This document shows, piece by piece, positions 1-64,000 of a DNA stretch of 64,000 bases. The notes under the pieces are model-generated. The model did no database searches. It had not been told where the DNA came from and saw nothing but the letters and a program-made list of their open reading frames with translations. The stretch comes from Allorhizobium pseudoryzae (GTDB lineage Bacteria; Pseudomonadota; Alphaproteobacteria; Rhizobiales; Rhizobiaceae). A program made the position numbers and the translations under genes. Within the stretch, counting starts at the first letter, position 1, and each line of letters opens with the position of its first letter. The stretch lies in contig NZ_CP049244.1 in assembly GCF_011046245.1 (NCBI RefSeq), positions 1,116,001-1,180,000 on the forward strand. The letters run 5' to 3'.

Positions 1-591
1 CTCAACACCTCGCGCGGCAATCCGTCCGCCGGCGATAACGGTCTCTGCGCCATTCCGGAGCGGGTGGACGAGGCCCGCGCCGTGATCCGCCAGGCCATCG
101 ACTACGCGGTGGCGATCGGCACGCCGAACATCCACGTGATGGCCGGCAAGGCGGAAGGGGAGGCGGCACACCGCACCTTCCTCGATAACCTCGATTTCGC
201 CTGTGGACTGGCCGCGGAGCAGGGCAAAACCATCCTCATCGAGCCGCTCAACACGCGCGATGCGCCGGGCTATTTCCTCAACACCTCGACCCAGGCCTGC
301 GCGATCATCGAGGCGGTCGGTCGCGACAATCTGAAGCTGATGTTCGACTGCTACCATCTGCAGATCATGGAGGGCGATCTGACGCGCCGTTTGGAACGGC
401 TGCTGCCGGTGATCGGCCATATCCAGATCGCCGCCGTGCCGGATCGTGGCGAGCCGGATCAGGGCGAAGTCGATTATCGTTTTGTGCTCAAGGCACTGGA
501 TGGGCTTGGCTATACGGCGCCGATCGGTGCCGAATACCGGCCGCGCAGCACCACCAATGCCGGCCTCGGCTGGATGGAGGCGCTGCGATGA
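1..591 (+). CDS. otnI: 2-oxo-tetronate isomerase / hydroxypyruvate isomerase family protein (5' end missing)
   Basis: The reading frame is open from base 1 and ends at a TGA at 589-591. The visible 196 residues are the C-terminal three quarters of a TIM-barrel sugar isomerase of about 260 residues. Visible family motifs are IEPLN near residue 80, FDCYHLQIMEGD near 116 and GAEYRP near the end; the Glu of the first and last are the expected metal/catalytic residues. Family members interconvert hydroxypyruvate and tartronate semialdehyde, or isomerise 2-oxo-tetronate phosphates (OtnI). A D-erythronate dehydrogenase-like gene downstream favours the OtnI role, which is inference. The missing start and any kinase or aldolase partner would lie left of the window. 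Confidence 0.85.
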   Translation, partial: LNTSRGNPSAGDNGLCAIPERVDEARAVIRQAIDYAVAIGTPNIHVMAGKAEGEAAHRTFLDNLDFACGLAAEQGKTILIEPLNTRDAPGYFLNTSTQACAIIEAVGRDNLKLMFDCYHLQIMEGDLTRRLERLLPVIGHIQIAAVPDRGEPDQGEVDYRFVLKALDGLGYTAPIGAEYRPRSTTNAGLGWMEALR

Positions 592-734
592 GATCGTCTG
601 CCGCAATGCAGCGACGAATTGCCATTGACGGTTTCGCCAAGGCTGGCTACCAACATATCCGCTGGTCCGTCCAGCAGACCAGTTGCGGGGAGGCAACGGC
701 TGCGAAGCGACGGATAGGAGGGGGATGGCGGGGC

Positions 735-1505
735 ATGAAGACCGACGGCATTCTGACTGAAGTTCCGAAACTCGGGCGGTCCATTACCCGCCAGACGGCC
801 CGCGATGCCGTGGCCGACAAGCTGACGACGCTGATTGCGACGGGCATGCTGCGGCCGGGTGACGAACTGCCGGGTGAACGCGAGTTGGCAGGCGTCCTGC
901 ATGTCAGCCGCGAGACGGTGCGAGGCGCCATCCAGATCCTTGCTGCCAAGGGCTTCATCGAGGTGTCGCAGGGCAGCCGCAGCCGCGTTGCCGCCGTCGA
1001 TCTCAGCCATCTGCCGATCACCATTGCCGCACCGAGCGCCATCGACCGCTACGATCTGGAAGCCGTGCACGGCGCACGCCTGCTCGTCGAACTGCATGTG
1101 GTCGACCAGGCCGTCGATCACGTGACGGACGAACTGCTCGCCAAGCTCGATGCGCTCCTGGAGGCGCAGCGCCAGGTGGGTGAGGATACGATGCGCTTCC
1201 TCATCTGCGACCGCGAATTCCATCTCGCCATCTACCGCGCCTGCGGCAATCCGCTTCTGACGGATTTCGTCGTCGATCTCTACGGTTACCTGATGGAGCA
1301 GCGTCGCCATGCGATGGCGGTGCCGGGCGCGACCGACAACAGTTACGCCGACCATGTGGCGATCGTCGATGCGCTGCGCCGCCGCGATCGGAACGCCGTG
1401 GTCGAGGCTTTCCGCGGTCATCTGACCCGCATTTACGAGACGACACGGGAGATGCGGGCACGATCGTCGCCGGAGGAGCGGCGGACGGTGCACAACGGAC
1501 GCTAA
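735..1505 (+). CDS. GntR family transcriptional regulator, FadR/FCD subfamily
   Basis: A 256-residue regulator. The N-terminal winged helix (about residues 10-80) includes GDELPGERELA and the recognition-helix stretch VSRETVRGAIQIL. The all-helical FCD domain follows (about 95-235) with the usual metal-site pattern: DREFH, YADH and FRGH supply Asp and His residues. I start at ATG 735, preceded by a GGAGGGGG-like Shine-Dalgarno, rather than at the in-frame ATG 588 that overlaps the previous stop; the extra 49 residues are basic and unlike the family. It sits inside the operon and is probably its local regulator, responding to a sugar acid; the ligand is unknown. Confidence 0.88.
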   Translation: MKTDGILTEVPKLGRSITRQTARDAVADKLTTLIATGMLRPGDELPGERELAGVLHVSRETVRGAIQILAAKGFIEVSQGSRSRVAAVDLSHLPITIAAPSAIDRYDLEAVHGARLLVELHVVDQAVDHVTDELLAKLDALLEAQRQVGEDTMRFLICDREFHLAIYRACGNPLLTDFVVDLYGYLMEQRRHAMAVPGATDNSYADHVAIVDALRRRDRNAVVEAFRGHLTRIYETTREMRARSSPEERRTVHNGR

Positions 1506-1507
1506 GG

Positions 1508-1523
1508 CTCCGCTCAGGCGGAG
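1508..1523 (+). other. Intercistronic hairpin before denD-like gene
   Basis: CTCCGC (1508-1513), loop TCAG, GCGGAG (1518-1523) form a perfect 6-bp stem just after the regulator stop. An A-run rather than a T-run follows, so it is not a classical terminator on this strand. It may protect or stop part of the message; the effect is inference. Confidence 0.4.
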
Positions 1524-1553
1524 AAAAAGGAACGGCAAGGAGGACAGCCGCAC

Positions 1554-2540
1554 ATGCATGTATTGGTCATCGGTGCCGCCGGAATGGTGGGCCGCAAGCT
1601 GGTGGAAAAGATCGCGGCAGAGCCGGCGATCCTCGGAGGCGACATTCACCGCCTGACGCTGGCGGATGCCTTCGAACCAGCCGTGCCGCAAAGCCTGCAG
1701 GGGGTCGCAACGGCGTTGACCATCGATCTCGCCGCTCCTGGCACGGCGGACAAGCTGGTCGCCGGGCGTCCGGATGTGATCATTCATCTCGCCGCCATCG
1801 TCTCGGGCGAAGCGGAAGCCGATTTCGACAAGGGTTATGCCGTCAATCTCGACGGAACACGTTGGCTCTTCGAGGCCATCCGCCAGGAGGGGCTTCGCGA
1901 GCCTTACGTGCCGCGCGTCATCTTCGCCTCATCCATCGCTGTCTTCGGTGCGCCCTTCCACGACGTGATCGGCGAGGAATTCTTCACCACGCCGCTCACC
2001 AGCTATGGCACGCAGAAGGCGATCGCCGAACTGCTGCTGGCGGACTATTCGCGCCGTGGCATTTTCGATGGCGTCGGCATCCGCCTGCCCACCATCTGCA
2101 TCCGCCCCGGCACGCCCAACAAGGCGGCCTCAGGTTTCTTCTCCAACATCCTGCGCGAGCCACTGTCCGGCAAGGAAGCCGTGCTGCCGGTCAGCGAGGA
2201 TGTCCGCCACTGGTTTGCCAGCCCGCGCGCCGCCGTCGGCTTCTTTGTCCATGCGGCCACCATGGATACGAGCCTCATCGGCCCGCGGCGCAACCTCACC
2301 ATGCCGGGTCTTTCGGCCCTCGTCGGTGAAGAGATCGAGGCGCTGCGGCGTGTCGCCGGAAACAAGGCGGTGTCTCTGATCCGTCGCCAGTCCGATCCGG
2401 TGATCGAGAAGATCGTCGCCGGCTGGCCGACGAATTTCGATGCCCGGCGTGCCGAAAGCCTCGGTTTCAAGGCGGAAAAGACCTTTGACGAGATCATCCG
2501 CATCCATATCGAGGACGAACTCGGAGGGACGCTGGCATGA
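1554..2540 (+). CDS. denD: D-erythronate dehydrogenase-like NAD-dependent epimerase/dehydratase
   Basis: A 328-residue extended SDR protein. The N-terminal Rossmann motif is [12 protein letters not shown], and the active-site Tyr-Lys is in SYGTQK near residue 150 with an upstream SSIAVFG serine segment. The [11 protein letters not shown] segment and overall length match the DenD group that oxidises D-erythronate to 2-oxo-D-erythronate. The adjacent OtnI-like isomerase agrees with the known DenD-OtnI pathway. The start follows an AAGGAGGA site at 1537-1543. The 3' end overlaps the next gene at ATGA, indicating translational coupling. Substrate is family-level inference; a related aldonate is possible. 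Confidence 0.8.
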
Positions 2541-3310
2541 CCGGTTCAGTCAATAAGTCCGGCAGTGTCGCGCTCGTCACGGGGGGCGGCACGGGCGTCG
2601 GGAAAGCCATCGCGCAGGCGCTGTCGGCTGCCGGCCATGCCGTGGTGATCTCCGGTCGCCGCGCCGATGTGCTGGAACAGGCAGCCCGGGAAATCGCCGC
2701 CGCAACCGGCGGGCGCGTCGAGGCGGTGGCAGCCGATGTCGGCGATCCGGCGTCGGTCAGGGCGCTGTTTGATGCCGTCATCGAGAAATTCGGCCGCCTG
2801 GATCTGCTCGTCAACAATGCCGGCATCAGCGCGCCGGGCGTGCCGATGGAAGAGCTGACCTTCGAGCAGTGGAACGCAGTCGTCGGTGCCAATCTCACCG
2901 GTGCCTTCCTCTGCACGCAGCAGGCGCTGCGCATCATGAAGGCGCAGACGCCGCGCGGCGGGCGCATCATCAACAACGGCTCGATTTCGGCCACCACGCC
3001 CCGACCGAATTCGGCGCCCTATACCGCGACGAAACATGCGATCACGGGGCTGACCAAATCGACCGCGCTCGATGGCCGTCCCTTCGATATCGCCTGCGGC
3101 CAGATCGATATCGGCAATGCCGGCACCGAGATGACGCAGAAGATCGCGACGGGCGTCATCCAGGCGAACGGCTCGATTGCCGCCGAGCCGACGATCGATC
3201 CGATGCATATTGCCAATGCCGTTGTCTACATGGCGAGCCTTCCGCTCGATGCGAATGTGCTGACCATGACGGTGATGGCGACCAAGATGCCGTTTGTCGG
3301 TCGCGGATAG
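2537..3310 (+). CDS. SDR family oxidoreductase
   Basis: A 257-residue classical short-chain dehydrogenase. It shows the cofactor motif [11 protein letters not shown] near residue 15, the NNAG motif near 94 and the catalytic YTATK near 162, with Ser in NGSIS before it. Its start codon overlaps the denD-like stop (ATGA), so it belongs to the same operon. Enzymes of this class oxidise or reduce sugar acids, polyols or 3-oxoacyl compounds; nothing in the sequence fixes the substrate. Its position suggests a second oxidation step in the pathway served by the neighbouring ABC importer. Confidence 0.88.
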
Positions 3311-3326
3311 CGGCCGAATGTCCGGT

Positions 3327-3371
3327 CCTGCCTTAAGTTTGTCGTGCGGAGGAGCACGCCAGACCGGCAGG
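3327..3371 (+). other. Nested intercistronic stem structure
   Basis: Outer arms CCTGCC (3327-3332) and GGCAGG (3366-3371) enclose a perfect hairpin CGTGC-GGAGGA-GCACG (3343-3358). The loop contains a GGAGGA sequence but no start codon follows it closely. It lies between the SDR gene and the ABC ATPase gene and could modulate message stability. No function is shown by the sequence itself. Confidence 0.3.
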
Positions 3372-3416
3372 GGACGGACCTGAAGTTTTACTGGATTGCA
3401 CTCTGGGAGGAGACGC

Positions 3417-4484
3417 ATGGCCACTGTTCAATTTGCCGAGGTGAAGAAATCCTTCGGCGCCTTTCCCGTCATCAAGGGCGTGAATATCGATATCCAGGAT
3501 GGCGAATTCGTCATTCTTGTCGGCCCGTCCGGCTGCGGAAAATCGACCCTTCTGCGCATGCTGGCGGGACTGGAAAACATTTCCGGCGGCGAAATCCGCA
3601 TCGGCGGCAAGACGGTCAATACCCTGCCGCCGAAGGAACGCGACATCGCCATGGTGTTCCAGAACTATGCGCTTTACCCGCATATGACGGTTGCCAAGAA
3701 CATGGCGTTTTCGCTGATGCTGGCGTCCGCCTCGCAGGCGGAAATCGACAAGCGGGTGAACTATGCCGCCGGTATTCTCGGGCTCACCAATCTGCTCGAC
3801 CGCTATCCGCGGCAATTGTCCGGCGGCCAGCGCCAGCGTGTCGCCATGGGCCGCGCCATCGTGCGCGATCCTCAGGTCTTCCTGTTCGACGAGCCGCTGT
3901 CGAACCTCGATGCGAAGCTGCGTGTCGCCATGCGCGCCGAGATCAAGGAACTGCATCACCGGCTGAAGACCACCACGGTCTATGTCACCCACGACCAGAT
4001 TGAGGCCATGACCATGGCCGACAAGATCGTCGTCATGCATGACGGTCGCGTCGAGCAGGTCGGCACGCCGCTCGAACTTTACGACAACCCCAACAATCTC
4101 TTCGTCGCGGGTTTCATCGGTTCGCCGGCGATGAACATGATCAAGGGCCGCATCGATCCGGACAACCCGCAGGTCTTCCTCGCCGAGGACGGCAATCGCC
4201 TGCCGCTCGCCCGGGGCTTTCCGGGGGCGGTCGGCAAGGACCTGATCTATGGGCTCCGGCCCGAATATATCCGGCTGGATGGCACCGGCTATCCGGCGGA
4301 GGTCGTGGTGATCGAACCTACCGGCTACGAGACGCAGATCGTCGTCAATTTCGGCGGCGCGGAAGTCACCTGCGTCTTCCGCGAGCGTGTCGATGTGCGT
4401 CCGGGTGAAAAGATCACCATCGCCATTGATCCGGTGAACGTCCACCTCTTCGAGCAGAAGAGCGGGGAGCGGATCTCCGGCTGA
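3417..4484 (+). CDS. ABC transporter ATP-binding protein, CUT1 (MalK/UgpC) family
   Basis: A 355-residue sugar-importer ATPase. Walker A GPSGCGKST is at about 37-45, the signature LSGGQRQRV near 135, Walker B LFDEPLSNLD near 155, and the switch His follows in VYVTHDQ. The C-terminal third is the MalK-type TOBE/regulatory region (LRPEYIRL segment). ATG 3417 is chosen because GGGAGGAG lies at 3405-3412; an in-frame ATG at 3396 lacks such a site. It energises the two permeases downstream, with the solute-binding gene next. Confidence 0.93.
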   Translation: MATVQFAEVKKSFGAFPVIKGVNIDIQDGEFVILVGPSGCGKSTLLRMLAGLENISGGEIRIGGKTVNTLPPKERDIAMVFQNYALYPHMTVAKNMAFSLMLASASQAEIDKRVNYAAGILGLTNLLDRYPRQLSGGQRQRVAMGRAIVRDPQVFLFDEPLSNLDAKLRVAMRAEIKELHHRLKTTTVYVTHDQIEAMTMADKIVVMHDGRVEQVGTPLELYDNPNNLFVAGFIGSPAMNMIKGRIDPDNPQVFLAEDGNRLPLARGFPGAVGKDLIYGLRPEYIRLDGTGYPAEVVVIEPTGYETQIVVNFGGAEVTCVFRERVDVRPGEKITIAIDPVNVHLFEQKSGERISG

Positions 4485-4619
4485 CGTAAGTGCAGGCGTG
4501 CCGGCGGAAGAGGAGCCGCCGGAGCGCAGACTTCAAGTGCAAGTGCGTGAAAACCGGCATTCGCCGCTCGGGACAGCGGATGCTTCGAAGGAGGGTCCCG
4601 ATTTTGGAGGAGGAAAATC

Positions 4620-5930
4620 ATGACCATCAAGAGAAGAACATTCCTGGCCGGCACCGCCGGCCTCGTCGGCGCCAGCGGCCTCACCGGGTTTGGCCTGTCG
4701 CCGGTCCAGGCGGCAGAGCCGACCTACAAGCCGGAAGCCGGCGCCAGCCTTCGCCTGCTGCGCTGGTCGCCCTTCGTCAAGGGTGACGAGGAAGCCTGGC
4801 TTGCCAACACCAAGAAGTTCACGGAAGCGACCGGCGTCGAAGTGCGCATCGACAAGGAAAGCTGGGAAGACATCCGTCCGAAGGCGGCCGTTGCCGCAAA
4901 CGTCGGCTCCGGTCCGGATCTCGTCATGTGCTGGTTCGACGATGCGCACCAGTATCCGGACAAGCTGGTCGATCTTACCGAACTCGGCACCTATCTCGAC
5001 GGCAAGTATGGCGGCTTCTATGACGGCGTGAAGGGCTATGCCACGCGCGAGGGCAAGTTCATCGCCATGCCGCTGACCGCGATCGGCAACGCCGTCGTCT
5101 ACCGCGACAGCCACATGAAGGCCGCCGGTTTCAGCGAGTTCCCGAAGGATACGGCGGGCTTCCTGGAACTTGCCAAGGCAATGAAGGCCAAGGGCACGCC
5201 CGCCGGCTTCCCGCACGGCAAGGCCGTCGGCGACGGCAACAACTACGCCCACTGGCTGCTCTGGAGCCATGGCGGCAAGATGGTGGATGAAAGCGGCAAG
5301 GTGACGATCAACTCGCCGGAAACCATGGCCGCCATCAAATACGCCAAGGAGCTCTACGCGACCTTCATTCCGGGCACCGAAAGCTGGCTCGACATCAACA
5401 ACAACCGCGCCTTCCTGGCCGGCCAGGTGTCGCTGACGGCAAACGGCGTCTCCATCTACTACGCGGCGAAGAACGATCCGAAGCTGGCGGAAATTGCGGC
5501 TGACATGCGCAGCACCAACTTCCCCGTCGGCCCGGTCGGCAAGAGCATCGAACTGCACCAGACCAGTTCGCTGCTTCTCTTCAAGCACACGAAGTATCCG
5601 GAAGCCGCCAAGGCCTACATCAAGTTCATGATGGAAGCCGACCAGATGAATGCCTGGATCAAGGGCTCCAGCGCCTATTGCTGCCAGCCGCTGAAGGCGT
5701 TCGCCAGCAACCCGGTCTGGACGGAAAACCCGATCCACGCGCCTTATGCGAAAGCCTCCGAGACCCTGCGTCCGAACGGTTATGCCGGCCCGCTGGGCTA
5801 CGCCTCTGCTGCCGTGATGGCCGATTACGTGCTGGTCGACATGTTCGCCGCAGCCGTCACCGGTGCTGCCACGCCGGAAGATGCCATGGCCCAGGCGGAA
5901 AAGCGCGCCAACCGCTACTACCGCGTCTGA
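4620..5930 (+). CDS. ABC transporter sugar-binding periplasmic protein (Tat signal)
   Basis: A 436-residue family 1 extracellular solute-binding protein. The N-terminus KRRTFLAG followed by a hydrophobic stretch and a VQA cleavage site looks like a twin-arginine signal, so export of a folded protein is likely. Mature residues show the alternating pattern of CUT1 binding proteins, including WLLWSHGGKMV near the middle. A strong GGAGGAGG site precedes ATG 4620. A hairpin follows the gene at 5944-5975. The ligand is unknown; the neighbouring dehydrogenases suggest a sugar acid, polyol or oligosaccharide. Confidence 0.92.
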   Translation: MTIKRRTFLAGTAGLVGASGLTGFGLSPVQAAEPTYKPEAGASLRLLRWSPFVKGDEEAWLANTKKFTEATGVEVRIDKESWEDIRPKAAVAANVGSGPDLVMCWFDDAHQYPDKLVDLTELGTYLDGKYGGFYDGVKGYATREGKFIAMPLTAIGNAVVYRDSHMKAAGFSEFPKDTAGFLELAKAMKAKGTPAGFPHGKAVGDGNNYAHWLLWSHGGKMVDESGKVTINSPETMAAIKYAKELYATFIPGTESWLDINNNRAFLAGQVSLTANGVSIYYAAKNDPKLAEIAADMRSTNFPVGPVGKSIELHQTSSLLLFKHTKYPEAAKAYIKFMMEADQMNAWIKGSSAYCCQPLKAFASNPVWTENPIHAPYAKASETLRPNGYAGPLGYASAAVMADYVLVDMFAAAVTGAATPEDAMAQAEKRANRYYRV

Positions 5931-5943
5931 CGTCCACGACATC

Positions 5944-5975
5944 GGGGCTGCGCGGGCAAATCCTCGCGCAGCTCC
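5944..5975 (+). other. Hairpin after the solute-binding protein gene
   Basis: Arms GGGGCTGCGCG (5944-5954) and CGCGCAGCTCC (5965-5975) pair over 11 bp with one G-U, around a 10-base loop. There is no T-run, so it is read as an intercistronic message-stabilising hairpin. Such elements commonly raise binding-protein expression above that of the permeases; that role here is inference. Confidence 0.55.
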
Positions 5976-6002
5976 TTCAGGCCCTTCATTCTTGGAGTTC
6001 GG

Positions 6003-6953
6003 ATGTCCATGACGATGACACCCATGACGGATTCTGCCCTGCCGGAGCGCTCGCTCTGGTCCCGGCTGACCAACAACCGCGACGTGCTCGGCTTTCTGTT
6101 CATGCTGCCGGCAGCCGTCTTCCTTTTGTGTTTCCTCACCTATCCGCTCGGGCTCGGCGTCTGGCTCGGTTTCACCGATACGACGATCGGCCGCGATGGC
6201 GTCTTCGTCGGGCTCGAAAACTACGGCTTCCTGTGGAGCGACCAGGTCTTCTGGCTCTCGGTGTTCAACACCATCCTTTATACGACGGTGGCCTCGGTCG
6301 CGAAGTTCGCGCTTGGCCTCTGGCTGGCGCTGCTCCTCAACCAGCACCTGCCGTTCAAATCCTTCTTCCGCGCCATCGTGCTGTTGCCCTGGGTCGTGCC
6401 GACGGTTCTCTCCGCGCTTGCCTTCTGGTGGATCTACGACTCGCAGTTTTCGATCGTCTCCTGGTCGCTGATCAAGATGGGGCTCATCGATACGCCGATC
6501 AACTTCCTGGGCGACCCGAACACGGCGCGCGCCTCCGTCATCGCTGCCAATGTCTGGCGCGGCATTCCCTTTGTGGCGATCTCGCTGCTCGCCGGTCTGC
6601 AGACCATTCCCGCGTCGCTGCAGGAGGCCGCCTCGCTCGACGGCGCCACCAGCTGGCAGCGCTTCCGCTACGTGACACTGCCGATGCTGACCCCGATCAT
6701 CGCCGTCGTCATGACCTTTTCGGTGCTCTTCACCTTCACCGATTTCCAGCTGATCTATGTTCTCACCAAGGGCGGTCCGGTCAATGCCACGCATCTGATG
6801 GCGACCCTCTCCTTCCAGCGCGCCATTCCGGGCGGCCAGCTGGGCGAAGGTGCGGCGATCGCCGTGGCCATGATTCCCTTCCTGCTTGCCGCAATCATGT
6901 TCTCGTTCTTCGGGCTGCAGCGCCGCAAATGGCAGCAGGGCGGAGGTGACTGA
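6003..6953 (+). CDS. ABC transporter permease (MalF-type, CUT1)
   Basis: A 316-residue inner-membrane protein with six predicted membrane segments, the first being the hydrophobic run LGFLFMLPAAVFLLCFLT near residue 40. The cytoplasmic EAA loop, EAASLDGATSWQRF, which docks on the ATPase, is near residue 220. It lies between the binding-protein gene and a second permease and is the first half of the heterodimeric channel. ATG 6009 is an alternative start. Confidence 0.92.
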   Translation: MSMTMTPMTDSALPERSLWSRLTNNRDVLGFLFMLPAAVFLLCFLTYPLGLGVWLGFTDTTIGRDGVFVGLENYGFLWSDQVFWLSVFNTILYTTVASVAKFALGLWLALLLNQHLPFKSFFRAIVLLPWVVPTVLSALAFWWIYDSQFSIVSWSLIKMGLIDTPINFLGDPNTARASVIAANVWRGIPFVAISLLAGLQTIPASLQEAASLDGATSWQRFRYVTLPMLTPIIAVVMTFSVLFTFTDFQLIYVLTKGGPVNATHLMATLSFQRAIPGGQLGEGAAIAVAMIPFLLAAIMFSFFGLQRRKWQQGGGD

Positions 6954-6954
6954 G

Positions 6955-7866
6955 ATGGAGACGTCCATGACCTCGAAGATGAAGCCTGAGAATACCGTCC
7001 TGACCGATGACAGCCAGGGCATGTCCTATCTCAACAGCCTGCCGCGCCAGGTGGTGACCATTTATCTGCCGATGGCGATCTTCGTCTTCGTGCTGCTCTT
7101 TCCCTTCTACTGGATGGCGATCACCTCGGTGAAGCCGAATTCGCAGCTGACGGATTACGACAATTACAGCCCGTTCTGGGTGGTGGGTGCTACGCTCGAC
7201 CACATCAAGTATCTGCTGTTCGAGACCTCCTATCCGGGCTGGCTGTGGAACACCATGCTGGTGGCGGTCGCCTCCACCTTCCTGTCGCTGTTTGCCTCCG
7301 TGCTCGGCGCCTATGCCATCGAACGCATCCGCTTCACCGGCTCGCGTTCGGTCGGCCTTCTGATCTTCCTCGCCTATCTGGTGCCGCCGTCGATCCTCTT
7401 CATTCCGCTCGCCTTCATCGTCTTCAAGATCGGCATCTATGACAGCCGCATGGCGCTGATCTTCACCTATCCGACCTTCCTCATTCCCTTCTGCACCTGG
7501 CTGCTGATGGGCTACTTCCGCTCGATCCCCTTCGAACTGGAAGAAAGCGCGCTGGTGGATGGCGCAAGCCGGCTGCAGATCCTGACGAAGATCATCCTGC
7601 CGCTTGCGGTTCCAGGCCTGATCTCCGCCGGCATCTTCGCCTTCACGCTCTCCTGGAACGAGTTCATCTACGCGCTGACCTTCATTCAGTCGTCGGAGAA
7701 CAAGACGGTTCCGGTCGGCGTGCTGACCGAACTGGTGCGCGGCGATATCTTCGAATGGGGATCGCTGATGGCCGGTGCGCTCTTCGGCTCTCTGCCTGTG
7801 GTCATCCTCTACTCGTTCTTTGTGGATTATTACGTCTCGTCGATGACCGGTGCGGTCAAGGAATAA
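6955..7866 (+). CDS. ABC transporter permease (MalG-type, CUT1)
   Basis: A 303-residue inner-membrane permease with six predicted membrane helices and an EAA-type loop (ESALVDGASRLQIL) near residue 200. ATG 6955 follows the previous stop by one base and is preferred over the upstream in-frame ATG 6886, which would overlap the MalF-type gene by 68 bases. ATG 6967 is another candidate. It forms the importer with the genes at 3417, 4620 and 6003. Confidence 0.92.
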   Translation: METSMTSKMKPENTVLTDDSQGMSYLNSLPRQVVTIYLPMAIFVFVLLFPFYWMAITSVKPNSQLTDYDNYSPFWVVGATLDHIKYLLFETSYPGWLWNTMLVAVASTFLSLFASVLGAYAIERIRFTGSRSVGLLIFLAYLVPPSILFIPLAFIVFKIGIYDSRMALIFTYPTFLIPFCTWLLMGYFRSIPFELEESALVDGASRLQILTKIILPLAVPGLISAGIFAFTLSWNEFIYALTFIQSSENKTVPVGVLTELVRGDIFEWGSLMAGALFGSLPVVILYSFFVDYYVSSMTGAVKE

Positions 7867-7870
7867 CACT

Positions 7871-8617
7871 ATGAATCACTACGATCTGTCGGGCCAGCAC
7901 GCCGTCGTCACCGGCGGCGCGCAAGGCCTCGGTTTCGCCATGGCAAAACGCTTCGTCGAATCCGGCGCCACGGTGACCCTCTGGGACATGAATGCCGGTC
8001 TTCTGGAGGAAGCGCGTTCGGCACTCGGCAGCGCTTCGCGCATCTGCATGGTCGATATCACCGATTACGCCGCGGTCGAGGCGGCCCATGCCGCCACGGT
8101 GGCGGAAAGCGGGCCGGTGTTGATCCTTGTCAATTCGGCGGGGATTGCCGGGCCTGCCGCACCGCTCGACACCTATGACATTGCGATGTTCCGCCAGATC
8201 ATCGACATCAATCTGATCGGCACCTTTCATGTGAACCGGGTGGTGGTGCCCGGCATGAAGGCGCAGAATTACGGTCGCATCGTCAACATCGCCTCGATCG
8301 CCGGCAAGGAAGGTAACCCGAATGCCTCCGCCTATTCGGCCTCCAAGGCCGGTGTCATCGGGCTCACCAAGTCGCTCGGCAAGGAGCTGGCGGGGTTCGA
8401 CATCGCCGTCAACTGCATCACGCCGGCGACCGCGCAAACCCGCATCCTCGAACAGCTGTCGGAGGAATTCATCGACTACATGCGCGGAAAGATCCCGCGT
8501 GGCCGGTTCCTGAAGGTGGAAGAGGCGGCCTCCATGGTGGCCTGGCTGGTCTCCGCGGAAAACAGCTTTACCACCGGCGCCGTCTTCGATCTCTCGGGAG
8601 GGCGCGCCACCTATTGA
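7871..8617 (+). CDS. SDR family oxidoreductase
   Basis: A 248-residue classical short-chain dehydrogenase four bases after the permease stop, so probably the last gene of the operon. Cofactor motif TGGAQGLGFAM is near residue 14, an NSAG variant of NNAG near 88, and YSASKAG near 155. Relatives act on polyols and sugar acids or on 3-oxoacyl substrates. The Asn-Ser exchange in NNAG is a modest oddity and is tolerated in the family. Confidence 0.87.
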   Translation: MNHYDLSGQHAVVTGGAQGLGFAMAKRFVESGATVTLWDMNAGLLEEARSALGSASRICMVDITDYAAVEAAHAATVAESGPVLILVNSAGIAGPAAPLDTYDIAMFRQIIDINLIGTFHVNRVVVPGMKAQNYGRIVNIASIAGKEGNPNASAYSASKAGVIGLTKSLGKELAGFDIAVNCITPATAQTRILEQLSEEFIDYMRGKIPRGRFLKVEEAASMVAWLVSAENSFTTGAVFDLSGGRATY

Positions 8618-8693
8618 TCTGGACGGGTGGGGGTGCGCACTCTATCTGTCACCGTCTGCAGTTCAGACCCGTGTCATCAGAGAATAAGTCCCT

Positions 8694-9326
8694 ATGCAAA
8701 ACCAAGCCGCCGCTCATCCTGCAACAGATCGCGCGGCGCGCCTGAAGGCCGAGACGCGGGAGGTGCATGAACGCCTGGACCAGGCGATCATGGCGCTCGA
8801 CCCGTTCGGCAGCCGCGACAACTATGGCCGTTTTTTGAATGTGCAGTGGGCGTTCCATGCGATGATTGCGCCGCTCTACGCCGATGAAGATCTTGCTCGC
8901 CTGCTGCCGGATCTTGGCGAACGGTGCCGGTTTGCCTCGATCAAGGCCGACCTCGCCGATCTCGGCATAACCGCTCCTGCAGCCTTGTCTGGGGCCGGCC
9001 CGGTAGCTGCTCACACGGCGGAGGCTCTCGGCTGGCTCTATGTGGCGGAGGGTTCCAATCTGGGGGCCGCCTTCCTGCTGAAGGCGGCGCAGAAATCGCT
9101 CGGCCTTCGCGAAGATTTCGGTGCCCGGCATCTGGCGGGCCATCCGGAAGGCCGGGCGCTGCATTGGCGGCAGTTCACGGCAGCGCTCGATGCGGCAGAC
9201 CTTGCGCCGGAGGATGAAGAGACCGTGACCGAGGGAGCTCGAAAGGCCTTTGCCTTCGTTCGCGCTCAGGTCGAAGCGGAAGCGTCCACCGCAGGGCCCG
9301 CGGCGAGATCCAGCGCCGGCATCTGA
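8694..9326 (+). CDS. Biliverdin-producing heme oxygenase
   Basis: A 210-residue all-helical protein of the bacterial HemO/BphO type. TREVHERLD places the proximal heme ligand at about His25, and GWLYVAEGSNLGAAFL near residue 113 is the distal-helix region. The enzyme opens heme to biliverdin, CO and iron, serving iron release or phytochrome chromophore supply. No phytochrome or heme importer is visible here. The last 61 bases overlap the end of the adenylate cyclase gene on the other strand; the final 15 or so residues are low-complexity and extend past the usual fold. Confidence 0.87.
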   Translation: MQNQAAAHPATDRAARLKAETREVHERLDQAIMALDPFGSRDNYGRFLNVQWAFHAMIAPLYADEDLARLLPDLGERCRFASIKADLADLGITAPAALSGAGPVAAHTAEALGWLYVAEGSNLGAAFLLKAAQKSLGLREDFGARHLAGHPEGRALHWRQFTAALDAADLAPEDEETVTEGARKAFAFVRAQVEAEASTAGPAARSSAGI

Positions 9327-10531
9327 GGCAGCACGACGATCGGCGTGTAGACGTCGATCGTCTGCGACAAACCTCTCAGCGGAAAACTGCCCGTGCGTTC
9401 AACCCGGTCCTCGAACCCGCCCGAGCGCACGAAGGCTTCCGACAAAAGCACCGGCTGGTGGACCGTCTTCGTCAGCGCTTCCAGCCGCGAGGCGATGTTG
9501 ACCGTCGGGCCGATCACGGTGAAATCCAGCCGCTTCTTCGAGCCAATATTGCCGTACATGACGTCGCCGCAGTGAACGCCGACACCGTAGCCGAGCTGCG
9601 CTTGACCGCTTTCGCGCCGCCTTTCGTTCAGGTCCGCCATGGCGCGCTCGACCTCCAGGATCGCGTCGAAGGCCTGTGCCGGCGCTTGTCCGTTTTCCAT
9701 CGGAAACACCGCCAAAAGCCCGTCGCCCATGAATTTCAGGATCTCGCCGCCATGGCTCTCGATCGGGTCCGCCAGCGCGTCAAAACATTGGTTCAGCATC
9801 TCGATCACATCGTCGCGCGGCCACAGGTCGGAGATCTGGGTGAAATCGCGCACGTCAAAAATCATCACCACGGCCGACAGCGTCACGCCGCTGCCGCGCC
9901 GGGTGGCGCCGGCCAGGATCTTTTCGCCCGCATGCGGACCGACATAGGTCTGCAGCAGGGTGCGGGCGAGAATGTTCTTGATCCGCACCTCGCTCACCAG
10001 CGACAGCAGCGGCACGAGCGATTTCAGTCCCTCGACCTCGTGCTCGGAAAAGCCGCCCGGCGCATCGCTGGCAAAGGTCACGATGTGCCGTTTGCCGAGC
10101 GTGTGCAGCATCGGCCAGGCGACGTATTCGGTGAAACCCTCGGCGCGAAGATCCGCAAGGATCGGATAGGCGAGGGTATCTTCGGGGCGCAGCAGTTTCC
10201 GGCGCACCTCGTCTGCCCCGTTCATGATCTCGTACATGGGGCTCAACTGGTAGGATGTGCTGTCCTCGACACCGTGCTCGAAGAGCTCGATATCGGACTC
10301 GGCAAAGCCGGCGCGCCAGAGAATGCGGGCACCGCGCCATTGCGGATTGTTGATCCGGAAATGCAGCGTGCAGCGGGCAATGCTGACGCCATCCGCCCGC
10401 AGCCTTTCGCACAGTTCGACGACGAGGTTGTCGATATAGCGCTGTTCGTGGGTGTCTTCGATCAGGAAGCGCCGGGCCGCCGCAAACGCGCGTTGGCAAG
10501 GGTTGTCGCTGAGGTCGCTCGCCTCGGTCAT
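9266..10531 (-). CDS. Class III adenylate cyclase with an N-terminal sensory-like domain
   Basis: A 421-residue protein. The first 200 or so residues form a soluble, GAF-like region without clear motifs. The C-terminal catalytic domain (about 225-400) has the metal-binding Asp in FDVRDFT, the Lys of ILKFMGDG, the Asp of DFTVIG and the Asn/Arg of VNIASR. The Lys/Asp pair predicts ATP rather than GTP as substrate. Start 10531 follows an AAGGAGAG site; longer upstream starts add an arginine-rich tail. It may homodimerise and make cAMP on an unknown cue. It is convergent with heme oxygenase. Confidence 0.88.
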   Translation of the reverse strand: MTEASDLSDNPCQRAFAAARRFLIEDTHEQRYIDNLVVELCERLRADGVSIARCTLHFRINNPQWRGARILWRAGFAESDIELFEHGVEDSTSYQLSPMYEIMNGADEVRRKLLRPEDTLAYPILADLRAEGFTEYVAWPMLHTLGKRHIVTFASDAPGGFSEHEVEGLKSLVPLLSLVSEVRIKNILARTLLQTYVGPHAGEKILAGATRRGSGVTLSAVVMIFDVRDFTQISDLWPRDDVIEMLNQCFDALADPIESHGGEILKFMGDGLLAVFPMENGQAPAQAFDAILEVERAMADLNERRRESGQAQLGYGVGVHCGDVMYGNIGSKKRLDFTVIGPTVNIASRLEALTKTVHQPVLLSEAFVRSGGFEDRVERTGSFPLRGLSQTIDVYTPIVVLPQMPALDLAAGPAVDASAST

Positions 10532-10681
10532 GGTGCCTCTCCTTGATCGGCGTCGGCGCGTCCCCGTGCGGCGGCGCATGCGGCACTTAGATGTGTCTTC
10601 TCCCGCGCGGTTGCAATGCTCGTTTCGCGACATCTTCAACGGTGGCAGGAGGCTTTCCGCAGAGGCCATAAATCCGTCAGT

Positions 10682-10698
10682 TGCACACCATTTGTGCA
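10682..10698. promoter_or_regulatory. Inverted repeat upstream of gntR promoter
   Basis: TGCACA (10682-10687) and TGTGCA (10693-10698) are perfect 6-bp arms around CCATT. It lies 27 bases upstream of a TTGACA -35 element, between the divergent cyclase and gntR genes. It is a candidate binding site for an unidentified regulator. Confidence 0.35.
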
Positions 10699-10724
10699 GC
10701 GGGAAAAATGCCTAAGAGCTCGGC

Positions 10725-10753
10725 TTGACAAGGCGCAATTTTGGCGAAAAGAT
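10725..10753 (+). promoter_or_regulatory. Candidate sigma-70 promoter of the peptide-importer gntR
   Basis: A consensus TTGACA (10725-10730) is followed after 17 bases by AAAGAT (10748-10753), a weak -10 match. A start of transcription near 10760 would leave a leader of about 9 bases before ATG 10769, close to leaderless. The next element is the inverted repeat at 10753-10776. Confidence 0.45.
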
Positions 10754-10776
10754 GAACCAATCGTCACAATGGTTCA
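10753..10776. promoter_or_regulatory. Candidate autoregulatory operator of gntR
   Basis: TGAACCA (10753-10759) and TGGTTCA (10770-10776) are perfect 7-bp arms separated by 10 bases. They overlap the expected transcription start and the ATG. A third half-site, TGGTTC, lies at 10782-10787 in the same orientation as the right arm. Position and symmetry suit a dimeric GntR repressor controlling its own gene; no binding evidence exists. Confidence 0.5.
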
Positions 10777-11524
10777 CCTTATGGTTCCTGATCGTACCCA
10801 CCCGGACAATGCCAACTACGCGCTAGAAAAGCTGCGTGAGGTGCTGCGTGAGAGTGGCTTGGGAGCCGAGGGAAAGTTGCCGACGGAGCGGGAGCTTGCC
10901 GAACGTCTCGGTGTTGGCCGTCGTGCCGTGCGCCGCGCGCTGGAAGTTCTGGAGGGTGAGGGTGAAGTCTGGCGCCGGCAGGGGGCTGGAACCTTTGTCG
11001 GAAGGCGCCCTGGCGCGCTGGCCGCCGATGTCGGCGCGATTGTCGCCGGCACTGATTTCATGGAGATCATGGAGGTGCGCCTGCGCATCGAGCCGCAGCT
11101 CGCGCAACTGGCGGCCCTGCGCGCCAAACCGTCCGAATTGGTTCGCATGCGCGATCTCGCCCACAAGATCCGCGAAAGTGTCGATGCGGATGCGCGCGAG
11201 CTGTGGGATGGTGCGCTGCACCGCCAGATCGCCCAGAGTGCCCGCAACCAGCTGTTTCTCACCATCTTCGATGTCATCAACCATGTCCGACAGGATGAGG
11301 CCTGGCAGGCCATCCGCGAACGGGCCCGCAGCGGTGACGGCGTTTCCGTCGCCTATGCCCAGCACGAAGACATCATCGATGCCATTGCCGCGCGCGATCC
11401 TGCGCGTGCGGCCGAAGCCATGCGCCGTCACCTGCTGATGCTGCAGGAACGGTTGATCCGCGAAACCTCGCATGATGGTCCGCAGATCGCAGTGATGCCG
11501 GAGGAGGATGTTTCCCCGGCCTGA
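10769..11524 (+). CDS. GntR family transcriptional regulator, FadR/FCD subfamily
   Basis: A 251-residue regulator with a winged helix at about 10-75 (EGKLPTERELAERLGVGRR) and an FCD domain at about 90-225 containing LHRQI, QHED and RRHLL as likely metal-ligand segments. No Shine-Dalgarno precedes ATG 10769 or the alternative ATG 10781, and a promoter sits just upstream, so translation may start on a very short leader. The gene precedes the peptide-importer operon, which it probably controls. Confidence 0.88.
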   Translation: MVHLMVPDRTHPDNANYALEKLREVLRESGLGAEGKLPTERELAERLGVGRRAVRRALEVLEGEGEVWRRQGAGTFVGRRPGALAADVGAIVAGTDFMEIMEVRLRIEPQLAQLAALRAKPSELVRMRDLAHKIRESVDADARELWDGALHRQIAQSARNQLFLTIFDVINHVRQDEAWQAIRERARSGDGVSVAYAQHEDIIDAIAARDPARAAEAMRRHLLMLQERLIRETSHDGPQIAVMPEEDVSPA

Positions 11525-11617
11525 AACGCGGACGGGTGATGTCACCCGCCAAGGGAAAGCCGGAGGTCACAAGCCGGCGCCCATCAAGCAAAACCAGAGG
11601 ATCAGAGGAGAATGATC

Positions 11618-13129
11618 ATGAACCGATTGCTGCGCCTTTCCACGGCGCTTGCCCTTGGCGTGCTGACCGCCATGCCCGCCATGGCGGCCGAACTGAAGAT
11701 CGGCCTGCAGGACGACGCCGATGTGCTCGATCCCGCCCAGTCGCGCACCTTCGTCGGCCGTATCGTCTATACGGCCATGTGCGACAAGCTGGTCGACGTC
11801 TCGCCCGAGCTGAAGATCGTGCCGCAGCTGGCCACCGCCTGGAAGTGGTCGGATGACGGCATGAAGCTGACGATGACGCTGCGCGACGGCGTCAAGTTCC
11901 ACGATGAGACGCCGATGGATGCCGCAGCGGTCGTCGCCACCATCGAACGCAACATGACGCTGCCGGAATCGCGCCGCAAGAGCGAGCTGTCGTCGGTCGA
12001 GAAGGTCGAGGCAACCGGCCCGCTGGAAGTCACCTTCACGCTGAAGAAGCCGGATGTCACGCTTCTCGCGCAATTGTCCGACCGCGCGGGCATGATCGTG
12101 TCGCCGAAGGCCGCCAAGGAACTCGGCGCCAATTTCGGCTCCAAGCCCGTCTGCGCCGGCCCCTTCAAGTTCGTCGAGCGCGTCCAGCAGGACCGCATCG
12201 TGCTCGAAAAGTTCCAGGACTACTGGAACAAGGACAATGTCTTCATCGACAAGGTCACTTACCTGCCGATCCCGGATACGACCGTGCGTCTTGCCAACCT
12301 GCGCTCGGGCGATCTCGACATGATCGAGCGTCTGGCGGCCACCGATGCGGCAGCGGTGAAGGCGGATTCCAAGCTGAAATACGAGGCCGTCGTCAACATC
12401 GGCTACATGGCGCTCTACGCCAACATCGCCAACGGCCCGCGTGCCGACAATCCGTTCGGCAAGGACAAGCGCCTGCGCCAGGCCTTCTCGCTTGCGATTG
12501 ACCGCGATGCGCTGAACCAGATCGTCTATGAAGGCACGGCCGTTGGCGGCAACCAGCCCTTCCCGCCGAACAGCCCCTGGTACAACAAGGCGATCCCGGT
12601 CCCGGCCCGCGATGTCGAAAAGGCCAAGGCGCTGGTCAAGGAAGCCGGTTTCGACCGCGTGCCGGTCGAAATGCAGATCCCGAACAACCCCGTTGCCCAG
12701 CAGATGATGCAGATCGTCCAGTCGATGGTGGCCGAGGCCGGTTTCGATGTCAGCCTGAAGTCGACGGAATTTGCGACGCTTCTCGATGAACAGACGCGCG
12801 GCAACTACCAGCTCAGCCGTTCCGACTGGTCCGGCCGTGTCGATCCGGATGGCAACATCCACCAGTTCATCACCTGCAAGGGCGGCATCAACGATACGAA
12901 GTATTGCAACCCGGACGTCGACAAGCTGCTCAACGAAGCGCGCGCCTCGACGGATGATGCGGTCCGCAAGCAGAAATATGATGCGGCAAGCGTGATCCTC
13001 AACGACGACATGCCGATCATCTATCTCGGCCATCAGTCGTGGATCTGGGCGCTCAACAAGTCCATCACCGGCTTCGTGCCTGCCCCGGACGGCATGATCC
13101 GCCTGGTTGGAATGAAGAAGGGCGGCTAA
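11618..13129 (+). CDS. Peptide/glutathione-type ABC transporter substrate-binding protein
   Basis: A 503-residue family 5 solute-binding protein (DppA/OppA/GsiB class). The Sec signal MNRLLRLSTALALG with an AMA cleavage site precedes the mature AELKIGLQ. The family hallmark near mature residue 55, LATAWKWSDDGMKLTMTLR, is present. ATG 11618 has AGAGGAG at 7 bases; ATG 11612 would be one base from it and is rejected. A hairpin at 13139-13166 follows. Partner genes suggest a gamma-glutamyl or similar small peptide as ligand, which is inference. Confidence 0.92.
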   Translation: MNRLLRLSTALALGVLTAMPAMAAELKIGLQDDADVLDPAQSRTFVGRIVYTAMCDKLVDVSPELKIVPQLATAWKWSDDGMKLTMTLRDGVKFHDETPMDAAAVVATIERNMTLPESRRKSELSSVEKVEATGPLEVTFTLKKPDVTLLAQLSDRAGMIVSPKAAKELGANFGSKPVCAGPFKFVERVQQDRIVLEKFQDYWNKDNVFIDKVTYLPIPDTTVRLANLRSGDLDMIERLAATDAAAVKADSKLKYEAVVNIGYMALYANIANGPRADNPFGKDKRLRQAFSLAIDRDALNQIVYEGTAVGGNQPFPPNSPWYNKAIPVPARDVEKAKALVKEAGFDRVPVEMQIPNNPVAQQMMQIVQSMVAEAGFDVSLKSTEFATLLDEQTRGNYQLSRSDWSGRVDPDGNIHQFITCKGGINDTKYCNPDVDKLLNEARASTDDAVRKQKYDAASVILNDDMPIIYLGHQSWIWALNKSITGFVPAPDGMIRLVGMKKGG

Positions 13130-13138
13130 GGCCGTCCC

Positions 13139-13166
13139 GGCGCCGCAGAGTTCAGCCTGCGGCGCC
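13139..13166 (+). other. Hairpin after the peptide-binding protein gene
   Basis: GGCGCCGCAG (13139-13148) and CTGCGGCGCC (13157-13166) form a perfect 10-bp stem around an 8-base loop, between the binding-protein gene and its permease. No T-run follows. It probably stabilises the upstream message or attenuates the downstream one. Confidence 0.55.
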
Positions 13167-13198
13167 TCCCTCGCTCAGTCCCCGAAAAGGATGGCGCA

Positions 13199-14146
13199 AT
13201 GCCTGTATTCATCGGAAAGCGTCTGCTGGTCGCGATCCCGACGCTGTTGATCATTTCGATCTTCGTCTTTTCGCTGCAGAAGCTGCTGCCTGGCGATCCC
13301 GTGCTTGCCATGGCCGGTGAGGAGCGGGACCCGGCCGTTCTCGAAATGCTGCGGGAGAAATACCGCCTCAATGATCCCATTCCGGTTCAGTACGTGAACT
13401 GGCTTGGCGGCGTGCTCAAGGGTGATCTCGGCATTTCGCTGCGCACCAACCAGCCGGTCCTGGAACTGATCGGCGAAAAGCTGCCGGTCACCATCCAGCT
13501 TGCCGTCATGTCGATGATCTTCGCCTTCGTCATCGGCGTGCCGATGGGGATCCTCGCGGCGGTCAAGAAGAACACGGTTTTCGATTATGTCGCGAGCATC
13601 GTGGCGCTGTCCGGTCTGTCCGTGCCGAACTTCTGGCTCGGCATCATGCTGATCCTGCTGGTTTCGGTGAACCTCGGCTGGCTGCCGGCTTCGGGCTACG
13701 AGTCGATCTTCGTTGATCCGGTCCGCTCGCTGCAGACCATGATCATGCCCGCCTTCGTTCTCGGCACGGCGCTGGCCGCAACGCTGATGCGCCATACTCG
13801 CTCTGCCATGTTGAGCGTGCTGTCTGCGGACTATATCCGCACGGCACGTGCCAAGGGGCTTTCGCCGCGCGAGGTCATTCTCAGCCACAGTTTTCGCAAT
13901 GCGCTTCTGCCGGTCGTCACATTGAGCGCGCTTCTGTTCGGGGAGCTTCTGGCGGGTGCGGTGCTGACGGAACAGATCTTCACCATTCCAGGCTTCGGCA
14001 AGCTCATCGTCGATGCCGTCTTCAACCGCGATTATGCGGTGGTGCAGGGCGTCGTCATGTGCACCGCCGTCGGCTTCATCCTGATGAACCTGATTGCCGA
14101 TATCCTCTATGTTCTTCTCAATCCGCGTCTGAGGGCCAGCCTATGA
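13199..14146 (+). CDS. ABC transporter permease (DppB/GsiC type)
   Basis: A 315-residue inner-membrane permease. One N-terminal helix is followed by a periplasmic segment containing LLPGDPVLAM and GDLGISL, both typical of DppB-type permeases, and then five more helices. The coupling loop includes RTARAKGLSPREVI near residue 217. An AAAAGGA site precedes ATG 13199. It overlaps the next permease by four bases (ATGA). Confidence 0.93.
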   Translation: MPVFIGKRLLVAIPTLLIISIFVFSLQKLLPGDPVLAMAGEERDPAVLEMLREKYRLNDPIPVQYVNWLGGVLKGDLGISLRTNQPVLELIGEKLPVTIQLAVMSMIFAFVIGVPMGILAAVKKNTVFDYVASIVALSGLSVPNFWLGIMLILLVSVNLGWLPASGYESIFVDPVRSLQTMIMPAFVLGTALAATLMRHTRSAMLSVLSADYIRTARAKGLSPREVILSHSFRNALLPVVTLSALLFGELLAGAVLTEQIFTIPGFGKLIVDAVFNRDYAVVQGVVMCTAVGFILMNLIADILYVLLNPRLRASL

Positions 14147-15012
14147 CCGTCATCGAACAGACCGCCGGCGCGGAGCAGCGCGAGAAGAGCAGGGCCTGGG
14201 GCAAGCTCAAAAAGAGCCGCAGTGCGCTGGCCGGGCTTGCCATCATTCTCTTCTTCACCGTGCTGGCCATCGCGGCCCCCATTCTGCCGATTCCCGATCC
14301 GGTGGCGACCAGCTGGTCGGCGATCCGCAAGGCGCCCTCCGCCGCCCATTGGCTCGGAACCGATGATCTCGGCCGCGACATCCTCTCGCGCATGATTTGG
14401 GGCGCCCAGGCCTCCCTGATGGCCGGCATCTTTTCCGTCGCGATCGCCATCGTCATCGGCGTTCCCTTCGGCATCCTCGCCGGTTATTTCGGCGGCTGGG
14501 TGGATCTCGTCATCTCACGCGTCACCGAGGCGCTGCTCGCCATGCCCTTCCTGATCATGGCGATCGCGCTCGCTGCCTTCCTTGGCCCGAGCCTCACCAA
14601 TGCGATGATCGCCATCGGCCTCACCGCCATGCCCATCTTCGTGCGGTTGACGCGCGGCCAGGTGCTGGCGGTCAAGCAGGAGGATTATGTCGAAGGCGCA
14701 CGCTCGGTCGGGCTCGGCCACGTCGATATCATGGTCCGCTACATCCTGCCGAACGTCACGGCGCCGATCATCGTCCAGGCGACGCTGACGGTCGCGACCG
14801 CCATCATCGCGGAAGCCAGCCTCTCCTTTCTCGGCCTTGGCCAGCAGCCGCCGGCCGCCAGCTGGGGCTCGATGCTCAACGTGGCGAAGAATTTCCTCTC
14901 CCAGGCACCCTGGATGGCCATGTGGCCGGGTGCGGCGATCTTCCTCGTGGTGATCGGTTTCAATCTTCTCGGCGACGGCCTGCGCGATGCGCTCGATCCG
15001 CGCGAACACTAG
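14143..15012 (+). CDS. ABC transporter permease (DppC/GsiD type)
   Basis: A 289-residue inner-membrane permease. The N-terminal cytosolic stretch and first helix lead to the DppC signature HWLGTDDLGRDILSRM near residue 70, and the coupling loop YVEGARSVGLGH lies near 185. ATG 14143 overlaps the DppB-type stop, so the pair is translationally coupled. It completes the channel for the binding protein at 11618 with the fused ATPase at 17580. Confidence 0.93.
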   Translation: MTVIEQTAGAEQREKSRAWGKLKKSRSALAGLAIILFFTVLAIAAPILPIPDPVATSWSAIRKAPSAAHWLGTDDLGRDILSRMIWGAQASLMAGIFSVAIAIVIGVPFGILAGYFGGWVDLVISRVTEALLAMPFLIMAIALAAFLGPSLTNAMIAIGLTAMPIFVRLTRGQVLAVKQEDYVEGARSVGLGHVDIMVRYILPNVTAPIIVQATLTVATAIIAEASLSFLGLGQQPPAASWGSMLNVAKNFLSQAPWMAMWPGAAIFLVVIGFNLLGDGLRDALDPREH

Positions 15013-15036
15013 ACAGCTATGACAAAGGCCTGACTT

Positions 15037-16821
15037 ATGAGCGAATTTACAACGCGTCCCGAAATCCTCGGCACCTTCGGCGTCGTTACCTCCACCCACT
15101 GGATCGCCTCTGCCGTCGGCATGAGCATCCTTGAAAAGGGCGGCAACGCCTTTGATGCCGCCGTTGCGACCGGCTTCGTGCTGCAGGTGGTCGAACCGCA
15201 TCTGTGTGGTCCGGGCGGCGATATGCCCGCCATCATCTATTCGAAGAAGACCGACAAGGTAGAGGTCATCTGTGCCCAGGGACCGGCGCCTGCCGGCGCC
15301 ACCATCGAGCATTACACCGCGGAAGGCCTGAAGCTGATCCCCGGCGATGGACTTTTGTCCACCGTCATCCCCGGCGCCTTCGATGGCTGGATGCTGATGC
15401 TGCTGGAATACGGCACCATGTCGGTGCGCGAGGTTCTGGAGCCCGCCATCTATTACGCAGAACACGGTCATCCGGTCCTGCCGCGGGTCTCCGCCACCAT
15501 CAAGGGATTGGCGGATTTCTTCGCGAAGGAATGGCCGACCTCGCACGAGACCTGGCTGCCGGGTGGTTCCGCTCCCGAACCGCATTCCAACTTCCGCAAT
15601 CCGGTTCTGGCCGAAACCTGGAAGCGCATCATCAGCGAAGCGGAAGCCGTCACCGGCCGCGACAACCAGGTTCAGGCCGCGCGCGATGCCTTTTATCGCG
15701 GCTTCGTGGCGGAAGCCATCGACACCTACCTGAAGACCGCCGAGGTGATGGATGCCAGCGGACAGAAGCACAAGGGGGTTCTGACCGCCGACGACATGGC
15801 GAACTGGAGCGCCACCATCGAGGCGCCGCAGACCTTCGACTACCATGACTGGACCGTTGCCAAGACGCCCGCCTGGGGCCAGGGGCCGGTCCTCCTGCAG
15901 TCTCTGGCGCTGTTGAAAGGCTTCGATCTCGGCGCCATGGATCAGGCCGGCCCGGATTTCATCCATCACGTCGTTGAGGCGATGAAGCTCGCCTATGCCG
16001 ACCGCGAGGTCTATTACGGCGATCCGGAATTCGGCCAGATCCCGACCGAAGTCTTGCTGTCGGAAAGCTACAATGCCGAGCGGCGCAAGCTGATCGGCGC
16101 GAACGCCTCGATGGAACTGCGCCCCGGCACCATTCCGGGTTACGAACGCCAGGTCGATGCGACGATGGCCATGCTTTCCGAATTCTCCGGCAAGGGCTCC
16201 GTCTACGAGCCGACCATGGCGCATCTCACCGAAAAGAAGGGCGATACCGTCCATATCGACGTCATCGACCGCTGGGGCAACATGGTTTCCACGACGCCGT
16301 CGGGTGGCTGGCTGCAGTCCTCGCCCATCGTGCCGGGGCTCGGTTTTGCACTCAATTCCCGTGCGCAGATGTTCTGGCTGAAGGACGGCCTGCCGACGTC
16401 GCTCGCACCGGGAAAACGTCCGCGCACCACGCTCACCCCGTCGCTGGCGCTCTACCAGGGCCGGCCGACGCTCGCCTTCGGCACGCCGGGCGGTGACCAG
16501 CAGGACCAGTGGCAGCTGCCCTTCTTCCTGCGGTATGTCCATCACGGCAAGAACCTGCAGGCGTCGATCGATGCGCCGCTGTTCCACACCACGCATTTCC
16601 CCGGCTCCTTCTATCCGCGCACATCCGAGCCTGGCCACATCATGGTGGAAGCCGGCTTCGGTGAAGCGACGATTGCCGATCTGCGCCGCCGCGGCCATCA
16701 GGTGACGGTGGCGGACCACTGGACGGTCGGGCGGCTCACGGCGGCACGGCGGGATGCGGATGGCCTGCTGCGGGCGGCGGCCACGCCGCGCCTGATGCAG
16801 GCCTATGCGGTGGGGCGCTGA
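15037..16821 (+). CDS. Gamma-glutamyltransferase family Ntn hydrolase
   Basis: A 594-residue enzyme that should self-cleave. The nucleophile is Thr404 in GDTVH, heading the small subunit; PSGGWLQSS and PGGDQQDQW further on belong to the conserved small-subunit core. Family members cleave or transfer gamma-glutamyl groups, with glutathione as the classic substrate. Unlike the usual periplasmic enzymes there is no signal peptide, so it probably works in the cytoplasm on imported peptide. It lies between a peptide permease and a DUF1028 gene in one operon. Some relatives are acylases, so the substrate is uncertain. Confidence 0.88.
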   Translation: MSEFTTRPEILGTFGVVTSTHWIASAVGMSILEKGGNAFDAAVATGFVLQVVEPHLCGPGGDMPAIIYSKKTDKVEVICAQGPAPAGATIEHYTAEGLKLIPGDGLLSTVIPGAFDGWMLMLLEYGTMSVREVLEPAIYYAEHGHPVLPRVSATIKGLADFFAKEWPTSHETWLPGGSAPEPHSNFRNPVLAETWKRIISEAEAVTGRDNQVQAARDAFYRGFVAEAIDTYLKTAEVMDASGQKHKGVLTADDMANWSATIEAPQTFDYHDWTVAKTPAWGQGPVLLQSLALLKGFDLGAMDQAGPDFIHHVVEAMKLAYADREVYYGDPEFGQIPTEVLLSESYNAERRKLIGANASMELRPGTIPGYERQVDATMAMLSEFSGKGSVYEPTMAHLTEKKGDTVHIDVIDRWGNMVSTTPSGGWLQSSPIVPGLGFALNSRAQMFWLKDGLPTSLAPGKRPRTTLTPSLALYQGRPTLAFGTPGGDQQDQWQLPFFLRYVHHGKNLQASIDAPLFHTTHFPGSFYPRTSEPGHIMVEAGFGEATIADLRRRGHQVTVADHWTVGRLTAARRDADGLLRAAATPRLMQAYAVGR

Positions 16822-16824
16822 GCC

Positions 16825-17579
16825 ATGACCTGGTCCATCGTCGCCCGTGATCCTGACACCGGCCATCTCGGCATTGCCGTTGCCAGCCGCTTCTTCGCCG
16901 TCGGCTCCGCCGTCCCTTACATGCGCGGCGGCATCGGCGCCGTCGCCACCCAGGCCTTCGTCAGTCCTCTCTACGGAGTCGATGGACTGTCGATGCTGGG
17001 TGAAGGCAAAGCGCCTGACGAGATCATCGCTGCCCTGACGGGCCGCGATGACGGCGCGGAGCAGCGGCAGATGCATCTCATCGACGCGAAGGGCCGCAAC
17101 GCCGCCTTCACCGGCGCCAAATGCATCGACTGGGCCGGCCATCTCGTCGATGACCAGGTCTCCGTCGCCGGCAACATGCTGGCCGGACCGCAGGTCCTGG
17201 ATGCGACGCTCGCCGCCTACAAAAGCCTGTCACAGGCGCCGTTTGCCGAACGGCTTCTCGCCGCCATGGAAGCCGGTGAGGGGGCCGGTGGCGACAAGCG
17301 CGGCAAGCAGTCGGCGGCGCTCGTCATCTACCGCGACCAGGACTATGCCTGGCTCAGCATTCGCGCCGACGATCACGCCGACCCGCTGCAGGAGTTGTGG
17401 CGCCTCTACCGGGTGGCGCAGGAGCGTTACCTGCATGTGGCGGAAACCATGCCGACCCGCGCCAACCCGCATGGCCTGATCGACCGTCGCGAGATCGACC
17501 AGACAATCGCCAGCCTCGAGGCCGACCGCATCGCCAGCGGTCGCAAGAGCGCCTCCTTTGCCACGCCCTGGATCCCGAC

Positions 17580-17583
<4 letters not shown>
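16825..17583 (+). CDS. DUF1028 family protein (Ntn-hydrolase-like)
   Basis: A 252-residue protein starting MTWSIVARDP with the DUF1028 hallmarks GHLGIAVASRFFAVG and GGIGAVATQAF in the first 50 residues. The N-terminal fold resembles Ntn hydrolases, but no activity is established for the family. It starts three bases after the GGT stop and its own stop overlaps the ATPase start. Co-location with GGT and a peptide importer suggests a role in peptide or amide processing, which is inference. The last 40 residues are a helical tail. Confidence 0.85.
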
Positions 17584-19388
<1,805 letters not shown>

Positions 19389-19395
19389 GGCAACC

Positions 19396-20154
19396 TTAAG
19401 GCTGGTGCGCGTGCAGGATAGCCCGGAGCGCGCGCACGTTCCCGGCATCCGTCTTCAGCATGTCGCGGGCTGCGAAGGAAAGCTCTATCAACTGGCTGTC
19501 GCTTTCGATGAAGCGTGCGGAACAGGAGGCGTGCAGTTCCGTCACGCCGAGCCTTGCCAAAAGTTCGGCGGCATTGCCGGGCCTGACGCCGGAGCCCGGC
19601 AGGATGGTGATCCGGTTTCCAGCGCGCTCGACGAGATGCGCCAGCCTCTCGATACCCTCGAGCGCCGTCGGTCGTCCGCCGGAAGTAAGAACACGCGAAA
19701 AGCCGAGCCGGATTGCCGCCTCCAGCGCCGCATCCATGTCCGGCACCACATCGAAGGCGCGGTGCAGGGTGCGGTCCAGCCCCGCCGCGTGCTGGGAAAG
19801 CGTCGTCAGCGTCGCGATGTCGAGCGGTCCTTCGGGAAGCGTTGCGCCGATCACGACCCCGGCCAGCCCTGCGGCGCGGGCGGTGTCGATGTCGCTTTTC
19901 ATCATTTCCACCTCTTCCGGCGAAAAGACGAAGCTGCCGGGCCGAGGGCGGATCATCGCATAGACGGGCACGGCCTGGCGCCCCGCCAGCTCCATGAAAC
20001 CGCGCGAGGGGGTAAGCCCCCCGACGGAGAGCGCCGAACAGAGTTCGATCCGGTCCGCCCCGCCTTCGATCGCGGCAAACAGGCCCTCTGCATTGTCGAC
20101 GCAGATTTCCAGAACGGGCGAACCCTTTGAAAGCCTTCGGTTAGCGCCTGCCAT
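19396..20154 (-). CDS. cutC: CutC family protein
   Basis: A 252-residue TIM-barrel protein. LEICVDNAEGLFAAIEGGADRIELCS near the start, RPRPGSFVFS near 90, and TSGG and LPGSGV in the C-terminal half are the CutC signatures. The family was named for copper homeostasis in E. coli, but that role is disputed and the reaction is unknown. ATG 20154 is chosen; it overlaps the upstream exporter gene by 14 bases. Its place next to a sugar-exporter-like MFS and an M81 gene hints at a metabolic role. Confidence 0.88.
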   Translation of the reverse strand: MAGANRRLSKGSPVLEICVDNAEGLFAAIEGGADRIELCSALSVGGLTPSRGFMELAGRQAVPVYAMIRPRPGSFVFSPEEVEMMKSDIDTARAAGLAGVVIGATLPEGPLDIATLTTLSQHAAGLDRTLHRAFDVVPDMDAALEAAIRLGFSRVLTSGGRPTALEGIERLAHLVERAGNRITILPGSGVRPGNAAELLARLGVTELHASCSARFIESDSQLIELSFAARDMLKTDAGNVRALRAILHAHQP

Positions 20155-21373
20155 GCGGTGTCCTTTTGCCGGTTTCGAGCACGAGAAGCAGAATGATGCC
20201 GAGGCAGCCGACCACGGCGCCGAGAATCGAGGCAAAGCTGTAATCGCCAATCCTTGTGCCAAGCGCAAAGATGCCGGCGCTCAAGCCCGCACTCAGGAAA
20301 ATGTTGACCGCGATCAGCGAGCTGCCAAGGCCGGGGCGATCTGCGATCAGGTCCTGCAGATAGGTGATGGGCAGGCTGATGATGGCCGCCGCCGCAAAAC
20401 CGCTGATCAGCGTCTGGGCGTAGACATGCCAGCGCTCCGTCGCCAGCCCCTGCAGGATCAGGTAGATGGCATAGAGCCCGGCGCCGATGGCCAGAGCGCG
20501 AACCGGCGTCAGCCAGCGCTCCGCCTTGCCCCAGAACAGGATGAAGACGATCTCGAGTGCTGCGACGATGCCGACGATGATGCCGAGATCGGCCACCGTG
20601 CCCTTGGCCTTGCCGGTGACGATCAGCGGCCGCACGGCATCGCTGATATGCAGCATCGAGCAGATCAGCGCGATGGCGGTGACGCGGAGCGCAACGCGGG
20701 GTTCGATCACTTCGCCGAGCGAAGCAAGGAAACGCGCCCGTTGCGCACCGCCCTCGATCTCAAGTTTCGGCGCGACCGGCAGGAAAAAGGCGCCGAGCAC
20801 GAAACAGACGAGCGCGGCCACCGTGGCGATCAGATAGGCCGGCAGCATCGAGCTTGCACCCGCCAGCATCACCCCAACGATGCCCGGCATCAGCACCCAG
20901 GAGAGCGAGATGGTGGCCCGGATGGTGGAATTGACGCTGACGAGTTGCGCGGCGCTGAGCTTCCCGGAGCTCGCACGCACATTGGCAAAGATCAACGAGT
21001 TGAGCGCGCCGAAGACAGGAAGCAGCAAAAGCTTCGCCACCACGAAGGCCGGCACGTTCGCCGCCAAATAGATCAGTGCATAACCCGCGACCCCGACGAG
21101 CGACACGTAGATGATCGAGGTGCGGTAATCGCCCATCCGGTCGGCGAGAATACCCATCAGCACGCTCGCGGTAACATTGATCACGGCTGCGGCAAACATC
21201 AGCGTTGCATAACCGGAATTGGAAAGTCCCAGTTCCTGGATGCCGATCAGCGACTGGTAGGGGGACGTCGCCGCCCCCGTCGTGCCGAAGAAGAAGATGG
21301 CCAGCGCCGACACCCGAATGGACGGATTGGCAAGGGTCGCCTTGAGGGCGCTTGTCACGTTTCGCTCACCCAT
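20141..21373 (-). CDS. MFS transporter, sugar-efflux (SetA)-like
   Basis: A 410-residue membrane protein with about twelve predicted helices and an MFS loop 2-3 segment of the form GILADRMGDYRTS near residue 80. Sequence style (GTTGAATSPYQSLIG at the start, SVNSTIRATISLSWVLMPGIVG in the middle) is that of SetA-type sugar exporters. It overlaps the M81 gene upstream by 19 bases and cutC downstream, so all three are one transcription unit. The exported compound is unknown. Confidence 0.82.
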   Translation of the reverse strand: MGERNVTSALKATLANPSIRVSALAIFFFGTTGAATSPYQSLIGIQELGLSNSGYATLMFAAAVINVTASVLMGILADRMGDYRTSIIYVSLVGVAGYALIYLAANVPAFVVAKLLLLPVFGALNSLIFANVRASSGKLSAAQLVSVNSTIRATISLSWVLMPGIVGVMLAGASSMLPAYLIATVAALVCFVLGAFFLPVAPKLEIEGGAQRARFLASLGEVIEPRVALRVTAIALICSMLHISDAVRPLIVTGKAKGTVADLGIIVGIVAALEIVFILFWGKAERWLTPVRALAIGAGLYAIYLILQGLATERWHVYAQTLISGFAAAAIISLPITYLQDLIADRPGLGSSLIAVNIFLSAGLSAGIFALGTRIGDYSFASILGAVVGCLGIILLLVLETGKRTPHGRR

Positions 21374-22803
21374 CGGCTGGAGAAGAAGACCTCGGGCGCG
21401 AAGTCGAAATCCTTGTCGAACGGAAAGCTCGGGCGCTTGCGCCGTGTGTTGGGAATGCGTTCGATATCCTGGTTGATCACGCCGTCGGTCAGCGCCATCA
21501 GGTTGGGATTGGCGATCGGCGCCAGTTCCGGCGACAGATAACCGGATTTCACCACCAGCAGCCGCACGGTCTTCGGATCGATGCCATGCCGGGTGAAGTC
21601 TGCAATGTTATGGTAGGGGCGCCGGCGCGCCGCGAGGATCAGCGTGATGCCGCCGATCCGGACGACCGCCTGCCGCTCGGCCTCCGCACCCGGATCGTCG
21701 AGGCTCAGGACATCGGCCTCCGTCTCGACGCTCGGGCTGTTCGGGTCGAGCGAACCGCCGATCGTCAGCCGCAACGTGGCGCCAACGCCGGCCTTAAAAC
21801 AGGCCTCCACCGCCGTCCGGTCGGTGATGCCGCCAATCACGGCACCCTCGAACCCGCGCTCGATCAGCGCCTTCAGCACATCGGCGCGGTCGCCCACACC
21901 GCCGCCCGTCGGGTTGTCGCCGGAATCGGCGAGGATCACCGGCCGCGTCTCGGCCTTTTCCGCAAGATCCAGAACCTCATCAAGGGGGGCTGTCACCGAA
22001 CCGAACTGGAAGTCGTTGCGCGCATCCCAGTAGGATTGCGCGATGGCTTCGGCAGCACGCCTGGCTGCCGCCTTGTCGGTCGCCGTCACCACGGCGCAGG
22101 CCGTGCCGCGTGGCTCGTCCGCCCAGACATAGCCCACCATCAGATTGGCATCCCAGATGCCGTCCACCGTGTCATGATCGGGAAGTTTTGCGTAGAGGCT
22201 TTTTGCCGGCTCGTCCTCGGTGGAGGTCCGCTCTCCCGGCAGCAGCACCGGAACCGGCGCCCAGGCCACTCCCGGCGTTGCGCCGGTCGTGAGCGTCTTC
22301 ACCAGCATCGACCAGGCACGTACCATCGTCTCGCGCACGTCGATATGCGGCGCGGTGCGGTAACCGGCAAAGATGTCGAGTTGGTCGATGATCTTCTGGG
22401 TCACGTTGCCGTGCAGGTCATAGCTGGCGGCAACCGGAACATCCGGTCCCACGATGGCGCGGGCGGCGGCAATCCAGTCGCCCTCGGCATCGTCCATGCC
22501 CTCCACATTCATTGCGCCATGCATGGCGAGATAAAGCCCGTCGAGCGGCAGGCTGGCCTTCAGGAGATCGAGAAACTCCGCCTTGAACGCCTCGTAGGTG
22601 TGGCGCGCCACGGGACCGCCCGGCACGGCGCGGGCATGCAGCAACGGCAGATGCTCCACGCCATCCGCTTCAAGGAAGTTGAAATATTCGGCGCCCAGCA
22701 GGTCCGGCCCCCGCAGCACGCGAAAATCCTCGGGCTGCATCAAAACGGGGGAGGAGGTGGAGCACTCGGTATGGATACCGCTGACGGCAATGCGCAATGT
22801 CAT
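21355..22803 (-). CDS. M81 family (MlrC-like) metallopeptidase
   Basis: A 482-residue protein of the M81/DUF1485 family whose named member, MlrC, cleaves linearised microcystin. The expected metal ligands appear as Asp and His of YDLHGN and the His of APHID around residues 145-170; the C-terminal subdomain has DSGDNPTGGGVGD near 290. No signal peptide is present, so it should be cytoplasmic. It lies between GH20 and MFS genes, and a second M81 gene sits at 27453. The natural substrate is not predictable; many relatives flank peptide or amino-acid catabolic genes. Confidence 0.85.
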   Translation of the reverse strand: MTLRIAVSGIHTECSTSSPVLMQPEDFRVLRGPDLLGAEYFNFLEADGVEHLPLLHARAVPGGPVARHTYEAFKAEFLDLLKASLPLDGLYLAMHGAMNVEGMDDAEGDWIAAARAIVGPDVPVAASYDLHGNVTQKIIDQLDIFAGYRTAPHIDVRETMVRAWSMLVKTLTTGATPGVAWAPVPVLLPGERTSTEDEPAKSLYAKLPDHDTVDGIWDANLMVGYVWADEPRGTACAVVTATDKAAARRAAEAIAQSYWDARNDFQFGSVTAPLDEVLDLAEKAETRPVILADSGDNPTGGGVGDRADVLKALIERGFEGAVIGGITDRTAVEACFKAGVGATLRLTIGGSLDPNSPSVETEADVLSLDDPGAEAERQAVVRIGGITLILAARRRPYHNIADFTRHGIDPKTVRLLVVKSGYLSPELAPIANPNLMALTDGVINQDIERIPNTRRKRPSFPFDKDFDFAPEVFFSSRWVSET

Positions 22804-22815
22804 GGTGTCAGGTCC

Positions 22816-24744
22816 TCAAAGCTTCGGCATCAGCGGGCTGATGGCGGCAAAACGCAGCCAGTCCTTGTTGTCCTTCGGTGTCCAGGCCGCCTCGGCAATG
22901 GCGCCGAGACGGGGGAAGACGAGATGGTTGAAATAGTCGCGGTTGAGGAAATGTTCGGACCAGATGCAGGCCTGCACGCCGCGCATCCGCGGCTTCAGGT
23001 CTTCCGGGAATTCGCCGACCGCCTCGTAGGTGTAGGTGTGTTTCGGCGGCACGGTGCCTGCCCAGCTGGCGCCCGGCTCCTGAAAGGCCTCGTCCTGCAC
23101 CATGTCGAGATAGTAGGCTTGGCCTGGCGTCATCACCACGTCATAACCCTGACGCGCCAGCTCGACGCCCACCTCAGGCTTCTGCCAGGCCATCAGCAGC
23201 GTGCCGTCGGGATCGACGCCGCCGCCATGGCTGACCTCGTCCCAGCCGGCAAGCTTCCTTCCCCGCTCCAGAAGCATGGTCTGGATGCGTTTCATGAAAT
23301 AGCTCTGCAGGCCGAACGTGCCCTCAATGCCTTGCTCGTCCATCCGTTTGCGGGCGAGCGGCGAGGCCATCCAGGTATTGGCCGCCACCTCGTCGCCGCC
23401 GATATGGATGAGTTTTGACGGGAACAGCTCGACCATCTCGTCGAACACCTTGCCCAGAAACTCGTAAGTCAGCTCGATCGCCGGATTGAGCGCATTGTTG
23501 GGATATCCCTGCACGGAACGATAGCTGTCCGGCGCCTCCTGGCCATCCACCAGCTCCGGCAGTGCCACCAGCGTTGCCGTGCTGTGGCCGGGAATGTCGA
23601 TCTCCGGCACCACCTCGACATTCAGCTGTGCCGCGTGGGCGACGATCGCCTTCACCTCGTCCTGGCTGTAGAACCCGCCGACGGGTTCCGCGCCGTTACC
23701 AAGCTGCGGCAGCATCGGCTCGTCCGGCCCGCGCAGCACGCCCTTGGTGGTGAGTGTCGGATAGGCCTTGATCTCCAGCCGCCACGCTTCATCGTCGCTC
23801 AGGTGCCAGTGGAAGATGTTGAGCCGCATCCAGGCCATGATGTCGATGAGACGGGTGATGTCGGCGGTCGGATAGAACTGCCGCGACACATCCAGATGGC
23901 AGCCGCGCCAGCCATACCGCGGCGCATCCTCAATCGTGCCTGCGGCAGGAAAACGAAAAGTCTGCGATTCGGTCCGCGCACCGTGCAGCAGATGTGCCAG
24001 CGCCGTCAGGCCATATTGCCGGCCGGCGGGACCGGAGAAGGTCAGCGTCACCTGTTCTCCGAAATGCAGCTGAAATGCCTCGGCGGCAAGGCTGGTGTCG
24101 GAGACGAAGCGGATCGCCTTGCCCGCATGCACCGGCGTCAGCGCAAACGGCTGGTGGCCGATCTGGAATAGGCGGCGATAGAGCGCACCCACGGATTGCA
24201 TGGCCTGCTTGTCGGCAAGCGCCGTGCCCTCTGCCGGGTAAAGTGCCACCGGCACACTCTCGCCCGCCTCTAGCTTGGCCGGAACCGGCCAGGGCAGCAG
24301 CGAAAAGGGCTCGTCCACCTCGCCCTTCGGCATCAGAACGGGCGCCGGTTCGGGTGCGCGACCGGCGAGCAACGTGTCATCGACGCTGACCGGATGATGG
24401 CTGCCGTCCGACAGGGTCACGTAAGCGGATTTCGCGCCGTCCGTGCGGTGACGAGCCGGGCGCCAGAGGGGAGCGACTGTGAAGCGCCAAGCCTCTCCCG
24501 GGGCCAGAATGAAATCGGCCGGCGGCGCATATTGGTGGAAATTGGCGTTGCGGATAAGGAAGGTGGCGTTCTCGCAGCGCGGCTCCTCGGCATCCTTGAT
24601 GCGGGTGAGCGAGGTATAGGCGAGCTTGAAGCCGCTCTGCGGCACGTCGGACAGGTTCACCAGCGTGAAGACGAAGCGGCCGCACGGATCGCCCTCCACC
24701 GGTTCCCAGGAATTTTCGAGACGAAAAACAGCATCGGCCATCAT
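22816..24744 (-). CDS. GH20 beta-N-acetylhexosaminidase
   Basis: A 642-residue glycoside hydrolase. An N-terminal beta-rich region (1-130) is followed by a GH20b-like domain (about 150-265) and the catalytic barrel starting at RGCHLDVSRQF. The catalytic Asp-Glu pair in IHIGGDEV is D451-E452, and WHLSDDEAWR and VVPEIDIPGHS are further active-site motifs. It removes terminal GlcNAc or GalNAc by substrate-assisted catalysis. No signal peptide is seen, so it probably acts on imported oligomers. Two adjacent ATGs (24744, 24741) share an AAGGGGA site. It may feed the nag genes at 42-46 kb. Confidence 0.93.
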   Translation of the reverse strand: MMADAVFRLENSWEPVEGDPCGRFVFTLVNLSDVPQSGFKLAYTSLTRIKDAEEPRCENATFLIRNANFHQYAPPADFILAPGEAWRFTVAPLWRPARHRTDGAKSAYVTLSDGSHHPVSVDDTLLAGRAPEPAPVLMPKGEVDEPFSLLPWPVPAKLEAGESVPVALYPAEGTALADKQAMQSVGALYRRLFQIGHQPFALTPVHAGKAIRFVSDTSLAAEAFQLHFGEQVTLTFSGPAGRQYGLTALAHLLHGARTESQTFRFPAAGTIEDAPRYGWRGCHLDVSRQFYPTADITRLIDIMAWMRLNIFHWHLSDDEAWRLEIKAYPTLTTKGVLRGPDEPMLPQLGNGAEPVGGFYSQDEVKAIVAHAAQLNVEVVPEIDIPGHSTATLVALPELVDGQEAPDSYRSVQGYPNNALNPAIELTYEFLGKVFDEMVELFPSKLIHIGGDEVAANTWMASPLARKRMDEQGIEGTFGLQSYFMKRIQTMLLERGRKLAGWDEVSHGGGVDPDGTLLMAWQKPEVGVELARQGYDVVMTPGQAYYLDMVQDEAFQEPGASWAGTVPPKHTYTYEAVGEFPEDLKPRMRGVQACIWSEHFLNRDYFNHLVFPRLGAIAEAAWTPKDNKDWLRFAAISPLMPKL

Positions 24745-24775
24745 GGTTCCCCTTCGGCTCTTGTCTTTGGAAGGC

Positions 24776-25552
24776 TCAGTAGTGTTCGGATTGCGAGAAG
24801 GTGCGGGCAAGCTCCGCCTGTCCGGCGGTCAGTCCGCAATCGACAGGCAGGCATACGCCGGTAATGGCGGCAGCCTGGTCGCTCGAAAGGAAAAAGACCG
24901 CATTCGCCACGTCCTCGGCGGTCGCGATGCGGCGCAGCGCATACCAGCGTTTCGCTTCCTCGAAGACCTGCGGATTGGCGGCGGCGCGCGCCTCCCAGGC
25001 CTGCGTGCGCACCGTGCCGGGCGCCACTGCATTGGCGCGAATGCCGAATTTTCCGTATTCCACGGCAATCAGTTTGGTGAAATGGATGAGGCCCGCCTTG
25101 GCAGCGCTGTAGGCCGGGTGGCCGAACACCGCCATGCCGTTCACCGAAGCGATGTTGATCACGCTGCCCTGTGAGGTTTTCAGGCCATCCTCCAGCGCCC
25201 GGAAGGTGAGGAAGGCCGCTTCGAGATTCAGCGCCGAATCCTGCCGCCAGATCTCCGCCGTCGTATCATGCAGCGAGACCGCGCGGGCGGCGCCGGCATT
25301 GTTGACGAGTGTCCTCGCTGTTCCGAGTGCCGCGACCTGGCCCGCCATGGCAGCGACGCTAACCACATCCGTGACATCACAAGCGATCGTCGCATAGCGC
25401 CCGGACCCTTCCAGATCCGCGAGGCTCTTCTCCAGCGCCGCCTCATCAATGTCGATGAGCGCCACCACGTCATGCGACTGCGCAAGGCGCTTGGCAATGG
25501 CGCGGCCAATATCGCCGGCGGCTCCGGTCACGACGGCAACGGAGGAGGGCAT
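24776..25552 (-). CDS. SDR family oxidoreductase
   Basis: A 258-residue short-chain dehydrogenase. TGAAGDIGRAI near residue 9, NNAGAARAVS near 82, SVNG and YSAAKAG near 145-152 give the cofactor and catalytic sites. ATG 25552 is 4 bases after the RpiR stop, so the genes are co-transcribed. The substrate is unknown; its neighbours suggest an amino-sugar-derived or hydroxy-acid intermediate. Confidence 0.87.
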   Translation of the reverse strand: MPSSVAVVTGAAGDIGRAIAKRLAQSHDVVALIDIDEAALEKSLADLEGSGRYATIACDVTDVVSVAAMAGQVAALGTARTLVNNAGAARAVSLHDTTAEIWRQDSALNLEAAFLTFRALEDGLKTSQGSVINIASVNGMAVFGHPAYSAAKAGLIHFTKLIAVEYGKFGIRANAVAPGTVRTQAWEARAAANPQVFEEAKRWYALRRIATAEDVANAVFFLSSDQAAAITGVCLPVDCGLTAGQAELARTFSQSEHY

Positions 25553-25556
25553 GGGA

Positions 25557-26423
25557 TCAGTCTCCGAGGATCTGCCGGTCGTCGGCGCCATCGCGGTGCT
25601 CGACCAGCTGCTGTTTGATATGGCGAAGGGTGACGGTGGAAAGCTTGCGGTTGCGATAGGCAACGAGGCTGGCCAGCACATCGACCACGGCGAGGAAGGC
25701 AAACCGCGTCGAGGTCGGGCGGTAGATGTTGTCGCCCTCGGGCAGGTCGATCCCGATGACGACTTCCGCGGCGTCTGCCACCGGGCTTTCGCTTTGGGTC
25801 AGCGCAATCGTGCTGATGCCGTTTTCGGCCGCCAGCTTGAAGCAGCGCACCAGTTCCTGATTGCGGCCGGAAAAGGAGGAACCGATCAGCACGTCGTTGG
25901 AATGGGCACCGGCGGTGAACATCAACTGCATGTTGTGGTCGCTGCTGGCCGTCACGCGGGAGCCCAGCCGGAACAGCCGGTTCTGGAATTCTGCCGCGAT
26001 CATCGAGGAATTGCCCCCCGAACCGAAGGCATAGATCATGTCGGCGCGCGACAGCCGGTCGGCTGCCTTTTCCAGCACAATTGGATCAAGTGCCCGGTGG
26101 ATCTGGTAGAGCGCGTTCTGCGCCTTGGTGATGACGTCTTCCGCCACATCGGCGGGTTCGGTGCTCTTTGCCTCCGGATTGAGGTAGCGCAGGCCGACAA
26201 ACCCGGTCTTGGCAAGGCGTACCTTGAAATCCGCAAAATTCTGGCAGCCCAATCTCCGGCAGAAGCGCGTCACCGTCGGCGGCGAGACGTCTGCCTTGTC
26301 CGCCAGCTCGATGATCGAGGCCTTCACCGCAAAGTCGAAGTCGCCGAGCAGGATGTCGGCAATCTTCTGTTCGGCGGTGGAAAACTGGCTGCGCTCGTCC
26401 TGCAGGATCGCGAAGATGTCCAT
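25557..26423 (-). CDS. RpiR family transcriptional regulator (HTH plus SIS domain)
   Basis: A 288-residue regulator. Residues 1-80 are the RpiR helix-turn-helix (ELADKADVSPPTVTRFCRRLGC), and about 125-260 are a SIS sugar-isomerase fold with GSGGNSS and SFSGRNQE that normally binds a phosphosugar. Relatives such as MurR and HexR sense MurNAc-6-P or other sugar phosphates. It lies in the middle of the leftward operon and is its likely controller, with candidate operator DNA at 26834-26845. The effector is inferred only as a phosphosugar. Confidence 0.9.
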   Translation of the reverse strand: MDIFAILQDERSQFSTAEQKIADILLGDFDFAVKASIIELADKADVSPPTVTRFCRRLGCQNFADFKVRLAKTGFVGLRYLNPEAKSTEPADVAEDVITKAQNALYQIHRALDPIVLEKAADRLSRADMIYAFGSGGNSSMIAAEFQNRLFRLGSRVTASSDHNMQLMFTAGAHSNDVLIGSSFSGRNQELVRCFKLAAENGISTIALTQSESPVADAAEVVIGIDLPEGDNIYRPTSTRFAFLAVVDVLASLVAYRNRKLSTVTLRHIKQQLVEHRDGADDRQILGD

Positions 26424-26435
26424 CAGCGTCTCCGC

Positions 26436-26822
26436 TCACCCCTTCGGCTTGTAGGCGATGCAGTCGATCTCGACCTTGCAGTCCACCATCATGCTGGCCT
26501 GCACGCAGGCGCGCGCCGGCGGGTGTTCGCCGAAATAGCCCTGGTAGATCTTGTTGAAGCTCCAGAAATCGCGCGGATCATCCAGCCAGACGCCGCAGCG
26601 CACCACATGTTCCACGCCGTAGCCCGCCTCGTGCAGAATGGCGATCAGGTTCTCGATCGCCTTGTGGCTCTGTTCCACGATGCCGCCGGAAATGATCTCG
26701 CCATTCTCCATCGCCACCTGGCCCGAGACATGCAGCCAGCCATCGGCTTCGACCGCTCTTGCAAAGGGCAGGCGCTGACCGCCGGCACCGGCCTTTTCGG
26801 CCCCGTAACGTTTGATCGACAT
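26436..26822 (-). CDS. RidA/YjgF family enamine-imine deaminase-like protein
   Basis: A 128-residue trimeric-fold protein. HVSGQVAM near residue 31 and the C-terminal PARACVQASMMVDCKVEID carry the family core, including the Arg that in RidA proteins binds the substrate carboxylate. RidA hydrolyses reactive enamine and imine intermediates made by PLP enzymes. It is the first gene of the leftward operon. A PLP enzyme is encoded at 28938 in the divergent operon, a sensible functional partner. Divergence from archetypal RidA means a specialised subgroup is possible. Confidence 0.88.
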   Translation of the reverse strand: MSIKRYGAEKAGAGGQRLPFARAVEADGWLHVSGQVAMENGEIISGGIVEQSHKAIENLIAILHEAGYGVEHVVRCGVWLDDPRDFWSFNKIYQGYFGEHPPARACVQASMMVDCKVEIDCIAYKPKG

Positions 26823-26833
26823 GACACTCCATG

Positions 26834-26845
26834 GAAATTATTTTC
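26834..26845. promoter_or_regulatory. Candidate RpiR operator in the divergent promoter region
   Basis: GAAATTATTTTC has perfect GAAA/TTTC arms around four A/T bases, 12 bases upstream of the ridA start and about 90 upstream of the divergent NTF2-like gene. Symmetric GAAA-N-TTTC sites are the type bound by RpiR-family regulators, and an rpiR gene is next in the operon. A TGAAAAGAATTT at 26905-26916 could be a degenerate second site. Confidence 0.45.
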
Positions 26846-26932
26846 TTGGATCGTTGACATTCGACCATAGTCGCGGGAATTTGACCAGAGTTTTTCCGTG
26901 ATCATGAAAAGAATTTAGACGAGTGCCCGCCC

Positions 26933-27418
26933 ATGCGTGATCCCTACCGTAATCCCTTCCCCGAAAGTGATGCCGCCCGCCACGCCATCTGGGACATGCT
27001 GGTGACGCGCGACATCGACGCCTTCCTCGCCGCCGACTGGGGCATGGTGGAAGGCGACTTCATCGAGGATGGTTTTCTGGGCATTTCCGGCAACCGCGAT
27101 CCCAACCCGGACAAATGGAGCCTCGCCTTTCCGACGCTTGCCGCCTACCGCGACGAATGGCTCTCCCAGGCACGCGATTTTCAGTCCCAGCCCTATGGCG
27201 AGGACCCGCGCAACGCGATCTTCACCACCACCCGGCTGGAAGAGATCGAGATTGCCGGCGACACCGCGCTGGTGCGCAAAAAATTCGACGGCGGCATCAT
27301 GAAGCGCGACGGCACGCTGGACGTCATGAAGTGGCAGACGCTCTATTACTGCCGCCTCAACGAGGGGCGCTGGAAGATATCCGGCTTCACCGGTTACCTG
27401 CCGAACCCGATGGGCTGA
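26933..27418 (+). CDS. NTF2-like/SnoaL-like protein of unknown function
   Basis: A 161-residue soluble protein beginning MRDPYRNPFPESD. The pattern, an N-terminal helix pair (HAIWDMLVTRDIDAFLAADW), then beta-strands (ALVRKKFDGGI, TLYYCRLNEGRWKISGF), fits the NTF2-like fold. I cannot name a function; related folds are isomerases, hydrolases or binding proteins. It is the first gene of the rightward operon, divergent from ridA across a 110-base control region, so it is likely co-regulated with both M81 genes. Confidence 0.75.
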   Translation: MRDPYRNPFPESDAARHAIWDMLVTRDIDAFLAADWGMVEGDFIEDGFLGISGNRDPNPDKWSLAFPTLAAYRDEWLSQARDFQSQPYGEDPRNAIFTTTRLEEIEIAGDTALVRKKFDGGIMKRDGTLDVMKWQTLYYCRLNEGRWKISGFTGYLPNPMG

Positions 27419-27452
27419 GCGCCCCTTCCGACCAGACGAAAGCAGACCCGCC

Positions 27453-28934
27453 TTGCGCATTTTCACCGCCGCCCTTGCCACCGAAACCAACACGTTCTCG
27501 CCGATCTGCATCGACCGCCGCGCCTTCGAGGAATCGCTCTACGCGCCGCCGGGCGAGCATCCGGAGACGCCGACGCTCTGCACCGCGCCAATCACCGTCG
27601 GCCGCAAGGTGTGCCGGGAGAAGGGCTGGACGCTGATCGAGGGCACCGCCGCCTGGGCAGATCCCGCCGGCCTCATCAACCGTCAGGCCTATGAAAGCCT
27701 GCGCGACGAGATCCTCGACCAGCTGAAAGCCGCGCTGCCGGTGGATGCGGTGGTGATGGGCCTGCACGGCGCCATGGTGGCGGATGGCTATCTCGATCCG
27801 GAAGGCGATCTGCTCACCCGCATCCGCGACATCGTGGGTCCCGACGTGCTCGTCTGTGCCGAACTCGATCCGCACAGCCACCTGACGGCAAAACGTGTCG
27901 CGGCGGCGAATTTCTTCGTCGTCTTCAAGGAATTTCCGCATACCGATTTCGTCGATCGTGCCGAGGATCTGTGGGCGATCGCGGTCGATACCCTGGAGGG
28001 CCGAGTTCAGCCGGTCATGTCCGTGTTCGACTGCCGCATGATCGACGTCTTTCCCACCTCGCGCGAGCCGATGCGCTCCTTCGTCGATAAACTGAAGGCG
28101 ATCGAGGTAAGCGATCCGGACGTGCTGTCGCTTTCCGTCATCCACGGCTTCATGGCCGGCGATGTGCCGGAGATGGGCACGAAGACGATTGCCATCACGA
28201 ATGGCAAGCGGGAAAAGGGCGAACAGCTGGCGCAAAGCCTCGGCCTCGAGCTTTATGCCAAGCGCGGCACCTTCATGATGCCCTCGATCGATGAGAAACA
28301 AGCCGTCTCGCAGGCGCTCGGTCTCGTCCGCTCCGGCGCAAGCGGTCCGGTCGTGATTGCCGATATGTGGGACAATCCGGGCGGCGGCACGGCGGGGGAT
28401 GCGACCGTCATCCTCGAAGAACTGCTCGCCCGCGGTGCCACCCATGTCGCCGTCGGCATGATCTGGGATCCGATTGCCGTGCAGATCTGTTTTGCCGCGG
28501 GCGAGGGGGCGGAAATCCCCTTGCGCTTCGGTGCCAAATCCGCACCCGGCACCGGAAACCCGGTGGATGGTCTGGTGACGGTCGTCAAGCTCACGCCGAA
28601 TGCCGAGATGCGGTTTGGCGATAGCATCGCCCCCTTTGGCGATGCCGCGCATATCCGGCTTTCCGGCATCGATATCATCCTCAGTTCGGTCCGGGTGCAG
28701 AGCTACGATCCCTCGCTGTTTACCGCGCTCGGGCTTGATCCGCTGGAAAAGGATATCCTGGTCATCAAGTCGACCAATCATTTTTATGCTGCCTTTTCGA
28801 AGATCGCCTCCGAAATCCTTTACTGCTCGGCCGGCACGCCCTATCCCAATCAGCCGGCGACCAATCCCTATCGGCGGGTGCGGCGCGATATCTGGCCGAT
28901 CATGGCCGATCCGCATGGCATAGAGGCAGCCTGA
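27453..28934 (+). CDS. M81 family (MlrC-like) metallopeptidase
   Basis: A 493-residue protein starting at TTG 27453 (MRIFTAALATETNTFSP), since the family N-terminus begins exactly there. Candidate metal ligands are the Asp and His of LDPHSH and the His of FPHTD near residues 138-165, with a C-terminal DMWDNPGGGTAGD near 307. It is clearly a distant paralogue of the gene at 21355, with the same domain plan but low identity. The next gene starts at its stop. Substrate unknown. Confidence 0.85.
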   Translation: MRIFTAALATETNTFSPICIDRRAFEESLYAPPGEHPETPTLCTAPITVGRKVCREKGWTLIEGTAAWADPAGLINRQAYESLRDEILDQLKAALPVDAVVMGLHGAMVADGYLDPEGDLLTRIRDIVGPDVLVCAELDPHSHLTAKRVAAANFFVVFKEFPHTDFVDRAEDLWAIAVDTLEGRVQPVMSVFDCRMIDVFPTSREPMRSFVDKLKAIEVSDPDVLSLSVIHGFMAGDVPEMGTKTIAITNGKREKGEQLAQSLGLELYAKRGTFMMPSIDEKQAVSQALGLVRSGASGPVVIADMWDNPGGGTAGDATVILEELLARGATHVAVGMIWDPIAVQICFAAGEGAEIPLRFGAKSAPGTGNPVDGLVTVVKLTPNAEMRFGDSIAPFGDAAHIRLSGIDIILSSVRVQSYDPSLFTALGLDPLEKDILVIKSTNHFYAAFSKIASEILYCSAGTPYPNQPATNPYRRVRRDIWPIMADPHGIEAA

Positions 28935-28937
28935 GTG

Positions 28938-30044
28938 ATGGACTTTGCAAGCATTCCCCCGTTGAGCCTGCCGAAGCCCGGCGACCGGCTGGAGCAGCTG
29001 TCGACGCCGCTGCCGGTGATCGACGAGGATCGGCTTGCGGCCAATATCGCCCGCGTGCAGTCCTATATGGACAGCCATAACCTCGCCTTCCGCCCGCATA
29101 TCAAGACGCACAAGATCCCGGCGCTCGCGAAAGCCCAGGTCGAGGCCGGCGCCAAGGGCATCAACTGCCAGAAGATCACCGAGGCGGAAGTCTTTGCCGC
29201 AGCCGGCTTCGATGACATCCTGATCACCTTCAACATCTTGGGCGAAGACAAGCTCGCCCGACTGGCGGCGCTGAACGAGCGCATCGCCGGCCTGAAGGTG
29301 GTGGCGGACAGCATCGTCACGGTCACCGGCCTTGCCGCCTTCTTCACGGGCAGAAAGCCGCTCACCGTGCTGGTGGAATGCGATACCGGCGGCGGGCGCT
29401 GCGGCGTGCAGAGCCCGGATGAAGCGGCAGCGCTCGCCCGCAGCATCGTCGCCAGCAAAAGCCTCACCTTCGGCGGGTTGATGACCTATCCGAAGGCGCA
29501 CACGGAAGCGGCGGTCGATCACTTCTTCCTCGCGGCCATGGCCTATCTCGCAGTCGATGGCATCGATTGCCCGATCCGCTCGAATGGCGGCACGCCCAGC
29601 CTCTTTTCCGCCCATCTGGTGCCGAACGCCACGGAACACCGGGCTGGCACCTATATCTATAACGACCGCGCCATGGTGCGCGCCGGACATTGCGGGCTCG
29701 ACGATTGCGCCATGCACATCCTCGCCACCGTCGTCTCGCGCCCGACGCCCGACCGCGCCGTCCTGGACGCCGGTTCGAAGGCGCTCACCTCCGACCTCCT
29801 CGGCCTTGCCGATTTCGGCCACATCGTCGAATATCCGGACGCCCGCATCACCTCGCTGTCGGAAGAACACGGCACCGTGGATCTCAGCCATGTCGAAGGC
29901 CCCCGCCCGGAGATCGGAGAACGCCTGCGCATCATTCCGAACCACACCTGCGTGGTCTCCAACCTCTTCGACACGATGACCTTTCACCGCGCAGGCGTGG
30001 TGACGCGGGTGGAAGAGGTTGCCGCACGCGGACTGGTGTGGTGA
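28938..30044 (+). CDS. D-threonine aldolase / D-serine dehydratase-like PLP enzyme (DSD1 family)
   Basis: A 368-residue fold-type III PLP enzyme. The alanine-racemase-like N-domain has FRPHIKTHK, with the PLP lysine expected at Lys56, and VECDTGGGRCG near 143. The C-terminal metal-binding domain shows LSEEHGTVDL and IPNHTCVVSNL, the His and Cys of which bind a divalent metal in this family. Reactions are D-threonine cleavage to glycine and acetaldehyde or D-serine dehydration. GTG 28935 is an alternative start. With RidA nearby, an imine-forming reaction on a D-amino acid is plausible. Confidence 0.87.
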   Translation: MDFASIPPLSLPKPGDRLEQLSTPLPVIDEDRLAANIARVQSYMDSHNLAFRPHIKTHKIPALAKAQVEAGAKGINCQKITEAEVFAAAGFDDILITFNILGEDKLARLAALNERIAGLKVVADSIVTVTGLAAFFTGRKPLTVLVECDTGGGRCGVQSPDEAAALARSIVASKSLTFGGLMTYPKAHTEAAVDHFFLAAMAYLAVDGIDCPIRSNGGTPSLFSAHLVPNATEHRAGTYIYNDRAMVRAGHCGLDDCAMHILATVVSRPTPDRAVLDAGSKALTSDLLGLADFGHIVEYPDARITSLSEEHGTVDLSHVEGPRPEIGERLRIIPNHTCVVSNLFDTMTFHRAGVVTRVEEVAARGLVW

Positions 30045-30214
30045 GGCGGCAGGTGGTTTGAGGGCGGCTTCACGCCGTCTCTCTCTCCAGCACCGAACGC
30101 CGATCTCGCATCCTGCCTCATCGGCAAGGTCGAAGGACGTCGCGCCATAGACGTCGGATCGGGCGTCTCGTTGGACTTTTTCGAAGCGGCGCCTATGTCT
30201 CGTCAAAAGTGGCA

Positions 30215-30247
30215 GGATCAGGGCACGAAGACGTGCCTCCCTGATCC
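30215..30247 (+). promoter_or_regulatory. Strong hairpin in the leader of the BCCT transporter gene
   Basis: GGATCAGGGCACG (30215-30227), loop AAGA, then CGTGC, a CT bulge and CCCTGATCC (to 30247) pair over 14 bp. It ends 14 bases before a TAGGAGGA site (30262-30269) and 33 bases before the ATG. With no T-run it is not a plain terminator; it could be an operator palindrome or a leader structure. Confidence 0.45.
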
Positions 30248-30280
30248 GCCGGTACGAGCGTAGGAGGACACATCCGAGCG

Positions 30281-32269
30281 ATGAAAAGCTTTGTCATCAA
30301 CCCCCCGGTGTTTTACGGATCCATCATTCTCATTGGCCTGTTTCTGGCCGTCGGCGTGGTGATCCCTGGTCAGGCGGGCGCTCTTTTTGGCGCCATGCAG
30401 GCCTCGATCCTGGGTGCGTTCGGCTGGTTCTACCTGCTTTCGGTCGGCATCTTCCTCGTATCGGTGCTGTTGCTCTGTTTCGGCCGCTTCGGACAGCTCA
30501 AACTTGGTCCGGACGATTCTGTTCCTGATTTCCGCTTCGTGTCCTGGATCGCCATGCTGTTTGCCGCTGGCATGGGGATCGGACTGATGTTCTATGCCGT
30601 CGGCGAACCGATGACGCATTTCATGGCGCCGCCGACTGCCGAGCCGCGCTCGGTCGCAGCCATGCGGGAGGCAATGACCGTCACCTTTTTCCATTGGGGA
30701 ATTCATGCCTGGGCAATCTATGCCGTGGTCGGCCTGTCGCTTGCCTATTTCGGCTATCGCTATAACCTGCCGCTGACGATCCGTTCCGGCCTCTATCCGC
30801 TGCTCAAGAGCCGTATCGACGGTCCGATCGGTCACGCGGTGGATATTTTCGCGATTGTCGGCACCATGTTCGGCATTGCCACGTCGCTCGGTGTCGGCGT
30901 CTCGCAGATCAATGCGGGTCTCAACCATCTCCTCGGCGTCCCGATCGGCGTCGCCGTGCAGTTGCCGTTGATCGCCGTCGTCACCGCCATGGCGACCGTC
31001 TCGGTCGTGACCGGCCTCGACAAGGGCGTCCGCATCCTGTCGGAAACCAACCTGATCGTTGCCATCCTGTTGATGATCTTCGTTCTCGTGATTGGCCCGA
31101 CCAGCCAGTTGTTCCGGGATTTCGTACAGAACCTTGGTCTCTATTTCGACACGCTCGTGCTTCGCACCTTCAACATCTACGCCTATGAACCGACCCCCTG
31201 GGTGGATGCCTGGACCCTGTTCTACTGGGCCTGGTGGATCTCTTGGTCGCCCTTTGTCGGCATGTTCATCGCCCGCATTTCCCGCGGCAGAACCGTTCGT
31301 GAATTTGTCGTCGCCGTCCTGTTCATTCCCGCCGGCTTCACCTTCTTCTGGATGACGGTGTTCGGCAATACGGCGATGTTCATTGATACCGGCATCGCCA
31401 ACGGTGCCCTGGGTACGGCGATCGAGAATGACGTGTCAGTCGGGCTGTTCCGGTTCTTCGAGTATCTGCCGCTGCCGGCCATTACCTCGACACTCGTGGT
31501 TCTGCTGGTCTCGATCTTCTTCATTACCTCGGCGGATTCGGGTGCGCTGGTCGTGGATTCCATTGCAGCCGGCGGGGAAACGAAAACGACAACAGGACAG
31601 CGGGTGTTCTGGTGCGTTATGGAAGGATTCGTCGCGGGCTGCCTGCTGCTCGCCGGTGGCCTGACGGCGCTGCAATCGGCCACGGTCGCGAGCGCCTTGC
31701 CGTTTGCCGTGATCATGCTCGGTCTCGTCGTGTCGCTGTATCTGGGCATGCGAGAGGATTTTGCGCAGCGCGATGCGCACCACGGCAACAACGTGCCGGC
31801 CGCCCAGCCGGCATCCGGCCAGACCTGGCAGCGGAGACTGGCTCTGATCCTCAGCACCGCCACTGAAGCCGATGCGCGCCGTTTCATCGACACGCATGTC
31901 CGCCCAGCCCTTCATCAGGTGGCGCAGGAGTTGACCTCCAGGGGACGGCATGCCCAGGTGGTCGATGAAGCGGATGGCGCGGTTGTCCTGCGCTCACCCG
32001 CGGAAGACGTCCGTGACTTTGTCTACGGTGTCACACCCACAAAGCAGCGCGTCGCGAGCTTTACGCCCTTGCGGGCCGGAGAGCCTGAGTTTCGCTTTGA
32101 GGCGCGCACCTATTTCTCAAGCGGCAATCGCGGCTATGACGTGATGGGCATGTCACGCGATCAGCTCATCAGCGACGTGCTGGCGCAGTTCGAACGCTAT
32201 CTCCACCTGGTGCATTCGCCCGACTTCCAACTCGTCCACAGTGCTCCGGAACATCCATCGGGCATATAG
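30281..32269 (+). CDS. betT: BCCT family betaine/choline/carnitine transporter (BetT-like)
   Basis: A 662-residue secondary transporter with twelve predicted membrane helices in the first 510 residues. [18 protein letters not shown] near residue 98 and [21 protein letters not shown] near 320 are BCCT signatures, and the second holds the tryptophan-rich substrate site. A hydrophilic tail of about 150 residues follows, as in BetT, where the tail senses osmotic stress. It takes up choline or a betaine using the proton or sodium gradient. No bet biosynthesis genes are adjacent. It appears to be a single-gene transcript. Confidence 0.9.
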
Positions 32270-32414
32270 CGGGCAGGGGCTGGATTGCCGAAGTGCAGTC
32301 CACGCCCCCGCGTGCCCCTCTACCCTGCCTGAATTACCGGGATGAGCCACGGGCCTCACCCGACGACATCAGGCGCTCTCGCTCAGGCCCCCCGTGCCTC
32401 ATCACGGAAGAGCC

Positions 32415-32840
32415 TCATGCCGCCTCGCGAATGGTCACAACGATCTGTTTGCCAAGCACACGCAAGGCATCCTGAATCAGGCCGAGCTTGGTGCCATGAT
32501 CGGGGTCGAGAATCCGGCGGGCTTCCGTCTCGCGCTTTCCGAGCCGCCGGGCGAGTTCGGTCTTGCTGATGCCGGAAGTCTTGAAGGCGGAGATGACGGC
32601 AAGTTTCAGGGCATCCTCGGCATCCACACTGATGGGCGTGCCAGTGCTTGTTGCCGGTTGCGGCAGGTCTCGGTCCTCTGCGAGATAACCCCGCAGGGCA
32701 AGTCCCAGCGCTTCCGAGCCGGAGCGCAGGGCGTCCGGCCAGTCGGCGCCATGGGTGATGGCTTCGGGCACATCCGGAAAGGTCACCAGCCATCCGCCAT
32801 CCGGATCTTCGATGATCTCTGCATGATAGACGAATTCCAT
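32415..32840 (-). CDS. hicB: HicB family antitoxin
   Basis: A 141-residue protein. Residues 1-60 are the partially degraded RNase-H-like HicB domain (YHAEIIEDPDGGWLVTFPDVPEA). Residues 75-135 are a helix-turn-helix region (AVISAFKTSGISKTELARRLG) for operator binding. HicB neutralises the HicA mRNA interferase and represses its own operon. The gene starts 47 bases after the remains of hicA. The reading frame is intact although its toxin partner is broken. Confidence 0.9.
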   Translation of the reverse strand: MEFVYHAEIIEDPDGGWLVTFPDVPEAITHGADWPDALRSGSEALGLALRGYLAEDRDLPQPATSTGTPISVDAEDALKLAVISAFKTSGISKTELARRLGKRETEARRILDPDHGTKLGLIQDALRVLGKQIVVTIREAA

Positions 32841-32887
32841 GGGTCAATCCCTTGCGCTGCCTAAGGTCTTGCCTGAGAGGCTGGACT

Positions 32888-33080
32888 TCATTCGATTCCC
32901 AACTGTTTCTTGATCAGCCGCACATAGCCGGGCGTCAACTCGCCGGACTTGATGGTCGTCTTGCGTCCGTCATACTCTACGCGGTAGCGAGCCTTTGCCC
33001 TCGTTCTCGAAGATGGTGAAGGTCACGCCGTTCAATTTGGCGATCTTCCGTAGCTCCTGGAGAAGCTGCTCGCGCTTCAT
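32888..33080 (-). pseudogene. hicA: hicA toxin gene, frameshifted
   Basis: From ATG 33080 the frame reads MKREQLLQELRKIAK and on to FENEGKGS, then breaks and stops after 36 residues. One frame over it resumes as YRVEYDGRKTTIKSG and ends PGYVRLIKKQLGIE at a TGA (32888-32890). The total span is 193 bases; adding two gives 64 codons plus stop, a normal HicA length. The break is at about 32987, exactly where HicA has its GSHxY motif; the codon for the catalytic His is the one damaged. The toxin should be inactive unless this is a sequencing error. Confidence 0.85.
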
Positions 33081-33146
33081 GCTCTCGCATCCTCCAGTGG
33101 TGCACGCCGGATTTTATGCACCTTCTCGCAATGTGGCGGCTGCCGG

Positions 33147-33176
33147 ATAGTGTCGCACAATTTTGTGCGTTTTCAA
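33147..33176 (-). promoter_or_regulatory. hicAB promoter with an embedded operator palindrome
   Basis: On the minus strand a TTGAAA -35 element (33176-33171) and a CACTAT or ACACTA -10 (about 33152-33147) are 17-18 bases apart. Between them lies CGCACAATTTTGTGCG (33154-33169 on the plus strand), a palindrome with perfect 7-bp arms. The arrangement is typical of repression by a HicB-type antitoxin. The hicA start is about 70 bases downstream. Confidence 0.6.
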
Positions 33177-33260
33177 GTGGCTTATATATTCGTCTCTCTG
33201 GCCAGCAAAGTCCGCCAGTTCCTTACCACGAGCGAGAAGGGGTATCCCCTTGGGAGAGCC

Positions 33261-33451
33261 CCCCTCTGCCCTGCCGGGCATCTCCCCCACACGGGGGGAG
33301 ATGCCCGGCACGCTAACAGCGACCGTCGAAGGATAAAGACCCCTCCCCATCGTGCCCACAAGGGGGAGGGCTTTAACCCAGCCGACCCGCCTACGCAGAT
33401 CGAAGCACCGGCGGTCGCCGCCTGCGGTCTCCCCCCTTGTGGGGGAGATGG
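33261..33451. repeat. Rhizobial-type intergenic palindromic mosaic repeat
   Basis: Three C-rich/G-rich palindromes follow one another. TGCCGGGCATCTCCCCC (33272-33288) pairs over 17 bp with 33294-33310. CCCTCCCC (33341-33348) pairs with GGGGAGGG (33363-33370). TCTCCCCC (33428-33435) pairs with GGGGGAGA (33441-33448). The motif set is like the short intergenic mosaic elements common in Rhizobiaceae genomes, but family assignment needs a genome search. Confidence 0.6.
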
Positions 33452-33485
33452 CGGCAGCCAGAGGGGGTGTTTTGCCAAAGCGCCG

Positions 33486-33951
33486 ATTTTGTCAACCCGC
33501 TGTTCCACCTCATCTTTCCGCAGCCCCTCGGCTCACACCCGAGCACGACGACAAAAAAATTGCCCCCGCAATTTCCCCACCCCCTACACCATGCCTACAA
33601 TTCTCTCGTCTCGCAGCGGATACACCGGCAGGCGTGCCGGCGATGCGGGGCCGGTTCGGGTCATGGGGACAAGACGCAAAGCCTCATGATCCGGGTCCGC
33701 CAACAGGGTCCCCCTCCGGCGACCGGGTGGAGGCAATGCGCGTCGGACGTCAGCGCAGTGTCTCCAGAGTTCCCAGCGCAGCGCGCCGGACGTGCCTCAT
33801 GTGGCACACAAGGGGGTGGAGGTCGAAGGGCGCATCGCCCGTTGTCCGCCCGCGTCGTCCGATGAGGAATGACGCCGGGAACGGCGATGGCAAACGTCAC
33901 CCGCCCATCCATCCAGTCAGAGGGACCAAACCGGCGGATAAAAATGCCGAA
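33486..33951. other. Stretch without a convincing gene
   Basis: About 470 bases between the mosaic repeat and the inverted repeat at 33952. Open frames exist on both strands (for example 33352-33978 and 33661-33972), but they have proline/arginine-rich composition, no recognisable domain and no ribosome site. It may be further repeat-derived or decayed sequence. Confidence 0.5.
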
Positions 33952-34010
33952 CGGGGCGCTGAGAGGTGTCACCTATAAAAATTACTTACGAGGCAGCTTT
34001 CAGCGCCCCG
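33952..34010 (-). terminator. Large stem-loop downstream of fsr, terminator-like
   Basis: CGGGGCGCTGA (33952-33962) and TCAGCGCCCCG (34000-34010) are perfect 11-bp arms around 37 bases, which themselves hold AGGTG-T-CACCT. Reading leftward from fsr, a TTTTT run follows within about 10 bases of the stem. It could end the fsr transcript, though the loop is much longer than in ordinary terminators, and a structured RNA is an alternative. Confidence 0.4.
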
Positions 34011-34084
34011 GCCGACTGAACCATCCCCACGGGCGCATTGGCGCCGCGTGGGTGGTCGTGTTGGCCGTGCGTTTCTGGGCTGCG

Positions 34085-35287
34085 TCACCCGCGGCGGTGG
34101 CCGGGCAGGCGCGGCAGGAGCACCGTCAAAAGGCCGAGCAGCGGCAGGTAGGAGCAGAGATTGTAGACGAACTCGATGCCGTGCCGGTCGGCAAAAAGGC
34201 CGAGCACGGCGGCGCCGATGCCGCCGAAGCCGAAGGCAAAGCCGAAGAACAGGCCGGCGATCATGCCCACACGCCCCGGCACAAGTTCCTGGGCAAAGAC
34301 AACGATGGCGGAAAAGGCCGAGGAGAAGATGAAGCCGATTACCACCACCAGAACGGAGGTCCAGAACAGGTTGGCATAGGGCAGCGGCAGGGCGAACGGA
34401 ATGACGCCGAGGATCGAGAACCAGATGACGCTGCGCGAGCCGAAGCGGTCGCCGATCGGCCCGCCGAAGAAGACGCCGGCGGCGGAGGCGCCGAGGAAGA
34501 GGAAGAGCAGGATCTGCGCCTCTTGCACATCCACGCCGAACTTGTGGATCGTGTAGAAGGTGAAATAGCTGGAGAGGCTGGCGAGATAGGCGTTTTTCGT
34601 CGCCACCAGGATGACGAGGATAATGAGCGTCATCGCCACCTGCCGGCCTGGAAGCGGCAGCGTGCGGCTCGGCTGCGGCCGGCCAGCGGTCGAACGGCGG
34701 TGGCGCATGTACCAGACACTGACGCCGGAGAGAACTGCGAAGCCCAGAAGAGCGATCAGCGAGAACCAGCTAAGGATGGACTGGCCATGCGGAATGACGA
34801 TGAACGCGGCGAGCAGCGGGCCGATCGCGGTTCCGGTATTGCCGCCCACCTGGAAGAAGGATTGCGCCAGGCCGTGGCGACCGCCGGAGGCAAGCCGGGC
34901 GACGCGCGAGGCTTCCGGGTGAAAGATCGCCGAACCGATACCAATCAGGCAGGCGCCGAGCACGAGCACGGAAAAGTGGTGGGCGAAGGCAAGGGTGATC
35001 AGCCCGGCGCAGGTCGACAGCATCGCCGCCGGCAAAGAGAAGGGCATCGGCCAGCGGTCGGTGATGACGCCGACGGCCGGCTGCAAGAGCGAGGCCGTCA
35101 CCTGGAAGGCAAAGGTCAAAAGCCCGATCTGGACGAAATCGAGCGCGTAGTTTTCCTTGAGTAGCGGGTAGAGCGAGGTCAGCAGCGACTGCATAATGTC
35201 GTTCAGCATATGGCAGAAGCTGGCGGCAAAAATGATGGTAAAGGCGGTCCGTTCGACCGGGTGCCCCGTGGCGGCTATCGTGGCCAT
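34085..35287 (-). CDS. fsr: MFS exporter, fosmidomycin resistance (Fsr) family
   Basis: A 400-residue, twelve-helix major facilitator. The start (SFCHMLNDIMQSLLTSLYPLL) and GIGSAIFHPEASRVARLASGGRHGLAQS near 118 are the Fsr group signatures. Fsr proteins export fosmidomycin and some other drugs; the native substrate is usually unknown. A GAGGAA site precedes the ATG. The divergent AraC gene 128 bases away is the likely local regulator. Confidence 0.9.
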   Translation of the reverse strand: MATIAATGHPVERTAFTIIFAASFCHMLNDIMQSLLTSLYPLLKENYALDFVQIGLLTFAFQVTASLLQPAVGVITDRWPMPFSLPAAMLSTCAGLITLAFAHHFSVLVLGACLIGIGSAIFHPEASRVARLASGGRHGLAQSFFQVGGNTGTAIGPLLAAFIVIPHGQSILSWFSLIALLGFAVLSGVSVWYMRHRRSTAGRPQPSRTLPLPGRQVAMTLIILVILVATKNAYLASLSSYFTFYTIHKFGVDVQEAQILLFLFLGASAAGVFFGGPIGDRFGSRSVIWFSILGVIPFALPLPYANLFWTSVLVVVIGFIFSSAFSAIVVFAQELVPGRVGMIAGLFFGFAFGFGGIGAAVLGLFADRHGIEFVYNLCSYLPLLGLLTVLLPRLPGHRRG

Positions 35288-35334
35288 CCTTGTGTTCCTC
35301 GTCTTGTCTGTTTTTCGCCGTGGCGCAAAAGCCC

Positions 35335-35363
35335 AGCCGATTTTGCATTTGTCATATTCGGCT
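35335..35363. promoter_or_regulatory. Inverted repeat in the fsr-araC divergent region
   Basis: AGCCGA (35335-35340) and TCGGCT (35358-35363) are perfect arms 17 bases apart, in the 128-base region between the two divergent starts. It is a candidate operator for the AraC-type regulator, although AraC proteins more often bind direct repeats. Confidence 0.3.
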
Positions 35364-35415
35364 TGTGGCTGGCCCGCATTTGTGTTGTGGTCGATTTCTT
35401 TCGTGAGTGGGCCAA

Positions 35416-36234
35416 ATGCGGATTGTCGATCTCACCACATCGGATGGAGATGCCGAACAGGCGTTTCACCGGCAGAGCCTCGACTGGGTGGAACAGGCGA
35501 ATGAACCAGTCGTGGCGCTGGCGCGCACCTATCCGGCGGGTCTGGCCGTGCCGCGCCATTCGCATTCGCGCACCCAACTCTGGTTTGCCAGCCGCGGAAT
35601 CGTGCTGGTCGCGACGGGGGATCGGCGCTGGATGATCCCGCCCGGCCATGCGCTGATCATTCCCGCCGCAACCGAGCATTCGGCGGAAATGATGAGCCCG
35701 GTCACCATGCAGTCTGTCTATGTGGATCTGCCGGAGGACGTGGCCGGCCAGCCGCGGGTGGTGGAGGTCACAGCCTTGGCGCAGACCCTGATCGGCGAGC
35801 TGGTGGCGGCGGACGTGCGACCGATGACGGAGCGGCGGCTGGCGCTGGTCAGCGAACTGCTGCTCGACGAGTTTCCGCATCTGCCCGTCCGGCCGCTGGG
35901 GCTGCCGTTTCCCACCGATCGGCGGCTTGCCAGGCTCTGCCGGGAATTCTTGAAGGCGCCGTCGGCGCGCACCAGCATCGATGAATGGGCAAGAAAGCTT
36001 GGGCTCGCGCGGCGCTCCTTCACCCGGCTTTTCCGGGCGGAAACCGGCATCAGCTTCGTCACCTGGCGCCAGCAGGCCTGCCTGCTCGCCTCGCTTCCGC
36101 GGCTGGCGGAAGGCGAACCGGTGACGACGGTGGCGCTCGATGCCGGTTACGACAACATCGCCGCTTTCTCCACCATGTTCCGGCGCATGCTCGGCAGGCC
36201 GCCGAGCACCTATCTGAAACCCGCTTCGTCCTGA
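35416..36234 (+). CDS. AraC family regulator with N-terminal cupin
   Basis: A 272-residue regulator. Residues 20-100 form a cupin (AVPRHSHSRTQLWFASRG, HALIIPAATEHSAEM). The C-terminal 100 residues are the double helix-turn-helix domain, with IDEWARKLGLARRSFTRLFRAETG and the family signature VALDAGYDNIAAFSTMFRR. ATG 35416 is taken instead of GTG 35407. This RhaS-like/YesN-like architecture with a divergent MFS exporter is a common pairing, with the exporter as regulatory target. Confidence 0.9.
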   Translation: MRIVDLTTSDGDAEQAFHRQSLDWVEQANEPVVALARTYPAGLAVPRHSHSRTQLWFASRGIVLVATGDRRWMIPPGHALIIPAATEHSAEMMSPVTMQSVYVDLPEDVAGQPRVVEVTALAQTLIGELVAADVRPMTERRLALVSELLLDEFPHLPVRPLGLPFPTDRRLARLCREFLKAPSARTSIDEWARKLGLARRSFTRLFRAETGISFVTWRQQACLLASLPRLAEGEPVTTVALDAGYDNIAAFSTMFRRMLGRPPSTYLKPASS

Positions 36235-36260
36235 CCCAGGCGAGGCGGGCGGGGACACGG

Positions 36261-37385
36261 TCAGGCGGCGGAGACCGCCGGGGTCTCCAGCGTCTGCCAG
36301 TCCACCCGCCGTTCGAGCGCCTGGCCCTTGCCGTCGAACAGATGGCAGTCGCCGGCGCGGATCCCGGTCGACATCGGCGTGTTGACCCGGACGGGTGCGG
36401 ATCCCGGCAGGAGCGCGCAATAATTCTCGCCGGTGGGCAGTGCGGCATAGGCGACCGTATTGACGCCGAGGCGTTCGATCACCGAGGGCGTGACCGTGAC
36501 GGTCAGATCGCCGCTTCCCAGCGTCAGGTGTTCGGGGCGGATGCCGAGCGTCAGCGTCTGGCCGACGAGATCCTCACGAGAGGCGACCGGCAGCGTCACG
36601 CTTTCTCCGGCATAGGAGACCGTCACACCGCGTTCATCGGCGGCAGTGCAGGTGACCGGCATGAAATTCATCTTCGGATTGCCGATGAAACCGGCAACGA
36701 ACAGGTTCTGCGGCTTGTGATAGAGCTCGAGCGGCGCGCCCACCTGGGCAATCTCGCCGGCATTCAGCACCACGATCCGATCGGCCATGGTCATCGCCTC
36801 CACCTGGTCGTGGGTGACGTAGATCATCGTGGCCTTCAGGTCCTGGTGCAGCTTGGAGAGCTCGATACGCATGTCGGCGCGCAATGCTGCGTCGAGGTTC
36901 GACAGCGGTTCGTCGAACAGGAAGATTTTCGGCTCGCGCACGATCGCCCGGCCGATCGCCACACGCTGGCGCTGGCCGCCGGAGAGCATGCCGGGCTTCT
37001 GCTGCAGGCGCTTGTCGAGCTGCAGGATCTTGGCCACCGCCTCGACCTTCTCGCGGATCGTCTCTTCCGCAAGCCGTTCGACGCGCAGCGGAAAGGCGAT
37101 GTTTTCGAACACCGTCATGTGCGGATAAAGCGCATAGGACTGGAAGACCATGGCAATGCCGCGCTGGACCGGCGGCTTGTCGTTGACGCGCACGCCATCG
37201 ATCAGGATGTCGCCGGTGCTGGTCGAATCGAGCCCCGCGATCATGCGCAGCAGGGTGGACTTGCCGCAGCCGGAGGGGCCGACGAAGACGACGAATTCGC
37301 CTTCCTTCACCTCAAGGCCAATGCTTTTCAGGACTTCGAAGTCGCCGTAGAACTTCTGGATCTTATCGAGTTTGAGCTGTCCCAA
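36261..37385 (-). CDS. ABC transporter ATP-binding protein (MsmK/UgpC type) of the GlcNAc-oligomer importer
   Basis: A 374-residue CUT1 ATPase. GPSGCGKST is near residue 38, LSGGQRQRV near 135, LFDEPLSNLD near 155 and THDQVEAMT near 190; a TOBE-type C-terminus begins near 235. The start is TTG 37385, with GGAGAAG five bases upstream and the typical GQLKLDKIQKFYG opening; ATG 37490 would add 35 residues with no ribosome site. It is the last gene of the leftward importer operon. Confidence 0.92.
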   Translation of the reverse strand: MGQLKLDKIQKFYGDFEVLKSIGLEVKEGEFVVFVGPSGCGKSTLLRMIAGLDSTSTGDILIDGVRVNDKPPVQRGIAMVFQSYALYPHMTVFENIAFPLRVERLAEETIREKVEAVAKILQLDKRLQQKPGMLSGGQRQRVAIGRAIVREPKIFLFDEPLSNLDAALRADMRIELSKLHQDLKATMIYVTHDQVEAMTMADRIVVLNAGEIAQVGAPLELYHKPQNLFVAGFIGNPKMNFMPVTCTAADERGVTVSYAGESVTLPVASREDLVGQTLTLGIRPEHLTLGSGDLTVTVTPSVIERLGVNTVAYAALPTGENYCALLPGSAPVRVNTPMSTGIRAGDCHLFDGKGQALERRVDWQTLETPAVSAA

Positions 37386-37442
37386 GATATCTTCTCCGTT
37401 CGCCGGAACGAGCGGCCTTTCGCGAAAGCAGGGAAGGGAAAA

Positions 37443-37479
37443 GGCGTGGGGGTTGCGAGGGGTGACGCAACCCCACGCC
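37443..37479 (-). other. Hairpin after the solute-binding protein gene
   Basis: On the minus strand GGCGTGGGGTTGCG (37479-37466) pairs with CGCAACCCCCACGCC (37457-37443), one base bulged, and TTTT follows. It lies between the binding-protein and ATPase genes. The T-run makes partial termination as likely as message protection. Confidence 0.55.
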
Positions 37480-37493
37480 CTTGTCCTCAAATG

Positions 37494-38723
37494 TTACTTG
37501 TACTGCTCCAGATCGGCGGCCGCTTTCTTCAGCGCGGCTTCCGGTTCAGCCTTGCCGGTGACGACCGACTGGACCATCTCGATCACGACGTTCTGGAAGC
37601 CCTTGTAGTCCTTGAAGAGCGGCTCAGGACCACCATAGGTGATGCCGTTGATCAGCGGCTTCCAGAAGGGGTCCTTGGCGACGAAGGCATCGACCTGCGC
37701 GGAGGGGCGCAGCGGCGTGAGGCCGGCATCGCCCTGCAGTTCGTATTCGCCTTGCGGGCCGGGCGAAGTGATGAACTTGGCAAATTCGATCGCCTTTTCC
37801 TCGACGCCGGAACCCTTGAACACGGCCAGGCTGTCGGTGATCAGAAGCGTGCCTTCACCCTTGGCGGACGGGCCGAGCGGCAGCGGTGCGATGCCCCAGT
37901 TGATGTTGGTCTTCTTCAGGCGCGAGGCAGCCCCCGAACCGGACTGGATCATGCCGACCTTGCCGTCGAGGAAGATGGCGCGGATTTCGTTCTGCTCGTA
38001 GGCGGTGGCACCTTCGACGGAATAGGGCGTGATGTCCTTGTAGGCCTTCAGCGCCGCCAGAACTTCAGGGCTGTCGGCAACGATCTTGTCGCCGTCGATC
38101 AGCTTGCCATTGTTGGTATACACCCAGTGCATGAACTGGTGCATGGTGTTGTCGAAGGTCTTGGCCGGCAGGCCGTAACCGGCAATGCCGGTCTTTTCCT
38201 TGATCTGCTTGGCAAAGGCGATTTCTTCCGCCCAGGTCTTCGGCGGGGTTTCCGGGTCAAGGCCGGCCTGCTTGAACAGGTCCTTGTTCCAGTAGAGCGC
38301 CTTGGTGGAGAACGCCACCGGCACGCCCCACTGGGTGCCGTCGAAGGTCACGGTATCGACGATGTTCGGATAATAGGTCTTCTTTTCGGCATCCGTCATC
38401 GGAACCGGAACGATCAGATCGTTTTCGGCGAATTCCTTCAGCGTGCGCGAACCGACATAGGCCATGGCGACCGGCGTGCCGGCGGCGGCCAGCGTGGTGG
38501 CCTTGTCCTGGCACTGCGCCCAGCCAACAACTTCCGGCGTGACCTTCCAGCCGGCGTTCTTGCCTTCCCATTCCTTGATGTATTTCTCGTGGATCGGGTC
38601 GATCTTGTCGCCGCAATAGATCCAGGAGATTTCCTTGTCGGCGGCATGCGCCGCCATGGCGCTCAGCATGGTGGTGCCGACGAGCGCTGCTGCATAGATC
38701 CCAGTCTTGATGGAAAGTGTCAC
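37494..38723 (-). CDS. ABC transporter sugar-binding protein (family 1)
   Basis: A 409-residue periplasmic binding protein. The Sec signal runs to AHA just before ADKEISW. The core has GSGAASRL and WGIAPLPLGPSAKGEGT in the second half, typical of CUT1 binding proteins. Gene order (Gfo/Idh, two permeases, binding protein, ATPase) and the divergent nag genes suggest GlcNAc or chitooligosaccharides as ligand. Annotation as maltose-like would be a generic alternative. Confidence 0.92.
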   Translation of the reverse strand: MTLSIKTGIYAAALVGTTMLSAMAAHAADKEISWIYCGDKIDPIHEKYIKEWEGKNAGWKVTPEVVGWAQCQDKATTLAAAGTPVAMAYVGSRTLKEFAENDLIVPVPMTDAEKKTYYPNIVDTVTFDGTQWGVPVAFSTKALYWNKDLFKQAGLDPETPPKTWAEEIAFAKQIKEKTGIAGYGLPAKTFDNTMHQFMHWVYTNNGKLIDGDKIVADSPEVLAALKAYKDITPYSVEGATAYEQNEIRAIFLDGKVGMIQSGSGAASRLKKTNINWGIAPLPLGPSAKGEGTLLITDSLAVFKGSGVEEKAIEFAKFITSPGPQGEYELQGDAGLTPLRPSAQVDAFVAKDPFWKPLINGITYGGPEPLFKDYKGFQNVVIEMVQSVVTGKAEPEAALKKAAADLEQYK

Positions 38724-38750
38724 GGTTATGCTCCCATTCTTAGAGGTTGT

Positions 38751-39611
38751 TTATTGTTTCACCGCGCCGGCGGTCAGGCCGCTGACGAGATAGCGTTGCA
38801 GGAAGAAGATCACGATCATGGCCGGCGCGATGCCGACGAAGCTCGCCGCCATCAACTCGTTCCAGACCACTTCCTGGCGGCCGAAATAGGCAAACAGCCC
38901 GACCGGCAAAGGCATGTATTCGCTCTTGGCATTGAAGGTCAGCGCGAAGATGAACTGCTGCGCGTAGGAGCCGATGAAGGTGGTGATGGCGACCACCGTG
39001 ATGCCCGGCATGGCGATCGGCAGGATCACCCGGCGCAGCGTGTAGAAGTGGCTGGCGCCATCCACATAGGCCGCTTCATCGAGTTCGCGCGGAATGCGCA
39101 TGATGTAGGTGCGCAACAGCCAGATCGCCGAGGGGATGAGGAAAGCAACGCCGGGCACGATCATGGCGAAATAGGTGTTCAGGACGCCGAGCGTGCGCAT
39201 CAGCCGGAAAAGCGGGATCAGCAACACGGCGCCGGAGAACATGTTGACCGCCAGAAAGGCGGCGAGCAGCGGGCCGCGCCCCTTGAACTCGAAGCGGGCA
39301 AAGGCATAGGCCGCCGGCACCACCATGCAGAGCACGACGGTCGTCACAATCGTGGAGATGAAGAAGGAGTTGAAGATGTAGCGGGCAAAGCCCGGCACGC
39401 TCTCCCACATGGTGCGATAGGCTTCGAAGGAGCCATTTTCCGGAATGAAGCGGTAGGGCGAGGAAAACAGCTGGCTGAGCGGCTTCAGCGAAACGAGGAA
39501 ACCTTCGACGAAGGGCGACAGCACGAAGGTGAGGAACACCGCGATGCCGCAATAGATGCCGACGATCTCGTACCAGCGGTACCGGTTGATCAGCTGGGCT
39601 GGCTCTTTCAT
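38751..39611 (-). CDS. ABC transporter permease (MalG/NgcG-like)
   Basis: A 286-residue permease with six predicted helices; the EAA loop is EAAYVDGASHFYTLRR near residue 185. Its start overlaps the end of the partner permease (39608-39611), giving translational coupling. It has the QRYLVSGLTAGAVK tail typical of MalG-type subunits. Confidence 0.92.
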   Translation of the reverse strand: MKEPAQLINRYRWYEIVGIYCGIAVFLTFVLSPFVEGFLVSLKPLSQLFSSPYRFIPENGSFEAYRTMWESVPGFARYIFNSFFISTIVTTVVLCMVVPAAYAFARFEFKGRGPLLAAFLAVNMFSGAVLLIPLFRLMRTLGVLNTYFAMIVPGVAFLIPSAIWLLRTYIMRIPRELDEAAYVDGASHFYTLRRVILPIAMPGITVVAITTFIGSYAQQFIFALTFNAKSEYMPLPVGLFAYFGRQEVVWNELMAASFVGIAPAMIVIFFLQRYLVSGLTAGAVKQ

Positions 39612-40492
39612 TGTTTCTCTCCAGACGAAAGCCGGCTCGTGACGCGGAAGTAGCAGAGGCAGAAGATCGACAGGAAAATGCAGATCAGCACGGCGCGCGC
39701 CGCCCCTTCGCCGTACTTCTTCGAGCCGATCGCGGTGCGATAGGTGTCGATGATCATCGTCGTGGTTTCGCCGTTCGGGCCCCCCTGCGTCAGGATCCAG
39801 ATGATGTCGAAGGAGTTGAAGGTCGAGATCAGCGACAGCATCGACATGGTGATCATCGAGGGAACGAGCAGCGGCAGCGTGATGCGGCGGAAGCGGTAGA
39901 AACGACCGGCGCCATCCGTCCAGGCGGCCTCATAGAGATCCTGCGGGATCGCCTGCATGGCGGCCAGCATGTAGAGCGTCACCATCGGCACGCCGATCCA
40001 CACATCGGTGATGACGGTGGCCCAGAAGGCGGTGGAGCCATGCGCCAGGAACGCAACCGGGCCATCGACGATGCCAAACCGCTGCAAAAGGCCGGAAATC
40101 ATGCCGAACTGGCCGTTATACATCCAGCCCCACATGAAGATGCCGATGGCCATCGGCACGATCCAGGGCGGCATGGTGAGCACCCGAAACAGCGCACGGC
40201 CGGGCACCGCGGCATTCAGCATGGTTGCGCCGAAGGTGCCGATGATCATCTTGATCGAGACCGAGAAGAAGGTCCACACGAAGGTGCGGATGATGACTTC
40301 GGCAAAGGTCTCGTTGAAGATCTTGTCGTAATTGTCCCAGCCGACCCAGTTGGTCGTCTTCTTCAGCGAGGCATCGGTGAAGGAGAGGATGAAGGTATCG
40401 ATGAGCGGGTAGGCGACGATGGCGCAGACATAGAAAAAGGCTGGCGCCAGCAGGATCCAGGCAAACAGGACGGCGCTGCGTTTGGCGTGCAT
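39608..40492 (-). CDS. ABC transporter permease (MalF/NgcF-like)
   Basis: A 294-residue permease with six predicted helices; the EAA loop is EAAWTDGAGRFYRFRR near residue 189, and TQGGPNGETTTM follows near 240. It pairs with the next gene to form the membrane channel. It begins 12 bases after the oxidoreductase stop in the same operon. Confidence 0.92.
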   Translation of the reverse strand: MHAKRSAVLFAWILLAPAFFYVCAIVAYPLIDTFILSFTDASLKKTTNWVGWDNYDKIFNETFAEVIIRTFVWTFFSVSIKMIIGTFGATMLNAAVPGRALFRVLTMPPWIVPMAIGIFMWGWMYNGQFGMISGLLQRFGIVDGPVAFLAHGSTAFWATVITDVWIGVPMVTLYMLAAMQAIPQDLYEAAWTDGAGRFYRFRRITLPLLVPSMITMSMLSLISTFNSFDIIWILTQGGPNGETTTMIIDTYRTAIGSKKYGEGAARAVLICIFLSIFCLCYFRVTSRLSSGEKQ

Positions 40493-40504
40493 CTTCTCGC
40501 CTCC

Positions 40505-41686
40505 TCAGGCCGTCTTCGCCTGTCGCGACGGGGACGTGCCATGCAGGCAGGCATCATAACGCTCCCAGACCGGTGCCAGATCGATGACCTTCCGCTCAAT
40601 GCGGGCCTCGTCCATGGCAAGTGCCAGAATGCCGGCCTCGATCGCATCGAGCGCGGAGACGGGCAGCGCTGCGCCCGTCTGAATATGCGCAAGCACATCG
40701 GCGGCCATCTGTTCGTCCGCGCCGTAATGGTGGGAGGCGGCAGACGGGGCGGAATAGGTATTGGCGATGCGTTTTTCGCTGGTATGGGCGTCGTGAACGT
40801 CAAGGAAACCACGAACGAAGTCACCTTCCGCCATGCCCTTCGCGCCGATGACGCAGAAGCGGCGGAACTCGTCCGGCACGTTCAGATTGGTGTGGAAGGT
40901 CATCGAGGCGCCAGACTCGTATTCGACGATCGCGGTCTGGTAATCGATGATGTCGCCGTCGCTGTCGAACACCTTGTCGGCGCCCATCCAGCCGCTCGGC
41001 TTGCGATGGTAGACGTCGAGATCGTTGACGCCGGCCTGCTGCGGCGCATTGCCGGGAACGAAGCTCTTGCGTCCGCCGAAACTTGCGACGAAGCGCGGGC
41101 GCGAGCCCATGACGCCGTTGTAGAGGTCGAGGTCGTGACAGCATTTCTCCAGCATGAAGCCACCGGCATAACTGCTGTAGCGGCGCCAGTCGCGCATGAA
41201 GAACGCGCCATGATAGGGAGCGATATGCTCGGACGCCTCGATTGAGGCGACATCGCCGAGAAGGCCGTTCGCCTGGGCCTCGCGCAGGTCGCGGTAGAGC
41301 GGCGAATAGCGCAGCACGAGCCCGACGAGCAGGCGGTCGTGGCCGTAGCGGTGGAGGAGCGCTGCGAGCGCAAAGCTCTCCTCGATCGAGATGACGATCG
41401 GCTTCTCGGTAAAGACTGTAAGGCCTGCTTCGAGTCCGATGCGGATGTGTTCGAGGTGAAGATGGTTCGGCGAACCGATCATCAAAAGATCAAAGGTTTC
41501 TGCGGCAATCAGCGCTTCCGGCGTCTCATAGGAACGACCGGGTGAAATGCCGGCTTCCTTCAGCCGATCCATGCCGGCAGGTGCCGGGTCCACATAACCG
41601 ACGATCTCGAAATCCGGATCGATTTGGCTGAACACCTGGCCGAGATAGCCCAGGCGAAAGCCCAGCCCGATGATGGCGACCTTCAT
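40505..41686 (-). CDS. Gfo/Idh/MocA family oxidoreductase
   Basis: A 393-residue NAD(P)-dependent sugar oxidoreductase. The N-terminal Rossmann motif is IGLGFRLGYLG, and the conserved FTEKPIVIS segment (EKP) is near residue 97. The C-terminal half (from about 130) is the beta-sheet substrate domain, with GGFMLEKCCHDLDLYNG carrying the family His-Asp. It is first in the importer operon opposite the nag genes; a role in modifying a GlcNAc-derived sugar is inferred from this location only. Confidence 0.9.
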   Translation of the reverse strand: MKVAIIGLGFRLGYLGQVFSQIDPDFEIVGYVDPAPAGMDRLKEAGISPGRSYETPEALIAAETFDLLMIGSPNHLHLEHIRIGLEAGLTVFTEKPIVISIEESFALAALLHRYGHDRLLVGLVLRYSPLYRDLREAQANGLLGDVASIEASEHIAPYHGAFFMRDWRRYSSYAGGFMLEKCCHDLDLYNGVMGSRPRFVASFGGRKSFVPGNAPQQAGVNDLDVYHRKPSGWMGADKVFDSDGDIIDYQTAIVEYESGASMTFHTNLNVPDEFRRFCVIGAKGMAEGDFVRGFLDVHDAHTSEKRIANTYSAPSAASHHYGADEQMAADVLAHIQTGAALPVSALDAIEAGILALAMDEARIERKVIDLAPVWERYDACLHGTSPSRQAKTA

Positions 41687-42128
41687 TGACGATCAATTCC
41701 CCGTTTTCGTAATTATTTTTCACAGACTGTTTCAGTTGTGCCGCCACGTCAACATGAAAAGCGGAAAGCACCCGTAATGATGAAATTCCTTTTCATGCGA
41801 TCGTGCCGGGCCGATGCGAAGCCGCAGGAGGCAACCGAAGCCAGACCGATTGTTAATATCTAATACCAAACAGATGCCAATCGTCCAGCCGTCGAGCAAG
41901 ATTTTGCATGAGCCTTCGCCTAAGCAATTGATAAGACGCTCTAAAAAATGAAAAGCCAAGTTTCTGCTCTTAAAGTTTTCAAAACCAATTGCGCCGATGG
42001 CCTCATATTGGTATTTTCCGCGCTCACTCGGAGGGGTCCCACGCCATGATGCTCTGCCTGCACATTGGGAAGATGCGTGCCGCGTTTGCGGCGGATGGTT
42101 CTATCCACGGCGGGCGCGTGGGTTGCTC
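41687..42128. promoter_or_regulatory. Divergent control region of the nag locus
   Basis: A 442-base, relatively AT-rich region between the importer operon and the gntR-nag operon. AATACCAA (41862-41869) and TTGGTATT (42008-42015) are exact reverse complements 138 bases apart and may be two operator half-sites. AATTATTTTTC at 41711-41721 lies just upstream of the oxidoreductase start. I find no gene here; open frames at 41732-41959 lack any support. Confidence 0.5.
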
Positions 42129-42881
42129 ATGAACGAAAATGCGCTTCCCCTGTCGCAATTGCAGGCGGTCCGTGGCGGGCCCCTGTATGTGAAACTGAAG
42201 AAGATGATCGAACAGGCCATGTCGGACGGACGTCTGAAGCATGGCGATGCTTTGCCGGCGGAGCGCGACATCGCCGATGCCGCGGCTATCTCCCGGGTGA
42301 CCGTGCGCAAGGCGATCGATGAACTGGTGGATGAGGGGCTCCTGGTGCGCCGACGCGGATCTGGAACCTTCGTCGTCAAACCGGTCCCCCGCATGCAGCA
42401 ACCGCTGACGCGCCTGACCTCGTTTTCCGAGGACATGCGTCGGCGCGGCATGGTGGCAGGCTCCCGCTGGCTGGGCCGCGGCCTGTTTCATCCGACGCCG
42501 GAGGAGACGATGACGCTTGGTCTCTCCGGGCAGGCGCGGGTCGCCAGGCTCGCGCGTCTGCGCACCGCCAACGATATGGCGATCGCGCTCGAGCGGACGA
42601 GCCTGCCGGACGACATCCTGCCCGATCCGGACGGCGTGGAGAATTCGCTCTACCAGGCGCTGCTTCAGCGCAACATTCGCCCGGTTAGGGCAAACCAGCG
42701 GATTTCCGCCGTGCTTCTCAAGGAGGACGAGTGGGAATCGCTGGGCGTGCCGCCGGGCTCGGCCGCGCTCTGCGTCCAGCGTATCGCCTATCTGGACTCC
42801 GGCCGCGTCATGGAAGTCTCGACCGCCCTTTATCGCAGCGATGCCTATGACCTCGTTGCGGAACTCACCATCGGCAGCTGA
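42129..42881 (+). CDS. GntR family regulator, HutC/UTRA subfamily (NagQ-like)
   Basis: A 250-residue regulator with a winged helix at about 18-85 (GDALPAERDIADAAAISRVTVRKA) and a UTRA sensor domain at about 105-245. HutC-type GntR proteins bound to GlcNAc metabolism (NagQ, DasR, NagR) sense GlcN-6-P or GlcNAc-6-P. It heads the nagB-II-nagA-nagK operon and faces the importer operon, so it is the likely repressor of both. ATG 42129 has a weak ribosome site; an in-frame TTG lies six bases upstream. Confidence 0.9.
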   Translation: MNENALPLSQLQAVRGGPLYVKLKKMIEQAMSDGRLKHGDALPAERDIADAAAISRVTVRKAIDELVDEGLLVRRRGSGTFVVKPVPRMQQPLTRLTSFSEDMRRRGMVAGSRWLGRGLFHPTPEETMTLGLSGQARVARLARLRTANDMAIALERTSLPDDILPDPDGVENSLYQALLQRNIRPVRANQRISAVLLKEDEWESLGVPPGSAALCVQRIAYLDSGRVMEVSTALYRSDAYDLVAELTIGS

Positions 42882-42911
42882 TGCCGACAGCATGGAAAGG
42901 CTAAAAAGCTC

Positions 42912-43940
42912 ATGACTTCGATCATGCGACAGGAGATCGACGAGATCCCGCATGTGGCAGCAAGACTGCTGAACGACCAGGCAAGCGCGCTGGAAGCGGC
43001 CGGCAAGGCGCTGAAGGAGCGGGACCCGGCGGTGGTTGTCACGATCGCCCGCGGTTCTTCCGATCATGCGGCGCATTTCCTGAAATATGCGATCGAGCTG
43101 GAGCTCGGTCTGCCGGTCGCCTCGCTCGGACCGTCGCTGGCCTCGATCTACGACACGCCGCTGCGCCTTTCGCGTGGCGCTGCCCTGGCCGTCTCGCAAT
43201 CCGGTGCCAGCCCGGACATCGTGGCACTTGCCAAGGCGGCGGTCGATGGCGGGGCGCTGACGATTGCGCTCGCCAACACCGTGCCTTCGCCGCTGAGCGA
43301 CGCGACGAGCCTCGCGATCAACGTCGATGCTGGCCAGGAAATCGCGGTGGCGGCAACCAAATCCTTCGTCAACTCCATCGTCGCCGGTCTCTCGATCCTC
43401 GCGCACTGGAAGGACGATGCGAGCCTGAAGCAGGCGGTCCAGGCGCTGCCGCAGCAGTTTGAACGGGCTTTGGCGCTCGACTGGAGCGGTGTCATCGACA
43501 CGCTGGCGGACGCCGATTCGCTTTATATGCTCGGCCGTGGCCCGTCGCTCGCCATCGCCTCGGAAGCGGCGCTGAAATGCAAGGAGACCTGCGAACTGCA
43601 TGCCGAGGCCTATTCCTCGGCAGAAGTGCTGCACGGGCCGGTGTCGCTGGTGGCTGCGTCCTTCCCGGTCATTGCCTTTGCCGCGCGCGACAAGGCGGAA
43701 GCCTCGATTGTCGCGACCGCCTCGAAGCTGGTGGAAAAGAACGCCGCCGTTTACGCAACCTCTGACCTCGCGCGAGACAAGGGGCCGGGCGGGCTTCCTT
43801 TCGTCGCGACGGGCCATCCCTTGACGGATGCGCTCTGCCTGATCATTCCCTATTACGGCATGGTGGAACAGCTCTCCCGGCGAAGAGGCTTTAATCCTGA
43901 CAAACCCGCCGCGCTTCAGAAAGTGACCGTGACCCGATGA
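42912..43940 (+). CDS. nagB-II: Glucosamine-6-phosphate deaminase, SIS-type (NagB-II)
   Basis: A 342-residue protein with two SIS domains like the isomerase half of GlmS but no glutaminase domain. GSSDHA near residue 50 and SQSGASPD near 97 form the sugar-phosphate site; KCKETCELHAEAYSSAEVLHGP near 225 is the GlmS-like loop and YYGM(V)EQLSRRRGFNPDKP the C-terminal segment. It should convert GlcN-6-P to Fru-6-P and ammonia. Its stop overlaps the nagA start (ATGA). Confidence 0.9.
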   Translation: MTSIMRQEIDEIPHVAARLLNDQASALEAAGKALKERDPAVVVTIARGSSDHAAHFLKYAIELELGLPVASLGPSLASIYDTPLRLSRGAALAVSQSGASPDIVALAKAAVDGGALTIALANTVPSPLSDATSLAINVDAGQEIAVAATKSFVNSIVAGLSILAHWKDDASLKQAVQALPQQFERALALDWSGVIDTLADADSLYMLGRGPSLAIASEAALKCKETCELHAEAYSSAEVLHGPVSLVAASFPVIAFAARDKAEASIVATASKLVEKNAAVYATSDLARDKGPGGLPFVATGHPLTDALCLIIPYYGMVEQLSRRRGFNPDKPAALQKVTVTR

Positions 43941-45148
43941 GTGAGGCTTTTGCGCTTGCCAGCCAGCGCATCTTTGATGGCGAACAGCTGTTCTATGAGC
44001 ACGCCCTGCTGGTCGAGCAGGGCCGTGTGGTGGAGATCGTGCCACGCCAGGACGTGCCGGCCGGCCATGAGATCCGCGATGTGGGCGATGCGCTGGTGGC
44101 GCCGGGCTTCGTCGATCTGCAGGTAAATGGCGGCGGCGGCGTCCTGTTCAACAATGATCCGTCCGTCCGCGGGATCGAGACGATCTGCCGGGCGCATGCC
44201 GCCTATGGCACGACCTCGGTGATGGTGACGCTGATCACCGACACGCCGGAGATCCGCGACACGGCACTGGCAGCTGGCCGCAATGCGCGGGCGGCCGCAA
44301 CGCCCGGTTTCCTGGGCCTGCATCTCGAAGGGCCGCATCTGTCGCTCGCCCGCAAGGGGACGCATGATCCGGATCTCATCCGGCCGATGGACGCGTCCGA
44401 TCTTGCGGCTCTTTGTGCGGCATCGGGCAAATTCGGTCTGGCGCTGACCACCATTGCCCCGGAAAGCGTGACGCCGGAGCAGGTGTCGCGGTTGAAGGCG
44501 GCGGGGTATGTCGTCAGCCTCGGCCATACCGATGTCGCGGCCTCCGTGGTCGCGCCCTATGCGGAAGCCGGTGTGACCATGGTGACGCATCTCTTCAACG
44601 CGATGAGCCAGATGGGCAACCGCGAGCCGGGCGTCGTCGGCGCGGCACTCGATGACGGCCGGATTTTCTGCGGCCTGATCGCCGATGGCTTCCACGTCGA
44701 TCCGGTCGCGATGCGCGTTGCGCTGCGGGCGAAGAACGGTCCGGGCCGGATCTTTCTTGTCACCGATGCCATGTCGACCATTGGCACGGACGATGATGGC
44801 TTCGCGCTGAACGGCCGGCGGGTCTTTCGTCGGGGTGGGCGCCTGACGCTGGCGGATGGCACCCTGGCGGGGGCGGATATCGACATGCTCTCCTGCGTGC
44901 GCTTCACCCATGAGCGGCTGGGTCTTTCGCTCGTCGAGGCCCTCCGGATGGCCTCGCGCTATCCGGCAGAGGCGATCGGCGCCGAGACGAAAGGCATGCT
45001 CAAACCTGGTTTCGACGCGGACATGGTGGTGCTGGACGGCGCGCTGGACCTGCATTCGACCTGGATCGGCGGTGCGGTGGTGGCGGGACGCGGCCTGGCG
45101 GACTGGGGGCCGCGGCATCGGTCGATGGCTCGCGCGGTGGCGTCATGA
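43937..45148 (+). CDS. nagA: N-acetylglucosamine-6-phosphate deacetylase
   Basis: A 403-residue amidohydrolase. GFVDLQVNGGGG near residue 56, the metal Glu of HLEGPHLS near 133, the His residues of SLGHTD and THLFNAMS, and the catalytic Asp of VTDAMSTIG near 277 are all present. It removes the acetyl group from GlcNAc-6-P to give GlcN-6-P for NagB-II. It overlaps genes on both sides by four bases, so the three enzymes are tightly coupled. Confidence 0.94.
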   Translation: MSEAFALASQRIFDGEQLFYEHALLVEQGRVVEIVPRQDVPAGHEIRDVGDALVAPGFVDLQVNGGGGVLFNNDPSVRGIETICRAHAAYGTTSVMVTLITDTPEIRDTALAAGRNARAAATPGFLGLHLEGPHLSLARKGTHDPDLIRPMDASDLAALCAASGKFGLALTTIAPESVTPEQVSRLKAAGYVVSLGHTDVAASVVAPYAEAGVTMVTHLFNAMSQMGNREPGVVGAALDDGRIFCGLIADGFHVDPVAMRVALRAKNGPGRIFLVTDAMSTIGTDDDGFALNGRRVFRRGGRLTLADGTLAGADIDMLSCVRFTHERLGLSLVEALRMASRYPAEAIGAETKGMLKPGFDADMVVLDGALDLHSTWIGGAVVAGRGLADWGPRHRSMARAVAS

Positions 45149-46050
45149 TCGTCTGCTTCGATATCGGCGGCACGGCGATCAAGGGCGCGCTCGCCTATGC
45201 GGTGGACGATGTGCGGCCCGTGCCGCGCCAGCCGACGCCGATCCACGATTTCGCAGCCTTCGTGTCCGTGCTGCAAGCGGTGATCGACCAAGCGGGCCAA
45301 CGGCCCGAACGGGTTGCTCTGTCGATTGCCGGCATCATCGATCCGGACACAGGCCGGGCCGTGGTCGCCAATGTGCCGTGCATTCACGGCCGGCCGCTCC
45401 GGCAGGATCTGGAGGCCGCCCTTGGCTTGCCGGTTCTCGTTGCCAATGATGCGGATTGTTTCGTGCTGGCCGAAGCCGGTGTCGGTGCAGGCTGCGGCCA
45501 TCGCGTGGTGTTCGGCGTGATCCTCGGGACCGGCGTTGGCGGCGGGCTGGTGATTGACAGCCAGTTGATCAATCGCGAGGGCGGTTTTGCCGGCGAATGG
45601 GGGCATGGTCCTGTTGCGGCGACGCAGGCCGGCAATCCACCGGTGCAACTGCCGCGCTTCCAGTGCGGCTGCGGGCTGTCCGGCTGCATCGATGCGGTCT
45701 GCAGTGCCCGCGGGATGGAGAAGTTGCATGCGCATCTGCTCGGCACGACGCTCACCAGCGAGGAGATCGTCAGCGCCTGGCAGGCGGGCGATGCGGCCGC
45801 AAGCCGAACCATCGACGTCTACGTGGACGTGCTGACGGGGCCGCTGGCGCTGGTCGCGAATGTCACCGGCACGACGATCATTCCGGTCGGCGGCGGGCTC
45901 TCCAACGCCGAGGCGCTGCTTGTCGCCATCGACAAGGCCGTCAGGAGCCGGATCCTGCGCAAGTTCGACCGACCGCTGGTCGTGAAGGCGGAATGTTCGG
46001 TCGAGCCGGGCCTGATCGGGGCCGCGCTCCTGGGCCTCAATGCAGACTGA
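45145..46050 (+). CDS. nagK: ROK family N-acetylglucosamine kinase
   Basis: A 301-residue kinase. The phosphate motif DIGGTAIKGA starts at residue 5, the catalytic Asp lies in ANDADCF near 106, GTGVGGGLVID follows near 132, and the ROK zinc motif CGCGLSGCID is near 172. It phosphorylates cytoplasmic GlcNAc, as needed when uptake is by ABC transport rather than a PTS. Overlap with nagA and operon context support GlcNAc over other hexoses. Confidence 0.9.
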   Translation: MIVCFDIGGTAIKGALAYAVDDVRPVPRQPTPIHDFAAFVSVLQAVIDQAGQRPERVALSIAGIIDPDTGRAVVANVPCIHGRPLRQDLEAALGLPVLVANDADCFVLAEAGVGAGCGHRVVFGVILGTGVGGGLVIDSQLINREGGFAGEWGHGPVAATQAGNPPVQLPRFQCGCGLSGCIDAVCSARGMEKLHAHLLGTTLTSEEIVSAWQAGDAAASRTIDVYVDVLTGPLALVANVTGTTIIPVGGGLSNAEALLVAIDKAVRSRILRKFDRPLVVKAECSVEPGLIGAALLGLNAD

Positions 46051-46056
46051 GCTCAG

Positions 46057-46073
46057 GCGGGCAAGACGCCCGC
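46057..46073. terminator. Hairpin between convergent nagK and GT39 genes
   Basis: GCGGGC (46057-46062), loop AAGAC, GCCCGC (46068-46073) sits in the 33-base gap between two convergent genes. No T-run accompanies it, so it is only a weak candidate for a bidirectional terminator. Confidence 0.35.
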
Positions 46074-46083
46074 GTCGGAGCGG

Positions 46084-47664
46084 TCAGGAGCCTGGTGTGG
46101 CCACAAGATCGGACGGCCGCACAACGGCATAATTGAAGCGCAGGGTTTTCCCTTCGGTCGGGAACGACATGGGCATATCGACCCATCGGATCCCGGGCAA
46201 CTTTACCCGAAGCCCGTAATTCGTCTCCAGCCATTCCAGCATTTCCGGGAACTTGTCCCGGCCGGTGATTTGCACGAGAAGGATCGGACGGTCCGGCAGA
46301 AGGCCGATCTGCGGCGCGAAATCGTCATAAGTCGTGGTGACAACAGGCGTGTCGCGGAACAGGAAGCGCAGATTGCCGCCGGTGCGCCAGTCCCCGGTCA
46401 CGATGAGCGATGGCGCGAGCTTTTCCTCGACACGCAGCTTTTCGGCAAAGCCCTGCCAGTCGTAGTTGGAACTAGTCCGCAGGCCGAGCATTGCCATCAC
46501 CGGCTGCGAGGCGATGAGGGCAACCGGAATGACCAGCATGGTGACCAGTCCGACCGGAACCAGACGCGGGACGAAACGGGCAAGGCTGACATGTTTCTGC
46601 TCCAGCCACAGGGCGATGAACAGGGGCAGGGGCAGGAAGAGCGGCAGCAACCAGCGATCGCGTATTTCCGTCAGCGTCAGGGTCGAGATGACCAGCAGCA
46701 TCACCAGTGCGATCGCGGCGAAATAGGTGCGGAAGAAGCGGTACCAGTTCCGGTTCACGCCTGTGTCGATGCGTGATCTCAGCCCCACCAGAGACAGTCC
46801 GGTCAACAGCACCGGCACGCAGGCGATCACCAGGGCACCGCCGACAAAGGTGGCAAAACCGAACGCGACCTGTGACAACCGCCCGTCCGGCGCATTTTCC
46901 GCCATCCGTTTGAGCGTGATCTCCGAGGCGAGCGCGAGGTTGTCGAACAGCCACAGGGCGTGCGGCACGCACAGGATGAGCGCGATGGCGAGCGACAGAA
47001 GCAGGCGGCGGTCCAGGATGCGGGCGCGACCCTCTGGATGCGAAGCGGCCGCCGCCAGAATGGCCGGCAGAATGATCAGGCTGTTGTATTTCGACAGAAG
47101 CGCCATGCCGATACACACGCCCAAGGCCAGGTAGCCCGGCGTGCTCGGCTGGCGAAACAGGCGCGCGGTGACATAAAGGAGCATTGTCATGCTGAGCATC
47201 AGCATCGTGGTATGGGTGAGGTCGCGCTGCGCCTGCCAGAAGACCTGGGGAATGACGAACAGCAGAACGGCAGCGACAGCGACCAGCCGCCGGTCGGTGA
47301 GGACCAGTTCCGCCGTCTTGACGTAGAAAAAGAAGATCAGGAACAGGACGAGATTCTTCGCAGCCCCGATGGCGAGGAGACCTGGGCCGAAGAGCGCAAA
47401 AAAGATCTGCTGGTACCAGTTGTAGAGCGGAGGCTGTGCGTCATATCCCAGCGCAAGCCATTGCTGAAACAGCACCTGCTGCGCCTCGTCCACTCGGAGC
47501 GCCGTCGGAAGGAAGAGCCGGATCAGCGTCTGCAGGAGAAAATAGACGGCAAAGGTGATGATGAGGGTGCGCGGGCTTTCTGCAAGCACGCCGGAATAGG
47601 CCCGGAAGATCTTGCCGGCTTTGACGCTCATATCCGATCTTGCCGAAGTCACGACCGTCTGCAT
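46084..47664 (-). CDS. GT39/ArnT-like membrane glycosyltransferase
   Basis: A 526-residue polytopic membrane protein. RVDEAQQ near residue 57 carries the Asp-Glu pair of the first periplasmic loop, and QPPLYNWYQ follows, as in PMT/ArnT enzymes. About ten hydrophobic helices fill residues 35-410 and a periplasmic C-terminal domain follows. These enzymes move a sugar from a polyprenyl phosphate donor to lipid, glycan or protein. The acceptor is unknown. It is an isolated leftward gene; a start at Met12 (MSVKAGK) is also possible. Confidence 0.85.
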   Translation of the reverse strand: MQTVVTSARSDMSVKAGKIFRAYSGVLAESPRTLIITFAVYFLLQTLIRLFLPTALRVDEAQQVLFQQWLALGYDAQPPLYNWYQQIFFALFGPGLLAIGAAKNLVLFLIFFFYVKTAELVLTDRRLVAVAAVLLFVIPQVFWQAQRDLTHTTMLMLSMTMLLYVTARLFRQPSTPGYLALGVCIGMALLSKYNSLIILPAILAAAASHPEGRARILDRRLLLSLAIALILCVPHALWLFDNLALASEITLKRMAENAPDGRLSQVAFGFATFVGGALVIACVPVLLTGLSLVGLRSRIDTGVNRNWYRFFRTYFAAIALVMLLVISTLTLTEIRDRWLLPLFLPLPLFIALWLEQKHVSLARFVPRLVPVGLVTMLVIPVALIASQPVMAMLGLRTSSNYDWQGFAEKLRVEEKLAPSLIVTGDWRTGGNLRFLFRDTPVVTTTYDDFAPQIGLLPDRPILLVQITGRDKFPEMLEWLETNYGLRVKLPGIRWVDMPMSFPTEGKTLRFNYAVVRPSDLVATPGS

Positions 47665-48077
47665 GCGTGGGTGTCTTTCCCCTGTTTCATCTCGTGACCG
47701 GGAGATAGGTCATGATCGCCCCTGAACCATCGGTTTTCCCGCCGATAGAGCAACTTTCGGCTGGGTCTGCTTGTCGGATCATCTCACACGCGTCTGTCGT
47801 GGGCCTTGCTTAGGATTGCGTCATTTTCGCGGTCTCTGATGGATCGTGCGCCAGCCTCCGGTCGAATCCCTATACATCGAAGCAATACTGATTAGTACTC
47901 GAATTTATCCACATTTTTGACGCGGATCAATTCAGGCTCTGCATGCCCTCGCTAACGTCGAGAGCAGGTTGAAGAGACCGGTCCGCAGTATTGGCCCCGT
48001 TCCGCAGCCGCACCCCCGGCGTCGGGATGCAGACGGCACCATACTCTTTTCATGTCAGACATGCGCCGGAGAGCGAG
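47665..48077. promoter_or_regulatory. Intergenic region between GT39 and the efflux operon
   Basis: A 413-base divergent region with no gene that I can support. It contains TACT-GATT-AGTA (47886-47897), a short palindrome in an AT-rich stretch about 180 bases before the yhiI-like start, which may be an operator. A frame from 47991 reaches the yhiI-like gene but lacks a ribosome site. Confidence 0.4.
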
Positions 48078-49145
48078 ATGAACAATCGGATGAGAAGCCT
48101 GGCAACCGTGGCGGTGTTCGCCCTTCTGGCTGGCGGCGGCTACTATGCCTGGACAACCTATGGCGCCGCCGGGCTGCCGGAAGGCATTGCCTCCGGCAAC
48201 GGCCGCATCGAGGCGACCGAAGTGGACGTTTCCACCAAGACGGCCGGTCGCATCCGGGAGATCATGGCCGGCGAGGGCGATTTCGTCAAACCCGGGGCGG
48301 TTCTTGCCCGGATGGACACAGTGCAACTGGAAGCCCAGCATGCCCAAGCGGAAGCGACGTTGCGCCAGGCGATCATCGGCATCGACACGGCGAAAAGCCT
48401 GGTGGTGCAGCGGCAGGCGGAACGGGAGGCCGCCGCGGCGACCGTCGCGCAGCGCGAAGCCGAACTGGACGGCGCCAGCCGAAAGCTCGCCCGCACCGAA
48501 CAACTGGCAACCTCGAATGTGACGAGCCAGCAGGTGCTGGATGAAGACCGGGCGGCTGCGAAGGCGGCGACGGCAACGGTTGCGGCGGCGAAGGCCCAGC
48601 TGGCCGCTTCCGAGGCCGCCATCAGTGCGGCCAAGGCGCAGGTGGTCGATGCGGAGGCCTCTGTCGAGGCGGCGCGCGCGGCGGTCGCCAGTGTCGTCGC
48701 CGATATCAATGACAGCACGCTGACCGCTGCCCGGCCGGGCCGCGTGCAATACCGCGTGGCGGAACCGGGCGAGGTGCTTTCGGCAGGCGGTCGGGTGCTC
48801 AACCTCGTGGATCTGAGCGACGTCTACATGACGTTCTTTCTGCCGACCGCCGAGGCCGGGCGGGTGGCGATCGGCAGCGAGGTGAGGCTCGTGCTGGATG
48901 CCGCCCCGCAATTCTCCATTCCGGCCCGTGTTGCGTTCGTCGCGGATGTGGCGCAGTTCACGCCAAAGACGGTTGAAACCGACGAGGAGCGTCAGAAGCT
49001 GATGTTCCGCGTCAAGGCGAAGATCCCGCAGGCGCTTCTTGAAAAGTATATCCAGCAGGTCAAGACGGGTTTGCCCGGAAGGGCCTATGTGAAACTTGAC
49101 CCGCAGGCCGTCTGGCCGGCCGATCTGGCGGATGTGGTTCAATGA
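48078..49145 (+). CDS. yhiI: HlyD-family membrane fusion protein (YhiI-like)
   Basis: A 355-residue periplasmic adaptor. One N-terminal membrane anchor (residues 7-24) leads to a split biotinyl-lipoyl domain ([20 protein letters not shown], and [21 protein letters not shown] near 222) around a long alanine-rich coiled coil (about 75-205) with heptads of Ala, Glu and Gln. It should bridge the ABC exporter to an outer-membrane channel not encoded here. The start at 48078 follows GGAGAGCGAG. The stop overlaps the rbbA-like start. Confidence 0.9.
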
Positions 49146-51937
49146 AAACGCCCGCGTTGGAACGGCACGGAGAGGCGGCCGAACCATTGGCGCCGGTTGT
49201 GACGCTGGCCTTTGTCAGCCTGCGCTACGGCAAGAGGGAGGCTCTGCGCGACATCAACCTCGACGTTCCTGCCGGTTGCATGGTCGGACTGATCGGCCCG
49301 GACGGTGTCGGCAAGTCCAGCCTCCTCTCGCTGATTGCAGGCGTGCATAAGATGCAGCGGGGCAAGGTCGAGGTGCTGGGCGGTGACATCGCCTCCCGCC
49401 GCCATCGTGACAATATCTGCCCGCGTATCGCCTACATGCCGCAGGGTCTCGGCAAGAACCTCTACCCGACCCTCTCCGTGACCGAGAATGTCGATTTTTT
49501 TGCCCGCCTGTTCGGCCAGGACCGGAACGAGCGACAGCGCCGTATCGATGATCTGCTGCGGCGAACGGGGCTTTCGCCCTTTCCGGATCGCCCTGCCGGA
49601 AAACTCTCCGGCGGTATGAAACAGAAGCTCGGCCTCTGCTGCGCCCTGGTGCATGATCCGGATCTGCTGATCCTGGACGAACCCACCACCGGCGTCGATC
49701 CCCTGTCGCGACGCCAGTTCTGGGAGCTGATCGACCACATCCGCAGCGACCGGCCGTGGATGAGCGTCATCGTCGCGACCGCCTATATGGAAGAGGCGGA
49801 ACGGTTCGACTGGCTGGTGGCGATGGATGGCGGCCGTGTGCTGGCCACCGGCTCTCCGGCTGAACTCCTCGCCAGGACGCACACCAAGACCCTGGATGCG
49901 GCCTTCGTGGAACTGCTGCCGGAGGAAAAGCGCCAGGGGCACCAGACACTCGTCATTCCGCCGCGCGCGCTGAGCACAGGCCCGGACGACATCGCGATCG
50001 AAGCGGATAACCTGACCATGCGGTTCGGCGATTTTACCGCCGTCGACACTGTCAGCTTCCGAATCCGCAAGGGCGAGATCTTCGGGTTCCTCGGCTCGAA
50101 CGGCTGCGGCAAGACGACGACGATGAAGATGCTGACGGGCCTTCTGCCGGCGACGGAAGGAACGGCGCGGCTGTTCGGCAAGCCGGTCGATCCGAAGGAC
50201 ATGGAGGTGCGCCGCAGGGTTGGCTATATGAGCCAGGCCTTTTCCCTCTATTCGGAACTGACGGTGCGCCAGAACCTCGATCTGCATGCGCGTCTGTTCC
50301 GCATGGAGCCCGCCCGGATCGGAGCGCGGATCGAGGAGATGCTGGCGAGGTTCGATCTGTCCGAAGTGGTCGACAGTCTGCCGGATGCCCTGCCGCTCGG
50401 CATCCGCCAGCGCCTGTCGCTGGCGGTCGCGATGATCCACGGGCCGGATATCCTGATCCTCGACGAACCGACCTCCGGTGTCGATCCGGTGGCGCGCGAC
50501 GGCTTCTGGCAGATCCTTGCCGACCTGTCGCGCAAGGACAATGTGACGATCTTCGTCTCGACGCATTTCATGAACGAAGCGGAGCTGTGCGACCGCATAT
50601 CCCTGATGCATGCGGGCAAGGTGCTGGTCAGCGATACGCCGAAGGCGATCGTGGACCAGCGACAGGCAGCGACCCTGGAAGAGGCCTTCATCGGCCATCT
50701 GGAGGATGCGATCGGCGATCGGCCCACCGCACCAGACGCGACGGAAAAAGTCATTGCCGAGGAACAGTCCGTGCCGCCTCCGGCGACACCAACCCGCCGT
50801 CCGCCGGTCTTCGATGTCCGGCGCATGCTCGCTTATTCGCAGCGCGAGGCGTTGGAACTGAAACGCGATCCCATCCGGGCGACGCTTGCCATCATCGGCA
50901 GCGTCATCCTGATGTTCGTCATCGGCTACGGCATCAATCTCGATGTCGACAACCTGACCTATGCGGTGCTCGACCGCGACGATACGACGGTGAGCCGCGA
51001 TTACGCGCTGCAGATCGCCGGATCGCGCTACTTCATCGAGAAACCGCCGATCCGCGACTACGAGGATCTCGACCAACGCATGCGCAGCGGCGAACTCAGC
51101 CTCGCCATCGAAATCCCGCCGGGATTCGGCCGGGACATCGCGCGGGGCACAGGTCCGGTCGAGATCGCCGCCTGGATCGATGGCGCCATGCCCGCTCGCG
51201 CCGAAACGGTCCAGGGCTATGTGCAGGGCATCCACGCGGCCTGGCTGGCGCAGAAGGCGCGCGAGCTCTACGGCGATGCCGCAACCCGAGGCAAGTTCAC
51301 GTTGGAAATCCGTTACCGTTACAATCCCGGCATCGAAAGCCTGATTGCCATGGTCCCGGCCGTCATTCCGCTTCTCTTGATGCTGATTCCGGCCATGCTG
51401 ACGGCCCTCAGCGTGGTGCGCGAGAAGGAACTCGGCTCGATTCTCAATTTCTATGCGACCCCGGTCAGCCGACTGGAATTCCTTCTCGGCAAGCAGTTTC
51501 CCTATGTCGTGCTGGCGTTTCTCAACTACCTGATGCTGGTGGCTTTTGCCGTCTTCATCTTTCGCGTTCCGTTGACGGGCAGTTTCCTCACGCTCTCGGC
51601 CGCAGCGCTTCTGTATGTCCTCGCATCGACGACCATCGGCCTGCTGATCTCAAGCTTCATCAAGTCGCAGATCGCAGCGATTTTCGCGACGGCGCTGATC
51701 ACCCTCATTCCGGCTGTCCAGTATTCCGGCATGATCGATCCCGTCTCCTCGTTGCAAGGCGCGGGCGCCATTATCGGCCGCATTTATCCGACCGCCCATT
51801 TCGTCACCATCGCCCGCGGCACCTTCTCCAAGGCGCTCGATTTCGGCGACCTTGCCGGCTCCTTCCTGCCGCTGCTCCTGGCCGTGCCCGTCCTGCTCGG
51901 GCTCGGCACCATCCTCCTCAAGAAGCAGGCGGGTTGA
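49142..51937 (+). CDS. rbbA: RbbA/YhiH-like double-ATPase ABC transporter with membrane domain
   Basis: A 931-residue fusion. NBD1 has GPDGVGKSS at 52-60 and LSGGMKQ at 155-161; NBD2 has GSNGCGKTT at 318-326 and, in place of LSGGQ, LPLGIRQ at 417-423, followed by a good Walker [12 protein letters not shown]. Residues from about 575 are an ABC-2 membrane domain with a large external loop and five to six helices. E. coli RbbA is known both as a ribosome-associated ATPase and as part of a putative exporter. Operon order yhiI-rbbA-yhhJ is as in E. coli. Confidence 0.9.
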
Positions 51938-51940
51938 GCG

Positions 51941-53053
51941 ATGCGCATTGCCAATATCATTCAGTTGGGGATCAAGGAATTATGGGGGCTGGCCCGGGAT
52001 CCCGTCATGCTGATCCTGATCGCTTATTCCTTTACGCTGTCGATCTACACCGCCTCGAAGGCATTGCCCGAGAGCCTAAACAATGCGGCGATCGCCGTGG
52101 TGGACGAGGACCAGTCACCCGTCTCCTCGCGTATCGTCACGGCGTTCTATCCTCCGTATTTCGTGCCGCCGAAACTGGTTACCCAGCTTGAGATGGACCG
52201 GCGCATGGATTCGGGGCTCGATACGTTCGTCCTCGACATCCCGCCGGACTTCCAGCGTGATCTTCTGGCCGGTCGCTCTCCCGCCATCCAGCTCAACGTT
52301 GATGCAACCCGCATGACGCAGGCCTTCACTGGCGGCAATTACGTGCAGTCGATCGTCTCCGGTCAGGTCAGCGAATTCCTGGACGGCTATCGCGGCGAGA
52401 ACGCACCGCCGGTGGATCTCGTCCTGCGCTCGCGCTTCAACCCGGAACTCAACAAGGGCTGGTTCGGTGCGATCAATGAGGTGATTTCGGCCGTCACCAT
52501 GCTCTCGATCATCCTGACGGGCGCCGCGCTGATCCGCGAACGGGAACACGGGACGATCGAACATCTGCTTGCCATGCCCGTGACGCCCGTCGAGATCATG
52601 CTCAGCAAGATCTGGTCGATGGGGCTCGTCGTGCTGGTGGCGACGGCGATCTCCATCGTCGTCGTGGTGCAGGGGGCGCTACATGTCCCGGTGCAAGGGT
52701 CGCTGGCCCTGTTTCTGCTGGGGGCGGCCCTGCAGCTTTTTGCCACGACCTGTATCGGCATCTCGCTCGCCGTCATCGGTGGTACCATGCCGCAGTTCGG
52801 CCTGCTGCTCATCCTCGTGCTTTTGCCGCTCGACGTCCTGTGCGGGGGCATGACGCCGCGGGAAAGCATGCCGGAGATCATCCAGACCATCATGCTGATC
52901 GCGCCCAACACGCATTTCGTCATTCTGGCGCAGGCGGTGCTGTTCCGCGGTGCTGGCCTGAGCGTCGTCTGGCCGCAATTGCTTGCGCTTCTGACGATCG
53001 GCTCGGTGCTGTTTGCCTTCTCGCTGCAGCGTTTCCGCAAGTTCCTGCGATAG
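51941..53053 (+). CDS. yhhJ: ABC-2 type permease (YhhJ-like)
   Basis: A 370-residue ABC-2 permease: one N-terminal helix (about 15-38), an external domain to about 170, then five helices with the loop IREREHGTIEHLLAMPVTP near 195. It starts three bases after the rbbA-like stop. It probably pairs with the membrane half of that protein to form the export channel; substrate unknown. Confidence 0.9.
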   Translation: MRIANIIQLGIKELWGLARDPVMLILIAYSFTLSIYTASKALPESLNNAAIAVVDEDQSPVSSRIVTAFYPPYFVPPKLVTQLEMDRRMDSGLDTFVLDIPPDFQRDLLAGRSPAIQLNVDATRMTQAFTGGNYVQSIVSGQVSEFLDGYRGENAPPVDLVLRSRFNPELNKGWFGAINEVISAVTMLSIILTGAALIREREHGTIEHLLAMPVTPVEIMLSKIWSMGLVVLVATAISIVVVVQGALHVPVQGSLALFLLGAALQLFATTCIGISLAVIGGTMPQFGLLLILVLLPLDVLCGGMTPRESMPEIIQTIMLIAPNTHFVILAQAVLFRGAGLSVVWPQLLALLTIGSVLFAFSLQRFRKFLR

Positions 53054-53185
53054 AGATGCGGCCCATATGCCGGCCCTTGTGAGGGCGGGGAGGCGACCCT
53101 AAGATGAACGCGAATCGGATCAGGGTTCGCGCGGAGGTGGCGCAAATGCGCGCCGCACCCGGTCCCGACAACGGAATTGGCTCTT

Positions 53186-54226
53186 GTGGTGATCAGGAAC
53201 GTCTTGGCCGGCCTCATGGCACTCAGTCTTGCTTCGTCTGCCGTGGCCGCCGATGGCGCCTGCCTGCGCGGCATCAATCTCGCCGGCGCCGAGTTCGGGA
53301 CGCTGCCCGGGAAGTACGGTGAAAGCCATCTCTACCCCAGTGACCGGACGATCACCTATTTCGCCGAAAAGGGCTTTAACACCGTGCGGCTTCCCTTCCT
53401 CTGGGAGCGACTGCAGCCGAAGCTCTTGCAGCCCTTTGCCAAGGAGGAAGCGGGCCTGTTGGTCGAGACGGTGCGCAAGATGCGCGTGCTGGGCCTCAAG
53501 GTCGTGCTCGATCCGCACAATTACGCCCGCTACAATGGCAAGCTGATCGGGTCGGCGGCAGTGCCCGTTGCCGCCTTCGAGGATTTCTGGAAACGTCTCG
53601 CCGAGCAGTTCGGAGAGGATCCCGGCGTGATGTTCGGCCTGATGAACGAACCGCATGATATGTCGGCGGCGGACTGGCTGAAGGCGGCGAATGCCGCCAT
53701 CGCATCGATCCGGCGGGTCTCCGGGCAGAACCTCATCCTGGTTCCGGGCACGGCCTGGACCGGCGCGCACAGCTGGTTTGACGACTGGTATGGTGGCGCC
53801 AATGCGGCGACCATGCTTAGCGTGAAGGACCCGGCCAATTATGTCGCCTTCGAATTCCATCAGTATTTCGACGAGGATTTCTCCGGCAAAAAGGATAGCT
53901 GCAGCCGCGCCGCCGAGGCGATTGCCTCGGTTGCCAAACTGTCTGCCTGGCTGCGGCAGAACGGGCGGCAGGGTTTTATGGGCGAATTCGGTGTGACCCG
54001 TGAACCGGCCTGCATCGACGCGGCCGCCGAGATGACGGCGGCGATCGACCGGGACCGTGACGTCTGGCTCGGCTGGGCCTACTGGGCGGCGGGCGACTTC
54101 TGGCCGGAAGACGAGGCGCTGAACATCCAGCCGACCAAGAAGGGTGACCGCCCGCAACTCGCGGGCCTCAGGGCCGCGCTGGACAGGCCGCTCGATCCGG
54201 CGGCCTGTCGTTTCCTCCAGAAATAA
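53186..54226 (+). CDS. Secreted GH5 endo-beta-1,4-glucanase
   Basis: A 346-residue glycosidase. A Sec signal (IRNVLAGLMALSLASSAVA) precedes ADGACLRGINLAGAEFG. Catalytic residues are Glu155 (acid/base, LMNEP) and Glu267 (nucleophile, GEFGV), with HNYARY and HQYFDED lining the cleft. It should cut cellulose or similar beta-glucan in the periplasm or outside. GTG 53186 is one of three possible starts (TTG 53177, GTG 53189). It is convergent with the bcs operon, 12 bases from bcsN, and may take the place of the GH8 BcsZ usual in such loci. Confidence 0.88.
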   Translation: MVIRNVLAGLMALSLASSAVAADGACLRGINLAGAEFGTLPGKYGESHLYPSDRTITYFAEKGFNTVRLPFLWERLQPKLLQPFAKEEAGLLVETVRKMRVLGLKVVLDPHNYARYNGKLIGSAAVPVAAFEDFWKRLAEQFGEDPGVMFGLMNEPHDMSAADWLKAANAAIASIRRVSGQNLILVPGTAWTGAHSWFDDWYGGANAATMLSVKDPANYVAFEFHQYFDEDFSGKKDSCSRAAEAIASVAKLSAWLRQNGRQGFMGEFGVTREPACIDAAAEMTAAIDRDRDVWLGWAYWAAGDFWPEDEALNIQPTKKGDRPQLAGLRAALDRPLDPAACRFLQK

Positions 54227-54238
54227 ACCTCGCTGGCC

Positions 54239-55084
54239 TCAGCCGTCCGGCAGCGGAACGCTGACGAAGGCCGGGGCCTTTTCGGCAGCGTCGCTTCGGG
54301 CCTTCACTGATGTTGCGGCGCTGACCGTGCCGGTGGTCGCCGCCGCTTCTGCATGGTGGGTTTGCGACGAGGCGGTGCGCCGTTGCGTCTTGACCGAGTC
54401 CGTCTCCGGTTCCTGCGCGAGCGAAACGGCGGGTGCGAGCGGCGCCGCATACCCATAGACGCCGCCGGTCAGCGAAAGGGTGGCTAGAAGATTGGCAAGT
54501 GCCTCCTTGGAGGTACCCGGTGCGCAGTAGCGCAGCCGGACCGTGCCGGCCTCCTTGGCCTTGCCCGTCACCACGGGCCAGTGCTGGATCGTCTGCCAGG
54601 CAAAGACGCAGCTGCTGCCATCGGCGAGCGAACCGGTGGCCACACCATAGGGGCCATAGGCGTTGGTGCGGAACACCTGTTCCGTGCTCATCGCAACGCC
54701 GGGCAGAGCGGCACGCATCTCGGCGGCAAGGGCGGCGCGGCTTGGCGCCGTGCGCAGCCGGTCGAGATCAGCCCGACCTCTTTCCACCGTCAGCCTGTTT
54801 TCCCCCGGTTCCGTCGTCCGGTTGGGGTAGATCACCTGCTGCACCTGACTGCCTTCACTGGAAAGGCTGCGGGCGGAAATCGGCTTGCGGTCGATGCCGC
54901 TGAGACGTGCCCAGGCCAGCTCTGGCGGGATGGAGCGATTGCCGCCGCCGACCACAGCCGCCGAGAGGCTCGTCGTCGTCCCGGCCTGCCGCGCAAGCCA
55001 GGGGTCGTCATCCTCCGTCACGCAGCCCGCGAGCGGCAGAAGGCATGCAAGAAACAAGGGCCAGGTCTTCATCGCGGACGTCAT
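54239..55084 (-). CDS. bcsN: Cellulose biosynthesis protein BcsN (lipoprotein)
   Basis: A 281-residue lipoprotein with the lipobox LAGC at about residue 18-21 after a short hydrophobic signal. The central part (RTNAYGPYGVATG, SSCVFAWQTIQ, TVRLRYCAPG) matches the BcsN proteins of rhizobial cellulose operons; the last 60 residues are low-complexity Ala/Thr/Ser. Its biochemical role is unknown. It is the last gene of the leftward bcs operon and overlaps the bcsK-like gene by four bases. Confidence 0.82.
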   Translation of the reverse strand: MTSAMKTWPLFLACLLPLAGCVTEDDDPWLARQAGTTTSLSAAVVGGGNRSIPPELAWARLSGIDRKPISARSLSSEGSQVQQVIYPNRTTEPGENRLTVERGRADLDRLRTAPSRAALAAEMRAALPGVAMSTEQVFRTNAYGPYGVATGSLADGSSCVFAWQTIQHWPVVTGKAKEAGTVRLRYCAPGTSKEALANLLATLSLTGGVYGYAAPLAPAVSLAQEPETDSVKTQRRTASSQTHHAEAAATTGTVSAATSVKARSDAAEKAPAFVSVPLPDG

Positions 55085-57111
55085 CGCTCGATCCCCATCC
55101 GTTCGTTGATCGTCGCCAGGCCCCGCTGGTTGGCCGGGTCCTGCACCACCTTGTTCAGCTCTGCGAAAATTGCCTTCGACTGGCCGAGATTGCCGAGGTG
55201 ATAATGCGCCCAGGCGCGCATCTGGCTCATGCCGACACTTTCCGGTGCCATCTGCAGACGCTGGTTGAGGGCAGCCAGCACATCGGGGAAGCGCTTCTGG
55301 TCGAAGGCGGAGCGCGCCCGCTGCCAGAGGACTTCGGCCCTGAGTTCCCGCTCGCGGGCGGGCGTCAGGCTGTAGCGGGCGAGCACCTGATCGGCGTCTT
55401 CCGTCAGCCGGGCACGCAGCAGGGTCAGGCCGAGCCCATAGGCGGCGTCATCCTTCTTGGTCCCGGTGGCGAGCGCCGTTTCGAACGATTGGCGCGCTTC
55501 CGCCAGCCGATCGAGGCCGAGCGTGCACCAGCCGCGGGCCAGCTGTTCATCGCCGTTGAGAGCCTTGCGGTTTTCCAGGCGGGCGAGATCCGCCAGGCAC
55601 GCGCTGTAGCGCTTGGCGCGCAGATTGGCGACGTAACCCGGCACGGACTGGCTGGAGGGCGCCGCGACGGACTGGCCGGGAGCACCGGATGGTGCAGCGG
55701 CCGTTTTCAGTTCGGCAAACACCTGCGGATAGATCCCGGCATAGCTGTTCTGCAACTGCTCCAGGCCCTTGCGGTCCTTCTGCTGGATCAGCGTCAGCGC
55801 CTTGCCCTTGAGACTGCCGGCTGCCGGTTTCCAGTCGAAGGACTTGTCGAACCAGGCGCTTGCGGCGTCGAGCTGGCGGGAGTTGTAAGCATACCAGCCG
55901 AGGATTTCCGCGTGCTCCGGCGATTGCGAGGACTGAATGGCCTCCGCATAGGCGTGTGCCACATCCGGTGCCACGGTGGCATTCGTCTTGTCTTGGAAAC
56001 CGAAGGAGAGGCTTGCGAGGAAACTGTCCCAATCGCCGGCAGCCAGATCCAGATGGCGGGTCACCTGCTGGAAGGCCTCATCCTGATGGCCGTTGGCCGT
56101 CTGGGCGAGAACGAGGCCCTTCAGCGCCTCCGTCGATGGCGCGGCAGTCAGGGCGCGGCTGAACCACGTCTCGGCCTCGGCGCTCTGTTTTGCCTTCAGA
56201 TAATACCAGCCGAGCAGCACGGAATCCTTCGGCTCTGTTCCGGTTTCGGCAGCGCGGCGGACGGCGATCAGCGTCGCCGGCTGCGGCTCGGCGGCACCGG
56301 CAAGACCGGCGGCATAATCGGCGATCTCGCGCCGCATCAGGTCCAGTGTCAGGCTCTGCATGCGTAAAGCAAGACCGGGCGATGCGGACAGAATGCGGAT
56401 GACCTGGCGAAGCTCGGAGGCCGGGAAATCCTCGACCGCCTTCTGCAGCGTGATCATGAGGGCATCGTCGCTGAAGCGGTTCGCGTCCTTGCGGAACAGG
56501 ATGCCCCGGTAGAGGGGGGCGGCGGCGGTGCCCGTCTGGTTTTCCTTGTAGGCGTCGATCAGCATCCACAGGAGGTCGATCTCCGGTTCCGTGCCCGGAT
56601 CGAGGTCCTTGCCGGCAGCGACCACCGCGGTCCAGTCGCGGGCTGCCGTGGCCTCTGTCATGTCGTGCCGGAGTTTGCGGCGGAACAGCTTGTCGCGGAA
56701 ATCCGCCGATGGCTCCCAGCCCGGATTGTCAGCGGCAAGCCGGCTGATCTCGTGCTCGATGCCCGCATAATCATCCGCCTCGTAGAGCCGCCACAGCGGG
56801 CTTTCATCGACCCGCTTTTCGTCCGGCGACCGGTAGAGATCATCCGGCACGGTGAAGTCCGGGAATTTCAGGCTGATGCGCTGGATCTCGCGCTCGACGC
56901 GCTGCTTCTCACCCTGCTGGGCGTAATAATAGAGCGCGGCGAGTTCCACCGCATCGGGTTCCGGCGTCTGCTTGTCTGCGGTAACGGGAAGTGGGGCGGC
57001 CAGGGGCGTGTCGAGCGGCAGCAGGCTCGCAGCACTGGCGGCATCGGCAAGCATGACGAGCATCAGCGCCGTGCAAAGCCGACCGGAGCGGATTGTCTTC
57101 TGCGACATCAT
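55081..57111 (-). CDS. bcsK: TPR protein of cellulose operon (BcsK-like)
   Basis: A 676-residue exported TPR protein. A Sec signal (RLCTALMLVMLADAASA) is followed by repeated 34-residue helical hairpins, for example WYYLKAKQSAEAETWFSRAL and GWYAYNSRQLDAASAWFDKSF. It is much shorter than BcsC and lacks a C-terminal outer-membrane barrel, as described for BcsK of type III cellulose operons. It should scaffold glucan export in the periplasm. Adjacent ATGs at 57111 and 57108 overlap the bcsB stop. A gene symbol other than bcsK may be used in some databases. Confidence 0.75.
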   Translation of the reverse strand: MMSQKTIRSGRLCTALMLVMLADAASAASLLPLDTPLAAPLPVTADKQTPEPDAVELAALYYYAQQGEKQRVEREIQRISLKFPDFTVPDDLYRSPDEKRVDESPLWRLYEADDYAGIEHEISRLAADNPGWEPSADFRDKLFRRKLRHDMTEATAARDWTAVVAAGKDLDPGTEPEIDLLWMLIDAYKENQTGTAAAPLYRGILFRKDANRFSDDALMITLQKAVEDFPASELRQVIRILSASPGLALRMQSLTLDLMRREIADYAAGLAGAAEPQPATLIAVRRAAETGTEPKDSVLLGWYYLKAKQSAEAETWFSRALTAAPSTEALKGLVLAQTANGHQDEAFQQVTRHLDLAAGDWDSFLASLSFGFQDKTNATVAPDVAHAYAEAIQSSQSPEHAEILGWYAYNSRQLDAASAWFDKSFDWKPAAGSLKGKALTLIQQKDRKGLEQLQNSYAGIYPQVFAELKTAAAPSGAPGQSVAAPSSQSVPGYVANLRAKRYSACLADLARLENRKALNGDEQLARGWCTLGLDRLAEARQSFETALATGTKKDDAAYGLGLTLLRARLTEDADQVLARYSLTPARERELRAEVLWQRARSAFDQKRFPDVLAALNQRLQMAPESVGMSQMRAWAHYHLGNLGQSKAIFAELNKVVQDPANQRGLATINERMGIER

Positions 57112-59420
57112 CGAACTGTCCTCACGCCTTTGCGGGGAACGATATAGCCAAGCCAGAGGCCGAAACTTCCGATCAAAAGGAGGATCAGCCCGACATAGAC
57201 GAGAAAATGGTCGGAGAGCCAGGCGGCGGTCAGCCGTCGCAGGTTGCCGATGCTGGTGTCCGTCAGCGGATAAAAGCTGTAGGACGGAGGCTCGGCCGTG
57301 ACGACCGACAGATCTGAGCGCCGCACGAGGGCCGAGCCGCCGCGCAGCGTCTGCCAGGCGGAGGGTTCCGTCAGGGCATCGACGCCCTGGGCAAGATCCT
57401 CTTCCGTGGCGGCCGTGACGGTGGTGACGCTGGCCAGATGTGATCCGTTGCCGGTCTGGCTGATCGTTGCCAGCACTTCGTCCGGGCGATAATGCGGCGG
57501 CTGATCGGCCACGTCGCGATATTCGAGCCATCGGCCGACCATATCCGAACCGCGCTGAAGCCCGTTCATGATACGCGCCAGCACCGATGGATCGCTGCGT
57601 TCGTCGGCCGTGCGTTGCTGGAAGGCCTGCAGCAGGGCCTGCATCTCCGAACCTGCGTCCGAACCCGGCACGCCGAGCCTTTCCGTGACCGACCCGGTTG
57701 TCATGCTGTCGAAGCCGGCTGCGGCAAAGCGCGCCGTCCTCAGGTTTTTGCCGTCAAGTTCGGTCATCTCACGGCCGCCCGCGGTGACGACCAGTGCCGT
57801 CGACTGAAGATCGCCGGTGGGCGCGCCGAGCCTGAGGTCGGCGGCCAGAGGATGGCGGGCACTCAGCGCCAGGCGCGTCAGGATGGTGGCCGCTGATCCG
57901 AGCCGGAGCGGGCTTGCGCGATCGACATAGACGTCCATCCTGTCGCGCTGGTTGAAGGGGTATGCCCGTCCCGCAAAGGCCGCCAGGTCCGGCAGGCGGC
58001 CGGCGCGGGCAAGGGCTGGAATGTCGAAGGCCGTGTCCGACAAGAGAAGGAAACGCGGGCGCTCCTCGTTGCGGGCGGTGAGGTCGCAGGTCTTGTCGTC
58101 TTCGCGCGGCAGTTCGGCCAGGATATCGACCTTGTTGACGCCCGGATGGAAGGCGCGGAGCGGCAGGTCGATCGGCTTGTCGCGCAGGGTTGCACCGTCC
58201 GGCGCGTAAAGCGCGTGGCTGGTGACCGCCTTGTCATTGACACGCACGAGCAGCTGCGCGCCAGGTGCAAGCTTGGGTGCGGTCGCAGCGCTCAGCCGGA
58301 GCGCGATCGAGGCATAATCGCCGGGGTAGAAATCCTCCGGCATCACCATGGCCACGCTCGTGCGGAAAAGCCGGCCCGCAAACGGCTCCGAGGTATAGCC
58401 GAGGTCGGCGAGTCTGGTGCGGCCCGGCTGATCCGTGGTGATGACGGAGGTCTGGCGCAGTGCCTGCGCGCCGGAGAGGATCGGCTGGAAGGGACCGTTG
58501 ACGGAATGCACCAGGGCCGTTGCGACGGCCTGTTCCGAGCTGCCGCGCAGGACGACGCGAACGGCGCCGTTGCCCCTGTCCTGAATCGATAGGCCACCTG
58601 GAGCGGCCGCGAGGACCGCCCGGGTTTCCGCTGATTGAATCTTGCTGGAGGGGTCGCCGAGATAGAGGTCGATGCCGGGCTTGCCGCTGGACGCCTCTGC
58701 AAAGACCACCTTCAGATCGTTGCGACCCAGCAGCAGCGCGAGAGACTGGATGACCGGCATTGCCTGCCGCGCGAGGTTTTCGACCGACGCCGATGGTCCG
58801 ATCACCCGAAGCTCCGTGCTGCCTGCCGCCGTCCGTCCGGCCGTCATCAGCACGGCAGGGTCGCCGTCGGGGACCTTCGTGGCGGCCATGAAACCGCTTT
58901 GCACGGCATCGATCTGCGTCCACAATTCATAAACGGCATCGAGCGAGCAATCCACCCGGTGATGCTGGCGGGCGCGCAGCGTCACCGTGTTCCACCCCGG
59001 CTGGAGAAGGGCCGGCTCGACCTTCATGTCCTGCGTGGTGATGCCCTGCGGCGAGCGGATCGGCAGGCTCGACACGGGATGACCGTTGACGCTGACCGCA
59101 AGACTTGCGCCGTCCGGCAGGACGGAGACAGCATTGGTGTAGGCGATACGCAGCGTTCCGGCCTTCGCCGCCTGGTCGGCTGCGAGGTAGAAGCTGAGCC
59201 GTCGCGTGTCGTCCTCCCCGATCAGCCGCATGGCCGATGCCGCTTCGACGAATGGCGTCATCTGCACCGCGCTCTGCACGGCGGATGCCGGTGTGGCCAG
59301 GGCTATCCCTGCCGTGTCCGTCACCATGTCCGCCGGCAGAAGCGAGGTGTCGGCGTTTGCCATCGACGCTTGGAGAGAGAAAGAGACGACGGCCGCGCCC
59401 AGAAGAGCAAGGTTACGCAT
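57108..59420 (-). CDS. bcsB: Cellulose synthase regulatory subunit BcsB
   Basis: A 770-residue periplasmic protein anchored by one C-terminal helix (FLVYVGLILLLIGSFGLW). A Sec signal precedes alternating carbohydrate-binding and flavodoxin-like modules, with RARQHHRVDCSLDAVYELW near residue 150 and KTCDLTARNEERPRFLL further on, both BcsB hallmarks. BcsB guides the growing glucan and is needed for BcsA activity. It overlaps bcsA by 8 bases and bcsK by 4. Confidence 0.93.
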   Translation of the reverse strand: MRNLALLGAAVVSFSLQASMANADTSLLPADMVTDTAGIALATPASAVQSAVQMTPFVEAASAMRLIGEDDTRRLSFYLAADQAAKAGTLRIAYTNAVSVLPDGASLAVSVNGHPVSSLPIRSPQGITTQDMKVEPALLQPGWNTVTLRARQHHRVDCSLDAVYELWTQIDAVQSGFMAATKVPDGDPAVLMTAGRTAAGSTELRVIGPSASVENLARQAMPVIQSLALLLGRNDLKVVFAEASSGKPGIDLYLGDPSSKIQSAETRAVLAAAPGGLSIQDRGNGAVRVVLRGSSEQAVATALVHSVNGPFQPILSGAQALRQTSVITTDQPGRTRLADLGYTSEPFAGRLFRTSVAMVMPEDFYPGDYASIALRLSAATAPKLAPGAQLLVRVNDKAVTSHALYAPDGATLRDKPIDLPLRAFHPGVNKVDILAELPREDDKTCDLTARNEERPRFLLLSDTAFDIPALARAGRLPDLAAFAGRAYPFNQRDRMDVYVDRASPLRLGSAATILTRLALSARHPLAADLRLGAPTGDLQSTALVVTAGGREMTELDGKNLRTARFAAAGFDSMTTGSVTERLGVPGSDAGSEMQALLQAFQQRTADERSDPSVLARIMNGLQRGSDMVGRWLEYRDVADQPPHYRPDEVLATISQTGNGSHLASVTTVTAATEEDLAQGVDALTEPSAWQTLRGGSALVRRSDLSVVTAEPPSYSFYPLTDTSIGNLRRLTAAWLSDHFLVYVGLILLLIGSFGLWLGYIVPRKGVRTVR

Positions 59421-61683
59421 AGCTCACCTCCTTCACCGCTGCCGGCGGCGGTTCGTCGCCCGTGTGACCTGGGCCTGTCGGGCCGAAGGCTCGCAGATCC
59501 AGTTCGGCATCCGGGCGTGAGGGGGCACTGGTCTCGCGGATGGCGCCGAGCGCGTATCCGAACGCCCGCACGGTCTGGCGCAGCGTACAGAATGCAAATT
59601 GGATCGTCCCGACAAAGAAGCCGATGGGCTTCTGGCGGCGTGTGATCCGCTCCTGCAGGCGGGCCTGCTCGGCATACATCATTTCCGCGATCATCACGAA
59701 GGTCTCCGGCGTGCGTTCGCTGAAGGCAAAGCCGAAGATCGGATGAGCGTCACCGTCACGGATGACGCGGCAGACGATCTTCGTTTTCATCGCCTTGCCC
59801 TGGCGTCGTAGTTCGAGCGTTGCCGTGTCATCCGGCCGGATACCCTGCGGCACGCCTTCGAAGAACTCGATGCCGACGCCACCGCTGGAGACGTCCCGGA
59901 CGATGACAGCGTGCGGCTTCTGGTCGATGTGCACGAGGGCATGGCGCTGGACGGAAAGCCGCTGGTTGCGGCGGCGTTCGCGCCGTTCCGAGACGACACC
60001 GAGGGCTGCGCCGGCAAGACCCGTGTTGATCAGGTTCCAGCCGATGACGATGAGGAGCAGTTCGGACGGCATCGGTTCCGTCAGGTAACGCCAGACGGCA
60101 TAGCCGGTGGCGCCGAGCAGGAGCAGGAAGATGGCGAAATAGGCACCTGCCAGCGGCGACAGCTTGCTGGTTTCCAGTGTCTGGCCCTTGGCGGTCACGT
60201 TGAAGGTCGGCTTGCGTGGATTGCGCACCACGCTAATGATAGCGCCGAACAGCATGACCGACTGCACATATTCGTACAGCTCGGAGATCCACGGCCAGCG
60301 GACACGCCCGAAGAGATAGGACTGCATGGCGAAGGAGGAGACGAGGTAGGTGAGCGTGTAGCAGACGAACTCGACGATATTGGCCTGGAAGATCTGCAGC
60401 GAGAAGAAAATGTAGAGAAGCGGCGCGAACATGAAGGTGAGCCGCGTCATCGGGAAAAGCCAGAACAGGTTCGTACCGGCATAGCAGATACGCTGCGCCA
60501 TGGTGAGGCCGCGCTGCAGGAAAGGACGGTTGAGCGTCAGGATCTGCAGCATGCCCTGGGCCCAGCGCACCCGCTGGCCGATGAAGGAGACGAGCGTTTC
60601 CGGCTGCAGGCCCGCGATCAGCGGCTTGTCGACATAAACGCTGTGCCAGCCGCGGCAATGCAGCGCCAGTGCGCTTTCGCAATCCTCGGTGATCGACTGG
60701 CCGGAGAAACCATCGGTCTCTTCGAGCGCCTTGCGGCGCAGAACCGCAGCCGAGCCGCAGAAGAAGGAGGCGTTCCACTTGTCGAGCCCGCGCTGGACGA
60801 TGGAATAGAACATCTCGTTTTCCGACGGCATGCTGCCGAAGGTGTTGAGGTTCTTTTCCAACGGGTCCGGGTTCAGGAAGAAATGCGGCGTCTGCACCAG
60901 GAAGAGGCGCTCATCCTGTGCGAAGAAACCGACCGTTTCCCTGAGGAATTCCCGCACGGGGGCGTGGTCGGCATCGAAGACGACGACGAGCTCGCCTGAA
61001 GATACCTTTAGCCCGGCATTGAGATTGCCGGCCTTGGCGTGGTCGTTCTTGGCTCTTGCGTGATAGCGCACGCCGAGCGCCTGGCAGAGCGATTGCAGCT
61101 CCAGCCGGCGGCGGCGGGCGGCATGCGCCACGCGCGGATCGCTGTGGCCGCATTTGGCATCGGTTCCGCCATCGTCCAAAAGGTAGATGGCAAGCTTGTC
61201 CTTCGGATAGTCAAGCGCCTTGGCGGCGGCCAGCGTCAGCGCCAGAAGGTCCGGCGCTTCGTTGTACGAGGGAACGAAGACATCGACCGTCGGAAGGTCA
61301 GCCTCGGCCGGCATATCCGGCCGCTCCCGCTTCAACGGGTCGGCGACGATGAAGAAATTCACCGCCAGCATGATGAGGCAATACATTTCGGCCACGTAGA
61401 GAATGAGGCCGGGAATGAAATTGATCGGCTCGGCAAAATCGGGAAGCGTCTCCGTCGTGCGCCAGTAGGCGTAGCGGAGCGCGATGATGCCGGCGAAGAC
61501 GAAGCTGAGTTGCCGAAGCGTCTTGCTGTCTGGCCGCGTCATAAAGAGCAGCATCAACGCAAGGATCGTCAGGCTCAGCACCAGCTGCGCCTGCAGGCTC
61601 ATCGGGAGCCACAGAAGAAATAGACCAATCACGCCCGCAATGATTGCGGGCATCGAGACGCACATCATGTCGTCAGACCCCAT
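59413..61683 (-). CDS. bcsA: Cellulose synthase catalytic subunit BcsA
   Basis: A 756-residue inner-membrane GT2 enzyme making beta-1,4-glucan from UDP-glucose. DDG is at 170-172, DAD at about 246, the TED catalytic base near 340 and QRVRW at 370-374. About seven to eight membrane helices surround the GT domain. The C-terminal PilZ domain (about 570-660) has an RxxxR-type arginine cluster and DVSSGGVG, so c-di-GMP activation is predicted. Internal Mets (6, 7, 11) are possible starts. It leads the operon bcsA-bcsB-bcsK-bcsN. Confidence 0.95.
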   Translation of the reverse strand: MGSDDMMCVSMPAIIAGVIGLFLLWLPMSLQAQLVLSLTILALMLLFMTRPDSKTLRQLSFVFAGIIALRYAYWRTTETLPDFAEPINFIPGLILYVAEMYCLIMLAVNFFIVADPLKRERPDMPAEADLPTVDVFVPSYNEAPDLLALTLAAAKALDYPKDKLAIYLLDDGGTDAKCGHSDPRVAHAARRRRLELQSLCQALGVRYHARAKNDHAKAGNLNAGLKVSSGELVVVFDADHAPVREFLRETVGFFAQDERLFLVQTPHFFLNPDPLEKNLNTFGSMPSENEMFYSIVQRGLDKWNASFFCGSAAVLRRKALEETDGFSGQSITEDCESALALHCRGWHSVYVDKPLIAGLQPETLVSFIGQRVRWAQGMLQILTLNRPFLQRGLTMAQRICYAGTNLFWLFPMTRLTFMFAPLLYIFFSLQIFQANIVEFVCYTLTYLVSSFAMQSYLFGRVRWPWISELYEYVQSVMLFGAIISVVRNPRKPTFNVTAKGQTLETSKLSPLAGAYFAIFLLLLGATGYAVWRYLTEPMPSELLLIVIGWNLINTGLAGAALGVVSERRERRRNQRLSVQRHALVHIDQKPHAVIVRDVSSGGVGIEFFEGVPQGIRPDDTATLELRRQGKAMKTKIVCRVIRDGDAHPIFGFAFSERTPETFVMIAEMMYAEQARLQERITRRQKPIGFFVGTIQFAFCTLRQTVRAFGYALGAIRETSAPSRPDAELDLRAFGPTGPGHTGDEPPPAAVKEVSYA

Positions 61684-62304
61684 TTTTCATTACCAGGGCG
61701 ATCATTGCCGAGGGCCCCCGCCAGGAGACAGCCGGAAGCTAGAAAGCAGGGGTTAGCAATTCGCTAATGAGCGTTCAGGGGTGTTCTGGTCAGAACGGGA
61801 AGGGTATCCGAAGGGTGATTGGAAATGTCGAACTAATTCAGTCCGTTAGAATGTCTCGCCAAGGCCTTAAGTCTCTGTTTGTGACCTTATGTCAGATATG
61901 CCAAAATGGGACATGCTTAACCGATGGTTAGGATTGATGGCCTTGAGGCGTCGGATTTGCGGTTGTCCGGCCGTGGCGACGGCGACCGAGAGTTTCGTTC
62001 CATGGTTCTCCGGCGTGCGGAATAGATCAAAACCGGCAGAAACAACGTTCGGAAATTTCACGGCCGCACCGCTACACTGCTCTTCAGCCATTCTGACATG
62101 AAGTACCCTTGGGAGGGGGTCGATATGTCGAGACATGACGATGCCTGGAGGAGATGGTGCGGCCGCTCATTCGCACGCTGGTGCGGGCAAGGCCGTCAAA
62201 CTGCACGTTCCACCGTCGTCCATACGCCATACGTGAGCTGCCGCTGATGCCCGCTGACTGCTGACACGCAGTTGTCCGACCACACGTCTTTGGAGGAGAA
62301 GACC
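61684..62304. promoter_or_regulatory. Divergent region between bcsA and the 2-oxoacid dehydrogenase operon
   Basis: About 620 bases without a supported gene. Two palindromes lie in the half nearer bcsA: TTAGC-AATTC-GCTAA (61753-61767) and GTTCTG-GT-CAGAAC (61783-61796). A third, TAACC-GAT-GGTTA, is at 61918-61930. They are candidate operators for the two divergent operons. Small frames at 61889-62101 and 61867-62136 overlap on opposite strands and look spurious. Confidence 0.5.
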
Positions 62305-63540
62305 GTGAGTTCGCATACCAAACTGAGCTTTGCCCATCCGCCGGCGAGACCCGGCGAAACGCCGGACTTCTCCGCGCTGGAGATCCCCGCTGCCGGGGCG
62401 CTTCCCGTGCCGCGGCTCGATATCGCCGCGCAGGACTGCGTCGAACACGCCAATTCGCTGATCCGGGTGATGGATGATCGTGGCGAGGCGGTCGGACCCT
62501 GGGCCGACTATCTGTCGGACATGGAGCCGGAAGCCTTGCGCGAAGGTTTGCGCCACATGATGACCTCGCGGATCATCGACATGCGCATGATGAATGCGCA
62601 GCGCCAGGGCAAGATGTCCTTCTACATCCAGTCGGTCGGAGAAGAGGCGATCGCCTGCGGTTTCCAGCGGTGCCTGAAGCCGGGCGACATGAATTTCCCA
62701 ACCTATCGCCAGCAGGGGCTGCTGATTGCCGGCGGTTATCCGCTTGAAAAGCTGATCGGGCAGTTCTATTCCAACGCCTATGATCCTCTCCAGGGCCGGC
62801 AGTTGCCCACTCTGCATTCCGCCCGCGACTACGGCTATTTCACCGTTTCCGGCAATCTCGGCACGCAATATGTGCATGCGGTCGGCTGGGCGATGGCGAA
62901 TGCGCTGACGGGCAAGGACAATATCGCGATCGGCTGGATCGGCGACGGCTCGACGGCGTCGAACGATTTTCACACGGCGCTTCTCTCCGCCTCCTCCTAC
63001 TGGCCGCCGGTGATCCTCAACGTCGTCAACAATCAGTGGGCGATCTCTACCTATACCGGCGTGGCGCGCGGGCATGGGCGCACCTATGCGGCGCGGGCGC
63101 TCGGTTACGGCATCCCGGCGCTGCGCATCGACGGGAATGATTATCTCGCCGTCCTGGCGGTCACCCGCTGGGCCACCGAGCGGGTGAGGGCGGGCCACGG
63201 GGCGATCCTCATCGAATGGTACACCTACCGGGTCGGCGCGCATTCCTCCTCGGACGATCCGAGCGCCTATCGACCGAAGGACGAGGCCAAGGCCTGGCCG
63301 CTCGGCGATCCGATCGAGCGGCTGAAGCAGCACCTGATCCTCAGCGACGAATGGAGCGAAGCACGGCATGTGCAGGCGGAAGCGGAGATCCTCGCCGAGG
63401 TGATCGAGGTGCAGAAGCGCGTCGAGGCGGCCGGCACCATGATCGATCCGAAACCCATCCCCGGCGCCAGCATCTTCAAGGGCGTCTATGCCGACATGCC
63501 GGAGCATATCCGCCGGCAGCGCCAGGAAATGGGGGTCTGA
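62305..63540 (+). CDS. bkdA1: Branched-chain 2-oxoacid dehydrogenase E1 component, alpha subunit
   Basis: A 411-residue thiamine-diphosphate enzyme subunit. The ThDP motif starts GDGSTASNDF near residue 214 and ends with VNNQWAIST, and SVGEEAIACGF near 115 is the E1 alpha dimer region. The phosphorylation-loop-like YRVGAHSSSDDPSAYR is near 310. It decarboxylates branched 2-oxoacids from Val, Leu and Ile. The start is GTG 62305 with GGAGGAG at 62292-62298. The beta subunit starts two bases after the stop. Confidence 0.92.
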   Translation: MSSHTKLSFAHPPARPGETPDFSALEIPAAGALPVPRLDIAAQDCVEHANSLIRVMDDRGEAVGPWADYLSDMEPEALREGLRHMMTSRIIDMRMMNAQRQGKMSFYIQSVGEEAIACGFQRCLKPGDMNFPTYRQQGLLIAGGYPLEKLIGQFYSNAYDPLQGRQLPTLHSARDYGYFTVSGNLGTQYVHAVGWAMANALTGKDNIAIGWIGDGSTASNDFHTALLSASSYWPPVILNVVNNQWAISTYTGVARGHGRTYAARALGYGIPALRIDGNDYLAVLAVTRWATERVRAGHGAILIEWYTYRVGAHSSSDDPSAYRPKDEAKAWPLGDPIERLKQHLILSDEWSEARHVQAEAEILAEVIEVQKRVEAAGTMIDPKPIPGASIFKGVYADMPEHIRRQRQEMGV

Positions 63541-63541
63541 C

Positions 63542-64000
63542 ATGCCGCATCTGACCATGATCGAGGCGCTGCGGGACGCGATGGACGTCATGCTGGCGCG
63601 CGACCCGCAGGTCATCCTCTTCGGCGAGGATGTCGGCTATTTCGGCGGTGTCTTTCGTTGCACCTCCGGCCTGCAGAAGAAATATGGCGAGGAGCGCGTC
63701 TTCGATACGCCGATCAATGAAAGCGCCATCGTCGGGCTCGGCATCGGCATGGCGGCACAGGGGATGAAACCCTGCGTCGAAATCCAGTTCGCCGATTATG
63801 TTTTCCCCGCCTACGACCAGATCACCCAGGAGGCGGCGCGCATCCGCCACCGCTCGAACGAGCAGTTTTCCTGCCCGCTCGTCATCCGCATGCCGACGGG
63901 CGGCGGCATTTTTGGCGGCCAGACGCACAGCCAGAGCCCGGAGGCGCTGTTTACCCATGTGGCCGGCCTCAAGGTGGTGCAACCGGCCACGCCTTACGAT
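63542..64000 (+). CDS. bkdA2: Branched-chain 2-oxoacid dehydrogenase E1 component, beta subunit (3' end missing)
   Basis: Open from ATG 63542 to the window end, 153 codons of an expected 340 or so. MPHLTMIEALRDAMDVML, GEDVGYFGG near residue 28, TPINESAIVGLGIGMA near 60 and RMPTGGGIFGGQTHSQSPE near 117 are E1 beta hallmarks. With the alpha subunit it forms the heterotetrameric E1; E2 and E3 genes are expected just beyond the window. Confidence 0.93.
   Translation, partial: MPHLTMIEALRDAMDVMLARDPQVILFGEDVGYFGGVFRCTSGLQKKYGEERVFDTPINESAIVGLGIGMAAQGMKPCVEIQFADYVFPAYDQITQEAARIRHRSNEQFSCPLVIRMPTGGGIFGGQTHSQSPEALFTHVAGLKVVQPATPYD

Follow-up and report, generated by a model that had tools for sequence, protein, structure and literature searches.

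A divergent RpiR-type gene locus with two M81 proteins in Allorhizobium pseudoryzae: a candidate oxidative branch of N-acetylglucosamine catabolism

Introduction

Which compound is degraded by a gene set that combines an RpiR-type regulator, a GH20 hexosaminidase, two M81 proteins, RidA and a PLP enzyme? These genes lie in a 64,000-nucleotide stretch of Allorhizobium pseudoryzae (hereafter the window), and a first-pass annotation had assigned them to no described pathway. A related set is known: the ong cluster for oxidised chitin (N-acetyl-D-glucosaminate, GlcNAc1A) comes from Pseudoalteromonas prydzensis ACAM 620 (excerpts of PMC9537276 and PMC12017989). The combination of RpiR, GH20, RidA, PLP deaminase and deacetylase was described there by Jiang et al. 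2022 (PMC9537276, in part), and against that part of the paper only the M81 and SDR components of the window locus are new.

Results

The locus extends to 46 kb

Ten genes at 19396-30044 are arranged in two runs that diverge from a 110-bp gap at 26823-26932. All ten genes of the first-pass annotation were present where it had placed them, and its divergent operons around a short control region correspond to these two opposed runs. The boundary it had drawn, 19396..30044, stopped short: the unit also has transporter and nag genes at 36261-46050, so that the locus reaches 46 kb and adds a sugar ABC transporter, Gfo/Idh, GntR, NagB-II, NagA and a ROK kinase (Table 1). The GGT/DUF1028/Dpp block at 11.6-19.4 kb was rejected as part of the unit, because GGT and DUF1028 gave no match in 16 of 16 M81A family loci. 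Inspection of the GH20 sequence by eye revealed no signal peptide, and the enzyme is therefore perhaps cytoplasmic. The product of 26933..27418, called NTF2-like earlier, had no match in Pfam, NCBIfam or PDB. The GntR regulator is possibly NagQ-like, which is a guess.

Table 1. Genes and operator sites of the locus (window coordinates)
Feature	Position	Strand	Basis or remark
CutC	19396-20130	-	peripheral member
MFS	20141-21373	-	peripheral member
M81A, MlrC-like metallohydrolase	21355..22803	-	Pfam DUF1485/MlrC_C
GH20 beta-N-acetylhexosaminidase	22816..24741	-	Pfam, 371.6 bits; best PDB match Nag2, 6ezr
SDR oxidoreductase	24776..25555	-	NCBIfam PRK07074, above cut-off
RpiR/SIS transcriptional regulator	25557..26423	-	Pfam HTH_6 + SIS
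RidA, OngD-similar	26436..26822	-	Pfam; similarity to OngD (see text); best PDB match RidA, 83.5 bits
Operator site 1, GGAAATTATTTTC	26833..26845	.	divergent promoter
Operator site 2, GAAAAGAATTTAG	26906..26918	.	73 bp from site 1
Small protein ("NTF2-like"), conserved partner	26933..27418	+	alignment of 31
M81B	27453..28934	+	MlrC 7ylq, 1.5e-104
Fold-type III PLP enzyme	28935..30044	+	dehydratase-type metal motif; tree
UgpC-type ATPase, sugar ABC transporter	36261..37490	-	alignment begins at 37385
Sugar-binding protein	37494..38723	-	
Sugar ABC permease	38751..39611	-	
Second sugar ABC permease	39608..40492	-	
Gfo/Idh/MocA oxidoreductase	40505..41686	-	
Transporter-promoter operator site, GTAATTATTTTTC	41709..41721	.	
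Second transporter-promoter operator site, GAAATTCCTTTTC	41782..41794	.	73 bp on
GntR regulator	42129..42881	+	general GntR models only; reading frame open from 41997, start set by hand
NagB-II-like glucosamine-6-P deaminase	42912..43940	+	top model NCBIfam NagB-II, 287.3 bits (cut-off 430)
NagA GlcNAc-6-P deacetylase	43937..45148	+	TIGR00221, 293.8 bits, above cut-off
ROK kinase, GlcNAc-kinase-like	45145..46050	+	top model GlcNAc kinase, 197.6 bits, below cut-off 380

The divergent core is inherited together

An M81A orthologue (at least 61% identity) was found in 17 of the 151 window-family genomes, the window's own counted. Among the 16 others, the RpiR, SDR, NTF2-like and M81B genes occurred together as a block in 11, and M81A lay in the same block in 10 of these. 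The MFS gene was present in nine and CutC in two of the 11 block-carrying genomes. The PLP gene was found in all 11 of the 16 genomes that have M81B and in none of the five without it. Across 398 genomes, the PLP gene was found in 32, and all 16 genomes with M81B (at least 51% identity) carried the PLP gene too; M81B was missing in 16 of the 32, in a search that scored three to five candidates per genome and may have missed some. In S. meliloti, which like R. leguminosarum has orthologues of these genes, the PLP relative lies at a locus apart from M81B and RidA.

The neighbourhoods were also compared at 65 loci with full flanks. Within 10.5 kb, an M81B-type gene was present in 56, RpiR in 56 and RidA in 49, and RidA was not found in 16. 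When the 56 M81B loci were counted, GH20 was also present in 22 of the 23 that bear M81A. The transporter type differs among loci, being sugar ABC, TRAP or Dpp. SDR was present in 33/34 sugar-ABC loci versus 0/18 TRAP or Dpp loci, a distribution that tracks lineage as well as transporter type. These results show that the genes are grouped more than by chance, and the co-inheritance check asked for by the first-pass annotation gave a divergent core, SDR-RpiR-RidA / NTF2-M81B-PLP, that is inherited together.

A pair of operator sites is shared by two promoters

A pair of GAAAATNATTTTC-like sites with 73-bp spacing was found in the divergent promoter, and it is repeated before the transporter operon. 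A genome-wide pattern, written to fit these two pairs, had no further match in the 5.4-Mb genome. An operator matrix was derived from NTF2-side promoters, where its 40/40 matches arise by construction; in the independent part it matched 31 of 37 Gfo/Idh promoters versus 4 of 400 random stretches. The Gfo/Idh promoters without a match were those of L095, L106, L111, L112, L113 and L117. At each of the two promoters, RpiR would bind a pair of palindromes spaced by about seven helical turns, and the unit is probably RpiR-controlled. Independent regulation of the two operons had been named as grounds for giving up a common unit; we found a matching operator pair at the transporter promoter. Together with the conserved neighbourhoods, the shared pair supports the idea of a single, apparently co-regulated catabolic unit for an amino sugar, with M81B, RidA and the PLP enzyme as members.

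The idea that every architecture uses this operator was considered and rejected: it is absent from Thalassospira-type (T2) loci, which show TGTAG-type repeats by eye. Since the T2 loci have other repeats, the operator pair supports co-regulation and says nothing on substrate identity. RpiR is 37.5% identical to OngR. Among NCBIfam models it fits HexR best (194.6 bits, under the cut-off of 296), and we therefore dropped the regulator as evidence for an ong pathway.

His-x-Cys in the PLP enzyme matches a dehydratase

The residues of the H-x-C/D motif bind metal in enzymes of this kind. His-x-Cys was found in 89 of 89 aligned rows, and the window enzyme reads PNHTC at the site where 4v15 and 7dib have PSHVD. 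D-threo-3-hydroxyaspartate dehydratase (3wqc) shares both the fold-type III PLP family and His-x-Cys with the window enzyme, whereas D-threonine aldolase (4v15) shares the family but has His-x-Asp. D-threonine aldolase was rejected for this reason. BhcC 3-hydroxy-D-aspartate aldolase (NF045642) was also rejected, at 184.6 bits against a cut-off of 690. An OngC orthologue had been expected, but OngC is 26% identical and falls in a separate clade, outside one of 36 rows.

Relatives of the PLP gene are clustered with kinase genes in Paracoccus L061, Thalassospira L122 and Chloroflexota L126; the top NCBIfam model of these kinases is 2-keto-3-deoxygluconate (KDG) kinase, all below cut-off. The best PDB match of the L061 kinase is 2-dehydro-3-deoxygluconokinase (1.3e-74), and the L126 cluster also holds an Eda aldolase above its cut-off. 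For L120, L123-L125, L137, L138 and L173 the KDG link was seen by tblastn similarity alone. One clade unites the window gene with L061, L120, L122, L126, L137, L138 and L173, which are the KDG-linked loci in the tree; the PLP and RidA trees are of a quick kind and have several long branches. A KdgK relative (49%) is encoded at G000:C1:2264821 of the window's own genome, which also has PF01081 aldolases. The metal motif and the KDG kinase and KDPG aldolase genes next to relatives speak against the earlier label "D-threonine-aldolase-like", and we propose that the enzyme is a deaminating D-glucosaminate dehydratase, an activity on which Iwamoto reportedly worked.

RidA resembles OngD

RidA of the window matches the Pseudoalteromonas CF6-2 OngD at 58.9% identity (153 bits), against 28-31% for the Rid paralogues of its own genome. 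The CF6-2 OngD cluster includes WP_209438165; this accession is that of PaOngB, which was tested as a GlcNAc1A deacetylase (part of PMC12017989). RidAs of other architectures range from 78% down to 38% identity with the window's, with 28% in Thalassospira xianhensis. In the quick tree the window RidA did not fall in the OngD subclade, as the five OngD rows form a subclade of their own (100). The protein is proposed to be an enamine/imine deaminase.

M81B is a candidate deacetylase

The zinc-centre residues Glu, His, Asp, His and His, named for M81/MlrC in the excerpted PMC12474180, were found in 63 of 64 M81B rows (one gapped) and in 29 of 29 M81A rows, with the numbering offset to 7ylq counted by hand. 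M81B thus resembles MlrC microcystinase (MEROPS M81, 7ylq) in sequence family and in all five residues, and MlrC cuts an amide, the Adda-Glu bond (same part of PMC12474180). However, the window proteins score far below the cut-off of 999 of the MlrC model NF041767 (M81B 373.4, M81A 146.9), no mlrA- or mlrB-like gene is among the genes at 19.4-30.0 kb, and the context is that of amino sugars. To our knowledge, microcystin cleavage is the sole known function of the M81 family. In the MlrC reaction, the Glu set free is of the D-form and had been acylated at its alpha-nitrogen. We found no report in the open literature that links M81 to amino sugars. Because of its gene position and the MlrC chemistry, M81B is proposed to be an N-acetyl-D-glucosaminate deacetylase. 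At the Thalassospira locus L122, a deacylase of the ArgE/DapE family (above cut-off) is encoded 5.4 kb past the PLP gene, and M81 is therefore not the sole possible deacetylase there.

M81A-matching proteins were found in 86 of the 151 window-family genomes. Two M81 enzymes are encoded in the locus; the pathway proposed below uses M81B and leaves M81A, the NTF2-like protein, CutC and MFS without a place.

Discussion

On balance, we favour the reading that the locus serves the catabolism of GlcNAc1A via D-glucosaminate to KDG, as the oxidative branch of a unit for N-acetylglucosamine compounds. The sugar ABC transporter would import a GlcNAc-containing sugar, from which GH20, assigned by family, may free GlcNAc in the cytoplasm. 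Part of the GlcNAc would pass through the kinase, NagA and NagB-II, whose families are clear. SDR, perhaps with Gfo/Idh, may oxidise C1 of GlcNAc to give GlcNAc1A; N-acetylhexosamine dehydrogenase is listed as EC 1.1.1.240. The zinc amidohydrolase M81B would deacetylate GlcNAc1A to D-glucosaminate. The PLP dehydratase would then remove water, and the OngD-like RidA would hydrolyse the enamine/imine to KDG and ammonia. KDG kinase and KDPG aldolase, whose genes are elsewhere in the genome, could feed the Entner-Doudoroff pathway. The kinase/NagA route for GlcNAc within the same locus leaves the purpose of GlcNAc oxidation puzzling, which counts against this pathway.

The ong cluster is similar in having a regulator of the MurR/RpiR family, GH20, a similar RidA and a fold-type III PLP deaminase with H-x-C. 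It also shares a KDG kinase, which here is found in relatives' clusters or elsewhere in the genome, and deacetylation before deamination. In contrast, M81B stands in the deacetylase slot held by OngB, the PLP enzyme belongs to a different subfamily from OngC, and sugar ABC, TRAP or Dpp transporters replace the SSS transporter. SDR, M81A and NTF2-like genes go beyond the ong cluster. OngA is a periplasmic GH20; the window enzyme, 33% identical to it over 330 aa, has no signal peptide apparent by eye. OngB, OngIT (the SSS transporter) and OngKdgK had no match in the window. The own genome has 31 stretches matching PF07969, the OngB-type amidohydrolase family, and an OngB relative from L161 had no match in it at E 1e-125, with 3 of 23 candidates scored. 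The Vibrio locus L062 was first taken for an ong cluster and found not to be one. In the consulted portion of PMC5343134, NagQ-type GlcNAc regulons of Proteobacteria likewise combine nagB, nagA and a kinase with a GntR-family regulator; the window differs in its oxidative arm and transporter under a separate operator pair.

Other substrates were weighed. It is rather unlikely that the glucosaminate-to-KDG core is right while M81B takes off an acyl group other than acetyl, works on a different 2-amino-aldonic acid such as one derived from GalNAc or ManNAc, or leaves deacetylation to some other enzyme. MlrC accepts a bulky acyl group, the locus has two different M81 enzymes, loci vary in transporter type, and a deacylase of a different family lies near the T2 cluster of L122; but GlcNAc is the sugar suggested by the nag genes and the GlcNAc-kinase-like ROK of this locus, and among the genomes compared none was found to carry M81B but no PLP relative.

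The first-pass annotation had proposed an amino sugar linked to a D-amino acid or peptide. The amino sugar stood, and the link is disfavoured by the PLP motif, the KDG linkage and the similarity of RidA to OngD. We regard as unlikely a muropeptide, glycopeptide or D-amino-acid pathway in which GH20 takes off the sugar, M81 cleaves bonds in a peptide or an N-acyl-D-amino acid, and a D-hydroxy-amino acid is broken down by the PLP enzyme. The Adda-Glu cleavage by MlrC fits it, as do Dpp-type transporters replacing the sugar transporter in 12/56 M81B loci, M81A orthologues adjoining Dpp genes in G047, G050, G052 and G140, an amino-acid ABC transporter in T5 relatives, and the activity of OngC on D-serine and D-threonine (PMC9537276, in excerpt). 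Apart from the KDG-kinase/Eda linkage and RidA, the nag operon and the sugar ABC transporter, served by the same operator pair, argue against it. Catabolism of N-acetylmuramate or GlcNAc-MurNAc, with the unit handling the peptidoglycan disaccharide, is quite improbable. The regulator is of the MurR/RpiR type, MurQ-like genes lie near the cluster in Qingshengfaniella L059 and Stappia L113, and CutC adjoins ROK and MurQ in L059. However, no MurQ match was found in the window at 1e-10, only L113 of 80 scanned loci had MurQ, and the PLP enzyme, RidA and KDG kinase would be left unexplained.

Returning to the GlcNAc1A pathway, we infer that its novelty lies in M81 as an amino-sugar-acid deacetylase, within a variant of a known pathway. 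A wider proposal is tentative and rather doubtful as a whole: M81 proteins of this clade might form a new carbohydrate de-N-acetylase family on N-acetyl-amino-aldonic acids and, with an acid-making intracellular SDR, a non-phosphorylative, LPMO-free GlcNAc pathway. This could have arisen separately from the marine ong pathway, through the exchange of deacetylase, deaminase and transporter around a retained RidA and RpiR, under control of the palindrome pair seven helical turns apart.

If the GlcNAc1A pathway is true, oxidative amino-sugar catabolism, described in Gammaproteobacteria, would extend to Alphaproteobacteria including plant symbionts, and genes would be supplied for D-glucosaminic acid use by rhizobia. 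Use of D-glucosaminic acid is reported for Ensifer aridi (excerpt of PMC5237526). The compound is also listed among S. meliloti substrates in a table of PMC4207669, an entry that by itself does not imply use. M81 proteins are common, and the predicted role as amino-sugar-acid deacetylase is a testable one, since a putative PLP dehydratase goes with it and its regulon is defined.

Conservation of the gene set

The ten genes were present as the first-pass annotation had claimed, in two divergent runs flanking a 110-bp gap. The genome carrying them (5.38 Mb) has only two PF07364 (M81) genes, both at this locus, and the closest named relatives of the PLP protein are mainly from Rhizobium, Agrobacterium and Allorhizobium, which points to Rhizobiaceae as the likely family. 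An M81A orthologue (at least 61% identity) was found in 17 of 151 same-family genomes, that of the window included. Co-inheritance of the core was upheld, as an RpiR-SDR / NTF2-M81B block was found in 11 of the 16 other M81A genomes (G094, G103, G071, G113, G017, G128, G009, G061, G069, G045 and G029). The block was without M81A and GH20 in G029, where M81A lies elsewhere, and without GH20 in G069; a RidA match was not seen in G045. M81B had no adjoining PLP gene in G071, G113, G009 and G045, where the PLP relative was located elsewhere. G088 carried GH20 and M81A only, and G047, G050, G052 and G140 had M81A with the block absent. A search of these 16 genomes found a PLP relative in all 11 with M81B and in none of the five without it.

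Two phylum-wide searches of 398 genomes each were taken as one set. M81B (at least 51% identity) was found in 16 genomes, all with the PLP gene, and the PLP gene (at least 48%) in 32, half of them without M81B. Just 3 to 5 candidates were scored per genome, so genes may have been missed, and five further M81 matches (37-44%) were excluded from these counts. These results indicate that M81B implies PLP, and not the reverse.

Features of the locus, its surroundings and selected relatives
Feature	Coordinates	Strand	Remark
Ten-gene set	19396-30044	both	CutC to PLP
Near-palindrome GGAAATTATTTTC	26833		in divergent gap
Near-palindrome GAAAAGAATTTAG	26906		in divergent gap, 73 bp from 26833 site
Second and third best sites in window	41709, 41782		ahead of Gfo/Idh
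Lone site	3572		rank four in window, slightly better than 26906
Sugar ABC transporter and Gfo/Idh	36261-41686
GntR, NagB-II-like, NagA, GlcNAc-kinase-like ROK	42129-46050
BCCT-family transporter	30281-32269		immediately behind PLP gene
MFS	34085-35287		by eye
GntR, Dpp-type binding protein and permeases, gamma-glutamyltransferase, DUF1028 protein, fused ABC ATPases	10616-19388	+	separate run, tail to tail with the CutC gene; resembles a unit for use of gamma-glutamyl peptides
Another sugar ABC transporter (UgpC-type ATPase, binding protein, two permeases) and two SDR-like genes	2537-8617		preceded by GntR- and epimerase-like ORFs (by eye and tblastn only)
MurQ-like etherase	L059:20308-21207		adjoins cluster; also in L113
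Mixed cluster, genome G452	L161:5234-10545
ArgE/DapE-family deacylase, Thalassospira	L122:16417-17712	opposite to PLP	5.4 kb past PLP
M19-dipeptidase-looking ORF (by eye), RidA, PLP, Eda aldolase, kinase; Anaerolineales MAG	L126:8415-12650

Locus architectures and transporters

The best 80 of 587 PLP-relative loci, all named, were fetched and searched by tblastn, using 46 to 51 proteins as queries and fixed identity limits to call presence. Counts were made within 10.5 kb in the 65 loci with at least 9 kb on each side, the other 15 being excluded. M81B-type and RpiR genes were each present in 56 of the 65, RidA in 49, NTF2-like in 41, SDR in 38, sugar ABC in 36, GH20 in 26, M81A in 24, NagA in 16, Dpp in 12, KDG-kinase-like (KDG, 2-keto-3-deoxygluconate) in seven, TRAP in six and KDPG-aldolase-like in three.

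Five architectures were distinguished. T1 is the arrangement of the window, with a sugar ABC transporter in most. T2 (Thalassospira and a Rhodospirillales MAG) reads KDG kinase-RpiR-RidA / TRAP-M81-PLP with a converging NTF2-like gene, T3 (Rhizobium wenxiniae, Ochrobactrum, Brucella gallinifaecis and others) RpiR / PLP-M81-Dpp transporter-RidA, and T4 (Stappia) RpiR-RidA / Dpp-M81-PLP. T5 (L057, L138, L141 and L173) combines RidA and an IclR regulator with an amino-acid ABC transporter, and no M81 was found at 1e-5 in any of the four stretches; it would suit uptake of free D-glucosaminate, for which no deacetylase is needed.

The boundary drawn in the first-pass annotation missed half of the locus (36261-46050). 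NagA there scored above the model cut-off. A sugar transporter lies close to the core in 34 of 56 M81B loci, with NagA as well in 14 of the 34. BCCT, MFS and AraC genes separate core from transporter in the window, and a BCCT gene beside the core had no match in the 16 family loci compared. Across the 56 M81B loci, SDR (at least 40% identity) was present in 33 of the 34 with sugar ABC and in two of the four where no transporter was seen, but in none of the 18 that have TRAP or Dpp. This pattern, which is confounded by lineage, suggests that the SDR forms the acid where a neutral sugar is imported.

A predicted operator pair shared by the promoters

The two sites ahead of Gfo/Idh are, like those of the divergent gap, 73 bp apart. 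A pattern fitted to both window pairs matched exactly twice in the 5.4-Mb genome, and its backward control gave no match there. With three mismatches allowed there were seven matches, of which one was the first pair on the opposite strand and four were scattered. Among relatives, a pair 72-74 bp apart was found at 40/40 plus-strand NTF2 promoters (the matrix training set), 31/37 Gfo/Idh promoters (outside that set) and 4/400 random stretches. Spacings in the best 80 of 587 loci were 73 bp (66), 72 bp (65), 74 bp (22) and 71 bp (12), with at most six for any other within 20-139 bp; these counts include related loci and neighbouring registers and are not independent. The pair precedes PLP, M81 or RidA in T3 loci. 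Since the pair is common to both promoters, the two divergent operons and the transporter operon most likely share one regulator. Independent regulation of the two operons, which had been named earlier as evidence against the proposal, is not what the shared 73-bp pair indicates. Between RidA and the TRAP genes, L120, L122, L124 and L125 carry, by eye, TGTAG...CTACA repeats instead of GAAAATNATTTTC; we take such repeats of Thalassospira-type loci to be like HexR sites.

Likeness to the ong pathway

PMC9537276 describes the ong cluster of marine Pseudoalteromonas as GH20 OngA, deacetylase OngB, PLP deaminase OngC, RidA OngD, RpiR-type OngR, KdgK and an SSS transporter. In the same study, loss of OngB, OngC, OngD or KdgK abolished growth on N-acetyl-D-glucosaminate (GlcNAc1A). 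This characterised pathway has near-identical logic to that proposed for the window. The Pseudoalteromonas CF6-2 locus L183 is of the ong type, and its D-aminoacylase, WP_209438165, bears the accession of PaOngB as assayed in PMC12017989. OngA, OngC, OngD and OngR each match one of the ten genes, and OngB, OngIT and OngKdgK had no match within the window at 1e-5.

By sequence, the RidA-OngD match (58.9% identity, 153 bits) is the telling one among the parallels. Other Rid proteins of the genome share 28-31% with the window RidA, and its top-scoring solved RidA structure reached 83.5 bits. Five OngD rows form a separate subclade in a RidA tree with weak deep forks, and the window RidA shares 38 to 78% identity with those from other architectures, apart from one at 28%; we therefore call the window protein OngD-similar, not orthologous. 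RpiR is 37.5% identical to OngR, its best-matching models are HexR, and alone it proves nothing on the pathway. L161 is a mixed form of the two pathways: its OngB relative scores 551 bits against PpOngB and is accompanied by an SSS transporter and two near-identical copies of OngD, and its PLP enzyme is 37% identical to the window type versus 21% to OngC.

Candidate deacetylase and deaminase

M81B matched MlrC (7ylq) at 1.5e-104. The five zinc-centre residues named in PMC12474180 are present in 63/64 M81B rows (the remaining row is gapped) and 29/29 M81A rows. M81 adjoins TRAP, PLP, RidA, RpiR and KDG kinase in T2 and Paracoccus L061, and so occupies the slot of OngB. This argument is not exclusive, because the ArgE/DapE-family deacylase near the L122 cluster could be a competing deacetylase there. 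M81B is a predicted GlcNAc1A deacetylase. The M19-like ORF of L126 (no NCBIfam match at 1e-8), which precedes RidA in that run, may represent a third kind of deacylase serving this core.

The PLP enzyme is 26% identical to OngC and, in a 52-row quick tree, falls in a 36-row clade apart from it (SH-aLRT 97). The same clade includes PLP genes adjoining KDG-kinase genes, as in Paracoccus L061. The kinase beside PLP in Thalassospira L122 had KdgK as top model (314 bits, below the cut-off of 400). In L126, a Chloroflexota MAG, RidA, PLP, an Eda aldolase (169.4 bits, above the cut-off of 156) and a KDG/KDGal-type kinase (264 bits, below the cut-off of 440) stand in a single run. The kinase or aldolase of L120, L137, L138 and L173 was identified by tblastn alone, partly at just 28%. 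The window enzyme has PNHTC (His-x-Cys) as its metal motif, versus PNHAC in D-threo-3-hydroxyaspartate dehydratase and PSHVD in two D-threonine aldolases; its His and Cys are kept in 89/89 PLP rows (at least 48% identity). The simplest reading is a putative eliminating deaminase acting on D-glucosaminate, with a dedicated RidA acting after it.

The locus is real, conserved and apparently co-regulated, and probably serves an amino sugar. We lean modestly towards a variant form of oxidative GlcNAc1A catabolism, in which deacetylase, deaminase and transporter would have been replaced.
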